Part shown: positions 1 through 64,000 of the stretch, one piece after another
Numbering within the stretch: position 1 is the stretch's first letter
Layout: every line of letters begins with the position of its first letter
Origin: Leptolyngbyaceae cyanobacterium JSC-12
GTDB taxonomy: Bacteria > Cyanobacteriota > Cyanobacteriia > Leptolyngbyales > Leptolyngbyaceae
Direction: 5' to 3'
DNA: 64,000 nt
NCBI GenBank assembly: GCA_000309945.1
Contig: CM001633.1
Location: forward strand, 766,723 to 830,722
Made by a program: the position numbers and the translations under genes
Notes under the pieces: model-generated
Told to the model about the DNA's origin: nothing
Database searches by the model: none
What the model saw: the letters and a program-made list of their open reading frames with translations, nothing else

Positions 1-3000
1 ACAGTCAATATAGGTTCAGCTATAGCTCTATCTGCGGGTAAAGCTTTAGTAAGAGGCTCTAGGTTTGCAGCATCGGTAATAGGTTCTTCTGCACAAGCAC
101 TATGGCAAACCACGCAACGACTTACAGGTTTAAGGTCAGTTTTTCCATTTTTAACAAATTTGGCAATAGGTGCAACAAACCTGCTCTACAAGACGTTAGG
201 AAAACCAGCGATCGCTGCGACATCCCTTGCCTTAAAACTAGGTGGTAGAGTAATTACCACTTCAGCAAAAGCTGCATTCCACTTATTAAAAACTACTCAT
301 TTGCCGAAAGGGTTTGTCTCCAAGACTATTTCTGCACTTAGAGATATTGGAGAGTATGCTTCTATAACCACGATGAGTGCCGCTCGGTCTTTTATTAAAA
401 CTACAGGTGCCTATCTTCGGGAATCATCTAAACTTTTAAGCAATCTGGGTACTCTTACAGGACAGACAGCTAAATTCTTATTTGACTCTTCTGTAGCAAC
501 AACCAAAGCTGTAGCAACGTTTGGAAAGCACATAATTAACGGTACGGGTCAAGTAACGTCTTACGCTCTTAGATCAACACTTGCCGCCGCCCGGTTTGCT
601 AAGTCAACTGTTAAAAGTGCCGGAAAGTTATTAGCGTTTGCAGGTAGTGTTACTAACCAACTGGTTGACCGAGGTATAAGACAACTTGTTAGATACACAC
701 CAGGTCTTGCCAAAACCATATTAGCTCACGGATATAAAGAGACTTTCTTAAACGTTCTCAGCCCTGCTCTTGATCTTGCCACAGTTGGTGGAGGAGTCTT
801 TAAGGCAGGACAACTTAATGCTTACAGCTCTCTTTCAGAAGTAGAAGAAGCTTACATCCAAGCAGGTGCAGGGCGTGGCAGTTTAGTAGGCTCTGTTTTT
901 GGACTCTTTGCAATGGGTCCGTTAGGCGATGTGGCTGGGTCTTTGTTAGGACAGTTTATTGGGTCTGAGGCTGCTAAAGAACGTGCTCGACTTCGTTACG
1001 AAGCTAGAGATTACGGTATCGTCCCTATTCTGGAAGATTTCGTCGAACCTTTAACGAGAGATACCGTGCTGGCTGGATATGTAGGGAAACAAGTAGGTAA
1101 GATGGGCAGTGCTGCTGTGCAGTCTTACCTACAAAATTCCTTAGCAAAGATAGCCAGTGGAAAAGCTAATAAGCTCGATCGCATGGTTACAGCAGCGTCA
1201 GCTGCTTACCGACAAGGATTCCGCTCCCAAGTAGCACAAGCAACTGGTCGATTTAGTAGAGTGCTGGGTCATGCGCCAGGTGCAGCCTCTATTGGAAAAC
1301 TAGTTGGTGGAACGTCTAAAGTTGTCACAAAAACTGCTGGAAAGATTCTTCAAATTCTCGGACCTGCAATAGACGTTACTCGGATAGGAGCTGGATATGT
1401 GCAATCTCAATCGGCACGAACTGAGGCTGAGTACCAAGTTTCTGTTCGAAGAACATCTGGTGGATTAGGTTCTATCGCAGGAGGTTTAATAGGGGGTGCT
1501 TTAGGAGGACCGATCGGTGCAGTCGCAGGTAGTCTCTTAGGTGATTTCGTTCTTGATAAAGTTGGTGAGAATCTGGCACAAGAAGCATACATGCGTAATG
1601 TGAGCGCTGGAACAATCACTACAGGGCAAATTGCAGGGGGTGTAATTGGTGCTGGAGTAGGGTTATTAGCTGGGGGGTTATTAGTCGGTGCTGGATTAGT
1701 GGCAGCAGTGGCGACAGCTCCTATTCTTTTAGCAGCAGCAGGTATTGGTCTTTTGGTAGGTGCTGTAGCAGGCGGATACGCTATGCTCACTGGTAAGAAA
1801 AAAGACGAATCAAAAACTCGCCTGGTTCAAGTAGCTCAACGTCGCCGCGCAAGATGGAATACACCTGATGCTCTAAATCAACCCATTAAAAAGCAAAGCA
1901 TTATTAAACAAACTGATAATGAAATACTCGATGTAACCAAACGTTCTAAAGAGCGCTTAGCAATTGCACAGTCTTATTTGAGTCCTACTCAGCAACCTGA
2001 GTCAGCTACTAACGTAATGACTCAAGCTAAAACATCTAACCAGACACAGAGAGACCAGCAACGTCAATGGTGGTCTGGTGTTTATGAAGGAGTTGTTGCA
2101 GTCGGACGAAAAAGTATGGAGTTGGTTGAAGGAGTGCGATCGTACATCAAACGTACCTACTCTGATTTTCAAACGATTCTCTCTAAAGTGTCAGAGTTTA
2201 AGGCTTCACTGTTTAATAAATCCCAAAAAACGTCTGCTAAAGAATCTTTACCAACTACACAAGTTGAAGTAAGCGACCCTACTGATACGTCTACGGTTAC
2301 TGGTACACCAGTAACGGTTAAGGGAGGTGTGAAACTTAACGAGGCAGATGCTTACCGACTTGCAGCACTTGCAATCATGGAAGCTCCAACTCGGATGGGT
2401 CGTTTGGATGTTGCCCAAGCGGTTTTCAATAGAATAAACGCACCTAAAGTAGGAGCCGCTTCTTATGGTTCTAGTGTTACAGCAGTAGTGTTTGCGTCTG
2501 GACAGTTCGAACCGTATTTTGGTGTAAGTGCTTCTGAAATTAAGAATAGGTCTGATGCCGTCTCTATTCTTAAAAGAAAACGAGGGATGAGCAGTGCCCA
2601 AGCGAACCAGTTATTAAACCAGTTTTTTGCAGATGTGGCTGACCCCGCAAAGATGGCTCAAGCCAGAAAACATGTTGGAGGACGTACCGACTTTAAAGGT
2701 ACAACCATGTATAGCAACATGGTTAAAGGTGAGGACAAGCTACGAACTTATGGAGAGAATTTCTTCCACATTGGTTCGGGTCAAAGCTATAAACAGCTTG
2801 CAAAATTGGAACAGCTCGGACCTTCTGTAATTGTTAAAGAAGGACAAGAGTTGCCTAAATCGGTTGCAGGTTCCTCTCCTCCACAAAATTTATCAGGAAG
2901 ATTATCTGGCAAGGTAGTTCCGTTTAAGGGCATCATCGTTACTTCTGCAGTAGATGCTTCAGGTGAACCAGGTCTTGACTATGTTGTTGAGTCAGGTAAG

Positions 3001-4596
3001 CGTGGTGCTCAGTTTGGTTCCCTAACTTCTGGACAAGTTATTGAAGTAGTAGCTAATCAAAACTGGGAGTCACATTTAGAGCGAGGAGATACCCGTAGAG
3101 GTTATGGTAATCGGGTAATTGTTCGTAGTAAAGATTCAAAAACTGGAGAATTCGTAGACATCCTTTACGCCCACTTAGACCGTGTGAACGTGAAGAAAGG
3201 TCAGAGTGTTGTGGTAGGTAGCGTTCTAGGTACTCAAGGTAGAACTGGTTCGACAACAGGTGCTCACGTTTCAGTTGACTTTTATGCAAAAGATGCAAAT
3301 CACGCTTCAAGAGCATCCATAGCGATGCGCGACCGTTTAGCGCGTGAATTATCTAGAGGTGCCCCAAATCTTAATAAACAAGTGAAACAAACACAGCAAG
3401 CAGCCGCAACTCAGGCACCTGCTACTGTACCTACAACGGCTTCTACTATTTCTAAGTCTGCACCTACTGTTTCAACTGAACAAAATGGTCAAATTGTAAC
3501 AACCTCAAAGCTGAATACTACAAGACAATCAGCTACTACAAAGTCCGTTGATAAGATTGCATCTAGTACGCCAATTCGTATTCCCTCTGGTTTGAATGCT
3601 AGAGGAAAAAAAATGGCGCAATACTTAGCAAATCCAAATGTTCGAGCGGTTTTAGACACGATCGCTTATGCAGAAGGGTTGTGGGGTAAACCCGGTGGTG
3701 GCTATGACTTAGGCTTTAACTACCGCAAGATTTCTAATATGTCGAAGCATCCGTTTCACGGAAACGAGAGAACACCAGGGGGTGGTAGCTCTGCCAGTGG
3801 ACGTTATCAAGCTATGGGACACACATGGGCAGAAGCAGCAAGGAATTATGGACTGAAAGATTTTAGTCCTGCATCACAAGATGTTTTTGCTGTCGCAAAA
3901 CTAGCAGACCGAGGTATTTTAGAGCGTATTGCAGCTGGTAAGATTAACGATCCATTTGTGCGCCGTCAGTTAGGTTACGAATGGGCATCGTTTGAAGGTA
4001 ATCCGTATGGACAAGGAACCTCAATGGGTAGTTGGAGTAAAGCGATTCCTTTCTTTCACAAACGAGTAAAAGCTTACCGTAACCCTATTGGTCCAGAGGA
4101 GATGGAAAAGGTAGCAGAATCGTTTACACCTCCGTCTGAAAGAGTTACACCTACTGAACAATCTGTCCCAGCTTCAGCACCAACTGAAACTATAAAACCT
4201 GCTCATGTTGTTTCACCTTCAAACCAAAAGCGACGTAGGAAGAACCTACATTCATCTGTGCACACGCCTGCTGCAGATGTGAATAAACTGAATCAAGCGG
4301 CAGTTGTTCAGCCTATGAATCTTGGCGTTGTTGAAAAGATGCTGGCAGTTGTTAACAACGTATCGGAGCAGGCAAAAAAATCAATCAAGCCCCCAAGCAA
4401 TAAACAAATTCAGGTTGCTACTGCACAGTTACCTCAATCAGTAGCCTCACTCGATACAACATGTAATTCTCAAAAGCATGATTGCCTGCAAGCAGTTGTT
4501 GCAGGCAATCATATAGACTTAAGCTCTTTAACAGGATACCTAAAAGATTGGGTATCTGTTACGGGGATGACATCACCTTTAGAGTTTGCAAGTTAA
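1..4596 (+). CDS. Tail tape-measure/tail-tip protein with three cell-wall-hydrolase-like domains (5' end missing)
   Basis: The reading frame is open from base 1 with no convincing start, so the gene begins outside the window; at least 1531 codons are present. The first 1.8 kb is low-complexity, rich in Ala/Gly/Ser, with glycine-zipper hydrophobic stretches near 880-960 and 1450-1780 such as those in tape-measure proteins. Three enzyme-like domains follow: a SleB-type cell wall hydrolase (about 2330-2800, Glu codon 2380), an M23/LytM-like fold (about 2910-3310, YGN and AHL motifs kept) and a phage lambda R-type GH104 lytic transglycosylase (about 3590-4080, AYAEG with Glu codon 3673, then SGRYQ and KDFSPASQD). 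Inference: it is carried in the tail and opens the peptidoglycan during DNA entry. The M23 domain lacks two usual zinc ligands. Family placement is by eye; tape-measure role is less certain than the lysin domains. Confidence 0.8.
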   Translation, partial: TVNIGSAIALSAGKALVRGSRFAASVIGSSAQALWQTTQRLTGLRSVFPFLTNLAIGATNLLYKTLGKPAIAATSLALKLGGRVITTSAKAAFHLLKTTHLPKGFVSKTISALRDIGEYASITTMSAARSFIKTTGAYLRESSKLLSNLGTLTGQTAKFLFDSSVATTKAVATFGKHIINGTGQVTSYALRSTLAAARFAKSTVKSAGKLLAFAGSVTNQLVDRGIRQLVRYTPGLAKTILAHGYKETFLNVLSPALDLATVGGGVFKAGQLNAYSSLSEVEEAYIQAGAGRGSLVGSVFGLFAMGPLGDVAGSLLGQFIGSEAAKERARLRYEARDYGIVPILEDFVEPLTRDTVLAGYVGKQVGKMGSAAVQSYLQNSLAKIASGKANKLDRMVTAASAAYRQGFRSQVAQATGRFSRVLGHAPGAASIGKLVGGTSKVVTKTAGKILQILGPAIDVTRIGAGYVQSQSARTEAEYQVSVRRTSGGLGSIAGGLIGGALGGPIGAVAGSLLGDFVLDKVGENLAQEAYMRNVSAGTITTGQIAGGVIGAGVGLLAGGLLVGAGLVAAVATAPILLAAAGIGLLVGAVAGGYAMLTGKKKDESKTRLVQVAQRRRARWNTPDALNQPIKKQSIIKQTDNEILDVTKRSKERLAIAQSYLSPTQQPESATNVMTQAKTSNQTQRDQQRQWWSGVYEGVVAVGRKSMELVEGVRSYIKRTYSDFQTILSKVSEFKASLFNKSQKTSAKESLPTTQVEVSDPTDTSTVTGTPVTVKGGVKLNEADAYRLAALAIMEAPTRMGRLDVAQAVFNRINAPKVGAASYGSSVTAVVFASGQFEPYFGVSASEIKNRSDAVSILKRKRGMSSAQANQLLNQFFADVADPAKMAQARKHVGGRTDFKGTTMYSNMVKGEDKLRTYGENFFHIGSGQSYKQLAKLEQLGPSVIVKEGQELPKSVAGSSPPQNLSGRLSGKVVPFKGIIVTSAVDASGEPGLDYVVESGKRGAQFGSLTSGQVIEVVANQNWESHLERGDTRRGYGNRVIVRSKDSKTGEFVDILYAHLDRVNVKKGQSVVVGSVLGTQGRTGSTTGAHVSVDFYAKDANHASRASIAMRDRLARELSRGAPNLNKQVKQTQQAAATQAPATVPTTASTISKSAPTVSTEQNGQIVTTSKLNTTRQSATTKSVDKIASSTPIRIPSGLNARGKKMAQYLANPNVRAVLDTIAYAEGLWGKPGGGYDLGFNYRKISNMSKHPFHGNERTPGGGSSASGRYQAMGHTWAEAARNYGLKDFSPASQDVFAVAKLADRGILERIAAGKINDPFVRRQLGYEWASFEGNPYGQGTSMGSWSKAIPFFHKRVKAYRNPIGPEEMEKVAESFTPPSERVTPTEQSVPASAPTETIKPAHVVSPSNQKRRRKNLHSSVHTPAADVNKLNQAAVVQPMNLGVVEKMLAVVNNVSEQAKKSIKPPSNKQIQVATAQLPQSVASLDTTCNSQKHDCLQAVVAGNHIDLSSLTGYLKDWVSVTGMTSPLEFAS
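4478..4512. repeat. 14-bp perfect inverted repeat inside the end of the tail lysin gene
   Basis: The arms ATGATTGCCTGCAA (4478-4491) and TTGCAGGCAATCAT (4499-4512) are exact complements around a 7-base loop, about 85 bases before the stop codon. It is followed by a weaker GATACC/GGTATC repeat. No T run follows, so it is not a standard terminator. Confidence 0.7.
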
Positions 4597-4818
4597 CTAA
4601 CTTGTTCTACTTCTACATGCACTTTTCTTCCGTACCCACCCGCTTCAATTTTAATTGTAACGGCTTGGTTGTGCGGTCTGCCTTCTGCAGATACCGTGGG
4701 CTTACATACGCTTGGATGTATTGATTGTTGTTACCAGTCATTTTTTTGAACACATACTCAACGGATAAGTGCACTACGCTGAGTGCGTTATAAAAGTTCG
4801 TTTTATTCTTGCTCCATT

Positions 4819-5187
4819 ATGGCAACTGACCACCTATCACTTTTTCTCTCAACTTCAGCGGAAGGTGTACCTGTTCTTGTTACATCAACAACCCACCCGG
4901 CGCAACTTGTGCATGTAGCACACGCAACTGCTCACGACTACATTACTCTTTGGGTTAATAACTTTCACACTGATGACGTAGAAGTAAACACTTACGTCAC
5001 AGCCAACGGAGTTGCTTCAGATAGTACGTCACCTGTTGCATCCACCATCATTATTCCACCTAAATCAGGAAAAGCCATTCTGGAACCAGGAGTACCTTTA
5101 ACGGGTAGTCGAAATTTGAAAATAAGGGCGTCAGTCACAAATGTCGTGACTTTTCAAGGGTATGTCTATCGTCGCATCCAGACTTAA
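4819..5187 (+). CDS. Small phage structural protein (hypothetical)
   Basis: This 122-residue protein is predicted from the ATG at 4819; an in-frame GTG at 4783 would add 12 residues that do not look conserved in character. It is rich in Thr, Val and Ser with alternating beta-type pattern and no membrane segment or Cys. It sits between the tail lysin and the three fibre-like genes and ends only 3 bases before the next start, so it is very likely co-transcribed with them. A small virion or neck/tail accessory role is an inference from position; no family is recognised. The 222 bases upstream (4597-4818) carry no other supported gene, only a short GCAC/GTGC inverted repeat near 4771-4786. Confidence 0.6.
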   Translation: MATDHLSLFLSTSAEGVPVLVTSTTHPAQLVHVAHATAHDYITLWVNNFHTDDVEVNTYVTANGVASDSTSPVASTIIIPPKSGKAILEPGVPLTGSRNLKIRASVTNVVTFQGYVYRRIQT

Positions 5188-5190
5188 ACC

Positions 5191-6153
5191 ATGCGTTTAT
5201 CCTTATCAAAAGGTTCAAGTGGGGTTATTAATCTCCCTAAAAACTTGAAAGTGAATGCACAAAGACTTCAGGGTGTTTTAGTAACAGTCCCGAACACCGA
5301 TGATGAAGTTTTTGTGTGGAGGAATAATACCTGGTTACCAGACAAGTTTTTGCCCAGTATAGGGATAGAAGGACTTACTCTATCTAATAATGCGATCGAC
5401 GCTGACCACGATTTGAATTTTAGTGCGGGTGCTGCCCTAACTACGATTGGACAAAGAAGAGTCGCAAGACTCGATACAACTTTAGTAAAACAATTAGATA
5501 GTTCTTGGGAAGCTGGCAACAACAGCGGTGGTTTATTTAATGATGTAAACCTAGAAGCACCCAATACTTACCATTGCTTTCTTTTAGTTAATAACTCTAC
5601 AGGAGAAGTGGATGCTGGTTTTGATGATAATCTAAATGCAGAAAATCGCCCAGCCGGATGGTCTGCTAGACGAGTTGGTTCCATTTTATATAGAGGTTCC
5701 AGCATTGTTGCGTTTAATCAGTTTGGGTGGTTTTTTGAGCATAAAACTCCCATAGTTGATTTGAATGGTGTTGAAATAGCCACAACTAGTACTCTATATA
5801 CGTTAAGTGTACCAACGGGATTACCTGTGGAGGCTTCCTTTATTTTTGCTGGTGGTTTAGCTGGTGATATTGAAGGCGGGGACGTTAGTATTTCTGTGCA
5901 ATCACCGGACCAAAACACGCAGACTCCAAATTTGGGTCCACACGTAGGTTCCTTTCGGGGAACTTATGGCAGCTTTTTTGTGTTTACTCCAGTAGACCTC
6001 ACTGACACAACTACGGTTTTATCGTTACTCAGGCACACAAATGCAGAAGCAAAGATAAAGATGATTAGAACCGGAGAATACTTAGGGAGTGCTTGGCAGA
6101 CCACTTTAATAACTACTGGGTGGTATGACCATGCTTTGCTAAGGGGATACTGA
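5191..6153 (+). CDS. Fibre-like structural protein, copy 1 of a tandem triplet
   Basis: This 320-residue protein is the first of three adjacent homologues. Shared landmarks are an early LEGLTL-type segment, a TTIGQRRVA motif near residue 90, a SSWEAGNNSGGLFND block, a TYHCFLL strand followed by a VDAGFDD motif, then WSARRVGSI and a C-terminal GWYD. Composition (Asn, Thr, Gly, Val; few charges; no Cys pairs) fits a beta-rich virion protein. It stops at TGA overlapping the next ATG by one base, a sign of coupled translation. Inference: tail fibre, baseplate or receptor-binding component. The family name is not recognised, only the internal paralogy. Confidence 0.7.
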   Translation: MRLSLSKGSSGVINLPKNLKVNAQRLQGVLVTVPNTDDEVFVWRNNTWLPDKFLPSIGIEGLTLSNNAIDADHDLNFSAGAALTTIGQRRVARLDTTLVKQLDSSWEAGNNSGGLFNDVNLEAPNTYHCFLLVNNSTGEVDAGFDDNLNAENRPAGWSARRVGSILYRGSSIVAFNQFGWFFEHKTPIVDLNGVEIATTSTLYTLSVPTGLPVEASFIFAGGLAGDIEGGDVSISVQSPDQNTQTPNLGPHVGSFRGTYGSFFVFTPVDLTDTTTVLSLLRHTNAEAKIKMIRTGEYLGSAWQTTLITTGWYDHALLRGY

Positions 6154-7109
6154 TGTACAGCAACCTGAACCCTTACGTAATAAACGTATACTCTCAACGT
6201 CCGTTATGGAACGCTGCTTCTTTTCGTGGTCTGCATGTTAGAAGAACACAGGAGGCAACTACAAATGCACTCTTCTGGACAGGAACTCAATTTGAACCGC
6301 TGCCTTCTTTGAAAGCAACTCATCTCGAAGGTTTAACAATCGTAAACAACTCAACTAACCCAAACACGCATATCGATGTTACACCCGGTTATTGTGTCAC
6401 AACGGTTGGTGGTCGGTACGCTGTTCAAGCAGTTAGCTCGTTAACTAAAAACTTGGAAGCGACGTGGGCACCAGGAAACAATAACGGTGGTCGTTTCAAC
6501 TCTGTTTCTTTGACAGACAGCACTTACCATTTTTTCCTAATTTTCAACCCTCAAACAAAAGCGATCGATGCCGGGTTTGATAGTGCAGTTAGCGGCACAA
6601 ACATTCCTACAGGTTGGGTTGGTAGACGGTTAGGCTCAATCAGAAGGGTATCTGGTGCAATTGAGCTGTTTAATCAAATTGGTGCTTACTTTCAACGAAA
6701 GACTGTTGCTGTTGACTTAAACTCCATTGCTATACCAACTACGGGAGCTGATTATACGTTGAGTATTCCGGTTGGAAAATCCATGTTGGCGCATGGAAAT
6801 TTTTCCCCTGGTGCAACCGCAATAAATGAAGCAATGGCACTAGTAGTCCATAGTCCTAATAAAACTAGTTTTGTGCCTAACTCCAGTCCGGCTACTGCAG
6901 ACTTTAAGGGTACATCTGGATCGTGGTTGTTTTACGATACCGTTGTTGACTACGCTCTGGTTTCACCAAACACAGAAGTTTGGGTACCAACTAACGGTAA
7001 TGCTCAAGCTCATTTTCGTAGGACGGGAAACTATGCAGCTGACGTAAACCAGCAGTCAACTTTTCAGACTCTTGGGTGGTATGATTTATCCCTACTGGAG
7101 GGTTTATGA
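6153..7109 (+). CDS. Fibre-like structural protein, copy 2 of a tandem triplet
   Basis: The second paralogue has 318 residues. It keeps the same order of landmarks as its neighbours: HLEGLTI, CVTTVGGRYAV, the TWAPGNNNGGRFNSV block, TYHFFLIF followed by DAGFDS, then GWVGRRLGSI and a final GWYDLSL. Identity to copy 1 is clear but scattered, so the duplication is old. The start overlaps the stop of copy 1 by one base and the stop overlaps the next start by four bases (ATGA). It is probably part of the same virion substructure; three similar subunits could form a hetero-trimer or alternative tips, which is speculation. Confidence 0.7.
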   Translation: MYSNLNPYVINVYSQRPLWNAASFRGLHVRRTQEATTNALFWTGTQFEPLPSLKATHLEGLTIVNNSTNPNTHIDVTPGYCVTTVGGRYAVQAVSSLTKNLEATWAPGNNNGGRFNSVSLTDSTYHFFLIFNPQTKAIDAGFDSAVSGTNIPTGWVGRRLGSIRRVSGAIELFNQIGAYFQRKTVAVDLNSIAIPTTGADYTLSIPVGKSMLAHGNFSPGATAINEAMALVVHSPNKTSFVPNSSPATADFKGTSGSWLFYDTVVDYALVSPNTEVWVPTNGNAQAHFRRTGNYAADVNQQSTFQTLGWYDLSLLEGL

Positions 7110-8071
7110 CACTCTTTCCAAGACGAAGTGGGTCTATTAACAATATCTGTCTGCATAGAAATTTTGACGCTACTTCAATTAAAAGTGTGCCTGTACCAAC
7201 GCAAACTCCGTCAGTTGGGGAAATTCTTGGTAGGTTTAACACTGAGATTAAAACTGCTCCTTATTTTATTGCCACAGCACCAGAGGGGTTGAGTTTATCC
7301 TGGCATAGTAGCTCAGAGATAACGGTTAAATCTGGAAGAGCTGTCACAACTATTGGAGCTTACTGGCAAGCGTATTTACCTACGGATGTAACAAAGAGTA
7401 TTTCGTCCACCTGGACGTATGGAGGAGCTGGCGGAAGATTCTCTGGGGTAACTCTGGAAGCTGGCACCTATCATGTATTTTTGATTTACGATCTATCAAC
7501 CGGATTAGTTGATGTTGGAATTGATAATAGTATAGTGGCAGCAAACAGACCGTCAGGATGGTTTGCTAGAAGGCTCGGCTCAATTGTCTACAAAGACGGT
7601 GTTATCTTAAAATTTTTCCAGAACGGGTTTTTGTTTGAGTACGATGTGCCTCAGCGAGATATTATTGACGGTGCAATTGCTGATACTCCAACGTTGTATG
7701 TGCTTACGTTACCAACAGGTTTAGCAGTAATCGCAAAAATAATACTCTCAGCTGGCGTACCTTTGATAGATTTAGGAGCAAAAGCCATAACGATTAGTAT
7801 GCAATCTCCTTTGTCCACAATGTTACCCCCGCAAAGTACTATCCAGCTATCGACAGGTTTTCAGGGGATGGCAGGAGGTGTGTCCGTTGTTCACACTTTA
7901 TCTTTTAATAACTCACTTACAGTAAACTCTTCGACTAGCGAGTATAAGATCCCCACAAATACGTCTGCTCAAATTCAAATGCAACGTATTGGTACGTATA
8001 ACTGGACGCTAGCAACTACTAGTATTCAAACGCTTGGTTGGGAAGATTTCAACCTTTACAAAGGTGGGTAA
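7106..8071 (+). CDS. Fibre-like structural protein, copy 3 of a tandem triplet
   Basis: The third paralogue has 321 residues. It shows the common core: APEGLSL, AVTTIGAYWQAYL, the STWTYGGAGGRFSGV block, TYHVFLIY, VDVGIDN, WFARRLGSI and a closing GWEDFNL. It is the most divergent in the N-terminal 60 residues, which is where a virion-attachment or specificity segment might differ among copies. It overlaps copy 2 by four bases. About 50 bases without a gene follow before the next start. Confidence 0.7.
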   Translation: MTLFPRRSGSINNICLHRNFDATSIKSVPVPTQTPSVGEILGRFNTEIKTAPYFIATAPEGLSLSWHSSSEITVKSGRAVTTIGAYWQAYLPTDVTKSISSTWTYGGAGGRFSGVTLEAGTYHVFLIYDLSTGLVDVGIDNSIVAANRPSGWFARRLGSIVYKDGVILKFFQNGFLFEYDVPQRDIIDGAIADTPTLYVLTLPTGLAVIAKIILSAGVPLIDLGAKAITISMQSPLSTMLPPQSTIQLSTGFQGMAGGVSVVHTLSFNNSLTVNSSTSEYKIPTNTSAQIQMQRIGTYNWTLATTSIQTLGWEDFNLYKGG

Positions 8072-8121
8072 ACTTCAATTATCTAAAAGTAAATATTGAC
8101 TGATCACAAAAGGTAAAACAA

Positions 8122-8574
8122 ATGTTTGTACAGAAAGATAGTAACGGCAATATCATTAGCGGAGCATTTGCAAACTTCCAGGAAGGCGTAGCTGAACACC
8201 CTATTACAGAAGAGGAGTGGCAAGAGTTTCAGGTGTCTCAGACAACTAATGTAAATGTGTTTTCAGTACAAACTCCAACACAAAAACTATTTCAAAGGAT
8301 AAAAGAACAGCCTGAGTTCCCTTGGCAAAAGTTTTACGATTCCGCAAAAATTTCAGTGGAAGCTCAAGCTGTTTTTACTTTATTATTTACTGGACTAACT
8401 TCGAATCTATCCTTAGATTTTATTGCATCTAGATTCAAAGAACTTTTAGATATTTTAGAGCAAGATCCAAAACTTCCGAAGTTAACGGCTCCTGAAATGG
8501 ATAAGTTTAGAGAAGTTTTACAAGAAAGTGGTATCGAACTAGCTTTATTTTTCGAATCAGAAACCTTTAACTAG
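8122..8574 (+). CDS. Phage accessory protein, tail-assembly-like (hypothetical)
   Basis: The 150-residue protein starts with a MFVQKDSNGNIISGA segment and a HPITEEEW motif of a kind seen in small proteins next to phage tail fibre genes. The C-terminal two thirds is helical and acidic. Its place directly after the fibre triplet suggests a tail-fibre chaperone or a minor tail component; this is inference from position and composition. An AAAGG ribosome-binding motif lies about 8 bases before the ATG. It converges with the minus-strand gene that follows, overlapping it by 18 bases. Confidence 0.6.
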   Translation: MFVQKDSNGNIISGAFANFQEGVAEHPITEEEWQEFQVSQTTNVNVFSVQTPTQKLFQRIKEQPEFPWQKFYDSAKISVEAQAVFTLLFTGLTSNLSLDFIASRFKELLDILEQDPKLPKLTAPEMDKFREVLQESGIELALFFESETFN

Positions 8575-8859
8575 CTTTACGAATTTTTGACCGCAGTATA
8601 ACCCGATTAGCATAAAACAACTTGCAATAAGTGCTTGAACCCAGTTCATGTTTTTGATAAGCAATACTATTGGGATTGAAAGCTTGTTTACATGAAAAAC
8701 AGAGAAGACAAAAACTAAAACAGCGATTAAAACGTGTTCTACTTTAGATCGTGTAGCTTTGTCCACTAAAGTATCTACAGTGAAGACAATGGCGGCTGCA
8801 GGTATAAAGGTTGCAATAAAGTAAGGGACAGTTAGCAGTAACAAGATGGGTAAACTCAT
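8557..8859 (-). CDS. Small membrane protein (hypothetical)
   Basis: From the ATG at 8859 this encodes about 100 residues with three or four hydrophobic helices separated by short charged turns. A GTG at 8907 in the same frame would overlap the reductase gene and read through its terminator hairpin, so the ATG just after the hairpin is preferred. It lies at the distal end of the minus-strand metabolism block. Holins are small proteins with several membrane segments, so a holin is possible, but nothing specific shows it, and tail lysins upstream are on the other strand. Confidence 0.55.
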   Translation of the reverse strand: MSLPILLLLTVPYFIATFIPAAAIVFTVDTLVDKATRSKVEHVLIAVLVFVFSVFHVNKLSIPIVLLIKNMNWVQALIASCFMLIGLYCGQKFVKLVKGF

Positions 8860-8867
8860 GTTAGAAA

Positions 8868-8885
8868 GGGTGGGAAAACCCACCC
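8868..8885 (-). terminator. Hairpin after the ribonucleotide reductase gene
   Basis: On the minus strand GGGTGGG, a TTTT loop and CCCACCC form a perfect 7-bp GC-rich stem six bases after the reductase stop, followed by TTTCT. This fits a rho-independent terminator. It ends 8 bases before the next ATG (8859). Confidence 0.65.
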
Positions 8886-8890
8886 CGGTA

Positions 8891-11800
8891 TTATTTTCTC
8901 GACTCACAAATCAGTCCTTCACAAGCACTATCCTGTGGTCCTGATTCAGTTTTGTTTTTTAAGTGTTTTGACAACAGCTTATTAAAGTCTGAAGACTTCC
9001 GCCGTTGACTAACGCCTTTCATTAACTCGTTATACTTCTCTCTAGAAATAGCTTCATAGGGCAGTCTAGGAAAAGGAGCATCGAATTTAGCTAATAGAGC
9101 CATCCCGACATAACCTTCATCATCCCGGATTGCTTCGTAAATGCGTTTTGCTAGCGGCTTAATCTCATCCTCTGATAATGAAATCGTAACACTACCTGTG
9201 TGTCCAATATAATTTTGCTGCACAACCATATAGAAATCAAAGTGCGCTAATGCGCTGAATTCTCGAAACTTGATATTTTCGAGTTCAGGGAAGGCATTCA
9301 CAATTTGGTTTTTGACCGGAACTTCAACTAACCACTCTGTGCATCTATCATCAAAGGGGTCATTTAACAGTTTTCCAGTCTCGTCTTTGTCTGACTGAGA
9401 GGGAACTACATTGTACCCGTAGTCAATTGCAGCAAGTGCGACCGGATCGTTTTTACCAAAAGTCATCCGGCGTATAAAGTAAGCAGCAAACGGTGGGTGT
9501 AACCCGTTACAGTCGGTGCCCGTCAGCATAGACATAGAACCAGACGGTTTTACGGTAGTGCAGCGATTGGGTCGGCGTAGCCCGTGACGATCGCAATACT
9601 CGTATACAGTACACTCCACAACATCACGCCAGCGTTTGCAATACTCTGCCTCGATTCGTTTGTACAGTTTTCCAGCACAGTCATAGTCGAATCCGATTAG
9701 TTTACTGGCTCGAACAAGTAGGGAATCACCATCAGGAGATAAGTCATCCCAGTTAGGATTTCTTCCAGCCTCCCACCACCTTACATAATCAACACCAAAC
9801 AGTTTGGTAAAGAACGTGAAAAACCCTGTAGCAGATACACCTACTATAGGGTCGATCGTTCTTGCATAGTTTATTCGAGGGTGTGCGAAGTCTCTTTGTA
9901 GTAGAGCACTTGCTTGCAGAGAGCTTGCTCTGAAAGCATCCTTCTGCTCCTGAAAGTTATACGGGTCTAATTGGTTTAAGTGAACTTCAGCTAAGTTGCA
10001 CATGAAATCAGAGCCTATTATTTCGTGGCAATTGTGCGCAATATACCCTTCTACAACTCCCCAGTTTGTTGCTGGTTCAGAGAAATCATAAACTTTTTCG
10101 AAACCAATACTTTTGACAGATGTAATTCTCGGTGCCTGCCTAATTAGAAGACTTTGTAGTTTCTCTGTTTTATAACTCAGAGAGAAGTTAATTAAGTTGA
10201 AGAATAATAGACGTGATTCATACTGCTGAATACATACGTCATATGATTCTCTACAGGTGTACTCCCCGTTTCTAAACTTGACTTTTTTAGGCTTATTTGT
10301 CGTGAAATAAGCGTTGATTCCAAATTCCCTTTTCAGTGAATTAATCACTTGAGTTACTAATTCTCTTGATGTTGTTTTGAGTGTCACCCTCCCTTCATTT
10401 TTCAAGACTGAACCGTTTGCTGTAAACAGCCCATTTAAAAACGCAGCTTTTTTATCTACGCTCCAATCTTTATAAGTTGTTGGTAAGCTTCTATCTGGGA
10501 GTGGTGCAGAAGAAAATCCGTCACTTATCAATTTGTCTTTTAAACCTTGAACGTAAACAGTAGACTGGCTGTTCCACTCATACATATATCCGCAGTCCTC
10601 TAAAAGACTAAGAAACTCTTGGTCTTTTGTGCCTATGTTTATTTCAACACCCAAATGGTTCGTTGATTTTAATCGACACAAATTTCCATCTCCTTGAACA
10701 AAACCATCGATTACATACTCTTGCTTGTGATTCGGTACATTTAAGTAAGGAAGCAAGCGCTTACCTTTCAAATGTTTAGCGTCACAGTCTCCTTCAGTTG
10801 TGTACCATACGTGGTCTGGTGTACACTTTAGAATTTTTTTACTAGATAGCCTTAACCGAACAACCTCTTTTTCTCCTGAGCACCAAACTTTAGAGTTGGA
10901 TATGTTCCCATTCTTGTTTATTATTTTTGGTTCGGTATTTTCCAACTCAGCAAAAGACTTATAACCAGTTACGGTTAACAGTTTCATGTCTCCGGTAAAA
11001 CAAGGATTTGCTGAATACCTCCTAATCCTATTCTCAAGAACTTTTTCGTCTAAGTCAGACCCGTTACTCAGAGACTTTAAGTATGCTTTTGCTGCTTCAA
11101 TGCTCTCCTGGTATAGAGATAAAAATAAAGCTTTCTTTTCAGGTGAGTTTAATAAGTCGGCATTGGCACGGGCAACTGCTTCGCCGCTCCATTGAATTGC
11201 ACCTTCACCAGAGTGATACTGTTTAGTAACAGCCTCAAGACATTCTTCGTAGGTTGGTTTTTTATGAAATGCACGAGTGTGGTTTGCACTCCTGAGCGCA
11301 TCGCGTTTGTGATCGATCACCCAGTTACCACTTTCATCTTGCTGCCACAGGTTGTCTTTAGACGTAGTAAAATCAGGATCGTCTGAAGACCCTACACGTA
11401 GACCTGCTGAGTTATGTGTTAAGTAACCGTTGCAATAGAAACAATTAACTTCTTCAACTTCTATGTCATAAGTTTCCATAGTCTCGAAAAACTCTACAGA
11501 TTCAACCGTAACCGGAATATCGATTTCTACGTCTGACTCCTGAGAATATTTCTCATAGTTTGAGTCATGCTGTCTGCTAGCGCTCAGTTTCATACCTCTC
11601 ATTTGTGTGTAGGTATATTCTTCTCGCATTAAAGTCGCTGGTATTGTATACCCGTACATTTTGAGTCCTATTTTAATTGGACCCTTCAGAGAGTATGGAG
11701 CTATCAAGCTGTTATACAAAGGCTTTAATGCTGGAATGTTTACGCTATGTCTAATATTCCAGTTGGGATTGCTTGGTAGAGACATTGCATATCTGCCTGC

Positions 11801-13462
11801 AATTCCCAAACTAGATAGTACAGATCCAACCTGATAAATGAATGTTTTACTAATGTTTGTCACTAAAACGGGAGGTCTGTTGTAAATAGCGCCGTCACTA
11901 TCTACTAAACCAGCTAAGTAAGCTGATCTGATCGAGGCATCCCCTTTTAGAATGAAATCTGGAACTTCTAATGACCGTCCAGCCTGTTTAATAAACTTGT
12001 GAAAGTATTCAGCCAAACGAATGGAACAGCAGTTAAACCTTATTGTGTTTTCACCTTTTATTGGAGTGACTTCTATATCTAGCCCAAATTCTGCAATCCC
12101 GTTTTTTATTTTTTCTTTTAACCTTGTTAAAAACTCTTCAGAGTAAGTAGCATTTGTTGTCCAGTTTACATACCCGTATGGCTTTCCGTACTTGTTACGT
12201 CCTAACCCGACGTGACCGTTTCCGTGTGTAAATCCGATCAACCAAGCAATTAAAGGTGTCAGAGATGGAATAGTTAAGTTCTTAGCTGTTGTACTGTTTT
12301 TAGGTCGTAGCTGTGTAAAGTCAGGAGGGAGGTCTGTTTTTGTTCCAGGGAGCACATCCTTTGTATGTAAAAGACGATCACCTTCAATTAAGTCATTACA
12401 ACTTACCCAACGAAAATCTCCTTTAGCTGAAGCTAACACAGCGTGTCTATGTGACAGAGTGGACCTAAAGGGCATTGAGTTTGTTCTAATCTCATAGACA
12501 TCCTGCAATCCCTGATAGAACTTGTTTGTTACTCTTTTGAAACCAGCAGGTGTTTGAACTAAGTCTCCCACGTTGACAGCTTTAATCGGTACTAAACCAT
12601 TAGCAGTATGAACTAGAGCATCTTCTGGCAAGCATCGACGCACATTTCCTGCTACTACTGCTGCAGCTGCTTCACCAATCAACAAACAAACTTCTAAACT
12701 ATTAAGCTTACGTCCGACAGCTTGATTCAAAACATCAGCGCATTTTAAGAACATTCCAGGTAATGCAATAGGGTTAGCTATTCCGCCAAATCCTAACAAC
12801 CGTTCTCCTGCTGGACGTACACCAGAAACATCAACAAATACTTTTAGTTCATCTTTATCAGATGCACTTAACTCTAAAAGCTTTTGATAAGCGTTTACCC
12901 AGCCCTGTCTGCTATCCCCGACTAAAATCCAAGCAGATCCTTTTAGAAACCAAACTAAAGTTTCTTCGCTACGTTTATGAGCTTCTCGTTGACCGGGTTC
13001 ACCAACTATCTTAACTTCGAGTTTAGTGTTAATAACAGGTAACTGCTCAATACAACGTAGCTCAACATTTGCACCAGTGCCACACCCTTGCATGGCTAAA
13101 TCCATCATGATTCCGAAAGAATCCCAATCGACAATCTCCCAAGCACTACAGTTAAACCCACCTGGATAGTTTTCAGGTTTTTCAACCCACTTACTACCCC
13201 CTACCCACAACCATCTTGCTGAACCAAATGCCTTTCGTTCGCGCATCATTTGGTCAACTAATCGAGTTTCCTCTTCTGTAAATTTTCCTAGAAACTTTAA
13301 CCCAAGATGAGAGCTGTAAAGACAACGGTCTACAGTTTCATCCCAGGTTTCAAGTCGCTCTTCCCCCTCTACCCTTCGAGCGTAGGAGCGGGTGCGAATT
13401 AATTCAGACATAGGGGCAGGGTCATATTCTAGATTCTGTACTGGCTCAAAAATGTCTGTCAT
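8891..13462 (-). CDS. nrdJ: Adenosylcobalamin-dependent (class II) ribonucleotide reductase with two inteins
   Basis: The 1523-residue precursor would give a 791-residue enzyme after removal of two inteins (277-684 and 821-1144). It reduces ribonucleotides to deoxyribonucleotides for phage DNA synthesis using vitamin B12. Extein landmarks are FNCSAWE near residue 103, the NPC-HEI junction, CNLAEVHLNQ with the Cys-x-Glu pair of the active site, the KPSGSMSMLTG loop near the substrate, and a C-terminal Cys-x4-Cys redox pair. Size and motif set match the monomeric Lactobacillus-type class II enzyme. No B subunit or NrdD-type glycyl radical segment is seen. It is followed by a terminator hairpin and preceded by dCTP deaminase, a coherent dNTP module. 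Confidence 0.95.
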   Translation of the reverse strand: MTDIFEPVQNLEYDPAPMSELIRTRSYARRVEGEERLETWDETVDRCLYSSHLGLKFLGKFTEEETRLVDQMMRERKAFGSARWLWVGGSKWVEKPENYPGGFNCSAWEIVDWDSFGIMMDLAMQGCGTGANVELRCIEQLPVINTKLEVKIVGEPGQREAHKRSEETLVWFLKGSAWILVGDSRQGWVNAYQKLLELSASDKDELKVFVDVSGVRPAGERLLGFGGIANPIALPGMFLKCADVLNQAVGRKLNSLEVCLLIGEAAAAVVAGNVRRCLPEDALVHTANGLVPIKAVNVGDLVQTPAGFKRVTNKFYQGLQDVYEIRTNSMPFRSTLSHRHAVLASAKGDFRWVSCNDLIEGDRLLHTKDVLPGTKTDLPPDFTQLRPKNSTTAKNLTIPSLTPLIAWLIGFTHGNGHVGLGRNKYGKPYGYVNWTTNATYSEEFLTRLKEKIKNGIAEFGLDIEVTPIKGENTIRFNCCSIRLAEYFHKFIKQAGRSLEVPDFILKGDASIRSAYLAGLVDSDGAIYNRPPVLVTNISKTFIYQVGSVLSSLGIAGRYAMSLPSNPNWNIRHSVNIPALKPLYNSLIAPYSLKGPIKIGLKMYGYTIPATLMREEYTYTQMRGMKLSASRQHDSNYEKYSQESDVEIDIPVTVESVEFFETMETYDIEVEEVNCFYCNGYLTHNSAGLRVGSSDDPDFTTSKDNLWQQDESGNWVIDHKRDALRSANHTRAFHKKPTYEECLEAVTKQYHSGEGAIQWSGEAVARANADLLNSPEKKALFLSLYQESIEAAKAYLKSLSNGSDLDEKVLENRIRRYSANPCFTGDMKLLTVTGYKSFAELENTEPKIINKNGNISNSKVWCSGEKEVVRLRLSSKKILKCTPDHVWYTTEGDCDAKHLKGKRLLPYLNVPNHKQEYVIDGFVQGDGNLCRLKSTNHLGVEINIGTKDQEFLSLLEDCGYMYEWNSQSTVYVQGLKDKLISDGFSSAPLPDRSLPTTYKDWSVDKKAAFLNGLFTANGSVLKNEGRVTLKTTSRELVTQVINSLKREFGINAYFTTNKPKKVKFRNGEYTCRESYDVCIQQYESRLLFFNLINFSLSYKTEKLQSLLIRQAPRITSVKSIGFEKVYDFSEPATNWGVVEGYIAHNCHEIIGSDFMCNLAEVHLNQLDPYNFQEQKDAFRASSLQASALLQRDFAHPRINYARTIDPIVGVSATGFFTFFTKLFGVDYVRWWEAGRNPNWDDLSPDGDSLLVRASKLIGFDYDCAGKLYKRIEAEYCKRWRDVVECTVYEYCDRHGLRRPNRCTTVKPSGSMSMLTGTDCNGLHPPFAAYFIRRMTFGKNDPVALAAIDYGYNVVPSQSDKDETGKLLNDPFDDRCTEWLVEVPVKNQIVNAFPELENIKFREFSALAHFDFYMVVQQNYIGHTGSVTISLSEDEIKPLAKRIYEAIRDDEGYVGMALLAKFDAPFPRLPYEAISREKYNELMKGVSQRRKSSDFNKLLSKHLKNKTESGPQDSACEGLICESRK
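10031..11002 (-). other. Intein 2 of the ribonucleotide reductase (324 residues)
   Basis: It begins at Cys821 after SANP and ends with IAHN1144, followed by Cys1145. Block A is CFTGDMKLLT and block B is CTPDHVWYT. The endonuclease-like part has FVQGDG (intact acid) and LFTANG (Asn in place of Asp). Excision restores SANP-CHEIIG, the conserved NPC motif of the enzyme. Confidence 0.93.
11411..12634 (-). other. Intein 1 of the ribonucleotide reductase (408 residues)
   Basis: It begins at Cys277 after NVRR and ends with His-Asn684, followed by Ser685. The N-terminal block starts CLPEDALVHT, a TLSHRHAV block B follows, and the C-terminal end is GYLTHN. The endonuclease part has two LAGLIDADG-type helices: LIGFTHGNG (Asn where Asp is usual) and LAGLVDSDG (intact). 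Removal rejoins NVRR to SAGLRVG, a continuous reductase sequence. Confidence 0.93.
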
Positions 13463-13490
13463 GTTTTTAGTTAATTTAAGTTGAAAATTA

Positions 13491-14075
13491 TTAGACTTTA
13501 GCTAGTGTTACTGCTTGCGGTTGATTTTGGTATTTGCCGTTACGATCTTCGTATGAAATCGCACACGGTTCTCCTCTCAAAAATAGAGCTTGGATAACAC
13601 CTTCATTTGCATAAATTCGGGCATCAGCTGGTGAAGAATTAGATACTTCTAACGTTAAATAACCTTGCCACCCGGCTTCCCCAGGTGTAACATTCCAATG
13701 CAGCCCACACCTTGCGTAGGTTGACTTTCCTATAAATACACAAGTCACATCTTTTGGAATTTTTAATCTTTCAACTGCTACGCCTAACGCATAGCTGTGA
13801 CCTGGGAGAATAAAATATTTTCCGTCTTCGTCTTTGTAAATCTCTGATTCTTCTAGATTTTTTTCGTTAAATTTTTTAGGGTTGATGATACTACCCGGAA
13901 CGTGGCGAAAAATTCTAAAATCTTTTTCAGATAGTCGAAGGTCGTATCCATAAGATGACTGACCATAGGAAATTACTTTTTGGTTTCCTACCTTTCGGAT
14001 TAACCCTTCGGAGAAAGGTTCGATCATTCCTTCTTCAACTGCTAAACGGCGTATTTCTATGTCATTTAGAATCAT
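13491..14075 (-). CDS. dcd: dCTP deaminase (Dcd family)
   Basis: The 194-residue protein matches the usual length of the family. It converts dCTP to dUTP, feeding thymidylate synthesis. Visible family motifs are SYGYDLRL near residue 42, GKSTYARCGL near 117-126, and PGEAGWQGYLTLEV near 131-144, with the catalytic Glu in LEV. It could be a bifunctional deaminase/dUTPase, which cannot be told by eye. It overlaps the upstream gene by four bases (ATGA) and lies 28 bases before the reductase gene, so both belong to one dNTP-supply operon. A uracil-DNA glycosylase elsewhere in the phage region fits control of uracil in DNA. Confidence 0.92.
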   Translation of the reverse strand: MILNDIEIRRLAVEEGMIEPFSEGLIRKVGNQKVISYGQSSYGYDLRLSEKDFRIFRHVPGSIINPKKFNEKNLEESEIYKDEDGKYFILPGHSYALGVAVERLKIPKDVTCVFIGKSTYARCGLHWNVTPGEAGWQGYLTLEVSNSSPADARIYANEGVIQALFLRGEPCAISYEDRNGKYQNQPQAVTLAKV

Positions 14076-14473
14076 GCGGCAACCCCTAAAATTTTATCTG
14101 TAGAATTTAATTCGTGTAAGTAATGCTGTAACTTACAAGAAGGTGTGTACCACCATTCTTTTAAGCCAGGAGAGAGCTTTGAGTACTGCACTGTGTAAAT
14201 CAGTTCTATCATCTTCCACTCTCCGTCCTCAAATTTACGCTCTCCTAACAACTGCACGTTGTAGGACGGCGATCTATTGGTTCCCATATCTGGGACAAAC
14301 CTTCTTCCAACTCTATTCCAGCTGGGTTCTTTACCTTTCCAACTCAACCGACAACAGGGATATGGTAATTCCTCGCGATCATAGAGTCTACAAACAGGAC
14401 CTATGATCTTGTAAGTATAGAGTTTTCCAGGACTGGAAAAAGTAAATCCGTTACTCCACAAAGCTTCAGTCAT
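14072..14473 (-). CDS. Hypothetical protein in dNTP operon
   Basis: The protein has 133 residues and no family I recognise. It is rich in Trp, Tyr and Pro, with cysteines at PVCRLYD, YPCCRLS and PSCKLQ. It overlaps both neighbours by four bases (stop/start ATGA on each side), so it is translationally coupled with dcd downstream and a 71-residue protein upstream. Such coupling supports a real gene, but gives no function. Confidence 0.65.
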   Translation of the reverse strand: MTEALWSNGFTFSSPGKLYTYKIIGPVCRLYDREELPYPCCRLSWKGKEPSWNRVGRRFVPDMGTNRSPSYNVQLLGERKFEDGEWKMIELIYTVQYSKLSPGLKEWWYTPSCKLQHYLHELNSTDKILGVAA

Positions 14474-14685
14474 AACTCTGCCCTAACTTGGTAAATTGGG
14501 TGAATTCCCCACAGGGCACCTTGTTGGTAAGGATTCAGTCTGATAAAACTTCCATTTTCCGTAATGATTATTGTCTCCGTCTGGTTATTGCTAAGTAAAT
14601 AACCATAGTAAAATTGCTCGGACTCTTCAGAATTTTCATTCTTTGAAGAATCTTTCTGGATAAACCAAACGTAAGGTAAGTCCAT
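14470..14685 (-). CDS. Small hypothetical protein
   Basis: This 71-residue protein has an acidic, Ser/Asn-rich middle (residues 11-24) and aromatic ends. No family is recognised. It overlaps the next gene by four bases and heads the dcd-nrdJ run; the 88 bases upstream are AT-rich and may hold its promoter. Confidence 0.55.
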   Translation of the reverse strand: MDLPYVWFIQKDSSKNENSEESEQFYYGYLLSNNQTETIIITENGSFIRLNPYQQGALWGIHPIYQVRAEL

Positions 14686-14773
14686 GTACTGGATGTGTGA
14701 ACAGCAAGTTACTTAGCTTTAATAAAGTAAGCTAAGTCTTCATCTAAATGGTGTTCAATTTAAGTCTCGATTA

Positions 14774-15484
14774 TTACGAGATTGAAAGGTCTTCTGTTTG
14801 AGCTGGCAGTAAGGAACTTGATGCACTAATACTCGCAGCTCTTATCTTCTTAAGAATTTCTACCTTTTTGTGAGGCAATTCATTTATTAATATTTCAGCT
14901 ATGACTTCTTGTAGCCGAGTCATCCTTTCATAGTTTGCCATCTTTTCAGCGAACTTAGTAGCTAGTTCGATTAGTTGGCGCATTTCGCCAATGAATTTAA
15001 CGCCAACTTCATCATTGCCTCCTTCCAGTCGGGCTATCCCCCGTTGTATAACAACAGCTAGATCCTCTAATTGCTGAGTCGTATCAAAGATACTTGTTCG
15101 ACGCATCCGGATTTGCTCTTTCTTTGAGGCATTCTCGTAAATCTTAAAGAATCTGCGAATAGTAGGCTCACTAATACCGAACTGCGTTGATAGCTCAGCA
15201 AGTGTGTGTTTGCGTTCTGCCCTCAGTCTTATTAATTCACCCCCGGCACCCAATCTTTCGATAATAGACCGGGGTAGTGCCCCCGTCAGTTTAAGACCAT
15301 CCGGTAGCATTACTCCATCAACATCGAGCAACTCGACAAGCGATTTTAGTGTGGTTAGATGCACCTCTAGCTCACTCTGATATTGGTCAGGTAAAACTTG
15401 CGCCAGTCCTGATAAGTTAGCAATTAACTTCTCGAACTGTTCGATAACTGCCAGTGAGCTATAAGTCTTATCGAGTTCCGTCAT
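14774..15484 (-). CDS. Helix-turn-helix DNA-binding protein (possibly small terminase-like)
   Basis: The 236-residue protein is mostly helical. A helix-turn-helix with TLAELSTQFGISEPTIRRFF sits near residues 93-112, followed by a long helical region that may oligomerise. The pattern of an N-terminal recognition helix and a C-terminal oligomerisation stretch is also seen in phage small terminase subunits, but no packaging gene is nearby, so a transcription regulator is equally possible. It overlaps the upstream gene by four bases. Confidence 0.6.
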   Translation of the reverse strand: MTELDKTYSSLAVIEQFEKLIANLSGLAQVLPDQYQSELEVHLTTLKSLVELLDVDGVMLPDGLKLTGALPRSIIERLGAGGELIRLRAERKHTLAELSTQFGISEPTIRRFFKIYENASKKEQIRMRRTSIFDTTQQLEDLAVVIQRGIARLEGGNDEVGVKFIGEMRQLIELATKFAEKMANYERMTRLQEVIAEILINELPHKKVEILKKIRAASISASSSLLPAQTEDLSIS

Positions 15485-15867
15485 TGTTCATTGGTTTCGT
15501 AAACACTTTCGAGAAAGAAAACTTCTGGTACCAGCTCAGGAAACCAAAGCATTAGAAGTAGTTTATCTACACTTTCATCCCACAATCGTTTAATTGTTGA
15601 TGCTGAGCAATGAAGTCGGTCTGCAGTAAAACTACGGGTGCCTTGTGAAGTCCAGAGAAACCAAAGGGCGTCGTAACCTTTTGGATCAATTTTTCTCAAC
15701 TCCACAAGCCTTCGGTGTATAAGTTCGTGTGGTATGACTAACTTTGTGCAAGGATGTACCCACGGCTGTTTGTACGGAAAGACTCCCCTTAAATAAGAGA
15801 GAAAGGACGTTCGCACAATTCCAGGGCTGTTTGGTGAGGAAGGAAGGCTTTTCTTTGGTTTAGGCAT
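15481..15867 (-). CDS. HTH-containing hypothetical protein
   Basis: The start is placed at the ATG at 15867 (MPKPKKSLP); a TTG at 15906 is also in frame. The 128-residue product has a basic N-terminus and a likely helix-turn-helix, FTADRLHCSASTIKRLWDE, near residues 86-104, reminiscent of sigma-region-4 or resolvase-type helices. It is coupled to the next HTH gene by an ATGA overlap. A pair of adjacent HTH proteins suggests gene regulation in the phage cycle; this is inference. Confidence 0.55.
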   Translation of the reverse strand: MPKPKKSLPSSPNSPGIVRTSFLSYLRGVFPYKQPWVHPCTKLVIPHELIHRRLVELRKIDPKGYDALWFLWTSQGTRSFTADRLHCSASTIKRLWDESVDKLLLMLWFPELVPEVFFLESVYETNEQ

Positions 15868-15920
15868 TTTCGTGCAAATGATGAATGTACTTGCACGACC
15901 GATCAATTATTAACTAGGAA

Positions 15921-16301
15921 TTATTCATCTTCAGCAAACTCAAGTTCACTGTCTTCGCTATTGTTTGCTTCAGAGATGAATTTTTCAAGTAGTGAAACTT
16001 GTAATCTCTTTCGAAGCAAAGTGCTAGAAGTAAACTTCACAGCCATCTTAGGCTGAAAGACAATCCTATCGGAAGTTCTTGGATGCTTAGCATATCTACC
16101 TTTTCGTAAAATTGGTGTGAATTTTCCCACACCTGGAAGATACACTACTTTTCCAGAACATAAGGCTAACGCTAATTGCTCACAGAAGTTACTGATAATT
16201 GCTTCTGCAGCAGCAATGCTAGGTGTGCCACTAAGAGATTGACCGGAACCAGCATGAGCTAGTCCTATAGCCAGGTCACGCTTTCTGTATTTGGGTAGCA
16301 T
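15921..16301 (-). CDS. HU/IHF-like DNA-bending protein
   Basis: The 126-residue protein resembles the HU family in its C-terminal half: GKVVYLPGVGKFTPILRKGR (near 53-72) aligns with the conserved beta-arm entry, and the following segment ending SSTLLRKRLQ aligns with the arm and last helix. The N-terminal 30 residues and the acidic tail (NNSEDSELEFAEDE) are extensions beyond the usual 90 residues. Many phages carry such histone-like proteins for replication or packaging. An acidic tail is unusual and could tune DNA binding. The 117 bases upstream contain no gene and probably the promoter. Confidence 0.75.
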   Translation of the reverse strand: MLPKYRKRDLAIGLAHAGSGQSLSGTPSIAAAEAIISNFCEQLALALCSGKVVYLPGVGKFTPILRKGRYAKHPRTSDRIVFQPKMAVKFTSSTLLRKRLQVSLLEKFISEANNSEDSELEFAEDE

Positions 16302-16418
16302 AGGCTTACATAGATAATTGCAGGAGAGAATTTATTACCTGCTCTTATCTAGTTAATAACATTTACGACCTATGCCTTACAGGGATAGTTATTAACAATC
16401 GAGTTTCTTTATATTTTC

Positions 16419-17468
16419 TTAACAAACAGGGGTTATCGCTTCGTGAAAAGAACTCCAGCATTTATCCAGATACGGACAAGTACTTACAATGTCTTTTGTC
16501 TTCCAGTCTTTTTTAACACAAGGGGAGTTATACTCGCCAGGATGTCTTTTCAAAAATCTTTTGGCGTAAATTTGATCTTGAATTTCACGAAGATATTCAA
16601 CAGTGTTGACTTGTACTTCCTTGTCTACTTCTGCAAGTACAGAAGACCCCGTAGGTAAATGATGAATGCCAATACCCTTGGGACTGATGCCGTATACCAT
16701 CTCGTATAAATAAGCATAAAAAACTAACTGGACATGGTGGAGCACGTCCACCGGAGAGGGTTTTGATGCGTCTGTTTTGTGGTCCAGGATGAAAACGTCC
16801 CCTTCTATTTCAACTACCCAATCTATATAGGCGTTAACAAATAAGTTAGCCTCTCCCGGAAATAACACTTTGTTAGTATCGGTAGTGGACAGGGGTACTT
16901 CCACACCAATTGTTTTTAACCAGGGTGGTGGCTGAAAATTATACACATAGCTGTAAGCTTCAGCTAGTAAATAGCTAAGGGGATGCTTTATAAAAATCGG
17001 GTTACAATTTCCAGCAATATTGTCAAGCGCATAACGTGCTTGGTGCAAGCCTGATTCCTTCATAGCTTTTGTCCAGCTGCTTGGAGGATACTCAATTACG
17101 TTCGATGGAATGGTACCATTCTGATTTCGTATAGCATCGTCTCCGTGACACCGAGCACTAGCTCTATAAAAGAGCTTACCAAGAGGGATAACCGTTTTAA
17201 GAATATCCTCTAATCGCAGGTTGTCTAACCCATATTGCTTAACCCAAGATTCAAGCAAAAGGCTAAATACCTCTAATGAGTCAGCAGAGTCTGTTTCCGG
17301 GTCTAAAATTTCTTCTAAAACTTGATGCGCCAACCTTCCTATTACAAAGTTTGGATTAAATTCTTCAGGGGTACGTATCTTCTCGACGTACTTGAAGCGG
17401 TATAACTCACCGCATTGTACGTAAGTGTTTAGTCTAGATACAGAAGTAATAGGAAAGTTTGGCTTCAT
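16419..17468 (-). CDS. RecB/AddB-type PD-(D/E)XK exonuclease with probable iron-sulfur site
   Basis: The 349-residue protein has the layout of Cas4/AddB-like nucleases: SRLNTYVQCGELYRFKY near residue 10-26, GRLAHQVLEE near 44, a conserved Asp in INAYIDWV-type context near 211, the catalytic LDHKT near 226-230, and a QLVFYAYLYE motif near 244-253. One early Cys and three late Cys (CV..., then CPYLDKC) match the four-cysteine 4Fe-4S arrangement of this family. It likely trims DNA ends in recombination or replication. It is 2 bases from the RuvC-like gene, so the two nucleases form a unit. Confidence 0.82.
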   Translation of the reverse strand: MKPNFPITSVSRLNTYVQCGELYRFKYVEKIRTPEEFNPNFVIGRLAHQVLEEILDPETDSADSLEVFSLLLESWVKQYGLDNLRLEDILKTVIPLGKLFYRASARCHGDDAIRNQNGTIPSNVIEYPPSSWTKAMKESGLHQARYALDNIAGNCNPIFIKHPLSYLLAEAYSYVYNFQPPPWLKTIGVEVPLSTTDTNKVLFPGEANLFVNAYIDWVVEIEGDVFILDHKTDASKPSPVDVLHHVQLVFYAYLYEMVYGISPKGIGIHHLPTGSSVLAEVDKEVQVNTVEYLREIQDQIYAKRFLKRHPGEYNSPCVKKDWKTKDIVSTCPYLDKCWSSFHEAITPVC

Positions 17469-17470
17469 AG

Positions 17471-17971
17471 TTAGTTTGGATTATTAATTAAAATGCGCCG
17501 ACCATACTCTAAGATACACAGGGCATCTGCTATCCCATCATGTGGAGTTCGACATCGTGGTGGAATCAAAGAAACACTTGGAAATACTCTTCTACAATAG
17601 TCAATAGCAGCATCTTTATCTTTCTTAGTACCTTTCAGGACTTCTCCTTTCCAGATTTGAGGTCTTACGAGTTCTGTCGGAGTCCCTAACCCAGCTAAAA
17701 CTCCTAGAAGTTTTCCGTAAATTACTCCAAACGAAAAAGAAGATACAACTCCCTGCGGTATTCCATTTTTTGACATTGCTTGAACTTGTTCAACAATTGC
17801 TTTCTGTGGTTGATGGTCCTTTAACAATTGAGTAATTGTTGGTAAGTCAAGCTCTTTGCCTGCTATAGGCATAACCATAGCTTCATAAGTGTATGTGTTA
17901 TCACTGTTTAACTGTAAGAAAGCTATACCCCCTGACTTACCAGGATCAATTGCAACTAACAAGCAACTCAT
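17471..17971 (-). CDS. RuvC-like Holliday junction resolvase
   Basis: At 166 residues it matches RuvC in size. It shows the RNase H-like catalytic pattern: IDPGKSGGIAF (first Asp, residue 8), VEQVQAM near 61 (Glu), and a C-terminal DGIADALCI near 145-153 with two Asp. It would resolve branched recombination or replication intermediates before packaging. It lies between the RecB-type nuclease and a short unknown gene, in the recombination segment. Confidence 0.88.
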   Translation of the reverse strand: MSCLLVAIDPGKSGGIAFLQLNSDNTYTYEAMVMPIAGKELDLPTITQLLKDHQPQKAIVEQVQAMSKNGIPQGVVSSFSFGVIYGKLLGVLAGLGTPTELVRPQIWKGEVLKGTKKDKDAAIDYCRRVFPSVSLIPPRCRTPHDGIADALCILEYGRRILINNPN

Positions 17972-17979
17972 TAAGTCTC

Positions 17980-18399
17980 CTAAAAGGGTATTTGTTTAGA
18001 AAGTACATCTAGTCCCACCGTCTCTGCAAAGAGTTGATATATTGCTGGTCTAATATCTTCTGCGTACCACAAGGTTATCCGCTTTTGCTCGTCAGGTTCG
18101 TCCATATGCGTCCAAATGCACAGGTGAGCTAACGACTTTAAGTAATCTAAGTTAGAAATTTCTCCATTTGGAGTCGAACAACTTTGCTGTTTTAGTAAAC
18201 TCTGAAATTCCGGGGAGAGTATTTCGTATTCTTGTTGTATCTGCTCCCAGATTAGAAAATGGTCTGCCAACTCTAATACAGGACCTAACCGACGTATTTC
18301 ATTAGCACAACTTAAGGATAGAAATCTATCCGCTAAAACTAACTTTTCCGCTCGGCTATAGTGATTCGGGTGTTTTTGTAATAAATTTGCTAGTTTCAT
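17980..18399 (-). CDS. Hypothetical protein next to RNase HII-like gene
   Basis: The frame is open further upstream, but the ATG at 18399 follows one base after the stop of the upstream gene, so that start is preferred (139 residues, MKLANLLQKHP). It is helical, with no recognised domain. Position between the RNase HII-like and RuvC-like genes suggests a role in DNA processing, with no direct support. Confidence 0.6.
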   Translation of the reverse strand: MKLANLLQKHPNHYSRAEKLVLADRFLSLSCANEIRRLGPVLELADHFLIWEQIQQEYEILSPEFQSLLKQQSCSTPNGEISNLDYLKSLAHLCIWTHMDEPDEQKRITLWYAEDIRPAIYQLFAETVGLDVLSKQIPF

Positions 18400-18400
18400 T

Positions 18401-19222
18401 TTAGAAGAAGGGTTCCGGTGCATTTTCTTTACACCATTGTTGAAAATCTTTAGGGATAGGCGTCTTCTTTTTGTAACGCTCTCCCTGATAGTAACAAAGT
18501 AATTCTTCGACCTTTTCGCGTTGCGAACTAGACAAAGAACTCTTAAACGGAACATCTACAAACTTGCTCCACCACCAAGGTTCGTAATTATCTCTCAACC
18601 AGATAACAAACATTGAAACACTTTTATCGTTTAGCTCTAACCTCTTATATAAGAAGGGAGCTATCGAAAGCAACCCGTTGCGTCTATGAATGGGTGATGG
18701 ACCATACTTTAATAAACCCATCATATGCTTTTTACAGGGACGTGCAAAGTTAATGTGCCAACCGTAATATGGGTAAATTTTTGACTGTTGTACCATATAG
18801 GTTGCAAAATGCTTAAAAGCGATCGCGTTGGCTAAAACTGTTTCTGCACATTTTTCAACACGCATTATTGGGTATTGTTTAGGGGCTGGATGTTCATCAT
18901 CAGAAGAGTACACCACAACATCGTCAAATATCTGCTGACGCAGGCACACCAGTGCGATCAGACTATCTATACGTTCCCTCAACGCCTCTTTCAAACCTAG
19001 TAGGTCTATCTGCTCTTTTTTTACGAAAATGCTGTGTTCTTTGAAAGAACTGCTAATACGTTCGATTTCTTCTGCAATTTCTGTATGCTGGTAAGCATAT
19101 CTTTTTATCGCTTGAGCATTTAATATGCTGCTGCTTAATTCTCTCGTTAACACGACAGCTGAGAGTAAAACGTCTCCAGCTATGGACTTAGACCCCGAAG
19201 TTCCAATATAAATCTTAGACAT
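18401..19222 (-). CDS. RNase HII-like protein lacking the usual catalytic acids
   Basis: The 273-residue protein keeps the frame of bacterial RNase HII. The N-terminus YIGTSGSKSIAGDVLLSAVV (5-24) aligns with the GxDEAGRGxxAGPVxAAAV signature, and IYPYYGWH...KKHMMGLLKYGPSPIHRR (149-181) aligns with the YPxYGFAxHKGY...LGPSPIHRR signature. The catalytic Asp-Glu pair is replaced by Thr8-Ser9, and the other two acids are not obvious. It also has about 90 extra residues after HRR. Inference: an RNA/DNA-hybrid-binding relative or pseudoenzyme, placed next to primase and RuvC-like genes where primer handling would make sense. Confidence 0.72.
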   Translation of the reverse strand: MSKIYIGTSGSKSIAGDVLLSAVVLTRELSSSILNAQAIKRYAYQHTEIAEEIERISSSFKEHSIFVKKEQIDLLGLKEALRERIDSLIALVCLRQQIFDDVVVYSSDDEHPAPKQYPIMRVEKCAETVLANAIAFKHFATYMVQQSKIYPYYGWHINFARPCKKHMMGLLKYGPSPIHRRNGLLSIAPFLYKRLELNDKSVSMFVIWLRDNYEPWWWSKFVDVPFKSSLSSSQREKVEELLCYYQGERYKKKTPIPKDFQQWCKENAPEPFF

Positions 19223-20396
19223 AGCGAAAGGCTTTTAATAAATACTTAGTCGGGTCAGGTTCTAAACTCTGTTGACAGTTCTTGAATAGTTCGAGTTCTT
19301 CCTGTCTGGGATTGTCCCCCAAACTTTTTATTAAAATTGGCTGATGCTCCCAACTGCCTCCTAAAGCGGTTAATGCAAACGGCAATAACTTGGTTGCATG
19401 ACTTTGGACATACTCAGCAAAACTTGTCGGAGATATTCCTTGGCGTAACCAGTCATTTACGTCTTTAACCCCACTGACATTTGGTGGAGGACAGCACCAA
19501 ATATGCAGGCGGGGGAGCATCTTTTGTAGCTCTACCAAAGAATAAATCATGGGAGTCCACGATTTGTAGAGTCCCGCATTTTGAGAAGAGAGTAGTGGAT
19601 ACCTATCATTGTCTAGAACAACGCATAAGTTCGAGACTTTACTAAAAAGGTTTAGAAAATGGCATAGGTCTATTTGTACGCCAAAACAGGACACCGCTGG
19701 TACATCCAACTCGATTAAGGAGAGTCCGTCAGATATGCCTTCAGCTAAAAATAGCCAGTCAATATTCTCTCTGCTGCGATAGTAGTGACCTTCAAACAAA
19801 TAATTGTTTATGGAAGAAACGCCTTTGACTGTAGGAGTAGATAACCACCTTAGTGATTCCTCTTGCACGACAGACCTTCCTTGTAGATGAACCAGGTTTC
19901 CCCGAAGGTCACGAATTCCAAATACTACTCTATTCTGGAAAAACTCTTTTCCAGTTGGATAGGCTAGTCCCTGCTCTACTAATGCGGAAAGCTTAAATCC
20001 ACAAGATTGTAGGTAATTACTTGAAGGTGCAAACCCAAATGGAATTTCTTCCAGTGCAGTGTAGTACCCTCGCCCATTTAGAAATTCCAGCACTTCGTCT
20101 GTAATTGCTTGTCGGTAACAGACAAAAACTTTCTCTAAAAAGTCAATCCGCTTTTTCCAACCTGTGTTGCTCCCACCTTCACTCTGAGACAAAAAACTTT
20201 GTGCATCACGAAGACTACAGTTTTTTATTTCTTTAATAAAATCCGTAACAGTTCCATGCTTAGCGCAGTCAGGGTGGTAACAGCGGTAGTAGCTCTGTGT
20301 TACTTTTAATTTTTTTTGTCTATTACAAAAAATGCAATCGTTATAACCTAGCTTCAAGGTCTTGCCTAGAGCTGCACTCGCATCTAAAAGGTCCAT
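19215..20396 (-). CDS. DnaG-like primase (zinc finger plus Toprim)
   Basis: The start ATG at 20396 is preferred over an in-frame GTG at 20420 that would overlap the upstream gene. The 393-residue product has an N-terminal CHC2-type zinc finger (CIFC...CYHPDC, about 21-47), an RNA-polymerase-like middle with GRGYYTALEEIPFGFAPS, GIRDLRGNLVHLQGR, and a Toprim core with FLAEGISDGLSL (Glu) and CVVLDNDRYPL (Asp-x-Asp). There is no helicase domain fused to it. It would make RNA primers for the phage polymerase. It overlaps the RNase HII-like gene by 8 bases. Confidence 0.85.
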   Translation of the reverse strand: MDLLDASAALGKTLKLGYNDCIFCNRQKKLKVTQSYYRCYHPDCAKHGTVTDFIKEIKNCSLRDAQSFLSQSEGGSNTGWKKRIDFLEKVFVCYRQAITDEVLEFLNGRGYYTALEEIPFGFAPSSNYLQSCGFKLSALVEQGLAYPTGKEFFQNRVVFGIRDLRGNLVHLQGRSVVQEESLRWLSTPTVKGVSSINNYLFEGHYYRSRENIDWLFLAEGISDGLSLIELDVPAVSCFGVQIDLCHFLNLFSKVSNLCVVLDNDRYPLLSSQNAGLYKSWTPMIYSLVELQKMLPRLHIWCCPPPNVSGVKDVNDWLRQGISPTSFAEYVQSHATKLLPFALTALGGSWEHQPILIKSLGDNPRQEELELFKNCQQSLEPDPTKYLLKAFRYV

Positions 20397-20403
20397 GTTT
20401 TTA

Positions 20404-20832
20404 TTAATCACGAACACCAAGTCTAGCCATTGCCTGCTTCGCTGGCTCTTTCTCAGTCCCTAAGACTAGTTCGATGTTTAACTTGTGAACGCTGTCAGGT
20501 ACTTCTCTGTAGACTGAACAAAGTCCATGCTCTATTTGATGCAGTCTATTTAATAACTCTTGCCGTCTAACTATTTGACGTTGATTCTGTCTCGAAAGCA
20601 GAAACAATCGTTCTGCTTCGTTAATCCCTTCTTTTAAGCAATCATTTTTATTAACACAAGAAGACACTGAAACTTCAAGTCTCATATTTACCCAAGCCCA
20701 CATTTCGTAGTAAATCTGTTCAGAAAAATGTGCAGCTGGAATAAAAATAGACCACCGATGCCATGTGTGGTTAAACATGATCAACCAAAATTCTCGAATT
20801 GCATCTCTAACTAGCTTCGCGCTTATTTTCAT
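20404..20832 (-). CDS. Hypothetical protein between helicase and primase
   Basis: A 142-residue protein is predicted from the ATG at 20832 (MKISAKLVRD), overlapping the helicase gene by 26 bases; a longer frame exists but would overlap more. It is helical with many Trp and Arg residues and two Cys near 55-61. No family is recognised. Coupling to helicase and primase suggests a replication accessory factor. Confidence 0.6.
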   Translation of the reverse strand: MKISAKLVRDAIREFWLIMFNHTWHRWSIFIPAAHFSEQIYYEMWAWVNMRLEVSVSSCVNKNDCLKEGINEAERLFLLSRQNQRQIVRRQELLNRLHQIEHGLCSVYREVPDSVHKLNIELVLGTEKEPAKQAMARLGVRD

Positions 20833-22321
20833 CACAGGCAAATATTTTGTCGATAGCATTAATAGATGATAAAGACTTTACAGATCCAGGGTAAATTTTT
20901 TCCACTGTTTCAATTCTTGCCGTAGAAGCAAATCGAAGGTAAAACTTCTCCAAGTCTTCTAAGTCAATAATAATCGCTTTTTTCTTTTCTTCAAAACGTC
21001 GGCAAATTCTACCTATTTGTTGAATAATCTTGGAGGAAGCACTGCCCCCACCTGCAATAATTCCAACACCCAATTGAGGTACATCGACACCTTCTTTCAA
21101 AATGCTAGACGCTATTATTAAACGACTTTTCTTACCTAAGTCATCGAGAGCTTGCTTACGTTCTTTAGTTTTGGTATCTCCACTAATAAACTCAATTTCG
21201 TAACCTTTATCTTTTAACAACCTTTGTATATGCTTGCCATGAGAAATGCGCTCAACCAGTACCACAGCAGGGTACGGATAATCACTTTTAAGAAACGCTT
21301 CAGCTACCTGCACAATGAGTTCGTTTCGTTTGTCATAGTAAAGTAAAGCCCTTTCTACAACCTCATTTCGATCAGGTTTGCCATCAGGAAGATGGTCATA
21401 CGAATATTGAACTTTTCCGGTCCTGCTAATCTCACGAACTGCTCCAGCATAAACAAACTCTGGGTCTGGTACTTCGATAACCCAGTACTCTACTGGCATA
21501 ATCAGCTTATTTTCTTGTAAGACTTTTTCTGAGATTTCTAGGATTATTGGACCTAGTACACCCTCCATCACCAGGTCGTCACCGTTTTCTCTCCACGGTG
21601 TAGCACTAAACCCTAATCTCACGTCTGTGTTTCGACAGGCATTGCCTACTCGAACATAGTATTCAGACGCAGCTTTGTGGCACTCGTCAACTAGTAAGAC
21701 TTGGATGTTACTAAACAAATCTGCGTTACTAGATAGATTACTGAGAGAGTTAATAATTCCAACGGTTACTCTCTGCCAGTCTTGTAGGTCATCCCCAATT
21801 CGCCCGACTTTCTCACCTATGACTCCTTCAATCTCTTTTGCAGTTTGATGTAATAGCTGTTTGCTAGGGACTGTTACTAAAATTTGAGCATTAGGGTATT
21901 GCATAATTAAAAATGCAATTGCCTTACTTTTTCCACTCCCCGTTGGGGACTTGATAATTCCTCTTTGCTGTTCAACACCAACTCTTACAATTTCACATTG
22001 GTGCTCATATGCCCAATCCGGTAGTGCCCACTCTGTAGGAGATACTGGTTCAATACGGTTTTTTAAGTTAACAGTAAACCCAGAGTTGATAAGTGCGCGA
22101 CAAACCTTTGGTAGTAACCCAGTCGGGAATGTTTTATTTGTATGGTCGTACAGACAAACTTTATCGCTTCTTCTTAAAAACGCAGGTTTATTTCGGTTAG
22201 AGAATGATATTTTTTTGTCTGTATATGTTAGTCGTTTTGCACAGATTATCGGAACTTGTAGTTCCTGCGCAGTAAAGTTTGTTGTTATTTGAGCAACTGC
22301 TGCATCAAAGTGAATGTCCAC
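20807..22321 (-). CDS. SF2 DNA helicase (UvsW/DEAD-like)
   Basis: The 504-residue protein starts at GTG. It has Walker A SPTGSGKSKA near 120-129, motif II VDECHKAA, motif III GFSATPWR, and the second RecA-like domain with ERISHGKHI, ASSILKEGVDVPQL and QQIGRICRR (motif VI). These mark a translocase/helicase like T4 UvsW or RecG-type annealing helicases that process replication forks. It begins a transcriptional unit after a terminator hairpin at 22356-22386. Confidence 0.88.
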   Translation of the reverse strand: MDIHFDAAVAQITTNFTAQELQVPIICAKRLTYTDKKISFSNRNKPAFLRRSDKVCLYDHTNKTFPTGLLPKVCRALINSGFTVNLKNRIEPVSPTEWALPDWAYEHQCEIVRVGVEQQRGIIKSPTGSGKSKAIAFLIMQYPNAQILVTVPSKQLLHQTAKEIEGVIGEKVGRIGDDLQDWQRVTVGIINSLSNLSSNADLFSNIQVLLVDECHKAASEYYVRVGNACRNTDVRLGFSATPWRENGDDLVMEGVLGPIILEISEKVLQENKLIMPVEYWVIEVPDPEFVYAGAVREISRTGKVQYSYDHLPDGKPDRNEVVERALLYYDKRNELIVQVAEAFLKSDYPYPAVVLVERISHGKHIQRLLKDKGYEIEFISGDTKTKERKQALDDLGKKSRLIIASSILKEGVDVPQLGVGIIAGGGSASSKIIQQIGRICRRFEEKKKAIIIDLEDLEKFYLRFASTARIETVEKIYPGSVKSLSSINAIDKIFACDENKREAS

Positions 22322-22355
22322 TTGGTATATTTCCGTTAATTAAGAAAAAATAATA

Positions 22356-22386
22356 AAGGCACCTAAGCATTTAGCCAAGGTGCCTT
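22356..22386 (-). terminator. Rho-independent terminator
   Basis: On the minus strand AAGGCACCT and AGGTGCCTT form a perfect 9-bp stem with a 13-base loop, followed by TATTATTTTTT. It lies just after the stop of the 443-residue gene and before the helicase gene, dividing the minus-strand block into transcription units. Confidence 0.85.
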
Positions 22387-22395
22387 ATTTGGCAA

Positions 22396-23727
22396 TTACT
22401 TACCGTTCCGGCTGAAAACTACAGGCATCTCAGAAACAGGAGTTGTAGTAGTATCTACAGCATCTTCATTGTCTTCGACTGCAGCAGACTTTAGTGCCAT
22501 TGGGTTAGCTGCCTTCTGAGTAGATTGCTCTTCAGAAATAGCTAAAACAACTCGTTTTGCTATATGCTGCTGCAAAGCTCTTTGCTCTTCGTCTTCTGTA
22601 ATATTAAAACTTTTAGCTGGAAGTTTACCATCTACAAGTTTTCCGCCGTAGGCTACGTACTCTTTTTTGTAAATCTCATAGCAACCTGCTACTAGCTTCT
22701 GCATTGCGACCGTGTTAATAAGTTCTGGGTTAGCAATTCTAAAACCAGGCAATGCTTTGACGGTTGCAGACAAATACTTTTTCGGATCAGTTGGTTTACC
22801 TGCCCACATTTCTACCAGCACTGGAGCTAGTAGATGCCCAACATTTTCATGACCTAAATAGTCAGTCACCAGGTCATTTTGAGCTAGCTCTGCATAAAAT
22901 TTAGACCAGCACTTTGTATCTGGCGGAGTTAAGTTAGTCAAAGCGTCATTAGGGAAACGAGCTGATCCAGCCCGAATGGATACGTGTAGAACAAAAGGAC
23001 CTTTATAGACTTGGTTACCATCGCTATCTTTAACAGCTTGTACTGGCACCCACTCGACTTTTCTTGTCTTAGTAGTAAGATCCGTTTTGCTGATAGCCAG
23101 GTGGCTTACTACTATCAGAATTGAGCTTGAGCCATTACATTTATCTGTTTGTACCGTACCATCCTTAGAGATGTATTGCTGTTGGTGTAGTCCTGCTTTA
23201 ATACATTCAGCACAACTAAACTTACGACTTCCGTAAGGGTACATCCTTATAATATCGCGGGATGGCGTATTCTCTTTTTGGTAAGCAACCCCGTTGTACA
23301 GAGGTTGTGTCAGAGGACCAAGCTCGTTATAGTACACCGTATCTTTATCGGGTACGATCGCAACAGTGTGGCAGACTGTATTACTAGTATTTGAGTCATA
23401 CAGACTCAACCCATGAAAGATACCTACAGGTACCCCGCGAACAGCTAAAACCTCGTAAGGACACTCTTTAATATCGGTTGTAGGAACAAACCAGGTTAGC
23501 AGAGACTCACTGGATGGCTTACACAGACGAAACTTCCATTCTGGGTTGAAAGTTCCACCTTTTGCCAGTTCTTCAGCCAAAGACGCAAGACTGCCAGCCT
23601 TTCGCTCTGTTATTTGCAAATCCCCTTCGCTTAGATTATCCAGATTTGCAAAAAGGTCATTAAGGTCTGAAGTTACATTGTCTAATTCAGAAGTTACTTC
23701 GCTATTTTGGATTTCTTCGTTACTCAT
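22396..23727 (-). CDS. Hypothetical protein in replication block
   Basis: The 443-residue protein has an acidic N-terminus (about 1-45), a globular middle and an acidic, Thr-rich C-terminal tail before a short hydrophobic-basic end. A Cys cluster FSCAECIKAG (about 170) with a further Cys near 195 could bind zinc. No family is recognised. It overlaps the following gene start region by four bases (ATGA) and is last in the clamp-loader unit, then a terminator. Single-stranded-DNA-binding protein is a guess from acidic tail, position and the absence of any other SSB candidate. Confidence 0.6.
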   Translation of the reverse strand: MSNEEIQNSEVTSELDNVTSDLNDLFANLDNLSEGDLQITERKAGSLASLAEELAKGGTFNPEWKFRLCKPSSESLLTWFVPTTDIKECPYEVLAVRGVPVGIFHGLSLYDSNTSNTVCHTVAIVPDKDTVYYNELGPLTQPLYNGVAYQKENTPSRDIIRMYPYGSRKFSCAECIKAGLHQQQYISKDGTVQTDKCNGSSSILIVVSHLAISKTDLTTKTRKVEWVPVQAVKDSDGNQVYKGPFVLHVSIRAGSARFPNDALTNLTPPDTKCWSKFYAELAQNDLVTDYLGHENVGHLLAPVLVEMWAGKPTDPKKYLSATVKALPGFRIANPELINTVAMQKLVAGCYEIYKKEYVAYGGKLVDGKLPAKSFNITEDEEQRALQQHIAKRVVLAISEEQSTQKAANPMALKSAAVEDNEDAVDTTTTPVSEMPVVFSRNGK

Positions 23728-24662
23728 TGGATGTTTTGTGAATAAAAGGAAAAAGAGTTAGAGCGTAATTGCTCCAACATTTCAAAAGCTTTATTTGACG
23801 GGGAGAAATTATAAAAGGTTTTACCTTTTGCAGCACGAACTACAAATCCTTTATGCTTACTTGTTTGTAAACAAGTGGTAGCTATGAACACCCAGCGTAC
23901 AAATAATCTAACTGCATAAACTGGGTCTAAAGGCATTTCTAAAAATAGACTTAGGTATACCCAAAGCTCAGGGCATAACCCCATTTTAGTACCACCTCCT
24001 GCAAGAATTTTATAAAATCCAACACCTTCTCCTTCTGCTGCGATCAATCTATACATGTCATAGGAGCTAAGCTCCCACAATTTAAGGGATAAGGGTGTGC
24101 CCAGACAATGCAGTAAGTCATTGACTTGAACACCTGGTTCATCGGCTAGGTCATAGTCCAGTGGATTTGAAGACTTTGCAAGGCTTAAAAGGACATTAGG
24201 GGATTCAATATCCTTCAAAAGTTGGTTTTTAACCCTTGGGGATAAGTGTGCTAACGCTGATTGAACTAATTCGTTTTGTTTCCATTCGTATTTATTCAAA
24301 TCAACTTGGATAAAACAACCTCCTGAAAGAGACTTAAAAACTTTTTCTGCTTCCTTAGATAAAGAGCCATCTACTTCTGAAAGCAGTAAGAAAATTCTTG
24401 TCTGTTCGTCTGGAACGGATTTTAGTGCACTGAGCTGTTGTAGCTCTTTAATAGAGCTTGGAACAATAACAAAGTCAGCGGGTTCGAACCTCGATGAAAC
24501 TATTGTTTCTACTAGTTCGTTCAAGCTTGCTTTGTACAAAAACTTGAAGGAGACTTCTCGCAGTAGAAACCAGAAAATATCCACCCTACCTTTAACTAAG
24601 TAAACGTTTCCCCTATCAAATATTTCATGCATAAGTAGGTTGAGGGGTGGAGATTCGCTCAT
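23724..24662 (-). CDS. DNA polymerase III delta-like clamp-loader subunit (tentative)
   Basis: Start is uncertain: ATG 24662 is chosen, ATG 24632 is possible, and a TTG lies at 24677. The product of about 312 residues has no Walker motifs. Its architecture (an N-terminal region with VYLVKGRVDIF, a FVIVPSS strand, then a C-terminal helical domain with a CLGTPLSLKLWEL stretch) recalls the delta subunit HolA. Overlap with the gamma/tau-like gene is the main support. Function is inference; a search against HolA profiles would decide. Confidence 0.5.
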   Translation of the reverse strand: MSESPPLNLLMHEIFDRGNVYLVKGRVDIFWFLLREVSFKFLYKASLNELVETIVSSRFEPADFVIVPSSIKELQQLSALKSVPDEQTRIFLLLSEVDGSLSKEAEKVFKSLSGGCFIQVDLNKYEWKQNELVQSALAHLSPRVKNQLLKDIESPNVLLSLAKSSNPLDYDLADEPGVQVNDLLHCLGTPLSLKLWELSSYDMYRLIAAEGEGVGFYKILAGGGTKMGLCPELWVYLSLFLEMPLDPVYAVRLFVRWVFIATTCLQTSKHKGFVVRAAKGKTFYNFSPSNKAFEMLEQLRSNSFSFYSQNIQ

Positions 24663-25743
24663 ATCCAGATTGCTCAAGTGGACTTCTAGTTAATAATGTT
24701 TCATCCGTTATAAGATCCAAGCCTATTAATAACTTAAGCGTATCTAACACACGGACTTTTCGAGAAGTACAGACGTGGTGATACAGCAGAGAATGAGCAC
24801 GTAGTTGGTCAGCAGTTGGTCTTTTGACCATTGCGAGGTCAAGATCGCGCATCATTTGAATAACAAGTTTTTGCTCGTCGAAGTGGTAGATGTTTTGCTG
24901 CCAAAATGTATGAAGTCCTTTATAGTCATACTCCTGGATCATTTTCCAGATTCTTAGTCTGGTTGCAGCAGAAACATAATAAAGAGTCTCTGCCACATTT
25001 TCTACACTCAAATGACTGTCTACTTCTAAACAATCGTCTAGGGCGCTCAGGGCACCACGGATAGATCCATCTGCATAATGGGCGATGATTTCAAGACTTT
25101 CATCAGGTGCATAAGGCTCTTGTTTCTTCAAGTACTGAAAAATTTCAGTTTCGGATAACTTTCGAAAACGAAAGTATCGTGCACGGTCACGTAACGGCTT
25201 AAACACACCTTCTTTTATGTTTTCCTCTGCCATTGTCAGAAAAATAAAAATTACCCGGCTACGCTCTGTGATCGTTGGTACTTCAGGGTAAAACAATAAG
25301 TCTTGCAGCCGATCCTTCGGAATAGACTGGAGTTCGTCAAAAACGATTACCTTGTAGTGTCTATGGTCTTCATCCATCCCATATGGAGGTTGGTTTGCTT
25401 CTTGCAAAGCTTTCTTAAACTGATTGGCTAAGGTTTCATCTTGCCCACGTTGAACCCAAGTCACATTATTAAGACTTGTCGATGTTCGAGGGTCAGACTT
25501 ACAGGTGCGGCACTCACCACAAGGTTGGGACTCTCCAGCCTTACGGTTTTCGCAGAACAGAGCTTTGATAAATAACCTAGCCGCTGTGGTTTTGCCAGTT
25601 CCAGTAAACCCGCTGAGGACTATGGCATAGGGCATTTTATCTTTGTCGTTTTCTAAAAACCCTCGAAGACGTTTGACCTCTTTTTCGTGATACCAAAACT
25701 CATCCCAGTTTTGTGGGTCTTTCTCGATCGTTAACTGTTTCAT
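24625..25743 (-). CDS. Clamp-loader ATPase, DNA polymerase III gamma/tau-like
   Basis: The 372-residue AAA+ protein has Walker A SGFTGTGKTTAAR near 44-56, a zinc module CGECRTC near 75-85, Walker B VIVFDELQSI near 126-135 and a domain-III part with GSIRGALSALDDCLE. The sensor region DRARYFRFRKLSE follows. The Walker B has DELQ rather than DEVH. It loads the sliding clamp onto primed DNA with ATP. Compared with host DnaX it is short, lacking a tau tail. It overlaps the delta-like gene. Confidence 0.88.
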   Translation of the reverse strand: MKQLTIEKDPQNWDEFWYHEKEVKRLRGFLENDKDKMPYAIVLSGFTGTGKTTAARLFIKALFCENRKAGESQPCGECRTCKSDPRTSTSLNNVTWVQRGQDETLANQFKKALQEANQPPYGMDEDHRHYKVIVFDELQSIPKDRLQDLLFYPEVPTITERSRVIFIFLTMAEENIKEGVFKPLRDRARYFRFRKLSETEIFQYLKKQEPYAPDESLEIIAHYADGSIRGALSALDDCLEVDSHLSVENVAETLYYVSAATRLRIWKMIQEYDYKGLHTFWQQNIYHFDEQKLVIQMMRDLDLAMVKRPTADQLRAHSLLYHHVCTSRKVRVLDTLKLLIGLDLITDETLLTRSPLEQSGYERISTPQPTYA

Positions 25744-25812
25744 GTTAAAACGCTCAGTTTGGATTTTGATAGTTGCACAAATTTGTACAACTTAACTGCT
25801 CAAGTTTGCAGG

Positions 25813-27450
25813 TTAAATTGCCTCTAGAATTTTGTCGAGAATATCTAGCGCTTTAATTCTTCCTGGGTCGTACCCTTGGTCTGGGGAGTAATCAAGTAAT
25901 AGCTGCATATGCTTTAGCTTTTCAGCAGCAAGTTCGTGCATGTGCTCGTCGATTGTTTTTGGAGCTACCAAATGCACGATTTCAACAAAGTCGTTAACAG
26001 CACCAGGACGAACACAGCGACTTGTTGCTTGCGCAACTTTAATAATTTCCCAAGGCACATCGTAAAAAATAATTGCGCTGGCTTGTAGTAGGTCAAGACT
26101 TTCCCCAGCTAGACGGATTGAAAAGACTCCGGCACAAACTTTTTCTGAAAACAAAAACTTCGTGAGTGCTTCCTCACGCTTATCCGTGTTCATGTGCTTT
26201 GGAGTTGCTTCCGCATCTTCAGCATACAACCGAACTACGCTTTCCTCCCCGAATTTTTTTTGCAATTCGGAGTAAACTAACCGACCAGACCCTACGTTGT
26301 TATGAAAAACAACGGTTTTAAGCCCACGGGCTTTGAACTCCCCAACTAGCTCAACACAACGTTGAATTTTTGTAGAAACATGCCCATCTGGAAAATTTAC
26401 ACATTTAATAAGAGGATGAATTATTTGTAAAGCTTTAGCCTCAGCTCTGTAGTCTCTGCAACTACGTATGTCGTTTAGATGCCTATGCACAAGATTTTTG
26501 TAATCTTGATTATGCACCAGGTCTAACTCCACAAGCTCTACACGTTTACGTGGTTCTGGTAACTTGATTACACTACGGACGAAAGAATCATTTAGAGTTA
26601 CACGATGAACTTTGGTTTTCATCTGTGTGTAGTAATCTGGCACCTTAAACACAGATAACTGTGGTAAGTACCTTTTCGGTAAGTCTACTAAATCCTCTTC
26701 TCCTGCCAAGTAGTTTGTTTTTGATTGCTTAATAGTTTGAAACTCTTGTAAAAAAGCAGACCGACTAGTTTTCCAGTCTCTTCTATAGCAAAACTTTAAT
26801 AAACAGTGAAGATGCTCTAAGTCATCCGCCAATGTACCGGATAAGAGCAGAACACGCTCAGCTCTTTTGCGTAAAATCTGCATGTGCTGCATCCGAAGAC
26901 TCTTTGCCTGTAAGTGGTGGGCTTCATCAACAATTAATAATTTTGGAAACAGTTTGTTTTTAACGATTAACCGACTCACATAGGGACGTGCTGTAGATAA
27001 CTGTTTGGTCTTTCGTTTCAGAAAATCATGCGTGTAAACCCAGCATGGTTTTTTCGATGCTAGAAGTTGTTTGTCTGAGTTTATAACCTCTACACAGTCT
27101 TGCAAGTCTCTTAGTAACAGTAGATCAGGGAGCCATCTGGAGCGTCCGAATAACAAACTTGGGACAGCTATTTGTACTGTCCCTGGATTGGGTGATTTTT
27201 TTTGAAAGGTGGATAATAATAATGAGATGATTAATCCTGTGATCAGCGTCTTACCTAATCCTTGACCTCCAACGCAGATGTTGTTTGGTCTGCTGGCATA
27301 CATTGCCGCCAACTGAGGTTGGTACGGTCTCTGGTCTAAACCAGGATTGTCTAGTAAGAGGTCACTATAAATTTCTTGTATCTTCTTAAAATTTTCATGA
27401 AATAGGGGAGTGTCTGTAACGAGAGGAGATCGTTCCACATAATTAAGCAT
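25813..27450 (-). CDS. SNF2/SF2-type helicase-translocase
   Basis: The 545-residue protein has Walker A GGQGLGKTLITGL near 61-73, motif II LIVDEAHHLQ near 172-181, motif III LLLSGTLADD near 203, and C-terminal motifs GVFSIRLAGESLDL (V) and QATSRCVRPG (VI). Such single-chain translocases remodel DNA or displace bound proteins. It is a second helicase in the same block as the UvsW-like one. Its start codon overlaps, back-to-back, the possible start of a plus-strand gene. Confidence 0.85.
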   Translation of the reverse strand: MLNYVERSPLVTDTPLFHENFKKIQEIYSDLLLDNPGLDQRPYQPQLAAMYASRPNNICVGGQGLGKTLITGLIISLLLSTFQKKSPNPGTVQIAVPSLLFGRSRWLPDLLLLRDLQDCVEVINSDKQLLASKKPCWVYTHDFLKRKTKQLSTARPYVSRLIVKNKLFPKLLIVDEAHHLQAKSLRMQHMQILRKRAERVLLLSGTLADDLEHLHCLLKFCYRRDWKTSRSAFLQEFQTIKQSKTNYLAGEEDLVDLPKRYLPQLSVFKVPDYYTQMKTKVHRVTLNDSFVRSVIKLPEPRKRVELVELDLVHNQDYKNLVHRHLNDIRSCRDYRAEAKALQIIHPLIKCVNFPDGHVSTKIQRCVELVGEFKARGLKTVVFHNNVGSGRLVYSELQKKFGEESVVRLYAEDAEATPKHMNTDKREEALTKFLFSEKVCAGVFSIRLAGESLDLLQASAIIFYDVPWEIIKVAQATSRCVRPGAVNDFVEIVHLVAPKTIDEHMHELAAEKLKHMQLLLDYSPDQGYDPGRIKALDILDKILEAI

Positions 27451-27460
27451 GAGGTGGCAT

Positions 27461-27826
27461 GTGAAGATAATAATTGAACTAGACGGAAAACCCGATTCCT
27501 TAAAAACACTCTTGTTACAGGTATCACAGTATGTATGTGACCCGGTTGTAAAACAATTAGGTATATCTCTTGACGTAAAAAATGCTGCGGTTATAGGGCG
27601 CGTGACTATCGAGCCAGAATCGCAACAGGATGCAGACTTGCAAGAAAAGGCAGTTCTATTTTTAAGGTCTGCTTATCTCTCTTACGAAACAGAGCACCCT
27701 GAAGTCTGGAAGCTCTGTGCGGCTGCTAACTTTGCAATGGAAACCGGGTTGGATATTAGATTCTGTAAACAGCTTATGGATGAACTTCTAGATAAAACCG
27801 TTTTTTACGCTAACTCAACGACTTGA
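27461..27826 (+). CDS. Hypothetical protein, lone plus-strand gene
   Basis: About 121 residues from a GTG at 27461 preceded by GAGG at 27451-27454; an ATG at 27449 is in frame but lacks a site. It starts VKIIIELDGKPD and contains no known motif. It is divergent from the helicase gene and converges with the VWA gene, overlapping its end by 22 bases. It is the only plus-strand gene between 8.6 and 42 kb, so it must have its own promoter inside the helicase start region. It could be a spurious frame, but length, codon pattern and tight fit between neighbours support it. Confidence 0.6.
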   Translation: MKIIIELDGKPDSLKTLLLQVSQYVCDPVVKQLGISLDVKNAAVIGRVTIEPESQQDADLQEKAVLFLRSAYLSYETEHPEVWKLCAAANFAMETGLDIRFCKQLMDELLDKTVFYANSTT

Positions 27827-29049
27827 CCAAAAGGTGGAATAAATTCATCGTCTGGTCGTAATAATCTATTACATGCCCACAAGACGGGAATTTTAGAGGA
27901 TTTTGGAAAAGGTCCGTACAAGTCCGTTGCAATAATCATACAAGCGGGTTTAACCTTAATCTTCTTGTTATGGTCTTGTAAGAACTCTTCAAAAAGGCAA
28001 AGAAAATCGGTTCCACCTCCTCCATGAAATTTAACGTCCTTTAAGGCTTTGGCAAAAGTGTTGGAACCAGCCTTAAATTGCATAATGTCTTGAATTTCAG
28101 TGTCGAAAGTTACTAACGTTATCGGGCATCTATAAATTCTTTGGATTTTAACAATGTTTGAGGCAAACATTGACAAAAGTCTATCTGACCAACAACTTCC
28201 AGAAACATCTACAGCGATGATAAGGTGATCGTATTGTTGCTGTTTTTGTTGAGCAGGTAGATAAACATCAACAATGCCTGCTGTATACAACCTATTTGGG
28301 CGTCCCCAAAATGTTTTATATTTCGGGGCTAATTTTTTCTGCAAGAAACCATTTAGATACTTCTGCCAGGGTGTGTGAACTTTGGGTAAGTCTCCACTTA
28401 GTAGTTTGAAGAATTCACCGAGCGCAGATCCATAGTTAGCCATTCGGCTAAGAATTTCTTGCATTTCTTCAACCTCTAGCTCCTCTGGTAGAGGAGGAAC
28501 TTCCTTACCTTCAGTAAACTCAACACTTAATTCTTCCGCTTCATGAGTGGTTATCAAATCTTCTAAGGGATTTTTGAGGTTAGAAGTCCTGTGCTTTTTC
28601 AAAAGTTCAAACAAATCTTCTGTCCGTAACCCAGCTTTATCTAAGGGAAGTTCTTGTTTGACTTCACCTGGTAATGAATCATAAGTTAACATTCCAAGAA
28701 TAGGTTGTAACCATTTTTGAGTTTTTATGGCTTCGTTGATAATGATGTCTGCGGCATAGTTCCACAGCTGTCTATCATTCACGCTGTTCACAAAATCTAC
28801 AGACCGTTGTGCATGTCTTAGCGCTATGTGGTTTAGTTCATGCACGTATATAAAACACTGCTGTGGCAATGAGTACTCAAAAAATCTGTTGTGGAAATAA
28901 ATGGTTCTCCCATCTGTGCAGGCAATATATTTAGGTTCGTCAACTATTTTGTTAGCTGCCCAAAGTGCCAGCTCGGTAATAGGGGAAAATTCGGAGATAC
29001 AACATTGTCGTACCTCCTCTAAACACTCAATTTTCTTCGCTAACTCCAT
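27805..29049 (-). CDS. VWA-domain metallopeptidase-like protein (DUF2201 type)
   Basis: The 414-residue protein has an N-terminal zincin-like helix HELNHIALRH (residues 70-79) and a C-terminal von Willebrand A fold with DVSGS (281-285, metal site) and GGGGTDF (343-349). A Glu-rich linker lies between. This is the partner of MoxR-type ATPases in many genomes. Its ATG overlaps the MoxR stop by one base. Inference: the pair assembles or dismantles a metal-dependent protein complex; in phages the target is unknown. Confidence 0.85.
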   Translation of the reverse strand: MELAKKIECLEEVRQCCISEFSPITELALWAANKIVDEPKYIACTDGRTIYFHNRFFEYSLPQQCFIYVHELNHIALRHAQRSVDFVNSVNDRQLWNYAADIIINEAIKTQKWLQPILGMLTYDSLPGEVKQELPLDKAGLRTEDLFELLKKHRTSNLKNPLEDLITTHEAEELSVEFTEGKEVPPLPEELEVEEMQEILSRMANYGSALGEFFKLLSGDLPKVHTPWQKYLNGFLQKKLAPKYKTFWGRPNRLYTAGIVDVYLPAQQKQQQYDHLIIAVDVSGSCWSDRLLSMFASNIVKIQRIYRCPITLVTFDTEIQDIMQFKAGSNTFAKALKDVKFHGGGGTDFLCLFEEFLQDHNKKIKVKPACMIIATDLYGPFPKSSKIPVLWACNRLLRPDDEFIPPFGQVVELA

Positions 29050-30203
29050 CAAGCACCCCCTAGTAAGTTACGTCGCATCGCGCTTGCTTTCGAAATGTAC
29101 GGAGCAAAGTGTTTCATATACTCCTGTTTGAACTTTCCAAATAGCAATTCTTGTTGCGCCTGTTCATCATTTACTAACTTTTTCATGAGTAGCTCATACC
29201 CTACGGTTTTTACTTCATTACGGTAAGGGATGCTTTCTACTGAACAAACTGCGTTAATAATTTTGGCTGCAGCTAAGATGCTTTCACTATTGTTTGCTCT
29301 GTAAACTACGTTGTAAAGTAACCCATACAGCGCATCTGTTGTGTCAGGTGCGATCGTTCTCAATTTTTCTGAGTCATTTGAAAACTCGAAGTAGTCTTCA
29401 ATCGGATTAAGGTTATTTAATCGTTTTCGAAACACTCGAAACGAATGTGCTGCCATAATACCTAACCACCCTGGAACAATATGCTCTAACACAGATGGAT
29501 CATCTCCATACTTGTAAAGTACGTTTGAAACTCGATTCCAAGACCGGGGGCTGGGTGTAATCAGATGCTCATCATTTCTAGAACCGCTGCCGCCATAGTC
29601 ACTATCCACATATTCTTCGTCTAGATAACGTGGTTTAGCTCGTAGAAATGCAATCACATCTGGGTGCCACCCCTTACGTTCTGCATAATTTAACGTGCTA
29701 ACAATGTCAGCCTTGACATTAAAATGACATAGACGGTCAGCCAGCGCTGTTCCCATTTCGTAAGCGATCGCTCCATCTTCTGGTCGATTACCTGCTCCAG
29801 CTAACCAGACGTTATCCGGCAGTTCGTAGTCTCGGAGTTTTCGGTCTTGTAAAATTTGGTATGCACATACCTGCACATCAGGAGTTGCAGCAGATAACTC
29901 ATCAAACAGCAATATGTGGATACGGTCATCTGGGATAGAAGCAATAAAATCGGGTAGGGTCCACAGCGTTACACCTTTTTCCCGATCAATCATTGGTAAC
30001 CCAGCTGCGTCACCTGCCTGTTTTTGTCCAAGGTATACAGCTTCAAATCCAAAACCTTGTGATTCAGCTAAGTCTCGGAACGATTCTGTTTTACCAATTC
30101 CAGGCTTACCGTGAAAGTAAACCGCATACCCAGCAGACATTACTTTAATTGCTGCTTGGATTGCTTGGTCAACACTTAACGATACGGTATTTACAATTGT
30201 CAT
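29049..30203 (-). CDS. MoxR-type AAA+ ATPase
   Basis: The 384-residue protein has Walker A YFHGKPGIGKTES near 29-41, Walker B HILLFDELSAA near 96-106 and a sensor-1 region VWLAGAGNRPEDGA near 136-149, as in the MoxR/RavA group. The C-terminal half is helical. It is directly coupled to the VWA metallopeptidase gene, the classic MoxR-VWA arrangement of chaperone ATPase and adaptor. It could remodel a phage or host complex, for example during replication or virion assembly, but no substrate can be read from the sequence. Confidence 0.88.
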   Translation of the reverse strand: MTIVNTVSLSVDQAIQAAIKVMSAGYAVYFHGKPGIGKTESFRDLAESQGFGFEAVYLGQKQAGDAAGLPMIDREKGVTLWTLPDFIASIPDDRIHILLFDELSAATPDVQVCAYQILQDRKLRDYELPDNVWLAGAGNRPEDGAIAYEMGTALADRLCHFNVKADIVSTLNYAERKGWHPDVIAFLRAKPRYLDEEYVDSDYGGSGSRNDEHLITPSPRSWNRVSNVLYKYGDDPSVLEHIVPGWLGIMAAHSFRVFRKRLNNLNPIEDYFEFSNDSEKLRTIAPDTTDALYGLLYNVVYRANNSESILAAAKIINAVCSVESIPYRNEVKTVGYELLMKKLVNDEQAQQELLFGKFKQEYMKHFAPYISKASAMRRNLLGGA

Positions 30204-30262
30204 GAAAGTATAACAAATACATCAAGGCTTTAATAAGTAGGCAAATTCTAACTCAAACCAAT

Positions 30263-31177
30263 TTATATGAAGGAGTTAATCAACCCACGCAATTCTTCGT
30301 AAGAAGACCCATATAGGATATGTGGATCGTTATATCCTTTAATAACTAGCTGGTGTTTTTGCAGTCGTTTGATAAATGGTACTTGGTCAGCGGTGCTAGA
30401 ACCTATTAGCAAGTCGCACCCGACCTGGCGAGTGGCACCTTCGTATCGAAATGCAGCGTTTACTGCATCCCCTAGCGGACTAAAATCTTGAATGCCACCA
30501 CTCCCGTTGTTTCCAACCATTGCTCTACCAGTATTGATACCAGAGCCGATCAATACTTTATGCTCCATTCCGTGGTGCAAAGCCAGGTCTTTTGTAATTG
30601 ATGCACAATCTAACATGCAGTGGATTACATTTAATAGATCAGGGACAGCTTTATTGTTGTGAACCCAAGTAGCCATCACGGAGTCTCCGATAGATTTGTG
30701 GGAAAAAGCTCCGTATCTTTCCGCTGTCAATCCGCAACGCATCGACCAGTCAGAAATAAAGCCTGCTAATTGATAGGCAGGTATCTTTTGAGATAACTCG
30801 CAATAACCACGAATGTCAACAACTAGGATCGTTGTTAATCTTTCTAAAATGTTAACCTCCGTTGGAGGTTCTTGTGAAACTGTTTGTGTTTCACTCACCT
30901 CTTCTAAACAAACCTGCAACCTTGAGGTACCTATTTCGATTGTATCCTGGTGACGTAAAGATACTTGTTTTGACACTCTCCGTCCATTTACGAATGTCCC
31001 ATTTCTGCTTCCTAAATCAATTAAATACAAATGGTCCGCTTGCCAAAACAGTTTAGCGTGTGTTCGAGACACTAATTGATCCGGTAGTTGAATGTCATTG
31101 GCAGTGGTTCTACCAATAGTCCATTCAGTTTTGTCATCAAGCATTTTACGGCTTGATTGTACAAGTAAATAAGCCAT
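30263..31177 (-). CDS. FHA-domain adenylate cyclase (class III)
   Basis: The 304-residue protein joins an FHA phosphothreonine-binding domain (about 1-95: IGRTTANDI, SRTHAKL, GSRNGTFVNG) to a class III cyclase domain (about 110-300). The cyclase keeps both metal Asp (VVDIRGY, Asp121; KSIGDSV, Asp165), the Lys161 linked to adenine choice, and the transition-state pair in GDAVNAAFR (Asn240, Arg244), so it looks active. Ser233 sits where ATP cyclases have Asp/Thr. FHA-cyclases are known in cyanobacterial chromosomes. It lies alone after a terminator, 60 bases from the MoxR gene. Inference: the phage raises cAMP in the host, or its product evades or triggers a defence pathway. Confidence 0.85.
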   Translation of the reverse strand: MAYLLVQSSRKMLDDKTEWTIGRTTANDIQLPDQLVSRTHAKLFWQADHLYLIDLGSRNGTFVNGRRVSKQVSLRHQDTIEIGTSRLQVCLEEVSETQTVSQEPPTEVNILERLTTILVVDIRGYCELSQKIPAYQLAGFISDWSMRCGLTAERYGAFSHKSIGDSVMATWVHNNKAVPDLLNVIHCMLDCASITKDLALHHGMEHKVLIGSGINTGRAMVGNNGSGGIQDFSPLGDAVNAAFRYEGATRQVGCDLLIGSSTADQVPFIKRLQKHQLVIKGYNDPHILYGSSYEELRGLINSFI

Positions 31178-31202
31178 TGTTTTTTATAAAATAAAGAACA
31201 TA

Positions 31203-31233
31203 AAAAACCACCTAACTACTTAAGGTGGTTTTT
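31203..31233. terminator. Bidirectional terminator upstream of the FHA-cyclase gene
   Basis: AAAAACCACCT and AGGTGGTTTTT form a perfect 11-bp stem with a 9-base loop, with A and T runs on either side. It follows the small gene ending at 31284 on the minus strand, so the cyclase gene likely has its own promoter in the 25 bases after it or depends on readthrough. Confidence 0.85.
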
Positions 31234-31283
31234 GAGTGAAAATCGATGATTCACATCACTGTTTAACGGTGTTTGTTTCTTTT

Positions 31284-31499
31284 TTAAAAACCCTTTCCAA
31301 AATGCAGTCTGTATAGTTCTTCTGCTTCAGCTAACAGATCGTCCCATCTAAGCTTCGCTTCAAAATGTTGAGCCATTGAAGTAGAGTGCACTACAAATTT
31401 TGTGGTTTCGATCACAGGTTTATACTTCGATACCAAAAGGTTAACCGCTACACTAGTCAATGTTTGTAAGTTTTTGAATTGGTTTTGCTCTTTTTCCAC
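31284..31499 (-). CDS. Small hypothetical protein
   Basis: The 71-residue protein overlaps the end of the upstream gene by 47 bases in another frame. It is helical, with EAKLRWDDLLAEAEELY near its end. No family is recognised. It is the last gene before a strong terminator. Confidence 0.5.
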   Translation of the reverse strand: MEKEQNQFKNLQTLTSVAVNLLVSKYKPVIETTKFVVHSTSMAQHFEAKLRWDDLLAEAEELYRLHFGKGF

Positions 31500-31728
31500 A
31501 CCATTTTTTTAGCTGAAATTGAACATGAGCATAATTCGAGTTAGCCTCTGCTATTAACGTGGTTCTAGGAAATTTAATTACTTGAATGAGCAAATAAGAA
31601 AAAGCATAATCTTTATGAAACCATAAATCTTTGAGTGAATGACAAACTCCAAATACGGACTCTTCCAAAGTCTCTAAAGACAGCTTTGGTTCGGCAAAGA
31701 TTGGTTTTGACTGAGTTAACTCAAACAT
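31453..31728 (-). CDS. Small hypothetical protein
   Basis: The 91-residue protein overlaps the uracil-DNA glycosylase gene by 8 bases and the next small gene by 47 bases. It has two Cys and mixed helix-strand composition. The overlaps support co-translation; no function is visible. Confidence 0.5.
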   Translation of the reverse strand: MFELTQSKPIFAEPKLSLETLEESVFGVCHSLKDLWFHKDYAFSYLLIQVIKFPRTTLIAEANSNYAHVQFQLKKWCGKRAKPIQKLTNID

Positions 31729-32500
31729 CTAAAAAGTTTCTTAAAGGTTCTAAATCTTTTCTGAAGTGCCACACTGGGCTACCAATAATGGGGGGTTCGA
31801 TCACTCGAACTGCTTCTACTAAATAAGTGTCGTCACTATCCAAGGTTACTGATGTTTCAATCCTAAACTCAGAACGAGCAACTGGGGCAGGATTGAACGT
31901 AAAAATTAGAGGATGGTCACCTAATCTATAGTGGTTAGTGCGACGGCAATCATTAAGTGAATTAGGGAGGGATCTTTTTAGTTCTGGGAAACACGCAACT
32001 ATCCCCTTAAATGCTAGCGTCCCGGCAATTAAAATAGGAACTTCAGGTACAAACTGATCAAGAGTTGCCAACTCTTTTTTAAACCAGGCATTTGCACAAG
32101 CTTTCGCATGTGCCTCCTGCGGTTTTGTAGCCTTTGGGTCACATTTAATAATGTTGGTACACCATATGTCTGTGTAAGTGTCTAACCCAAACATTGTTTT
32201 TAAGGTGTGACGAAGCATAGACCCTGCGTTACGAAACCCTTCTGGAGTTTTGCGTCCAGTTTTTTTATTAATTTTGGAAGCACGTTTTCCATCGTTATCG
32301 AAAAACGGGTGATTTACTTGAATTTCGTAGGCACCAGGGTGGTCTGATACTACAATGAGCTTCACGTCAGTTAGCTCATCGGGTCCACCACCTGCAACTG
32401 CTTCTTTGCAGGATAGTGGACACTTTTTGCAACTTCGGTCAAAAGAAATGAGAGGGTGCTTGTCGGAACCCAGTTCATACGCAGTTGGTAAACTTATCAT
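31721..32500 (-). CDS. Uracil-DNA glycosylase, family 4/5-like
   Basis: The 259-residue protein has the Cys pattern of iron-sulfur uracil-DNA glycosylases: CKKCPLSC near 22-30 plus later CTNIIKC near 110-116. Family features include IVVSDHPGAYE near 50, where GExPG is typical (DHPG here), a helical TNIIKCDPKATKP segment with the KC-x-P signature, and a DHPLIFTFNPAP end where H-P is usual. It removes uracil from DNA. With a phage dCTP deaminase it may control dUTP-derived errors. An ATGA overlap joins it to the upstream small gene. Confidence 0.8.
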   Translation of the reverse strand: MISLPTAYELGSDKHPLISFDRSCKKCPLSCKEAVAGGGPDELTDVKLIVVSDHPGAYEIQVNHPFFDNDGKRASKINKKTGRKTPEGFRNAGSMLRHTLKTMFGLDTYTDIWCTNIIKCDPKATKPQEAHAKACANAWFKKELATLDQFVPEVPILIAGTLAFKGIVACFPELKRSLPNSLNDCRRTNHYRLGDHPLIFTFNPAPVARSEFRIETSVTLDSDDTYLVEAVRVIEPPIIGSPVWHFRKDLEPLRNFLDV

Positions 32501-32688
32501 TGGTGTGGTTCTAAATCTAGCGTTGGAATCTCACCGGGCACAACTGACCGATGAACTTTTTTAATAACAAATTGCTGCCCACTCTCGTCTTCTAAGACAT
32601 CTCCTTCTTTAAGAGTCCAGATTCTCGAAGACCAGGGCAGCTCGATCGGATAAGTTAACTCATGTCGTTTGTTCTTATTTCGAGCCAC
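32497..32688 (-). CDS. Small hypothetical protein
   Basis: The 63-residue protein has a basic N-terminus and a small beta-type body (EGDVLEDESGQQFVIKKV). It is coupled to the glycosylase gene by a four-base overlap and lies 2 bases after the clamp-like gene. No family is recognised. Confidence 0.55.
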   Translation of the reverse strand: MARNKNKRHELTYPIELPWSSRIWTLKEGDVLEDESGQQFVIKKVHRSVVPGEIPTLDLEPHQ

Positions 32689-32690
32689 TA

Positions 32691-33986
32691 CTATTCCGCC
32701 ACATCAAGTTGGTCACTAACTTTCTCAGCATGACGGACAACTACAAAGCTTTGTAATTGTAATGCGTCTGCTTCTTCAAAAGATTGCATAGCTAGTAACC
32801 AGCTCTTATTCCCTGAAGCACGTTGCGTTGACTTTTGGGTTAGTACCAAAGCACTTGACGCAAGGTTTGTAAATTTGAAATAACTTTGAAAACTGCGGAG
32901 GATGGAAACAAATGCCTGAGCATTGATTAAAACAGGTGCCCATTCTTCGCTAATAACGGATGGGTCTATGTGAACGAAAGCTCGTTCTTTACCTTTCACG
33001 TCTGAAGCTTGGAGAATTACCAAGTGTGGTTTTTGCTCAACAAGTACAAGTTCCTGTTGTAGCTCCGTTTCATCTGGCAACTGCAAAGTGACAGACGTTA
33101 ATAAGTCTTGCAGGGCAACCAGCCTATTACTTTCTTCTTTTACTCTGGGGTCGTTACCAAACAGTGCATAATTCATGAGTGTCCTATCTTCTGGGTCAAC
33201 ACACTTAAGGGACACTCTCCCACGATCGCCTTGAAAAGTTACCCAGTCTTCACCGTCTATTTGGTCTAAGTAAATCTCAACTGGAGCTTCCAAACTAAGC
33301 TTGATTAAACGCTTCATGTGCCGTCCTTCAACAGCAAACTTGTTTTCTACAAGCTCACTACCAGGGATAGTCACACCCAAATAACACATATAGGATGCTT
33401 TATGGTTAGCTACTCCTAAAATCTTATCCGGTTGGATGTCTAGAAAGACTGTGCGACCTACAATATCACTGCCGGGTTTTTCATTAAAGTCTGCGAACTT
33501 TTGGAGTAAACTTACCCAATTAGAAAAATCTTTTGCTAAAACTTTTCCTATTAAATTCGAAGCTTCGAAGACTTCTCCAAAGTCAGAAAGGGTTCCGCCA
33601 TATTGACGAACAGCTAACCTCCCCCTTTCTTTCTCTCCAGTTTGTGTAACAGCATAGTCTACTAAAAGGTTTAAAGTTCCTCTATTAACTCTTAGCGTAA
33701 GACTACCAACTCCAGCCTTGTGTAACTTACCAAGTTTAGACTTTAACTCTGTTTGGTCAATTAAATAAACAATTCCAGGCTCTCCCCCAGCATCACTATC
33801 TTGGTGTACATGATACCGCTGGACGATCGCTTTATTTGGTTCTTTAGTCGTAGCAACAGTTAAGTTGTGCTCTACCTGTTCGAGTAGAACACAACTGTGT
33901 GCAGACAAAGCTTCGGTTGTAGCAGCGCAGTAAACTTGCTCAAACAATAGCTTGAGCATAGTAGCTTTTTCAAAGCGTATAGTCAT
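32691..33986 (-). CDS. DNA polymerase sliding clamp (DnaN-like)
   Basis: The 431-residue protein has a repeated-domain architecture like the bacterial beta clamp: each third has paired strands, and the middle third includes KASYMCYLGVTIPG, FAVEGRHMKRLIKL and VEIYLDQIDGEDWVTFQGD, matching the domain-2 strand-helix order. It is about 60 residues longer than DnaN, mainly in the C-terminal third, and lacks the usual M-P-x-R C-terminus. It would tether the family A polymerase to DNA; the phage also encodes loader subunits. The assignment is by eye, so moderate. Confidence 0.7.
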   Translation of the reverse strand: MTIRFEKATMLKLLFEQVYCAATTEALSAHSCVLLEQVEHNLTVATTKEPNKAIVQRYHVHQDSDAGGEPGIVYLIDQTELKSKLGKLHKAGVGSLTLRVNRGTLNLLVDYAVTQTGEKERGRLAVRQYGGTLSDFGEVFEASNLIGKVLAKDFSNWVSLLQKFADFNEKPGSDIVGRTVFLDIQPDKILGVANHKASYMCYLGVTIPGSELVENKFAVEGRHMKRLIKLSLEAPVEIYLDQIDGEDWVTFQGDRGRVSLKCVDPEDRTLMNYALFGNDPRVKEESNRLVALQDLLTSVTLQLPDETELQQELVLVEQKPHLVILQASDVKGKERAFVHIDPSVISEEWAPVLINAQAFVSILRSFQSYFKFTNLASSALVLTQKSTQRASGNKSWLLAMQSFEEADALQLQSFVVVRHAEKVSDQLDVAE

Positions 33987-34597
33987 AGTTGTTCATCATT
34001 AGCGTCTCCAAAGTCTTCATCTAGCCACTCTTCATCAAGGTGTTTACTGTTGTTAAAAGCAACTGCTGCAGTAGATTGGGCTTGTTGCAGTGGACCTTCA
34101 ATATCTGCGTTTAATCTCCGCACCAAATTTAGGAACTGGTTCTGACTTGATAAATGCCAAGGTTCTAATCGTGTGTTATAGATTAATCGTATTGCTGGGT
34201 CAATAAGATCACTATAGATACTGACAGTCCCTTCCGTAGCAAGTAGATTCAATATCCCAACTGAACTAATTACAAATTCTAAAACAGCCTGACTGACCGT
34301 TCCGTTATCACCCACTCGAATATTAACTGCTCCCATGTTCATCAACAACCAATAAGTTATTGATTTGTTGGCAGACAGCTTTGGTTGAATAATAAAAATA
34401 AGGGACTGTCTAAAGTGGACTGTCAAGTACGGTAAACGACACTGGTCGTCGATGATAGCTGCTCGAATTTCGGTAGGCGTTACCTCTAATCCAGTTCGTA
34501 CCAAAGATTTTACAAAAAGGTGGCTGTCTAGCCACCTACGGACGTTTGCTAGTTTCCGAACAATTCGGATTCTTTGCCTTGTTTCGTTTTTATCCAC
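33983..34597 (-). CDS. Hypothetical protein with acidic tail
   Basis: The 204-residue protein has a basic N-terminal 20 residues, a mixed middle and an acidic C-terminus (DEEWLDEDFGDANDEQL). An acidic tail in a replication block is typical of single-stranded-DNA-binding or accessory factors, but no OB-fold signature is clear. It is coupled to the clamp gene by an ATGA overlap and overlaps the next upstream gene by 8 bases. Confidence 0.55.
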   Translation of the reverse strand: MDKNETRQRIRIVRKLANVRRWLDSHLFVKSLVRTGLEVTPTEIRAAIIDDQCRLPYLTVHFRQSLIFIIQPKLSANKSITYWLLMNMGAVNIRVGDNGTVSQAVLEFVISSVGILNLLATEGTVSIYSDLIDPAIRLIYNTRLEPWHLSSQNQFLNLVRRLNADIEGPLQQAQSTAAVAFNNSKHLDEEWLDEDFGDANDEQL

Positions 34598-35312
34598 GAT
34601 TGAAAACCTCCGAGGATAGGGTTATCCACAATGATTTGGAGGCTGCGGCTTGTTTCAGTTCGAAAGCAATCCGGTGAATTCTAGGAAGAATTTCTCGCGC
34701 TTCTTTCTGTAGTTCTTCCAAACTCATCTGATCATCAAACTGAACCTCTACGATCCCTAGCTCTTTATCTCTGTCCAACATTAAGAAGCATATGTTGTGA
34801 GATACACCCATTGCTTGCATTAACTGAGAATGCAGGTCAGGGGTACTGTTAAGTGCACGGTAGATGTAAGGTATCTGATTTTTAGGATCGGCTTTTTGAA
34901 GTTCGTCCAGCTCTTCTAATAAAGTGGCAATTACAGAAATAGGACTGTCCTTTATCTCTTTTACTAAAGCGAACCCAGCATGTGCATATTGGTTTGTAAC
35001 CGAAACTCGCTGGAAGTGTCTACCGCTAGTCAATTTAGTTCCATTGTGAAACTCATACAGTAATATCCTGCAAGCATTTGTTTTACCAACACACTCAGCG
35101 AGTATGTGCTGTAGATTCAAGTCATGTTTGTAAGAACGTTTACTTACAATTCTATGCATCCATCTCACTAACTGTACGGAGATAAACTGCCGCCAAATTG
35201 CAACTGCCAGCAGAATACCCATGATAACCACCTCAGAACTTATATCAAACGAAATGGTTTTAGTAGGTATATTTTCTAAGGTGGGTTCTTGAGTTTGATG
35301 GGTTTGAGACAT
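34590..35312 (-). CDS. Membrane-anchored GAF-like sensor protein
   Basis: The 240-residue protein has one hydrophobic segment (about 27-45, VVIMGILLAVAIW) followed by a cytosolic domain. ACRILLYEFHNGT (about 78-90) and the later ICFLMLDRDKELGIVEVQF match the strand pattern of GAF domains that bind small molecules. No output domain follows. Such GAF proteins occur in phages, usually without known function. The link to the phage FHA-cyclase four genes away is tempting, but no evidence ties them. The 97 bases upstream include an 8-bp inverted repeat (TATCTCAG/CTGAGATA). Confidence 0.6.
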   Translation of the reverse strand: MSQTHQTQEPTLENIPTKTISFDISSEVVIMGILLAVAIWRQFISVQLVRWMHRIVSKRSYKHDLNLQHILAECVGKTNACRILLYEFHNGTKLTSGRHFQRVSVTNQYAHAGFALVKEIKDSPISVIATLLEELDELQKADPKNQIPYIYRALNSTPDLHSQLMQAMGVSHNICFLMLDRDKELGIVEVQFDDQMSLEELQKEAREILPRIHRIAFELKQAAASKSLWITLSSEVFNRG

Positions 35313-35409
35313 AATCCGAAAAATAAACTATCTCAGTTTGACAGATTTATTAACTGTTCGAGTGCTGAGATATTTACTTGTGTTATCCGAGTGATTTATA
35401 TCACAAAGA

Positions 35410-36629
35410 CTATTTAGACCACATTTTAGAAATAGCAGCTTCAGCCCGTCCACTCCATTCGTTGTTAAAAGTTTCTGCTTGGGCTTTTTCCATTAGACTC
35501 TTACAAATATTTCCCCAATGCTTTGCCTCTTCATTAGGTTCATAATACGGTTTGAAAATACCGTTTTTAATAATGCATTTATCTTCAACAAGAACTACAT
35601 CACCGGGAACACAGCAAACTAGTTCGTCATGGACCAGCATACAAATTTTTGCGTCTGTCCCTAAGAACTCATCATATACGTAATCCATTGAGAGCTTAAT
35701 TTGTGTAGAACCATATCCTTGAATTTGAAAGTTGACTCCAGACCTAGCAGGGCTGGCACCCGCTTGTTTGCTGTTATCTTCTGCCACCCATCTCAACCTT
35801 CCGTCACGATTTCTACTCCATCCACGAACGGTGCAAAGATGTCCAATTTCCTTCGCCCACTTGTGAAATCCTGGATACGTTTGCTCGTGACGTTTGATCC
35901 AATCAGCGCAAAGTTCTTCTTTGACGTGGTAAAGGTCGGACATTGCCTTTGATGTCTGACCGTATATGATCACTTAGCCCCTAATTACTTAGGGAGTAGA
36001 CTATACCTTAGTTGTTGTTTTGTGAAAAACAGAACAACAACTCCTGCCGTATTACCCATTTTTGAGTCTCAGAGTCACCTTATCCACTGGACTTAGGCTA
36101 TCTTCAGTCGTTACACCATTCGATCATATTTCTAAGATCCCTGGCTCGGTATTGCCGCTCGTATGAGTACGGTTTCACCGAATTGAGCAGGTTTTACTTC
36201 GGCTATCACTTAACCGAAATTTACTCGCTTTGCATAGTCGCGAGGTTTTCCCTTCTGAGTAATTAAACTCTCATTCTTAGCAATATCTACCCACTCGTGC
36301 CGTTGCTTTCCTACAAATAAATGTGGAAAGCAACAACCCATGCAAGTTAGAGTATGCAAGTCTGCGTCCGGGTTTGGATAAAATACTTGCTTGCCGTCTT
36401 TGACTACCTGTTTTCCATCCAGGTCTAACAAAGGTAAGGTTTCTTCTGACAAAAACGCTTTCAGCATTGTCTGGTCCTGAGAAAGGACGGCAGCAATATA
36501 CAGTTCTTGTGAACTGAAGTCCACTGAAAGTAGAACGTATCCAGGTGGAGCGACAAACCCTCCTCTTGCTGTTAGTGAAAGCCTGACAGTTGTACCACCT
36601 GCTTTTATTGCTTCTGTGGTTTGATTCAA
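35410..36629 (-). CDS. polA: Family A DNA polymerase, C-terminal part (two exons interrupted by a group I intron)
   Basis: Exons are 36629-36213 and 35970-35410, giving 325 residues. Exon 1 carries motif A (LLSVDFSSQEL) and the start of motif B (RDYAKRVNFG). Exon 2 continues it (IIYGQTSKAM) and has motif C (LVHDELVC) with the catalytic Asp. It is the palm/finger half of a DNA polymerase I-like enzyme; the exonuclease and early palm are on a separate gene upstream. Translation likely begins at TTG 36629, with GGAGG five bases ahead. Without splicing, exon 1 ends at a TAA two codon positions into the intron, which would truncate the protein in the O-helix. Confidence 0.9.
35971..36212 (-). other. 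Group I self-splicing intron (242 nt) in the polymerase gene
   Basis: The 5' exon ends UUUCGGU and the intron guide GCCGAAG (36203-36197) pairs with all seven bases, with the U-G wobble at the splice site that marks group I P1. A likely P7 pairs GACU (36109-36106) with AGUC (36002-35999) in AAGGUAUAGUC. GUUGUUGUU/AACAACAAC forms a P8-type hairpin just before it, and CCCUAA-GUAA-UUAGGG forms P9 with a GNRA loop. The intron ends in G (35971). Splicing joins Asn-Phe-Gly to Ile-Ile-Tyr-Gly. No endonuclease is encoded. Confidence 0.93.
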
Positions 36630-36644
36630 TGCATCCTCCAGTGA

Positions 36645-36857
36645 TTAACGTTGTGTTAACGCACGACCAAGCCTGGTTAATCGATAAGGCTTCTCAGTTA
36701 TTAAACGTTTTGAAATTAACAACTTCAATAACTGATGAATCTGCTTACGATTAAACCTGGTTTCTAATGCCTTATAAGGCAAAACTAGCTTGTTGTCGGT
36801 ACCAAATGCACGAAGAACAACTAGCTCTTCTTCACTCACTGGTGTAAACCCTAGCAT
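36645..36857 (-). CDS. Small winged-helix-like protein inside the split polymerase
   Basis: The 70-residue protein looks like a winged helix-turn-helix: RKQIHQLLKLLISKRLITEK followed by PYRLTRLGRALTQR. It lies between the two polymerase genes and is in the same frame as the C-terminal gene, separated only by one TAA and 15 bases, so readthrough would fuse them. It overlaps the 51-residue gene by 26 bases. Function is unknown; it could bind DNA at the fork or be an insertion remnant. Confidence 0.65.
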   Translation of the reverse strand: MLGFTPVSEEELVVLRAFGTDNKLVLPYKALETRFNRKQIHQLLKLLISKRLITEKPYRLTRLGRALTQR

Positions 36858-36987
36858 TTTCTTTTTCCTTTATTCGAAGGTCTACCTTATCGATAGTCGC
36901 TAGTAGCGCAGCTTTAACTGCGTACCATTGTTCTAAGGTCAAGTCACCAAGCTCATCTAAGTTAATAAAAGTCTCTACGCTTTGCAT
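36832..36987 (-). CDS. Small hypothetical protein inside the split polymerase
   Basis: A 51-residue frame from ATG 36987 (MQSVETFINLDELGDLTLEQ...) ends at TGA 36832. It overlaps the end of the N-terminal polymerase gene by 13 bases and the start of the winged-helix gene by 26 bases, forming a chain of coupled frames. It is helical and acidic, with no known family. Short length makes it less certain. Confidence 0.5.
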   Translation of the reverse strand: MQSVETFINLDELGDLTLEQWYAVKAALLATIDKVDLRIKEKENARVYTSE

Positions 36988-38390
36988 GGCGGCACCCAAT
37001 CAGGAATAAGAGATTCGTAGTTTGCGGAGCTAGGGAAAAGTTTTTCCCGCTCTCGTTCAATCTCGACATACGTTCTAGCAGATACGTTCTGCAGATTGGG
37101 TCCACTAGACGAACTACGTCCAGTGGCAGCACCGAGAACGTCTAATCGGGAGTGGATACATCCAGTGAGAGGATTGATGTGACTTCTCAAATCCATCGAG
37201 TAAAGCTTGCGTAACTGCTTATACTCAATGACCAACTTCGCAAGTTCAGAAGCTTGTACTGCCTCGCATTCGGAATAATCAAGGATTTGTCGGTACAATT
37301 CCTCTTCATCCTGGTCAACAAACTCGGTTGCTCCCTCTTTTGCTATCTCTTCTGTTAAGTCAATAAATCTCTCTAAGACTTGCGTTTGAGAGTTATCTAG
37401 CTCTAAGCCCACTTGTTTATTAATTAACTCTTTTAGAATTTGAGGGTTGTTAAGAGCTTTGTACGATCGCTGAGTAGGTAACTTCGTGTCTCCCCAAAAA
37501 GAAGGCTCAGTATCTAACCCAAACTTTACGCACAACTTACTAGCAACTGTAGTTAAAGCTCCTTCTCCGGTGCTTGGGTCCTGGATAGATTTTTGAATTT
37601 GGTCAAAGATTTCACGCGAAGCTGGCAACCCGTTGTATTCCATCTCAGCAGCTACTACTGCCATCTTCATTTCTAATGGCAAGATAGCACTCATGCCTAA
37701 TCCATGTGAACCTTCAACCCCATCAGCAAGAATTGGACTGTAAGGTAACGGGTCACAGATGACCTTCAAAAACAAGTCATGTAAATCAAACAGATACTTA
37801 ACGTCGTTAGCTGCGTACTTCAACTTATCAAAAACCCAGTATTTATAACCCTCTGACTCTCGATTAGTAAAATCTGGACGTGCATACCAGTCTGTCGTCT
37901 GTTCTGCACCTTTTCCTACCAGGTTAATACCTAAGTAATCTCGGCATAGGTCTGCTAACGTATGCCCACACAATTTACCGTATTTACTACCTGTGGCATT
38001 TGTTATTAACTTCGCCATCAGTCTAGTACACCAGAGGTTTGAAGGTACTATGCCGTAGTGTCGCTTAAGGAACTTTCCGTCGAACTGAGCGTTATGAAAG
38101 ATCAGTTTTTTACGGGACACGAGTAAATCATGCATTAGCTGCGGATTATACCCGTTACGTTCTAGAAGAAGAATGTCAAACACGATAGGCACATCGTCTC
38201 TGCCCTGTAAAGTTAGCACACTTATCCTTCCTGTATGAGGGTCTAATGCACTCGCTCCTTTTAGGTGACGATATTGAGGTAAAGTATACGTCTCTGAATC
38301 CCCTGCTAATTCCTCAAAGGATTCTAGATGGTCAACGAAAAGACAGTACTCATCACGTTCTGTAACATAAACGAACTCATCTTTACTCAT
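36975..38390 (-). CDS. polA: Family A DNA polymerase, N-terminal part with 3'-5' exonuclease
   Basis: The ATG at 38390 (MSKDEFVYV) is preferred over 38420, as it overlaps the upstream stop by only 8 bases; the product is 471 residues. A DnaQ-like exonuclease comes first, with DSET (Exo I, near 36), FHNAQFDGKFL (Exo II) and KYAANDVKYLFD (Exo III), so proofreading looks intact. The polymerase thumb and early palm follow, ending with the GAATGRSSSSGPNLQN motif just before motif A. After it come about 30 extra residues and a stop. Together with the 325-residue C-terminal part the total (796) is near a normal polymerase. Confidence 0.9.
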   Translation of the reverse strand: MSKDEFVYVTERDEYCLFVDHLESFEELAGDSETYTLPQYRHLKGASALDPHTGRISVLTLQGRDDVPIVFDILLLERNGYNPQLMHDLLVSRKKLIFHNAQFDGKFLKRHYGIVPSNLWCTRLMAKLITNATGSKYGKLCGHTLADLCRDYLGINLVGKGAEQTTDWYARPDFTNRESEGYKYWVFDKLKYAANDVKYLFDLHDLFLKVICDPLPYSPILADGVEGSHGLGMSAILPLEMKMAVVAAEMEYNGLPASREIFDQIQKSIQDPSTGEGALTTVASKLCVKFGLDTEPSFWGDTKLPTQRSYKALNNPQILKELINKQVGLELDNSQTQVLERFIDLTEEIAKEGATEFVDQDEEELYRQILDYSECEAVQASELAKLVIEYKQLRKLYSMDLRSHINPLTGCIHSRLDVLGAATGRSSSSGPNLQNVSARTYVEIEREREKLFPSSANYESLIPDWVPPCKA

Positions 38391-38697
38391 ATGAGGTGAT
38401 AAACGAATTAGGTGCAACAACTTCTGGTATAGAGCTAATAAGACTTGTACTATCTGCCCTTACTTTGTCTCGTACAGTTTGGAAATCATCTGTTTCTGAG
38501 GCTTGTGCGGCTTGCTGAACCTTCTCATCACGTTCTATTTGCAAGTCAGCAAGTCTAGCTTCAAACCATATCTGGGCAAATACACAACCTTGAAGATTTT
38601 TTATTAACTCCTCTTGCTGACTACGTAACCTAACTTCAATAGCTTTTAACTGATTAATCTGCTCAGTGTATTCTTCAATTAGTAAAGTCTCTCTCAC
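38383..38697 (-). CDS. Small coiled-coil protein
   Basis: The 104-residue protein is almost all helix, with heptad-like Leu/Ile/Gln patterns (EEYTEQINQLKAIEVRLRSQQEEL). A Cys lies near 41. It overlaps the polymerase gene start and probably is its operon leader. It could be a structural adaptor in the replisome; no family is recognised. Confidence 0.6.
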   Translation of the reverse strand: MRETLLIEEYTEQINQLKAIEVRLRSQQEELIKNLQGCVFAQIWFEARLADLQIERDEKVQQAAQASETDDFQTVRDKVRADSTSLISSIPEVVAPNSFITSYE

Positions 38698-38718
38698 AGT
38701 AAACTCCGTAAATGAAAT

Positions 38719-38746
38719 GCCTCGATTAGAAAATTCTAATCGAGGC
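38719..38746. terminator. Perfect 13-bp hairpin between recA and the polymerase operon
   Basis: GCCTCGATTAGAA and TTCTAATCGAGGC are exact complements with only two bases between, 27 bases after the recA stop on the minus strand. The T-rich stretch after it (ATTTCATTT) fits a terminator, though not a textbook T run. It separates recA from the coiled-coil and polymerase genes. Confidence 0.75.
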
Positions 38747-38772
38747 TAGCCACTACCACCAAGCTCACTATC

Positions 38773-40845
38773 CTATATAGGAAGCGTGATTAGGTGGTCG
38801 TATAATTTGTTGAAAATCTCTGGGTTGGCTTTTAGGAAAGCAGTAACGCTATCGATGCCTTGTCCAATTTTGGACTCTACTCCATATTGAGTTGCAACTT
38901 CGTCGCTGAATTTATACCAGGACCCAGATCTGTTGACCAGTCCGGCATAGACTAGTTCTCCAGCTAACACGTCTTCAGGAACAATGCCATCTGCTTTATA
39001 GATGTTTACGTCAACACTTTCCCGTACAGAACCATTGGTGTGATTTTTTTGGATTTTTACTTGAGTAATTTGACCTTTAATAAATCCATCTTTAGTTTTG
39101 ATAGCTTCCTTCTTCATAAGTTGAAGCCGCAAAGATGGCATGTGCCTTGCTCCATGCCCACCTGGAGTTCCAGTGGAATTGTGCACATTGATTCCGTACA
39201 AGTTGCCAGCAAAATAATTGTGAGTATCCGCCACTTCCAGATCGTACATTGTTTGCTCACCAATATTGGCTTTTGAAACCCCTGTAATAGTCAGGTGGCG
39301 AGGTACAACTTGTTGGTCTATCAACCAAGTTTTAGGAGTGTTTAAGCGCTCAACTTCTAAATGCAAAGCATCCTGAGCAAACGTTGGTACCCAATCCTTA
39401 ATAAGTTCTGATAACTTCTTAAAGGCATTTTGAGTGAGAAGAATCCCTTCTTGGCTAGACACGATGAGAATTTCAGATGCCTCGCACTCTATGAAATCTA
39501 CCCACATTTTGTGGGCACGTTCTGTATCTGCCTTAGCTCGATACTGCTTAAATAGATGGTCGAGCCTGATGAAAAAGGTATTTTGGTCTGTCGATAGTTT
39601 TGGCTTTACTACGTTTGCTACAAACCAGGCAGTTGCCATCTGTGGGGTTAAACCCAACTGTCGAGGTATAGTTCTAACTAGTTTATGAGATGGATCAGCA
39701 ATGTAATATTGCTTTTTGAATATTGCCATCTCCTCGTCTTGCCGAGAACGTCGCATAACTCGGTTGTTATGCTCATTTGTTCTCAGCTCTAGTAGTTCTT
39801 CTAGAAGTGAATTAATCCACTCATTAAACCTTGGGTCAAGATTACTTGCGGTGTAGCAAAGTCTTGCTGTGCCAAGTTTAGTTTGTTCCAAATAGAACAA
39901 GCCTGAGAGCAATAAACCGTGTAACAATCCATACCCATCTGGGCTTGCAGTAATAGAAGTATACGCAGATGTGACAACATCATCCGGTTTTAACTGAGCA
40001 GATGGTAGATCACCCCGATTAATGGTAGGGACTATATGATCGTGCGTAGTTACTAAACGTCCAGGCATTTCTAAAAACTGAACAGCAATCCAATCTTTAG
40101 ACTTACCGTTGATAAACCAGTTGGTGACTGGTTTTGAAACAATTTTACCCGTATCTATGTCTTTAGACAGTACATTTACTGAAAGTTTTTCTCTAACTAC
40201 GGTTTCTATCGATTTTCGGGTTCCATCACTTAACGAGATTTTCATACTTGCTGGAAGACATCCACCCCCTGGACCACCAATACTAGACCGGATTTGGTTT
40301 GTAAAAACTAGAATACCCTGGTTGTCGTCTACTACTGGCACGAGCAAACTTTTAGCGTGGTTAATAAATCGGGAGAGGTAAGCAACACCTCTGGACTCGT
40401 CAATGCTTTTAGCCAAAATGTCAGATGGAACTAATGCTTCTATTGAGTCTAGAAAAGCAATTCTATGCTCACCTGATTTGAAAAATTCGATTAGAATTTC
40501 TATCGCTTCTTCGGCTGTAGGTGGCTTAGCATAGAAAAAATCGGATAGTTGAAATCTTTCCCTAGTGTTATTTGAGAAAGCTTTCCTCTCCATATCTAAG
40601 TACATTCCGATCCAACCTTGCTTTTGGGCGGCACTTAGAATTGCAAAACAAGTACTGCTTTTGCCTGCGTCAGGTCCACCATAAATCTCTGTGATTCTAC
40701 CGATAGGTAACCCACCACCCAATGTTCTATCCAGTGAAATAATATTTGTACGTAAAAATTTGAGTTTAGGGTAGTCTCCAAACTTTACGTAACTCTGTTT
40801 AGCAAATAAATTTTGAACTGTACTAATTTCAGATAGCTCTACCAT
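38773..40845 (-). CDS. recA: RecA recombinase with intein
   Basis: The 690-residue precursor gives a 329-residue RecA after loss of an intein (196-556). The recombinase has Walker A YGGPDAGKSST near 55-65, Walker B HRIAFLDSIEAL near 127-138, the L1 loop region NQIRSSIGGPGGG next to the splice point, and a GGHGARHMPSLRLQL segment after it. It would form filaments on single-stranded DNA for recombination-based replication and repair. The gene has its own terminator downstream. A 33-base gap separates it from the next gene upstream. Confidence 0.95.
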   Translation of the reverse strand: MVELSEISTVQNLFAKQSYVKFGDYPKLKFLRTNIISLDRTLGGGLPIGRITEIYGGPDAGKSSTCFAILSAAQKQGWIGMYLDMERKAFSNNTRERFQLSDFFYAKPPTAEEAIEILIEFFKSGEHRIAFLDSIEALVPSDILAKSIDESRGVAYLSRFINHAKSLLVPVVDDNQGILVFTNQIRSSIGGPGGGCLPASMKISLSDGTRKSIETVVREKLSVNVLSKDIDTGKIVSKPVTNWFINGKSKDWIAVQFLEMPGRLVTTHDHIVPTINRGDLPSAQLKPDDVVTSAYTSITASPDGYGLLHGLLLSGLFYLEQTKLGTARLCYTASNLDPRFNEWINSLLEELLELRTNEHNNRVMRRSRQDEEMAIFKKQYYIADPSHKLVRTIPRQLGLTPQMATAWFVANVVKPKLSTDQNTFFIRLDHLFKQYRAKADTERAHKMWVDFIECEASEILIVSSQEGILLTQNAFKKLSELIKDWVPTFAQDALHLEVERLNTPKTWLIDQQVVPRHLTITGVSKANIGEQTMYDLEVADTHNYFAGNLYGINVHNSTGTPGGHGARHMPSLRLQLMKKEAIKTKDGFIKGQITQVKIQKNHTNGSVRESVDVNIYKADGIVPEDVLAGELVYAGLVNRSGSWYKFSDEVATQYGVESKIGQGIDSVTAFLKANPEIFNKLYDHLITLPI
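39178..40260 (-). other. Intein of RecA (361 residues)
   Basis: It starts at Cys196 after GGPGGG and ends YGINVHN556, followed by Ser557 of the extein. Block A is CLPASMKISL and block B is VTTHDHIVP (T-x-x-H). A middle region of about 230 residues corresponds to the endonuclease; the best LAGLIDADG-like helix (LLHGLLLSGLFYL) has no acid, so homing is probably lost. Excision joins GGPGGG to STGTPGGHG in the DNA-binding loop region. Confidence 0.93.
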
Positions 40846-40878
40846 GTTTTCTCACGAGAATGTTAAAAAATACTATTC

Positions 40879-41358
40879 TTACGAACAGCCGTATTTCACT
40901 TGAAGTAATGCAAGATAGTCAGCTGTGACAGTAAAGCTCTCTTGTACTTCGCGTGTGACCACTTTTATTAATGCTTCTAGCGTTTGTCTTACTCTAAGCA
41001 AAACAACTTGTCTGCTTTCTTCGTAAGACAGGTCATACGTCTCTTGCAGACGTAAGGCAAAAGTATCTATTATTGCTAAATTTTTAGAAATGTTCAGGAC
41101 ATAAAGCAACAACTCTAAGCTTTCAAGTAAGTCCTCAGATAACCAATACCGAACATTTGACATTAATGCTCGGTCAATTGTTCGGTATTCCTGGGTAGCT
41201 ATATCACTAGCTAAAAGTATAACTTCCCCAATGGTTCGATTTCCTGTAAGAAGAATGGCTCTTAAACTTTCTAATAAACGCAATAATTCAGGCTGTTCGT
41301 ACTCAAAGTTTATTAACTGGTCAATAATTTTGTCGGAGGTTCTTGTTGATGTTTTCAT
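40879..41358 (-). CDS. Hypothetical helical protein upstream of recA
   Basis: The 159-residue protein is strongly helical and Leu-rich, with no Cys except near the end (YGCS). No family is recognised. It precedes recA by 33 bases and may be in its transcript. Confidence 0.55.
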   Translation of the reverse strand: MKTSTRTSDKIIDQLINFEYEQPELLRLLESLRAILLTGNRTIGEVILLASDIATQEYRTIDRALMSNVRYWLSEDLLESLELLLYVLNISKNLAIIDTFALRLQETYDLSYEESRQVVLLRVRQTLEALIKVVTREVQESFTVTADYLALLQVKYGCS

Positions 41359-41379
41359 GTTCGTGCATGGTAATATCGC

Positions 41380-41934
41380 CTACTCCTGCATAGCAGCAAT
41401 CCCTCTTTCGGCTAAAGAAAGAAGGTTAGAGTAAGCGTCTAAAGTCAGAATTACAACTGTTTCAGACTGTTTTTCCACGGTAACCACCCAGGTGGTGATT
41501 CCCTGCGCACGACCTTTTTCAAACTCAGCGCTGCTGATGCCAAAACTACGACCAGTAATCCGTAGTTTTGCGTCAGCACGAAAGTAACTATCTAATATTG
41601 AAAAGTCCCCGTCTCCAAATATAGCTCCAGATTTCGAGGTTTTTTGAATTATCTTGTTTTTTATTTTATCTTCATTCTTCAGCCCCCTTTTTGTGAACCT
41701 ACTGTTAGGGGATTCTTTACGTCTTGATTTTATAGCCACTTTCTCAGACTTAACTGTTTTGCGGTGATCTTCTAAAAACTCTTGATGCGGGTGTTTAAGT
41801 AACTCAGACTCAACGACGGGGTTATATAAAAGCTTACCCGTCAGTTTTCCATTACCTGCACTACATATATTACAGAGCCTTAAACGGTTTTTACAATTTT
41901 GGTAAAAATCGACTGGGCAGCGTTCTAATTGCAT
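41380..41934 (-). CDS. Putative PD-(D/E)XK-type nuclease with zinc-binding N-terminus
   Basis: The 184-residue protein opens with CPVDFYQNC...CNIC, a pattern for one zinc. Its C-terminal part has GDFSILDSYFRADAKLRI near 112-127, where an Asp and a following Asp-Ala-Lys fit the PD-(D/E)XK core, then SFGISSAEFEKGRAQGITTWVVTVE, a helix-strand unit common in phage resolvase-like nucleases. The middle is Lys-rich and probably disordered. Position beside recA fits recombination. Assignment is by eye and tentative. Confidence 0.5.
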   Translation of the reverse strand: MQLERCPVDFYQNCKNRLRLCNICSAGNGKLTGKLLYNPVVESELLKHPHQEFLEDHRKTVKSEKVAIKSRRKESPNSRFTKRGLKNEDKIKNKIIQKTSKSGAIFGDGDFSILDSYFRADAKLRITGRSFGISSAEFEKGRAQGITTWVVTVEKQSETVVILTLDAYSNLLSLAERGIAAMQE

Positions 41935-41985
41935 ACATATACTCTGTTACTTTGAGTTAGCCTAAACTAAACAATTTGGTGGGCT

Positions 41986-42363
41986 ATGAGCTATCTTTTG
42001 ACGGGAACTGCTAGTGTACAAGCGTTGTCCGGCGCACAAGATTTTCAGACTTTAGTAAAGTACTCCCTGTCTGCCTTAGAGGTAGACAGCAGCCTAGTCA
42101 TTCCGGTCACACTTGCACCTAATACTCCATTCACTATTCCCCTGACTTCCTTACAGGAAGTGCAAGTCATTGTAGTCAAGTCAAAGACCGTTACACCTGT
42201 TGAAGTAAGCCTGTTCCAAACCACCGGAGTTGATACTTGGACAGGACTTCCTTCGCAATTTCAAATGTTTGTAAGATCAGATGCAGTCGTTGTTACTCAA
42301 CTTAAACTTAGGAGTACTGCTGTAACTGCCGTGGAGGTAATCGTAGCTGGTAAATTCACTTAG
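41986..42363 (+). CDS. Small beta-rich phage structural protein (hypothetical)
   Basis: The 125-residue protein is rich in Val, Thr, Ser and Leu with no Cys. It resembles the 122-residue protein at 4819 in style: a repeated strand pattern and a C-terminal VVAGKFT end. This suggests a virion decoration or tail protein. A 6-bp stem (AGCCTA/TGGGCT, 41959-41964 and 41980-41985) ends exactly at the ATG. It converges with the next minus-strand gene, overlapping by 8 bases. Confidence 0.6.
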   Translation: MSYLLTGTASVQALSGAQDFQTLVKYSLSALEVDSSLVIPVTLAPNTPFTIPLTSLQEVQVIVVKSKTVTPVEVSLFQTTGVDTWTGLPSQFQMFVRSDAVVVTQLKLRSTAVTAVEVIVAGKFT

Positions 42364-43039
42364 AAACATTAAACGTCTGTTTAATAGTTTTTCGAGTAGT
42401 TTCTGTTGCTAATGAGATACATTCATTTATTTCTTTTTTTGTCAAGCTAGCGTAAAAATTCTTTGCGAATTCTCGACAGTCTTCCAATAACAATACGTGA
42501 TTTAAGTCATAAGGTACTCTTGAGTCTGTTTGTAGGTATCGGAAACCACATACAAAGGCTGCTGCTGCAACCACACTTTTTGGGTGTGATAAGACTAGTC
42601 CATAACTTAAATCTGGAAAATAATCCCCAAACACGTCATCCACTTGTTGCCACCGAAACTCATCCGTGGTTAGCCAACAACATAATGCCGTGGGTAAATT
42701 TACTCTGTCTGCATCTGCTTCCATCAATCTACAGATTAACAAACCTTCTGGATTACCTGCCATTTGACGTTCTTCGGAAGTTTCAGTCGCGACTTTTGAC
42801 ACTACTAGCTGCATTAGATAAAAACATTCAAAATACTTTTGCAAAACAAATTTATTACTGGGTAGATGATACAAACCACCCTTATCATTTCTCGCCCAAC
42901 TGGTTTCTTCAGGGCGTAAAAACAGGATGCCTTGTCTTTGAGAAAGGCAAATATCTACAAAGAATTGCCGCATAACGGACCACCGACTCATCTCTTGGAA
43001 CTTATCAAGTAGATGATCTAACTGATTCTGATTCTCCAT
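42356..43039 (-). CDS. Hypothetical protein upstream of PhoH
   Basis: The 227-residue protein has mixed helix-strand composition, several Cys (CLSQ, CFYL, CRLM, CCWL) and no recognised family. It starts back-to-back with the plus-strand PhoH gene, only 8 bases apart, so the two share a divergent promoter region that overlaps both start codons. Confidence 0.55.
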   Translation of the reverse strand: MENQNQLDHLLDKFQEMSRWSVMRQFFVDICLSQRQGILFLRPEETSWARNDKGGLYHLPSNKFVLQKYFECFYLMQLVVSKVATETSEERQMAGNPEGLLICRLMEADADRVNLPTALCCWLTTDEFRWQQVDDVFGDYFPDLSYGLVLSHPKSVVAAAAFVCGFRYLQTDSRVPYDLNHVLLLEDCREFAKNFYASLTKKEINECISLATETTRKTIKQTFNVSK

Positions 43040-43047
43040 GAAGACGA

Positions 43048-43716
43048 ATGAAAGATAACGACAACAAAAACAGATTCAAATTAACCTGTGATCAGAAAAA
43101 ACTGGCGCAAAGTATCTGGCAAAACGACATTACTCTGGCGTTTGGAAGTGCTGGTACGGGTAAGACCGCAACCACACTGCAAACTTTTTTGGATCTTATG
43201 TCACACAATCACATCAATAAAATTGTTTGTGTGCGTTTGATAAGTGACACCTTTGACGAGCATCTTGGCGCTTTACCAGGAGATAAAGACGAAAAACTAA
43301 CTCCCTTTCTTGGTCCATTAATGGACAACCTTACTCAATTATTAAAGCCAGGACCATTAGAATACCTTCTAAACAAGAATCAAATAGAAGTTATCCCTGT
43401 TAGTCACGTCCGAGGACGTACCTTTTTTCAATGCGGAGTGATCGTTGATGAATGTCAGAACATGTCTGACGAAATGATCTTGACGATCGCTACTCGTATT
43501 GGAGAAGGAAGCCGTATGGTTTTCTGCGGTGACCCGATGCAGAGAGATTTCAGAGGACGAAATGGGATAGCCTATGCCTGTCGTCTATTTAATAACATTG
43601 AAGGTGTTGGTGTCGTACATCTACCAGACCAAAATATTTGCCGCCATCCTTTAATCAAAGACATTCTAAAACAAGCTAAGGCACTTGCTGCAAATGAAGT
43701 AGAAACTAGTAAATAA
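43048..43716 (+). CDS. PhoH-like ATPase
   Basis: The 222-residue protein has Walker A AFGSAGTGKTATTL near 31-44, Walker B CGVIVDECQNMS near 128-139 and RMVFCGDPMQRDF near 155-167, the three PhoH signatures. Lengths in phages are similar. PhoH is a common phage accessory gene; the function is not well fixed (RNA or fatty-acid metabolism under phosphate stress has been proposed). It leads a plus-strand run of PhoH, phosphoesterase and tail fibre. Confidence 0.92.
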   Translation: MKDNDNKNRFKLTCDQKKLAQSIWQNDITLAFGSAGTGKTATTLQTFLDLMSHNHINKIVCVRLISDTFDEHLGALPGDKDEKLTPFLGPLMDNLTQLLKPGPLEYLLNKNQIEVIPVSHVRGRTFFQCGVIVDECQNMSDEMILTIATRIGEGSRMVFCGDPMQRDFRGRNGIAYACRLFNNIEGVGVVHLPDQNICRHPLIKDILKQAKALAANEVETSK

Positions 43717-43751
43717 TCGAGTACGCAGCAAACCTTATTAAAGATTTGAAT

Positions 43752-43773
43752 GGAGGGGACTACATTCCCCTCC
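43752..43773 (+). terminator. Hairpin between phoH-like and phosphoesterase genes
   Basis: GGAGGGGA and TCCCCTCC form a perfect 8-bp stem around CTACAT, followed by GTTTTA and then the ATG at 43780. It may terminate phoH transcripts, but it also sits right before a start codon and hides a GGAGG in its stem. Confidence 0.65.
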
Positions 43774-43779
43774 GTTTTA

Positions 43780-44919
43780 ATGTTAATTGAAAAAATCAAG
43801 TCACGGCTTCAAACTCCTACTTTACTGGAAGACGTAGCTTCAGAATTTAAGATTTCACCGGGGGCAGCTCTAGATATTGCCTTTTCCCTTGGAGCGAAGT
43901 TGGCAGACAGTACCCTGAGCTTTAATAAAAGCTCGTTACTCCTTGGTCTTCAAAAACAAAATAGAGAGTTAAAGCAAGAGCTTTTAGAGCAAACAAGACT
44001 TAATAAACTAATAAGCCTTGAGTTAGAAGCCGCTGAAAGTAGAAATCATCTACTAGACACACTTCATACAAATAGTGGAGGTCCTACTCTAAAAATTCCT
44101 GCTACTGATTTAGAAGAAGCAACTGCAATCATCCTCGCCTCAGATTGGCATGTGGGTGAAAGAGTTGACCGTAAAACCACTAATGGGTTAAATGAGTTTA
44201 ATCCTGATATAGCTACTAAACGAGCTGGCAAGTTCTTTGCAAACGCTTGCAAATTGATAGAAAAGGAAAGACATAGCGTTCCGATTAACCACGCTATTCT
44301 ATGGCTTGGTGGTGACCTGATCACAGGGTATATACACGAAGAGCTACAAGAATCAAACTACTTATCTCCTGTTGAAGAAAGTTTACTAGTTCAAGATCTA
44401 GTAAGTGATGGTATTTCTTACTTATTAAAATACGTCGATAAAATAACAGTTATTTGCTCCTACGGAAATCACGGTCGTACCGAGAAGAAAAAGCGGATTA
44501 GCACAGGAGCTAAAAATAGCTATGAATGGTTACTTTATCAACAATTAGCGCACAGAATCAAATCGGTGGACTGGCATGTGGGAAGTGGATACTTCTCTTA
44601 TTTACAACTTTACGACCAAGTAATCCGCTTTCATCATGGTGACGGGATTAAGTATCACGGAGGTATCGGAGGGGTAACAGTTCCACTTATTAAATTTGTT
44701 AATCGTTGTAACACACAAACTAAAGCGACATTAGATGTAGTGGGACATTTTCACACTCTTACTTTTCATAACCAGTTTATTGTAAACGGGTCTTTAATTG
44801 GCATGACTCCTTACGCAATGCAGATTGGTTGCTCGTATGAAAGACCACAACAAGGGTTTCTGGTTGTAGAACAAAAGCATGGAATAACCAGTCAGGCTCC
44901 TATTCTGGTTGAAGACTGA
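43780..44919 (+). CDS. Calcineurin-like metallophosphoesterase
   Basis: Start ATG 43780 (MLIEKIKSRL) is preferred over 43750, which would include the hairpin. The 379-residue product has a helical N-terminus (about 1-90, HTH-like then coiled coil) and a metallophosphoesterase core: SDWHVGE (D-x-H), WLGGDLITG (GD), SYGNHGR (GNH), RFHHGDG and VVGHFHT (GH-x-H). These are all five metal motifs. SbcD/Mre11-type nucleases share the fold, but the SbcC partner is absent. Phage relatives are often annotated as nuclease or phosphatase; the substrate is open. Confidence 0.85.
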   Translation: MLIEKIKSRLQTPTLLEDVASEFKISPGAALDIAFSLGAKLADSTLSFNKSSLLLGLQKQNRELKQELLEQTRLNKLISLELEAAESRNHLLDTLHTNSGGPTLKIPATDLEEATAIILASDWHVGERVDRKTTNGLNEFNPDIATKRAGKFFANACKLIEKERHSVPINHAILWLGGDLITGYIHEELQESNYLSPVEESLLVQDLVSDGISYLLKYVDKITVICSYGNHGRTEKKKRISTGAKNSYEWLLYQQLAHRIKSVDWHVGSGYFSYLQLYDQVIRFHHGDGIKYHGGIGGVTVPLIKFVNRCNTQTKATLDVVGHFHTLTFHNQFIVNGSLIGMTPYAMQIGCSYERPQQGFLVVEQKHGITSQAPILVED

Positions 44920-44927
44920 TTTTTTTG

Positions 44928-44962
44928 CGTTTATGCGCTCCAAATATCTGAGCACATAAGCG
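44928..44962 (+). terminator. Imperfect hairpin after the phosphoesterase gene
   Basis: CGTTTATGCGCTC and GAGCACATAAGCG pair with two G-U wobbles over 13 bp, 9 bases after the stop. It is preceded by T7 rather than followed by a T run, so its role as a terminator on this strand is weak. Confidence 0.45.
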
Positions 44963-44979
44963 TTGAAAGAGCTTCTTAA

Positions 44980-45008
44980 AGTAGGGCTGTTCTGCATTTT
45001 GCCCTACT
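44980..45008 (+). promoter_or_regulatory. Hairpin abutting the tail fibre start codon
   Basis: AGTAGGGC (44980-44987) and GCCCTACT (45001-45008) form a perfect 8-bp stem with a 13-base loop, ending directly at the ATG (45009). No separate ribosome-binding site is seen, so the stem may control initiation. Confidence 0.5.
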
Positions 45009-47120
45009 ATGCCTATTAATTTACCTGACCTTCGGCTTGGTCTGAAACAAGTTAACACAGGACTTGCTCCAAACGATGGTCAGGGGGAAGACTTAAGAAG
45101 TGCTTTTGATAAGGTTAACTTCAACACAAACATCTTAGCCAACATGGTTGGCGAAGCACTTACTAACACTAAAGATTATTGGGTATCTACTAGTGGAGTT
45201 GATACCAACAATGGATTAACTGAAGGGACCGCTTTTCGAACAATTAGTAAAGCCGTATCCACCATTTATAAAGACCTGAAACTTAGTGGGCAGCAGGCAA
45301 CTATCAATTTAATGCCTGGTGACTACGTTGAATCTATTCTTATTAATGGTTTACCTGATGGGGCTTATGGAGTAAATGCTCCTATTAGAATTCGTAAAGC
45401 AGCTGGACAAGCCGGAACTGTTTATTGGTCTTTCAATCCTGCTAATCACAATTACGCTTTAAGAATCAGTGGCGGAGCTAGGGTGCTACTAGATGGTATT
45501 CATTTTCGTACCTCTGTCCCAGGTTCTCTCAATGCAGGTAAACATTTAATAGATGTACTTTCTAGTTCTAGCCTTTGGCTTGGTTCCTGTGAATTTGCGT
45601 TGATGGGAGCAACTACCCTTAATGATGCCGTACACATTTATGTGTACAACGACTCGGAGCTTCAGCTACAAAAGGCGTACACAATCAAGGGAGGGGGCAC
45701 AACTCATATTTATGTTGGAGATGGCTCAAAAGTTTGGAGTCCTCCATCAACAGGTGACCCTAAAATTTGTACGTTGGATGGCACAGTCGAATTTCGTGAA
45801 TTCATTCAGGTTCGAGGACGCTCTGATGTCCAGTTGTCTGCAGACAATATTCAGTATCAGGGCAACTTACAAGGAAGACAGTTCAACACAGACATTTTTT
45901 CTACCGTTCAATTAGGTGTAAACCTTTTACCCAACAGTGCTCAGGTAGGTACCTATGAACAACAGTCGTTAAACGGTTCGCTCACCTTTCTGTCTCCCAC
46001 CACGATGGCAGCAAGTCTGTCAGTACTGGGGACATCTAGCTTCCAGGGAGCAATGACTGTTAGTGGTCAAGCTACTTTTTCAAACACAACCAATTTTACA
46101 AGTGCAGTCTCACTTACGGGTATTACCACTGCTTCTGCCCCTCCCAATGACGACAACAGTGGACGAGTAGCTACTACTGGGTTTGTTCAACAAGTTGTCC
46201 AGGATAAAATTTTGGCAGCAGTAGGTATTGCAACCCCCGCGTTATTCGGTTTAGTCAAAATTGATGGTGCTGACGCTGACCCGATCGTTTATCGGAAAGT
46301 CACAGTTGATACGCTACTTGGCTTAAAAGCAAATTTAGCCAGCCCGACTTTTACTGGAGAACCAAAAGCACCCACTCCTTCCAGTGCAGACAATTCAACA
46401 AATTTGGCAACAACAGCTTGGGTGCGAAATTACACTGCTGGTATCTCTTCAATGCCAACAGGTGCAATTTTACCATTTGCTGGTCCAACTACTGCAATTC
46501 CCTCAGGATGGCTCTTGTGTGATGGAGCATATGTAAGCCGCACTACCTACGCCACATTGTTTACTGCAATAGGTACACGCTGGGGTTCTACGTCTGAAAG
46601 TAATTTCAGATTACCCTTATTAACTGATAGAGGGTTGATGGGTGCTGCAGCCGACGAAAACGTTGGACAGCTAAGTGGTTCTGCAAGCGTAACACTGACT
46701 ACACCTAATCTTCCAGCACATACACATAACGTCATCGATCCAGGACACGTTCACTCGACAACAGACCCAGGACATGCTCACGGCATTTCTGACCCAGGAC
46801 ACGTTCACGGTGTATTTGACCCTGGACATTCGCACGTTGTCACCACGCCTATTGTCACGACTGGGTTAAACCCTCCCAACTTATTGTGGGAAGCTTGGAG
46901 CAACCCAGGTGCTGGAGCGTATGGCAGTGCCACAGCCGTAACTGCACTAACAGGTATTTATATAGATAGAGCGTGGACTGGCATAACTATTAATGGCGCT
47001 TTAAGCAACTTGTCTATTAACGCTTCTGGTACTGGAATTACCTTACAAAACACAGGCAGCGGTCAATCGTTCAGTGTTATTAATCCTCACGGAAAAGTCC
47101 ACTGGATAATAAAAGCGTAG
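45009..47120 (+). CDS. Tail fibre with phage tail collar domain and HxH repeats
   Basis: The 703-residue protein has a short N-terminal virion-attachment-like segment (NDGQGEDLRSAFDKVNFNT, about 22-40), a pectin-lyase-like beta-helix start (about 58-250, with VSTSGVDTNNG and INLMPGDYV), linkers with CHASE-like TTGFVQQVVQD repeats (about 395, 480) and a C-terminal collar domain (about 490-570, PSGWLLCDGAYVSRTTY and NFRLPLLTDRG). After it are four DPGHxH repeats and a Ser/Gly-rich tip. This layout is that of receptor-binding tail fibres; the beta-helix may bind or cleave surface polysaccharide. Confidence 0.88.
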   Translation: MPINLPDLRLGLKQVNTGLAPNDGQGEDLRSAFDKVNFNTNILANMVGEALTNTKDYWVSTSGVDTNNGLTEGTAFRTISKAVSTIYKDLKLSGQQATINLMPGDYVESILINGLPDGAYGVNAPIRIRKAAGQAGTVYWSFNPANHNYALRISGGARVLLDGIHFRTSVPGSLNAGKHLIDVLSSSSLWLGSCEFALMGATTLNDAVHIYVYNDSELQLQKAYTIKGGGTTHIYVGDGSKVWSPPSTGDPKICTLDGTVEFREFIQVRGRSDVQLSADNIQYQGNLQGRQFNTDIFSTVQLGVNLLPNSAQVGTYEQQSLNGSLTFLSPTTMAASLSVLGTSSFQGAMTVSGQATFSNTTNFTSAVSLTGITTASAPPNDDNSGRVATTGFVQQVVQDKILAAVGIATPALFGLVKIDGADADPIVYRKVTVDTLLGLKANLASPTFTGEPKAPTPSSADNSTNLATTAWVRNYTAGISSMPTGAILPFAGPTTAIPSGWLLCDGAYVSRTTYATLFTAIGTRWGSTSESNFRLPLLTDRGLMGAAADENVGQLSGSASVTLTTPNLPAHTHNVIDPGHVHSTTDPGHAHGISDPGHVHGVFDPGHSHVVTTPIVTTGLNPPNLLWEAWSNPGAGAYGSATAVTALTGIYIDRAWTGITINGALSNLSINASGTGITLQNTGSGQSFSVINPHGKVHWIIKA
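46737..46844 (+). repeat. Four 27-base tandem repeats coding DPGHxH
   Basis: Four in-frame units of nine codons begin with Asp-Pro-Gly-His-x-His (x = Val, Ala, Val, Ser). In the T4 long tail fibre tip, stacked HxH motifs bind iron to make a rigid needle; the same is likely here. Confidence 0.85.
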
Positions 47121-47127
47121 TATCTTT

Positions 47128-47146
47128 AAGAATGAGTATCATTCTT
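47128..47146 (+). terminator. Terminator of the tail fibre gene
   Basis: AAGAATGA and TCATTCTT form an 8-bp stem with a GTA loop, followed by GTTTG, 8 bases after the stop. It is the last phage-like feature before the host region. Confidence 0.65.
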
Positions 47147-47267
47147 GTTTGTGGATAACTAACTTTTACCGTTAATGGATAACTATTGGTAAACGAGGTT
47201 ATATTCTCTGGTTAAAGTAGCTAGAACAACCGAAGATACTAAGTTAAGAGTGTAGAGTTGAGGACTT
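47147..47267. other. Phage-host junction region with a direct repeat
   Basis: The change from phage-type to chromosome-type sequence falls in these 121 bases. The 10-mer TGGATAACTA occurs at 47152-47161 and 47176-47185 (24-base period). It may be a regulator site for the metal transporter or a remnant of an attachment site. The matching left end is outside the window. Confidence 0.4.
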
Positions 47268-48014
47268 ATGCTAGAGGTTCAGCAACTAGCTGTCAACTAC
47301 CGGGGAATTCGTGGGCTGGATTCGGTCAGCTTTCGGGTGCAGCCTGGGCAACTGGTGGGAGTGATTGGACCGAATGGGGCAGGCAAAAGCACAATGTTTA
47401 AAGCGATGTTGGGCTTAATTCCTAGAGATCGGGGAGTGGTGAAGTATTGTACCTGTCCACTGCATCAGCAGTTAGAACGAGTCGCCTATGTGCCGCAGCG
47501 ATCGCAGATTGATTGGGATTACCCGATCACCGTTTGGAATGTAGTGATGATGGCACGCACCCGACAACTTGGGTGGTTTCGTAGCCCTGGTCGTAGTGCT
47601 AAAGAGTTGGTAAAAACAGCGCTGCAACAGGTAGAGATGTACGAGCTACGCGATCGCCGCATCAGTGATTTATCTGGTGGGCAACAGCAGCGCGTTTTTT
47701 TAGCACGAGCACTGGCTCAACAAGCTGAACTGTTTTTCTTTGATGAGCCGTTTACAGGTGTAGATACGAAAACAGCAGCGATTATGCTGCAGATATTTGA
47801 TGAATTACGCCAGCAAGGAAAAATTTTACTCATCAGCAGCCATGATTGGGGACAGGCTTTGAGCCAGCTTGATCGCTTACTGTTGATTAATCAACGTTTA
47901 ATTGCTGATGGTGCTCCATACCAGGTAATGACTCCAGAGAACTTACAGCAGGCTTATGGCACAACATTGCAAACACACCATTGGCATGGGCTAGACTCTA
48001 ATTTATTTTGCTAG
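47268..48014 (+). CDS. mntA: Manganese/zinc ABC transporter ATPase (MntA-like)
   Basis: The 248-residue protein has Walker A GPNGAGKST near 35-43, the signature LSGGQQQRV near 134-142, Walker B ELFFFDEPF and switch His in SSHDW. Its QRSQIDWDYPITV Q-loop region is the form seen in Mn/Zn importers. It powers metal uptake with the permease encoded 94 bases downstream. In cyanobacteria a substrate-binding gene (mntC) usually precedes it; here the phage tail fibre gene does. Mn versus Zn cannot be set by eye. Confidence 0.85.
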   Translation: MLEVQQLAVNYRGIRGLDSVSFRVQPGQLVGVIGPNGAGKSTMFKAMLGLIPRDRGVVKYCTCPLHQQLERVAYVPQRSQIDWDYPITVWNVVMMARTRQLGWFRSPGRSAKELVKTALQQVEMYELRDRRISDLSGGQQQRVFLARALAQQAELFFFDEPFTGVDTKTAAIMLQIFDELRQQGKILLISSHDWGQALSQLDRLLLINQRLIADGAPYQVMTPENLQQAYGTTLQTHHWHGLDSNLFC

Positions 48015-48107
48015 TCTGTTTTATTTTGCTAGTCCATGTCTTTGGCTGGATAAGGCACTACACAAGGTTTCTAATGCTCCGTTTCCTGTTCTTTATTTCC
48101 CTCCTCT

Positions 48108-48974
48108 ATGTTTACCTGGTTGCTAGAACCTCTGAACTATGAGTTCATGCGTAATGCGATCGCAATTGGCGTCATTGTTGGACTCTTGTGTCCAATCGTT
48201 GGCAGCTATTTGATTGTGCAACGGATGGCGCTATTGGGTGATGTCATCGCTCACTCAGTGATGCCAGGTCTTTCTGTTTCGTTGTTCTTGGGTATTGATA
48301 TTTTGATTGGAGCGTTTGTATCTGGCATTTTGGGTGCATTGACGATTGTACTAATTCGTGCCCAATCTAAAGTTAAAGTGGATTCAGCGATGGCACTCAC
48401 GTTCTCCAGCTATTTTGCCCTGGGAGTGATGCTAATTACGGTGTTGCAAAATAAGTTGGATCTCGACAGTTTTTTGTTTGGTGACATTCTTAGCATTTCA
48501 TCTCCTGATATCTTGCGCACATTGATGATTGCTGTATTAATTTTGTCAGCAATCAAGCTCTTTTACAAAGAGTTACTTTTTTACACGTTTGATCAAACTG
48601 GTGCTCAAGCGATCGGGTTACCTATTAACACGATTTACATGGGATTTATGGTGATGATTACGTTGACGATTATCGCCAGTATGCAGGCAGTTGGAGTAAT
48701 TTTGGTGATCTCATTGCTTGTCGGTCCAGCACTCACGGCCTACTTGTTAGTCAAGGAGTTACACCATATGATGTTACTGGGTTCACTATTTGGTGTGATT
48801 TCCAGTCTTACAGGAGTCTATTTGAGTTATTTTCGTAATCTGCCATCCGGTCCTGCTATTGTCCTAGTTTCGTCTAGTCTGTTTCTACTGGCGCTTTTGT
48901 TTAGCCCATCCCAAGGTATTTTAACGGGTCTAAATAGAAAATTTAGACAATCACGCGAACAAAAACTTGGCTAG
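48108..48974 (+). CDS. mntB: Manganese/zinc ABC transporter permease (MntB-like)
   Basis: The 288-residue membrane protein has about eight hydrophobic helices and the ABC-3 family core: GSYLIVQRMALLGDVIAHSV near 27-46 and VGVILVISLLVGPALTAYLL near 196-215. It forms the membrane channel for the preceding ATPase. No further transporter genes follow; the next gene is on the other strand. Confidence 0.88.
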   Translation: MFTWLLEPLNYEFMRNAIAIGVIVGLLCPIVGSYLIVQRMALLGDVIAHSVMPGLSVSLFLGIDILIGAFVSGILGALTIVLIRAQSKVKVDSAMALTFSSYFALGVMLITVLQNKLDLDSFLFGDILSISSPDILRTLMIAVLILSAIKLFYKELLFYTFDQTGAQAIGLPINTIYMGFMVMITLTIIASMQAVGVILVISLLVGPALTAYLLVKELHHMMLLGSLFGVISSLTGVYLSYFRNLPSGPAIVLVSSSLFLLALLFSPSQGILTGLNRKFRQSREQKLG

Positions 48975-48984
48975 AATAACCTGG

Positions 48985-49653
48985 CTAGAACTTGTAGTTG
49001 CGATCGCGCACCCACAAACTAACAGGTACCGAATTGCCACTGGCATCAACTTTTGCTTCTACAACGAATGAGCGCTGATTACCTTGCTGCGCCTGGTTAA
49101 TGGCAGCATTTACCTGCTCTCGCTGGTCTTCAGGCATGTAGTAGGTTTCCAATCCGTAAACGACTCGCCAGCCTTCGGCACGTCCTTTCAACGCAATTTG
49201 GTTGTCTGGTAAGTTTGATGGACGTTCACCACTGATACGCACAGGTTTCCAGGGCTGAGGCGGACGAGAATCCTTAGCTGAGGGGGCTTCCAGAATCACG
49301 TACACCTCTCCAACCGGATTAGTTTTCAAGTGTTCCCCCCCTGGGAGTTTAGACAATTTATCGAGTTGAGACACCTCATAGCCCAATGTTTGGTAATATC
49401 CCCGCAGAAAATCGTAGGGATCGACTGGAGCCGTTTGCAACACAACGGTTCTGCCTGTGGCGTAAGTGTAAGCATCCTGGGCGGGGACGGCAATAATCAA
49501 CGCTGATTGAACCAATAGGGGTAGCCAAAATCGCCATCCGGGTAAGCGTCGAGGGGATGCCACTGTTTCGAGCACAGGGTCCAGAGCAGGAGTTGGGCGA
49601 TCGCTGGGCAATGGTTGATTGGGCAATTTATCGCTAGGTGTGGGAGAGTTCAT
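48985..49653 (-). CDS. GDYXXLXY-type membrane-anchored protein
   Basis: The 222-residue protein has a Pro-rich N-terminus, one membrane helix (about 38-57, WRFWLPLLVQSALIIAVPA), and a DPYDFLRGYYQTL motif near 78-90 that defines the GDYXXLXY family. The rest is an extracytoplasmic beta-rich domain. It overlaps the DUF2157 gene by four bases. The two are found together in many bacteria; function is unknown. Confidence 0.85.
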   Translation of the reverse strand: MNSPTPSDKLPNQPLPSDRPTPALDPVLETVASPRRLPGWRFWLPLLVQSALIIAVPAQDAYTYATGRTVVLQTAPVDPYDFLRGYYQTLGYEVSQLDKLSKLPGGEHLKTNPVGEVYVILEAPSAKDSRPPQPWKPVRISGERPSNLPDNQIALKGRAEGWRVVYGLETYYMPEDQREQVNAAINQAQQGNQRSFVVEAKVDASGNSVPVSLWVRDRNYKF

Positions 49654-51089
49654 GGTAATTCCTCTTGTGATGAATGGGATAAGGATGATATTCGACGGGG
49701 TTGAATTTTCCGCTCAAACCAAAGTCCGGCAGCAATAATGCCTGCACCGCATAGGGCTAACACGATGGACTTCAAAAGTAGTCCTGTGTTGAATTCCAGA
49801 CTACGACTGATAATACCCAGTACCAGCAGTACCATCCCGCCCCAAAAGGTATGCCGTTCTGTCAGGGCTAATCCATCTCGAATTAAGCTGATTGCAACGA
49901 CGAACAGCATGACGTTGAACACCAGCGTTGTAACCTGCCCCAGTTGGGGGTGCCAGATAAGCACAGCGGCAGTTAAGAGGAGCAAAATGGCGATCAACCC
50001 AGTGTTAATGGCGCGTTCTTGTGGTTGGCGCAGGCGGATTTGATAGCGCAATTGCAACCAGCCTAACCCTGTAACGATGCCCAACCATACAGCATCAATG
50101 AGTGGATACCAATCCCAGGTATTCAGCCAATAGGTGGATTCTCTGGGGTTCATATCCCACCAATCATGGAAGGCAAGCACGTAGAACAGAACACTAAGAA
50201 AGACAATCGCTAAACTGCGGGAAATTGGTTGAAATGAATGTTGACGAGCGTAAGCAGTAGCCAAGGCAGAATGCACAAGGGAACGACGCTGCCAGATCTG
50301 TTCACTGTATCCCCAAAGTAGGGCAGGGGGTAGCACAAAGGCGATCGCGATCATCCAGCCAATATCCCACACTGCATAAACCTTGAAATTGAAAACAAAA
50401 GAAACCACAAGCGCGATCGCACTCAAGCCAAACAGTGCCCGTGAACGGCGACACCAATACGCTAACGGCACAAACACGAGGCTGATCAGTAACGGCAGAT
50501 GTTGAATCATCAACGTGGCGAGCGTGAACTGATTCCAAACAGTAGAACTGCTCCAACTAAATAGATAGGCAATCACTACTAAAATGAGCGACAGCATACC
50601 TAATGATGCCAGCCGTAAGCTATACGCCATTGCTGCAACGCCCAATCCCCAAACCAAAAACAACTCATAGGCATCACCGCTTTGATGAAACATTTGGGAC
50701 ATCAAGCCCAAGTTGGCACCTAATAGCAGCGCCCCCAGCAACAGCAACCCATATCCAAGTCGTTGTTGCCCTTTTTGCGAGGCGGGCTTGCGCCACAGAT
50801 AAAATCCAGTCGCATTTACACCTACAAACGTGCTGATTAACAACAGCATTTTGAGAGAACGCGACCATTCCTGCCAGTTTGCCGCCACAAAGGTAATAGC
50901 TCCCAAACCCAGGAGCACTGCCCCCAAACCCATCAAAATGGTGACAAAGCGATTACTGGCTTCTCCTTCCAGTTGATTAAATTGATAACGCGCTGCTAAT
51001 TGCTCGTAGAGCGCGGCATCAATCAATCCCTCAGACCACCATTTCTCGGATTCCTGGCGTAATTGGCGGCGAAATTTTTCCGAAATCAT
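49650..51089 (-). CDS. DUF2157 multi-spanning membrane protein
   Basis: The 479-residue protein has a soluble N-terminal part of about 45 residues (with FRRQLRQESEKWWSEG) and then some 12 to 14 hydrophobic helices. The first helix block, VTILMGLGAVLLGLGAITFVAANW near 48-71, is typical of DUF2157. Its partner in the operon is the GDYXXLXY protein. The role is not known; the C-terminal basic tail is cytoplasmic by the positive-inside rule. 92 bases separate its start from the amylase gene. Confidence 0.85.
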   Translation of the reverse strand: MISEKFRRQLRQESEKWWSEGLIDAALYEQLAARYQFNQLEGEASNRFVTILMGLGAVLLGLGAITFVAANWQEWSRSLKMLLLISTFVGVNATGFYLWRKPASQKGQQRLGYGLLLLGALLLGANLGLMSQMFHQSGDAYELFLVWGLGVAAMAYSLRLASLGMLSLILVVIAYLFSWSSSTVWNQFTLATLMIQHLPLLISLVFVPLAYWCRRSRALFGLSAIALVVSFVFNFKVYAVWDIGWMIAIAFVLPPALLWGYSEQIWQRRSLVHSALATAYARQHSFQPISRSLAIVFLSVLFYVLAFHDWWDMNPRESTYWLNTWDWYPLIDAVWLGIVTGLGWLQLRYQIRLRQPQERAINTGLIAILLLLTAAVLIWHPQLGQVTTLVFNVMLFVVAISLIRDGLALTERHTFWGGMVLLVLGIISRSLEFNTGLLLKSIVLALCGAGIIAAGLWFERKIQPRRISSLSHSSQEELP

Positions 51090-51181
51090 AATTCAAAACT
51101 CTTCACCAGGAAACGAATGTATTTACTATACTGTCCGGTTGCACCCCCCCCTGGAAACGTAAGACACTCTTCAATCTGGCA

Positions 51182-52552
51182 TTAGTTAGTGGTGCATTGG
51201 GAAAAGGGTTCACGGATAAAGTAGAGCGCATCTCGTCCCTGGACTTCTATGCCACCTCGGCTCCAAGTACCCCAACGAGTGACATATTTTTTGTCATCAT
51301 TGCGACGCTCGATCGCAACCGTAAAATTATTGCGTAATTCTCGATAACAACCTTCTAAATTTGTCAGGGTTAAATCAAGAACCGGAATATCAAATTCAGT
51401 CGCACTTTTATTCACCACAAAAAAGCCTTCACTGCCTCGTTCCATGAATAACAATGTTGAACTATCAATTACCCCTAAAATCGTTTCTTTCACATTCCTG
51501 CCTTCATTACCTCGTTGATATAGAATGCGGCGAAATTCCACTCCATGTTTGATATAAGGAACACTCAAATTGTCCTTCCCTAAAATTAATGGAGTTCCGC
51601 TTTCTCTAGCTAATACATAAGCTGTTGCTAATTCTGCATCTGCACGATTGCGATAGCGGCAGACGGGGAAACCAGGATTAATCTCAGGATCGGTATCATG
51701 ATTAATGCCGAATGTGACACTACGGCGATCGTCAACAGCATTGGGCACTCGTAAACTGCGCAAATCTCCTCCAAAACTGAAAGCTTGCAGCAAAGTATTA
51801 CACAATCGAAAATCAGTAATCGCTGCGATAGACGTGTAATCTTCTGGGCGTGTGTCCGCATCTTCAATGACTTCTAAGTAATTCCAGGCTTGCCCTTGAG
51901 TCGCGCGGTTGATGTAATTGATATATTCCTGAACATACTGAGGTTGAATATGTTTAGCTGCATCAAATCGGAATCCACGAATGCCTAAATCAATCAACTT
52001 TTGCAGGTGCACTGTATGAATATCTCGCACATTTTGACGGCTCTGATCTAAATCAGGCAAATCACCATTTAGCCAACATATTCGTTCTGTTATCGTATTG
52101 CCATCGTTGTAATTAATCGAACAACGACGATGAAAGTCAGGTGGGTTAAAAGTGGGAAAATTCAAATCTTGATACTGTTCCATATTTGCCATGTGATTAA
52201 ACACTACATCAGCAATGATTTTCATATTGCAGCGAGTCGCTGTAGCAATTAAATCTCTGAGATTTTGTTCATTTCCTCGTCCTGCAATTACTCGATAATC
52301 CACAGGTTGATACCGCACTGCCCACTCCAAAGGAGCAGGTAGCGGACCCGGATTCAACTGTTGGGCGGGTGCAATTTGCACATGAGAATATCCCTGCTGT
52401 GCCAGCGTGCAAACATAGGTTGCAACCTGGGCATACGGCTCATCATGGGCATGAAAAATTGCGATCGGTTGTTCAGTAGTCAACCCTTTGCTGAAAAAGT
52501 TGAAAACGATTAAAGGAATCGCAGTAATTCTTACAAAAAGTTGCCAATGCAT
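51182..52552 (-). CDS. Alpha-amylase family protein (GH13), secreted
   Basis: The 456-residue protein has an N-terminal hydrophobic segment (about 1-20) that may be a signal peptide or anchor. The barrel motifs are IIADVVFNHM (region I), GFRFDAAKH (region II, nucleophile Asp), NYLEVIED (region III, acid Glu) and FGINHDTD (region IV, His-Asp). All three catalytic acids are kept. It would hydrolyse alpha-glucans such as starch or glycogen. The C-terminal beta domain is short. It sits alone between unrelated genes. Confidence 0.88.
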   Translation of the reverse strand: MHWQLFVRITAIPLIVFNFFSKGLTTEQPIAIFHAHDEPYAQVATYVCTLAQQGYSHVQIAPAQQLNPGPLPAPLEWAVRYQPVDYRVIAGRGNEQNLRDLIATATRCNMKIIADVVFNHMANMEQYQDLNFPTFNPPDFHRRCSINYNDGNTITERICWLNGDLPDLDQSRQNVRDIHTVHLQKLIDLGIRGFRFDAAKHIQPQYVQEYINYINRATQGQAWNYLEVIEDADTRPEDYTSIAAITDFRLCNTLLQAFSFGGDLRSLRVPNAVDDRRSVTFGINHDTDPEINPGFPVCRYRNRADAELATAYVLARESGTPLILGKDNLSVPYIKHGVEFRRILYQRGNEGRNVKETILGVIDSSTLLFMERGSEGFFVVNKSATEFDIPVLDLTLTNLEGCYRELRNNFTVAIERRNDDKKYVTRWGTWSRGGIEVQGRDALYFIREPFSQCTTN

Positions 52553-52649
52553 CCTGATGAATCCCTATCAACTCGTTGGTTAGCTTCAAGCATAATCGGT
52601 GAATCTGTGGCACGATTGGAAAGCTGGTTGTGTTTTGCAGAGTTTATCC

Positions 52650-53507
52650 ATGTCTACTCCTCCCATTCAGTGGTATCCGGGGCATATTGCCAAAGCTGAA
52701 AAGGCGCTGCAAGAGCAACTAAAGCGGGTAGATGTAGTGCTGGAAGTGCGAGATGCCCGAATTCCGCTGGCAACCGCACATCCTCAAGTAAAACAGTGGA
52801 TTGGCGAGAAGGAGCGAGTGCTGGTGCTGAATCGGGTGGATATGATCCCGGCGCAGGCGCGGCAGCAATGGGTGGAGTGGTTCAAAGCGCAGGGAGAGGA
52901 GCCATTTTTCACCGATGCTCAACATGGCAAGGGGATTGAGGCAATTACTAAAGCAGCACAAGCAGCCGGAGAAAAAATGAACCAGCGGCGGCGAGATCGC
53001 GGCATGTTACCCCGTCCGGTACGGGCAGTAGTGATGGGCTTTCCCAATGTGGGCAAATCGGCGTTGATTAATCGATTGCTAAAGCGGCGCGTGGTGGACA
53101 GTGCCCGTCGAGCTGGGGTGACGAGATCGCTGCGCTGGATTCGCATTTCCGACCAAATTGAATTACTGGATGCACCTGGAGTGTTGCCATCTAAGTTGAA
53201 TGACCAGGATGCGGCGCTCAAGTTGGCAATTTGTGACGACATTGGCGAAGCCGCTTACGACAATCAACGCGTGGCAGCAGCCCTGGTTGATTTACTTAAG
53301 CAGCTTCAAATAGAGTCTGGGTTGCAAACTCGCTATGACCTGGAGATGGCTGACATGACGGGGGAAGATTACTTACATGCTCTGGCAGCACATCGCTACC
53401 AAAACGATTTGGAGCGCACGGCTCGTCAGTTGTTGAATGATTTTCGGGTGGGACAGTTAGGCGCGATCGCGTTGGAGTATCCGCCAGAAAAAACCAGGGA
53501 ATCGTAA
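52650..53507 (+). CDS. rbgA: Ribosome biogenesis GTPase (YlqF/RbgA family)
   Basis: The ATG at 52650 (MSTPPIQWYPGHIAKA) is chosen over an in-frame ATG 51 bases upstream because YlqF proteins begin near the IQWYPGHMxKA motif. The 285-residue product has the circularly permuted GTPase order: NRVD (G4) near 53, then GFPNVGKSALIN (G1) near 132, and DAPG (G3). It assists assembly of the large ribosomal subunit with GTP. It is complete. Confidence 0.92.
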   Translation: MSTPPIQWYPGHIAKAEKALQEQLKRVDVVLEVRDARIPLATAHPQVKQWIGEKERVLVLNRVDMIPAQARQQWVEWFKAQGEEPFFTDAQHGKGIEAITKAAQAAGEKMNQRRRDRGMLPRPVRAVVMGFPNVGKSALINRLLKRRVVDSARRAGVTRSLRWIRISDQIELLDAPGVLPSKLNDQDAALKLAICDDIGEAAYDNQRVAAALVDLLKQLQIESGLQTRYDLEMADMTGEDYLHALAAHRYQNDLERTARQLLNDFRVGQLGAIALEYPPEKTRES

Positions 53508-53523
53508 GGATCGTGCCTTCTAC

Positions 53524-54216
53524 TCACTCATTACATTGGTTCTTGCGCAGTTTGGTTATCATCCATCCAGTTCCAAACGCGATCGCACCCAAGATAGTCG
53601 AGGGTTCAGGAATCGCTTCTGACCGCTGCATTGCCACCCAACTTCCAGATGTAAACGAGGTTGGAGAGGTAGGAATAACAGCTGAGATAAAAGAGCCAAT
53701 TACGCTGTGGTCAGACTGTGGACGTCCGTCAAACATGACGAATTGACCTGGTATGAAGCCACCAGCGCTACCAGCAAACCACTGCCCCAAAAGACCACAC
53801 CCTGCTCGTGAACAGCCAAACGAATTCACAATCCCTGTTGCATTCGGATCCCACCAGGCAAGGAATAAATCACTGAAGCTCCAATCACGACCAGGCAAGC
53901 GGGCAATAAAGCTCACCAGGGGGTTGGGATAGCGGTCAACTTGCCACAATCCCGGAATTGGCGGGATGTAGTCTGGGCGAAGCGGCTCATCAATACCAGC
54001 CACATAAGCATCGCTGTAGGGGCGTGGACTTCTAACAACCACAACTTTTTCGGTATCGTAGCTAAATTCGCCAGTCCCCACCAGATTACCCGTCGTATCG
54101 AAAAAGGTCAGATCCCAGGTAAGCGTCGCTGCCTCTGCAGACGGAATTACGATTGAAGTAAGACCAAGAACAATGCCAGCCGAAAGCAAGGGCAGGCTTT
54201 GTCGTGTTACGTGCAT
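53524..54216 (-). CDS. PEP-CTERM anchored secreted protein
   Basis: From ATG 54216 (MHVTRQSLP) the product has 230 residues; the frame extends 13 more codons to 54255. A signal peptide (LPLLSAGIVLGLTSIVIPSAEA) leads, and a PEP-CTERM sorting signal ends it: PEPSTILGAIAFGTGWMITK with a basic tail. Between them is a DLTFFDTTGNLVGTGEFSYD strand pattern common in PEP-CTERM beta proteins. It is exported, then processed by exosortase. Its function is unknown. It lies just after cydB. Confidence 0.85.
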   Translation of the reverse strand: MHVTRQSLPLLSAGIVLGLTSIVIPSAEAATLTWDLTFFDTTGNLVGTGEFSYDTEKVVVVRSPRPYSDAYVAGIDEPLRPDYIPPIPGLWQVDRYPNPLVSFIARLPGRDWSFSDLFLAWWDPNATGIVNSFGCSRAGCGLLGQWFAGSAGGFIPGQFVMFDGRPQSDHSVIGSFISAVIPTSPTSFTSGSWVAMQRSEAIPEPSTILGAIAFGTGWMITKLRKNQCNE

Positions 54217-54260
54217 GGGTTTCCCCTTTGGTACAAGGGTTAAACAGTCTCTCATGGTTA

Positions 54261-55283
54261 TCAGCCACCATAGGGTTCATCAACAATCTTGCCACGAAAT
54301 ACTACATAGTTATAGATGTTGTAAGACAACACAATCGGAATTAAAAAACCGATGAACGTTAGCATGAAAACAAGAGAACTAGGGGCAGCCGCAGCTTGAT
54401 AAATTGTCACACTTGGAGGAATGATGTTGGGAAAAATGACAAACCCCAAACCAATAAACGACAAAGAAAAGACTAGAAAGGTATAAACCAACGGAGTGGC
54501 TTCCTCCCGTCGGTTTAAGCTTCGTAGCAACAAACCTATAAACAAAAGCCCCAGAATTGGAATGAGCGCAAAAATATAAACTAAAGGGGCTGTAAAGAGT
54601 TGGATGCGTGCTTGCTCAGAAATAATCGGGGTGCTGACAGTAATAAACACCGCACCAAGTAACGTTGTCCAAGTGGCGATAGTGGCAGTTTTGTAGTGGG
54701 TATTCTGCAATTCTCCAGTTGTTTTCAGGATTAGATAAGTAGACCCAATGAGGACATACCCCTGGATCAGGGTGAGGGCAACCAGCACTGATCGCCACGT
54801 TAGCCAGTCCCAGATCCCCCCTGCGAAATGTCCTTCGGCATCCACAGTAATTCCTTCAAACACGCTGCCTAGGGCAAACCCCTGTCCTAAAGCCGCTAGA
54901 AAGCTACCTACTCCAAAGGTCACATTCCACACCAGTTTATTGTCAGCATTTTCACGAAACTCAAACGAGACGGCTCTCAGAATTAAGCCCACGACCATGA
55001 TGACTGCGGGTAAGTAGAGGGCATTCAAAATCGTGGCATATGCCAGGGGAAATGCACCAAACAACGACCCTCCCATTAGAATTAACCAGGTTTCATTCGC
55101 ATCCCAAACGTTCCCCAAGCTGGTCATCAAAATACTGCGGCGTTCTTCACTGGAGGCGGTTAATGACAGGATGCCAACCCCTAAATCAAACCCATCCAGC
55201 AGCACATAGAGAAAGAGAAATAATCCCAGGATAAAAAACCAAACCTGGGGTAGGAAGTGTTGCAATGGTTGTAACGGTTCCAT
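54261..55283 (-). CDS. cydB: Cytochrome bd quinol oxidase subunit II
   Basis: The 340-residue protein has about nine membrane helices. The N-terminal FLFLYVLLDGFDLGVGIL (19-36) with conserved Asp residues and the NVWDANETWLI stretch near 58-68 are CydB signatures. It forms the bd oxidase with CydA, encoded 20 bases upstream. It ends 5 bases before the upstream side of the PEP-CTERM gene. This is a respiratory oxidase with high oxygen affinity. Confidence 0.95.
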   Translation of the reverse strand: MEPLQPLQHFLPQVWFFILGLFLFLYVLLDGFDLGVGILSLTASSEERRSILMTSLGNVWDANETWLILMGGSLFGAFPLAYATILNALYLPAVIMVVGLILRAVSFEFRENADNKLVWNVTFGVGSFLAALGQGFALGSVFEGITVDAEGHFAGGIWDWLTWRSVLVALTLIQGYVLIGSTYLILKTTGELQNTHYKTATIATWTTLLGAVFITVSTPIISEQARIQLFTAPLVYIFALIPILGLLFIGLLLRSLNRREEATPLVYTFLVFSLSFIGLGFVIFPNIIPPSVTIYQAAAAPSSLVFMLTFIGFLIPIVLSYNIYNYVVFRGKIVDEPYGG

Positions 55284-55303
55284 ATCAAATTCCTCTCCAA
55301 GTT

Positions 55304-56749
55304 CTACTGTTGAGCTTCTGCTGGGCGGCGATCGCGTTCATGCTGAGCTGGTTCAATATCCAACGTGGGTTCAATCACGGTGCGAGGTGCGGGCAGATCA
55401 AGGTTAGGACCTTTTCGCACAATCTGGCTGCCAAAGTAAAGTGCAGCAATAAAGAAGACCGTATACATACTGGTTAAACCTACCAACGAAAACAACACTT
55501 CTCCGGCAGGCAAGTGAGAAGCAGAATCGACTGTGCGCAGTTCTCCATACACGATCCACGGCTGTCTACCAACACAGCGAACAATCCAGCCCGTTTCGAC
55601 GGCAAGATACCCCAGCGGCGCAGCAAAAATCCAGGCACGCATCAGCCATCGTTGCTGGGCGATCGCCGTGGGTGATAATTGCCCTCTGAGCCATTGCACC
55701 ACACTGATAAACATCAACCCAGCCAGGAATAGCCCAATCGCGACCATGATTCGGAATGAGTAGTAAATCAACCCAACCATGTGAGGACGGTTAGCTGGTT
55801 GCCATTCTTTTAACCCCTTCACGGGCTGATCCAGGGTTGGTTTTAGCTCCAGCAGGTAACTTAAAGCACCTGGAATTTTAACTTCCCAGATATTTTGTTC
55901 AGCGCGATCGTCGGGTAATGCTACCAGGCTCCAGGCGGCTGGCTGTCCAGCAGGAACAGTTTCCCACTGGGCTTCCATTGCGGCTAATTTAGCAGGCTGG
56001 TAGTGATAGACCTGTTCAGCGCTTAAATGCCCAATGAAAATTTGCAACGGGGCGATGGCAACCGCAACTGCCAGGACAACTTTAAGCGATCGCGCGAAGA
56101 AATCGGTTTGCCGTTGATTGATAATGTACCAGGCGCTAATCCCACCAATCACAAAGAGCGAAGTCTCCAACGTGGCAAAAAACATGTGGAGAAAGCTATT
56201 CACCATAAATGGATTCGCGATCGCCTGGAAGTAATCCTGCACTACAAACTTTCCATTAATGAATTCCCCACCTGCGGGCGTTTGTAACCAGGAATTGGCA
56301 GACAAAATCCAAAAGGTTGACAGGTTTGCCCCAAATGCAACCAAAATTGTGGCAATCCAATGGACAACGGGCGGCACTCGTTCCCAACCAAATAGCATAA
56401 TGCCAAGAAAACTCGCTTCTAGCATGAAAGCCATCGTGCCTTCAAATCCCAAAACCGTCCCAAAAAAATCACCAACTGATTCAGAAAAAGGTGCCCAGTT
56501 CAAACCAAACTGAAATGCCATCGGTAACCCAGATGCCACTCCAATCCCAAAGTTCAAAACGTATAACTTAGACCAGAAGCGGGCGTGATGGTAGTAGTCT
56601 AGATTGCGAGTCTTTAGCCACAATCCTTCAATAATCACCAGATAAATCGCCATGCCTGTGGTTAAAACAGGCCAGAGCATATGGAAAATCGCCGTCAGTG
56701 CAAACTGAATTCGGGACAATGCGACGGTATCCGAGAGGAATTCTGCCAT
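55304..56749 (-). CDS. cydA: Cytochrome bd quinol oxidase subunit I
   Basis: The 481-residue protein begins LSRIQFALTAIFHMLWPVLT, with the His ligand for heme, and has GFEGTMAFMLEASFLGIMLFGW near 101-122 with the conserved Glu residues. The Q-loop near 250-330 contains the HLSAEQVYHYQPAKLAAMEA segment typical of CydA, and no long insert is seen, so it is the short-Q-loop type. GRQPWIVYGELRT near 393-405 is also conserved. It carries the hemes and quinol site. Confidence 0.95.
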   Translation of the reverse strand: MAEFLSDTVALSRIQFALTAIFHMLWPVLTTGMAIYLVIIEGLWLKTRNLDYYHHARFWSKLYVLNFGIGVASGLPMAFQFGLNWAPFSESVGDFFGTVLGFEGTMAFMLEASFLGIMLFGWERVPPVVHWIATILVAFGANLSTFWILSANSWLQTPAGGEFINGKFVVQDYFQAIANPFMVNSFLHMFFATLETSLFVIGGISAWYIINQRQTDFFARSLKVVLAVAVAIAPLQIFIGHLSAEQVYHYQPAKLAAMEAQWETVPAGQPAAWSLVALPDDRAEQNIWEVKIPGALSYLLELKPTLDQPVKGLKEWQPANRPHMVGLIYYSFRIMVAIGLFLAGLMFISVVQWLRGQLSPTAIAQQRWLMRAWIFAAPLGYLAVETGWIVRCVGRQPWIVYGELRTVDSASHLPAGEVLFSLVGLTSMYTVFFIAALYFGSQIVRKGPNLDLPAPRTVIEPTLDIEPAQHERDRRPAEAQQ

Positions 56750-57104
56750 GTCGATTACTTAAAGAAATGTAGCCTACGATTACAGTGAACACATCTTTTG
56801 TAATGGTTGTCCTCTGGCTTAGGCAAGCTACATACCGTCAAACTCAGTGAATTTGCAGATTCTCTTTAGGATCATTGTAGAAAAATCACTGATTCCTGTA
56901 AAATCCCTTCAAGCTGCTCCAGCGTTACCAAATTCATGCTGCCACAGAACCATGCAAAACAGGGTAGGTGAGTGTTCTCCCTGCTGCAGAGTAACCGTGG
57001 TCGATTATTCGCATCATTTAGATTACGCCCTTTAATATGTTTTGCTCGCTTTTGTTGGACTCCTATAGTACACTTGAACCAATTCACTTAGGAGATCCAT
57101 TTGT
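56750..57104. other. Intergenic region upstream of cydAB and a small gene
   Basis: No gene is supported in these 355 bases. Part must hold the cydAB promoter on the minus strand. On the plus strand TATAGT at 57064-57069 is a possible -10 element for the 53-residue gene at 57105; the upstream -35 is poor. Confidence 0.4.
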
Positions 57105-57266
57105 ATGGTTACTACTCGTACAAAATCAACCTCTGTACAACAGTCAGTCGTTGATCAAGCCATCCGAGTCCTAGCGATGCTACCTGATCGCTCTGGTCAA
57201 AAACCTTCCGATTCCTCAGTTTCAATCCCTTACGCTACCTCGTCCAATGGTTCCATACAGAAGTAG
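57105..57266 (+). CDS. Small hypothetical protein (53 residues)
   Basis: An ATG at 57105 opens a 53-codon frame (MVTTRTKSTSVQQSVVDQAI...) preceded by GGAG at 57091-57094, 10 bases away. The N-terminal half is polar, the middle has RVLAMLPDRSGQ and the end is Ser-rich. A terminator-like hairpin lies about 120 bases after it. No family is recognised. It could be a short regulatory or secreted peptide, but the frame is short. Confidence 0.5.
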   Translation: MVTTRTKSTSVQQSVVDQAIRVLAMLPDRSGQKPSDSSVSIPYATSSNGSIQK

Positions 57267-57387
57267 TAGCTTCAAGTTAGATAAGGTACGCTCTATGCTC
57301 AGTGTATTTTATCCTCAGTAAAAAGCGGCTTAAACCTCTTGCTGATAGCTCACAAAACCAGAGACATTACATTGATATGAATGATTA

Positions 57388-57422
57388 AAGTCTCTAGTTT
57401 TTATACAAAGCTAGAGACTTTA
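57388..57422. terminator. 11-bp terminator-like hairpin
   Basis: AAAGTCTCTAG and CTAGAGACTTT form a perfect stem with a 13-base loop, followed by ATAGTTTCTT on the plus strand. It probably ends the transcript of the 53-residue gene. Confidence 0.6.
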
Positions 57423-58003
57423 TAGTTTCTTATGCTTTATTTTTAGTGGGTTGGCAACACAAAAAACAATCCATGAGTACAAAACCCTAAAGACAAACCA
57501 TCTTTTAGTTAAGCAAATTTTTTTATAGATTTGTTGCGCCGTTTTCAGGATAGGTCCTGCTCAGGAGTGTATTCTCAAGGTTTTTGGTCATGCTAAAGAT
57601 GGAAGAATTCATGTTCTTTGCATGATGTTTGCGTTAGGTATCAATTCATCACAATGAAAAAGTAGCAAGCTATACTAGCTATAGATTCAACTCATTTATT
57701 GTTTGTCAGTTTAGACGGTTCAACAATCCAATTAATGCCGACAACAATCTATTTCTAGACCCCAATACCAGTATGAGTGCTGAATGCTAAAAAACTAGAT
57801 TGGAAGATTATCCGGATTTGGATAATTCGCATCAAATTAATGCAATCTTTTTTAGCAAAAATTCATGTTCTGGTGTTTAGCTTGACACGAGAAGCCTTGC
57901 TTACCAGTCATGTTCTTTCCAGCAAACTGATAGTTTTATCAGTCTATTTTGTCCATTCATTTTCGTACTGACACTCATATTTAAGTGAACCAGTATCTAA
58001 CCC

Positions 58004-58035
58004 CTTCAGTTTTACTGAAGCGTAACTGACGCTTC
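58004..58035. promoter_or_regulatory. Overlapping palindromes before the beta-oxidation operon
   Basis: CTTCAGTTTTACTGAAG (58004-58020) is a 17-base palindrome of the size bound by TetR-type regulators. GAAGCG and CGCTTC (58017-58035) form a second one that shares GAAG, so the two hairpins exclude each other. They lie 8 to 39 bases before the ATG at 58043. Operator or RNA switch are both possible. Confidence 0.45.
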
Positions 58036-58042
58036 TAATAAA

Positions 58043-60160
58043 ATGAATGAATTAATTGAAAATGTCACAACTACTAATTCAGTGCCTGAAATCAATCAAC
58101 TCAGGCTAGGGCGATCACTCCCATTATTATTAGATGCTGCTTGTAATCAAACTCCTAACAAACAAGCCCTGAACCAATGGCGCGATCGCCAGTGGCAATC
58201 CCTTTCAAACCAAGACTTCCGCAAAACTGCTGAAGAAGTTGCATTGGGCTTACTCACCTTAGGGCTAGAACGGGGCGATCGCATTGCCTTTGTGATGCAC
58301 AGCGATACCTCGTTTTGTATTGCAGACATGGGAAGTTTATTGGCTGGCTTGGTGAATGTACCGATTGATTTAACCCAAACTATTGAAAATATTTTGTTTA
58401 TTTTGGAACACACTCAAGCAACAGTTTTGATTGTTTCCAATGTTGATTTATTGTATCAAATCAGTCCTTATCTGGAAGAAACCTCAACGCTAAAAACTGT
58501 CATTGTGGCAGAAGTCCCAGACGATTGGGAACAGGTGCGGCACGGTGTAAAGCAGGAAGCAGATAGGCAAGATAAAAACACTCAGGGGGGGCAAAAAGTG
58601 GAAAGCCATGCCCTGGAAGAGTGTTTGCAAGTTCCACAATTTTTGAATGATAGTCCATTAGAGCAACCATGCCCGCTGGCAGTCGTGCCGCCGTCAATCC
58701 AGCTTTTTTCGCTGACTGAAATACAAGAACAGGGAAGGCGGGGGTGGAGTGAGGAGCAGGTACAACAACTACGAACCGCGATCGCACCTGGCGACTTAGC
58801 CACAATTCTTTACATTGCTAGCGAAACCAAACGCCCCAGAGGGGTAATGCTGACTCACGAAAATATTTCAGCCGCCATCTTGGCAGCATTCAGCAGTTAT
58901 CCCGATTTGAACACAGGCAATCAAGAAGTTGCCTTGATGTTTCTACCATTGACTCATATCTTTGCTCGAGCATTTCTCTATGGGCATTTGGCTTACGGAC
59001 ACAGCATCTACTTTTCTGACCCGAACCACGTAGTTAAGCATCTCAAAACTGTCAAACCTACAATCTTAATCACAGTGCCGCGCTTAATTGAGAAAGTGTA
59101 TGAACGCATTCTTGAACAAGGACGGCGACTGAGCAAATTTGACCGAGCAGTGTTTTATTGGGCATTAAAATTGGCAACCCGATATGAAATTGGAATGCCG
59201 ATGCAACGACTTTATGCGTTGCAGTTAAAACTGGCAGATCGGTTAGTGTTTGCCAAGTGGAGGGCAATTTTTGGCGATCGCATGAAAGCACTCATCTGTG
59301 GCGGGGCAGCGTTACGAGCCGATTTAACCCAGATCTTCACGGCAGCTGGAGTGCCACTTTTGCAAGGCTACGGCTTAACAGAAACCAGTGCGGTGGTCTG
59401 CTACAACCGGGGTGAATATAACCGGGCTGGAACAGTTGGATTGCCGATTCCGGGGGTAAAGCTGGCAATCGCGGCAGACGGCGAAGTCCTTGTTAAATCT
59501 CCCTACATAATGCAAGGTTACTACCGTGATCCAGACGCAACAAAGCGAACGATTATCAACGGGTGGCTCCATACAGGCGACTTAGGCAAACTATCACCAG
59601 ATGGCTTTTTAACTCTAACAGGTGTTAAGAAAAATTTGTTTAAGCTATCAACTGGAAAATATGTTTCACCATTGCCATTAGAGCAGGAATTAAACCAATC
59701 TCCACTCGTTGCTCAAGCAGTGGCAGTTGGTGCAAACCATAAATTCTGTGGGATGTTGATCTTTCCTAACCTGGCAGCACTCCAGGCAGAAATTCAACCC
59801 TTAGAGATTGATTTATCACAAGCTATTTGGCTCCAGCATCCCTGCATTCAAGCCTTATACCAGGCTTTGATTGATACGGCCAACTGCCATTTGCCTTACT
59901 GGTCTACTGTGCGGAAATTTAAGCTCATCAATGCTGAATTCACGTTAGAAAATGGTCTTCTGAATCCTGATGGAACACTCAACCGGGTAAACATTTTAGA
60001 GATATTTGCCAGAGAGATTGCAAATCTCTACGAACATGATGCGGATCGGGGAAGTGAGGGTATTTCTGAGGCTACAGTACTCACTTCCCCATCCCTTTCC
60101 TGTCCAATTGTTCCTGCAACTACATGCCCCGCATATGCTCAATCACTGACTCATTACTAA
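58043..60160 (+). CDS. Long-chain acyl-CoA synthetase-like protein (AMP-binding)
   Basis: The 705-residue protein has the ANL-family frame: GYGLTETSAVVCYNR near 439-453, GWLHTGDLGKLSPDG near 510-524 and a VKKNLFKLSTGKYVSP segment near 530-545. It should activate fatty acids to acyl-CoA using ATP. The phosphate loop, normally YTSGTTGxPKG, reads YIASETKRPRG here (near 255-265), which lacks the Gly-Thr-Thr-Gly and the Lys. A roughly 60-residue Gln/Glu-rich insert (about 165-230) precedes it. It leads the beta-oxidation genes; the fadN-like start is 44 bases after its stop. Confidence 0.85.
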   Translation: MNELIENVTTTNSVPEINQLRLGRSLPLLLDAACNQTPNKQALNQWRDRQWQSLSNQDFRKTAEEVALGLLTLGLERGDRIAFVMHSDTSFCIADMGSLLAGLVNVPIDLTQTIENILFILEHTQATVLIVSNVDLLYQISPYLEETSTLKTVIVAEVPDDWEQVRHGVKQEADRQDKNTQGGQKVESHALEECLQVPQFLNDSPLEQPCPLAVVPPSIQLFSLTEIQEQGRRGWSEEQVQQLRTAIAPGDLATILYIASETKRPRGVMLTHENISAAILAAFSSYPDLNTGNQEVALMFLPLTHIFARAFLYGHLAYGHSIYFSDPNHVVKHLKTVKPTILITVPRLIEKVYERILEQGRRLSKFDRAVFYWALKLATRYEIGMPMQRLYALQLKLADRLVFAKWRAIFGDRMKALICGGAALRADLTQIFTAAGVPLLQGYGLTETSAVVCYNRGEYNRAGTVGLPIPGVKLAIAADGEVLVKSPYIMQGYYRDPDATKRTIINGWLHTGDLGKLSPDGFLTLTGVKKNLFKLSTGKYVSPLPLEQELNQSPLVAQAVAVGANHKFCGMLIFPNLAALQAEIQPLEIDLSQAIWLQHPCIQALYQALIDTANCHLPYWSTVRKFKLINAEFTLENGLLNPDGTLNRVNILEIFAREIANLYEHDADRGSEGISEATVLTSPSLSCPIVPATTCPAYAQSLTHY

Positions 60161-60204
60161 GTCCATTTTTGTTGCAAATTGCTGCGCTTTGAGGAAGATA
60201 CATT

Positions 60205-62568
60205 ATGGTTAAACCATTTCAGACTGCGGCTGTATTAGGTGCTGGGGTAATGGGTGCCCAAATTGCTGCTCATCTCGCCAATGCAGGTTTGTCAGTCCAT
60301 TTGCTGGATATGCCTGCTCAATCGGGTGACAAAAATGCATTCGTGGAAGCAGCTTTCAAAAAAGCATTGAAGCAATCACCACCGATTTTTTTTACAGAAA
60401 AAACAGCACAACGAGTAATGTTGGGGAATTTCGATGACCATTTCGATCGCCTAGCGGAAGTCGATTGGGTGATTGAAGCAGTTATTGAAAATTTAGCAAT
60501 CAAACAACAACTGATGGAACGGGTAGAAAAGACTGTTAGCCAGGAAACAGTGATTTCTACCAACACCAGTGGCTTGTCTATTCATGCGATCGCGCAGGGA
60601 CGCTCCAAATCTTTTCGTCAGAGCTTCTTAGGCACTCATTTTTTCAATCCTCCTCGTTACTTGAAACTGTTGGAACTGATTCCTACAGGAGATACTAGTC
60701 AGCAGGTAATTGAGCGCCTTCAATGGTTTGGACGAATGCACTTAGGTAAAGGAATTGTCATTGCTAAAGACACTCCCAACTTTATTGCCAATCGGATTGG
60801 TATATTTGTTTCCATGCTGGGTCTTAAGGCATTTGCTGAACAAGGCTACACCATTGAAGAAATTGATACCCTCACAGGCACACTCATTGGCCGTCCCAAA
60901 TCTGCCACATTTCGCACGGCTGATTTAGTCGGCTTAGATACTTTACTCTATGTGGCAGACAACCTGTATCCTGCCATTCCTCAGGATAAACAGCGAGATT
61001 TCTTCAAAGTTCCAGAATTAATGCGGAAGTTAGTAGAAACTGGATCGCTGGGAGCTAAGACTGGACAGGGATTTTACAAAAAGATAGATGGTGAAATTCG
61101 ATCGCTCAACCCCAAAACCTTTACCTATGAACTGCCAAAACCATTCAACTTAGGCAATATAGAATCCATTCAAAAACTGCCCAAACTCGAGGAACGGTTG
61201 CACAAACTCTATCACCAGAAAGGACGCGCTGGAGATTTTTTCCGTAACTCAATTTTGCAAACATTAGCATATAGTGCCCATCGTATTCCCGAAATTGCTG
61301 ATCGCCCTGCTGATATTGACCAGGCAATGCGATGGGGGTTTGGCTGGGAAAAAGGTCCGTTTGAAATCTGGGATATCCTCGGCTTTGACCCAATTCTCAC
61401 CGATATGCAAAAGGCAGGATACTCAATTCCACCATGGGTCGAAGAGATGGCAAAAGAGGGGGTAGCCCAATTTTATCAGCACGATCGCAGTGTGTATGTT
61501 CCAGGTCAACATTACGTTGCGCTGGAAGAAGTAACAGATGAAATCCATCTCGCCACTATCAAAGTCAATCCGGAAGCAACACTCTGGCATAATTCTGAAG
61601 CTGCTTTGCTAGATTTAGGTGATGGAGTAGCGCTGTATGAATTTCGCTCTAAAGCAAATACGCTCAGCATCAAAGTGATAGATGGTTTAGTAGAAGCCCT
61701 AGACTGGTTAGAGACTCACGATTATCGTGGCATGATTATTGGGAATGAGGGCGAAAACTTCTGCGTTGGCATTAATTTAGCGGAAGTTGGCAAAATCGTA
61801 CAGTGGGAGAACCTTAACCCATTCAACCATTCCCACACTGCGATCACTAATTTGTTGACTAAATTCCAAACCTTAGTGCAACGGATTTATTATTTTCACA
61901 AGCCGATCGTAGCAGCGATTCAGGGGCGTGTGTTGGGGGGTGGCTGTGAACTAGCAATGGCATGTCCTCACGTAGTTGCTGATGCCGAAACCTACATTGG
62001 GCTAGTGGAACTCGGTGTTGGCTTAATTCCTGCAGGTGGCGGCTTAATGCGAATGGCACGTTGGACAAACAGTCGTGCAATTGCTGATACATCGGGTGAT
62101 ATTCTTCCCTTCCTGCGTCGCGTATTTGAAACAATTGGCATGGCAAAGGTAGCAACCAGTGCTTATGAAGGAATGGAATTGGGGTTCCTGAATCCTCAAA
62201 CGAAAGTGGTAATGAACCGCGATCGCCGCCTTTATGTTGCCAAACAAGAAGTGTTGTGTCTGGATCGCATGGGGTATATACCACCTGCACGTACACCGAT
62301 TCATGTTCTAGGACAACCTGCCAGAGCCGTGTTGGAGCACATGGCATACATCATGCATCAAAGTGGCTACATCAGCGACTACGATCTCGCCCTCGCCAAA
62401 CGACTTGCCTACGTTTTGACAGGGGGCGACATCACTGTTTCGGCTCACGTCGATGATGATTACTTGCTACAGCTAGAACGCGACAACTTCTTGCCCTTGA
62501 TTGATGAACCTAAGACTCAAGAACGCATTTTGCACATGCTGAAGACGAAGAAACCACTGAGGAATTAA
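60205..62568 (+). CDS. fadN: FadN-type 3-hydroxyacyl-CoA dehydrogenase/enoyl-CoA hydratase
   Basis: The 787-residue protein matches FadN of Bacillus subtilis in order and length. The NAD-binding 3-hydroxyacyl-CoA dehydrogenase is N-terminal ([18 protein letters not shown] near 8-25; [18 protein letters not shown] near 144-161; [11 protein letters not shown] near 190) and the crotonase-like hydratase is C-terminal ([16 protein letters not shown] near 513-528; [17 protein letters not shown] near 575-591; [15 protein letters not shown] near 600-614). The C-terminus is KKPLRN. It performs two steps of beta-oxidation. GGAAG lies near its start and the thiolase gene begins 2 bases after it. Confidence 0.93.
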
Positions 62569-62570
62569 CT

Positions 62571-63746
62571 ATGAAGGAAGTCTACATCGTTAGCAGTGTT
62601 CGTACTGCGGTGGGCAAAGCTCTACGGGGAACGCTTCGGAATACTCGCCCTGATGATTTAGCTGCAACCGTAATCAAAGGCGCGATCGCTCAGGTTCATG
62701 GACTTGTTTCTAACCAGGTGGAAGACGTAATCATGGGATGTGCCATGCCCGAAGCAGAACAGGGCTATAACATTGGGCGAATAGCAGCGTTACGGGCAGG
62801 CTTTCCAGATTCGGTTCCAGGGTGTACAGTCAATCGGCTGTGTGCATCCGGATTGCAGACAATTGCAATGGCAACCCAGGCGATCGCAGCGGGACAGGCA
62901 GAGGTGATAGTAGCTGGTGGAGTGGAATCCATGAGCCTGATTCCCATGGGTGGACATCAGTTTTTACCAAATGCCGATTTACTGGCTAAGAACCCTGGCA
63001 GTTACATCACAATGGGCTTAACGGCAGAAAATGTTGTGCGACACTATCATATTTCACGGGAAGATCAGGATGCGTTTGCCTTGCGCTCTCATCAACGGGC
63101 GATCGCCGCAATCAAAGCCGGACATTTCAAGAACGAAATTATCCCAATCACCATTCGTGAAACCTATTACGTCGATGGCAACACTGAAACCATTGAACTC
63201 ACTTTTGATACCGATGAAGGTCCTCGCTCCGATACCAGTTTAGAAGCCCTTGCTCAACTCAAACCTGTCTTTCATGCCACAGGCACAGTAACCGCAGGGA
63301 ACGCCTCTCAAATGTCGGATGGAGCAGCAGCAACGGTTGTGATGAGCGATCGCTTAGTCAGCGAACTGGGGATTCAACCAATGGCACGGCTGGTTGGTTA
63401 TGCTGTTGCTGGAGTATCTCCTGAAATAATGGGAATTGGTCCAGTTGTAGCGATTCCCAAAGTACTCAAACAAGTTGGACTTACTTTGAAAGATATTAGC
63501 TTAATTGAGTTAAACGAAGCATTTGCAGCTCAAGCTCTGGCAGTCATGCGCGAGTTGGATCTGAATCCAGACATTGTGAATGTGAATGGTGGCGCGATCG
63601 CCCTCGGTCATCCCCTTGGTTGCACTGGCGCAAAACTCACTGCCACTCTGCTGCATGAACTGAAACGACGTGGCGATCGCTACGGTATGGTTTCCATGTG
63701 CATTGGTGGCGGCATGGGCGTAGCAGCCGTGTTTGAAAATCTATAA
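62571..63746 (+). CDS. fadA: Acetyl-CoA acyltransferase (thiolase)
   Basis: The 391-residue protein matches thiolase in length and motifs: [18 protein letters not shown] near 84-101 with the acyl-binding Cys, the [13 protein letters not shown] loop near 114-126, [20 protein letters not shown] near 339-358 with the His, and [13 protein letters not shown] near 377-389 with the second Cys. It cleaves 3-ketoacyl-CoA to acetyl-CoA and a shorter acyl-CoA. It follows the fadN-like gene by 2 bases in the same operon. Confidence 0.95.
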
Positions 63747-63846
63747 CCGCCATTTAGTGGATCACCAAATCTTCATAACTTCTAACCATTTTCCCCCCCT
63801 CCATCTCCCCATCTCCCCCCATTTTTTCATCCAGGAGTCACAACCC

Positions 63847-64000
63847 ATGCCTCCCTCCCTCATCCTCCTCATCCTTCTTACGCTCCTCACCCTCGCCCTC
63901 CTCATCCTTTTCATCCCCTGGCTGCGCCAACGACTCCTCACCGTCTGGATTGTCAAAGCCATTAAGGCGATGAAACTAATGCCAACCATTTCAGACACGG
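63847..64000 (+). CDS. fadE: FadE-type acyl-CoA dehydrogenase, N-terminus (3' end missing)
   Basis: The frame opens at ATG 63847, with AGGAG about 9 bases ahead, and runs to the end of the window (51 codons). It begins with a Leu/Ile-rich membrane segment (residues 4-23) and then a basic PWLRQRLL part. It continues as MKLMPTISDT, close to the MPPMSQTER region after the membrane segment of E. coli FadE. Only that short part supports the call. Its place 100 bases after thiolase completes the pathway, since no other acyl-CoA dehydrogenase is present. Confidence 0.65.
   Translation, partial: MPPSLILLILLTLLTLALLILFIPWLRQRLLTVWIVKAIKAMKLMPTISDT

Follow-up and report, generated by a model that had tools for sequence, protein, structure and literature searches.

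An integrated phage in the genome of Leptolyngbyaceae cyanobacterium JSC-12 carries a gene whose product joins an FHA domain to a class III cyclase, a layout that appears to be new on a phage and of which the collections searched gave, within their limits, no other phage example. The reading we favor, with a probability of about 0.6, is that this protein is an active phage adenylate cyclase that feeds cAMP into the network of the host under the control of host kinases. The window is the whole stretch of DNA that was analysed, 64,000 nucleotides long, corresponding to bases 766723–830722 of a single-contig 5.53-Mb genome. Its features are as follows, in window coordinates and with the strand where one applies:

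1–47265: right-hand part of the 206.8-kb prophage, delimited by end repeats and an empty site
8891–43716: region of phage replication and nucleotide genes in which the FHA-cyclase gene lies
27805–29052, minus: DUF2201/VWA gene, after the ATPase
29049–30203, minus: MoxR-type AAA+ ATPase, next gene downstream of the cyclase (phrog_1297, 1.1e-62)
30263–31177, minus: FHA-cyclase gene (open reading frame, Pfam, alignment, AlphaFold model)
30311–30838, minus: class III cyclase domain, residues ~114–289, with D121, K161, D165, S233, N240 and R244
30929–31123, minus: FHA domain, residues 19–83, with R23, S37 and N59 (Pfam and alignment)
31202–31234: terminator-like hairpin, picked by eye, that has T-runs on both strands and lies immediately ahead of the cyclase start
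31721–32500, minus: uracil-DNA-glycosylase-superfamily protein, upstream of the cyclase (PF03167, 7e-11)
45009–47120, plus: tail fibre or collar protein, with no further phage gene between it and attR (PF07484, 7.1e-16)
47266–47279: attR, 14-bp core, with its second copy (attL) at genome 607161
47268–48014, plus: host ABC-transporter ATPase, with its start codon inside attR

The carrier is, on the evidence of its ends and its genes, an integrated temperate tailed phage of a cyanobacterium. Specifically, the prophage occupies 206.8 kb (genome 607161–813987) between copies of a 14-bp repeat at genome 607161 and 813988, which lie 206,827 bases apart, and in a genome of the same genus (G012) the flanks are adjacent without the insert, at nucleotide identities of 76% on the left and 79–80% on the right. 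Genes for a major head protein, portal, terminase, tail sheath and tail collar lie inside it, and its left end, outside the window, holds an integrase-like gene of 379 amino acids (genome 607368–608507; PHROG 1.8e-12) that scores 19.4 bits against Pfam Phage_integrase, below the cut-off of 27.1. The mean G+C of open reading frames is 0.416 inside the prophage versus 0.478 in its flanks, where the outside left neighbor is a ZnuA-family gene and the right neighbor an ABC ATPase gene. The preliminary description had called the cyclase phage-encoded while leaving room for a chromosomal piece within a chimeric assembly. The first of these stands, as the location of the gene inside the integrated prophage is plain from the end repeats, the empty site, the structural genes and the integrase-like gene. 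A chimeric assembly is ruled out because a genome of the same genus has the empty site; in addition, host genes run on continuously on both sides and there is no N among the 230,722 bases checked. A chromosomal gene lying beside the prophage is likewise ruled out, since the FHA-cyclase gene is 16 kb inside attR.

The carrier itself, an integrated cyanophage of 207 kb whose empty site is clean, looks unusual. Its major head protein has no match in the other 385 of the 386 cyanobacterial genomes searched, only in its own. An IMG/VR contig of 195,039 bases encodes three prophage proteins at 100% identity, and by the shared coordinates it would begin some 11.6 kb in from the left end of the prophage and hence lack the integrase-like gene. 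The integration has also split a ZnuA-family/ABC-ATPase gene pair (genome 606012–607174; window 47266–48014): the att core overlaps the start codon of the ATPase, and an inverted-repeat-like intergenic stretch, identical in the empty-site genome, remains with znuA at a distance of some 207 kb. The prophage may alter how the lysogen controls zinc uptake. Elsewhere in the prophage are giant open frames, one of 5284 codons (genome 755464–771318), whose end part matches peptidase M23 and whose tail end is the 1478-residue reading frame at the start of the window (1–4596), and another of 3311 codons (genome 708725–718660).

The cyclase gene is embedded among genes for ribonucleotide reductase, dCTP deaminase, an exonuclease, primase, helicases, a clamp loader, PolA, UvsX/RecA and PhoH. 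The MoxR-type ATPase that follows it has matches in 758 phage records, and together with the VWA gene forms a pair of a kind that is widespread among phages. The hairpin ahead of the cyclase, which was chosen by eye, gives two motif matches that are a single hairpin read on two strands; a 61-nucleotide fold around it has −13.4 kcal/mol and a z of −3.85, with 1 of 200 shuffles equally good, and the terminator scan missed it because its loop is 9 and the scan allows 3–8. If this hairpin terminates, the cyclase would begin its own transcription unit or be reached by read-through. The scans themselves returned 10 sigma-70 sites versus 10.8 in shuffles and 9 terminators versus 5.0, and inspection by eye of the sequence ahead of the cyclase ATG gave no clear ribosome-binding site.

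Several neighbors deserve mention in their own right. The family A DNA polymerase is spread over three frames (36975–38420, 36210–36629 and 35410–35973; window 35410–38420, minus). A group I intron match at 35978–36222, at 48.1 bits just below the gathering score of 50, lies close to the break of the polymerase frame within the conserved NFG/IIYG stretch; for the other gap, 36630–36974, presumably also at a conserved motif, Rfam gave no convincing match. The ribonucleotide reductase gene (8891–13462, minus) contains an intein-splicing match above the cut-off with a LAGLIDADG homing endonuclease, and the UvsX/RecA gene (38773–40845, minus) a weaker one that is below it. A 431-residue protein (32691–33986, minus) matches nothing in Pfam or PHROG at E 0.01 or in the phage records at 1e-5; going by where it lies, it may be a diverged sliding clamp.

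The cyclase gene is a 304-codon open reading frame with an ATG start and no internal stop. Pfam finds the FHA domain at E 3.3e-23 (residues 19–83) and Guanylate_cyc at 3.7e-5 (residues 116–248), the latter weak but above its cut-off (23.8 versus 21.9 bits). An AlphaFold2 model built from 29 homologues shows both folds with a mean pLDDT of 83.4 and a pTM of 0.69, its confidence being good save in the linker (95–109) and one loop (224–231). These homologues came from 79 usable loci on genome contigs, the best 80 having been kept and one (L255) lacking a usable reading frame. Among PDB structures, the cyclase part best matches CyaC (1wc1, E 1.4e-11), with CyaB and Cya2 among the other top cyclases, and the FHA part best matches 6i2r_B (E 4.6e-9).

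It is informative to examine the active site against 136 cyanobacterial FHA-cyclase sequences, some of them near-identical to one another. The columns of the metal aspartates and the columns and roles of the FHA residues were assigned by spacing, as were those of the lysine, the second substrate residue and the Asn-Arg pair, and all are to be taken as our assumption; position 233, seven before N240, is presumed from this spacing to be the second substrate residue, and it aligns with the Thr of CyaB (3r5g). In this alignment the phage protein has both metal aspartates (D121, D165), the transition-state residues N240 and R244, the adenine-type lysine K161 as first substrate residue, and an intact FHA signature of R23, S37 and N59, the putative phosphothreonine-binding residues. 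The first description, of an FHA domain fused to a class III cyclase with its metal and transition-state residues, is therefore borne out by the Pfam matches and the alignment. Across the 81 family columns that are near-invariant (at least 97% in the 136 cellular sequences), the phage protein keeps 60, D237 among them, and loses 21, namely T233S and 20 more; those close to active-site residues are V159S, D160H, Y162S, A166S, T233S, A234P and T238A. Taken together, the protein is probably active as an enzyme, to judge by its residues, and ATP is its likely, but not certain, substrate.

The doubt about the substrate concerns residue 233, which is serine in the phage protein and threonine in 136 of 136 cyanobacterial relatives. 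An active cyclase with altered base preference, in which T233S and the changes at 159–166 shift the product to cGMP or another cyclic nucleotide and give a signal unlike that of the host, is an unlikely alternative in our view. It draws on the substitution itself, on the nearby changes at V159, D160, Y162, A166 and A234, and on what an excerpt of PMC4215837 says of class III cyclases: the lysine and a second residue are the substrate residues and an Asn-Arg pair serves the transition state, adenylate cyclases combining Lys with Asp or sometimes Thr, and guanylate cyclases combining Glu with varied residues that include Ser. By the same excerpt, however, guanylate cyclases have Glu at the position where the phage protein keeps the adenine-type K161, and among the best 80 viral cyclases from IMG/VR site 233 is Ser in 19, always together with Lys, and Thr in 61. 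Serine is therefore a recurrent natural state at this site. The agreement of these viral rows at 160–165 is by selection, because the rows were found by the pattern VDKYIGD.

The gene is, judging from alignment and tree, related to the FHA-cyclase family of cyanobacteria but evolving fast; it is homologous to that family over nearly its full length, with the FHA domain first and the cyclase after it. The protein is 33–40% identical to all 136 cellular members, whereas the other 135 are 45–95% identical to the copy of the host itself (genome 3065090–3065998), which is 95% identical to one from another Leptolyngbyaceae genome (L209). A family match is present in all 42 genomes searched in the host's family, its own counted, where the best cellular match in each genome is 36–40% identical to the phage protein (in one genome, G022, this match is split in two pieces on different contigs); in a sample of the phylum, 59 of 386 genomes have a match at E 1e-40 or better, and two of them (G125, G280) have two strong matches apiece.

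A tree of 78 catalytic domains, comprising the phage protein, 57 cellular FHA-cyclases (56 fetched loci and the host's own copy), 12 viral cyclases out of the 80 and, from the host genome, 8 out of its 15 other cyclase matches, places the phage protein and all 57 cellular FHA-cyclases on one branch with 100/100 support. Within it the phage protein is nested in a starred group of 13 (97/93), at the end of a branch of 3.96 changes per column, which makes it very diverged. Grouping it with the viral cyclases, as descent from marine phage cyclases would have it, is rejected at a p-AU of 0.002, a test that presumes a group named beforehand and involves long branches. The phylogeny against host cyclases that had been proposed in the preliminary description agrees with its view of a host-type signalling gene. 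A position as sister to all cellular FHA-cyclases is not rejected (p-AU 0.27). The GC3 of the gene is 0.357, close to the mean of the phage reading frames (0.351, sd 0.056, n=142), as compared with 0.452 in the flanking host reading frames (sd 0.048, n=17) and 0.495 in the host FHA-cyclase; a phage-like GC3 of this kind would point to a long residence in the phage.

The points counted against an active cyclase are the strong divergence of the protein, the 21 of 81 near-invariant columns lost, the changed second substrate site, a Pfam cyclase score barely above its cut-off and the lack of a clear ribosome-binding site. Furthermore, with no second phage copy found in the collections searched, neither dN/dS nor conservation among phages backs function. 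The very long branch, the lost columns, the failure to find a second phage copy and the want of an obvious ribosome-binding site before the ATG are also what one would expect of a passenger, that is, a captured host gene whose function has decayed in a possibly inert prophage. We consider this quite unlikely, as the 304-codon frame is intact, the catalytic and FHA residues are kept and the GC3 is phage-like, and the structural and replication genes of the prophage are long and open.

Class III cyclases function as dimers, and a phage subunit might pair with the FHA-cyclase of the host and alter or poison that enzyme. The two proteins share family and layout and are 36% identical over 308 columns, which is compatible with such mixed pairing; however, this degree of identity makes dimerisation doubtful, and the phage protein retains a full catalytic set that a pure poison would not need. 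An inhibitor of this type is in our judgment very unlikely. Less credible by far is a Pycsar-type cyclase or, as had been suggested at the outset, an agent against nucleotide-based immunity, a role that finds no specific support, since the 49.8-bit match to the PADLOC PycC model, the best-scoring of the Pycsar models, is bettered by four ordinary cyanobacterial FHA-cyclases on the same model (62–78 bits), so that PycC membership is rejected. A defence search of nine further proteins from this part of the prophage gave no Pycsar effector hit and a single weak match, to HEC-01A (E 0.006).

Returning to an active adenylate cyclase under host-kinase control, we consider where its signal would come from and go to. 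The host genome has 15 cNMP-binding (PF00027) and 30 protein-kinase (PF00069) matches, and none of the 15 and none of the 30 lie inside the prophage; as judged by these two Pfam families, the only ones searched, the signal and response partners would therefore be those of the host. We propose that an FHA-adenylate-cyclase gene was captured from a cyanobacterium long ago by this 206.8-kb temperate tailed phage, that its FHA domain would bind phosphothreonine produced by host Ser/Thr kinases, and that two cyclase domains would pair and convert ATP to cAMP, in the manner presumed for its host relatives. Receptors of the host would then sense the phage-made cAMP, and expression from the phage would in this way shift host cAMP signalling during lysogeny or infection. 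We take Cya1 of Synechocystis (slr1991) to be a member of the FHA-cyclase family. Portions of two papers indicate what such a shift could reach, in that most cAMP of Synechocystis comes from Cya1, which responds to inorganic carbon (PMC10117731), and a cya1 mutant is immobile on agar (PMC4284465), placing cAMP in both the motility and the inorganic-carbon signalling of cyanobacteria.

A regulatory role for the phage FHA-cyclase is thus plausible. A phage-owned cyclase of host type, combined with a domain that reads phosphopeptides, offers a handle on the rewiring of second messengers through host kinases, and suggests that a virus may be able to use the cell's own chemical signalling language. 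It is tempting to go further and imagine that a jumbo temperate cyanophage has made the host FHA-cyclase into its own switch, issuing a kinase-read cyclic-nucleotide signal, possibly of changed base preference, that would direct the physiology of the host or tip the decision between lysis and lysogeny; we hold this stronger version to be rather unlikely.

The preliminary description knew of no phage case of this architecture. This holds for the FHA-cyclase layout in the collections searched, but not for phage class III cyclases as such, which are already known and are common in IMG/VR. In the phage records such an annotation is found for Pelagibacter phage HTVC008M and for Methylophilales phages, and pelagiphages are described, in an excerpt of PMC9599517, as carrying an adenylate cyclase in curli-secretion (T8SS) clusters. 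At least 593 of at least 600 IMG/VR stretches, counted as stretches and not as distinct contigs, encode a relative of the query. The best 80 of these (L093–L172) were read: all 80 have a cyclase, and none has an FHA domain by a profile made from the cyanobacterial FHA-cyclase family at E up to 1, a profile that found 59 of 59 controls (20 of them training rows), with 15 of the 80 viral loci running off the 5′ end of their contigs. CHASE2 was present in all five of the IMG/VR cyclase reading frames scanned with Pfam; membership of the phage protein in such a CHASE2-cyclase group is ruled out, as it has FHA, not CHASE2, and belongs to another clade.

Other collections were consistent with this picture, bearing in mind that the homologue scans depend on short conserved peptides or tblastn similarity and may omit the window's own records. 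No second phage with an FHA-cyclase gene was found among the matches listed from IMG/VR or the phage records, and when the FHA half alone was run against IMG/VR, the only full-length match was this prophage, with one further match of 27 residues. Among plasmids, 229 records match, yet in none does a single place reach 80% coverage of the query; in Acinetobacter phage MD-2021a the cyclase and FHA matches are in separate records and not in one protein. In the BFVD there are viral cyclases as well as FHA proteins, including one of a Nodularia phage, but nothing that is clearly an FHA-cyclase; a giant-virus cyclase of 483 residues aligns over 338 columns with an rmsd of 20.6. The matches listed from open-licence papers contain neither an FHA-cyclase on a phage nor an account of this prophage.

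It is worth setting the phage and its gene beside the systems they most resemble. In the phage collection, the nearest named relatives of the carrier are the Ma-LMM01-type Microcystis phages and Microcoleus phage My-WqHQDG, at 30–32% for the major head protein and ~36% for the terminase; these have genomes of 162–183 kb and no cyclase match among the phage records searched, whereas the prophage is 206.8 kb long, with an integrase-like gene and end repeats. PhiMa05 and the PhiMa05-like prophages, likened here by description, also combine a jumbo cyanophage with integrated relatives; in the excerpted account these prophages are reported without a recognisable integrase, unlike the one here, and the main text of that paper nowhere uses the word cyclase (PMC13157829). 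The cyclases of pelagiphages and Methylophilales phages (HTVC008M, Melnitz) and of IMG/VR are, like the query, phage-coded and of class III, but they form a separate clade. The cyanobacterial FHA-adenylate-cyclase family resembles the phage protein in domain order, catalytic residues and clade; the phage protein differs from it in its phage location, its very long branch, the replacement of T233 by S and its length, 304 residues as against 325–397 in the 57 cellular reading frames.
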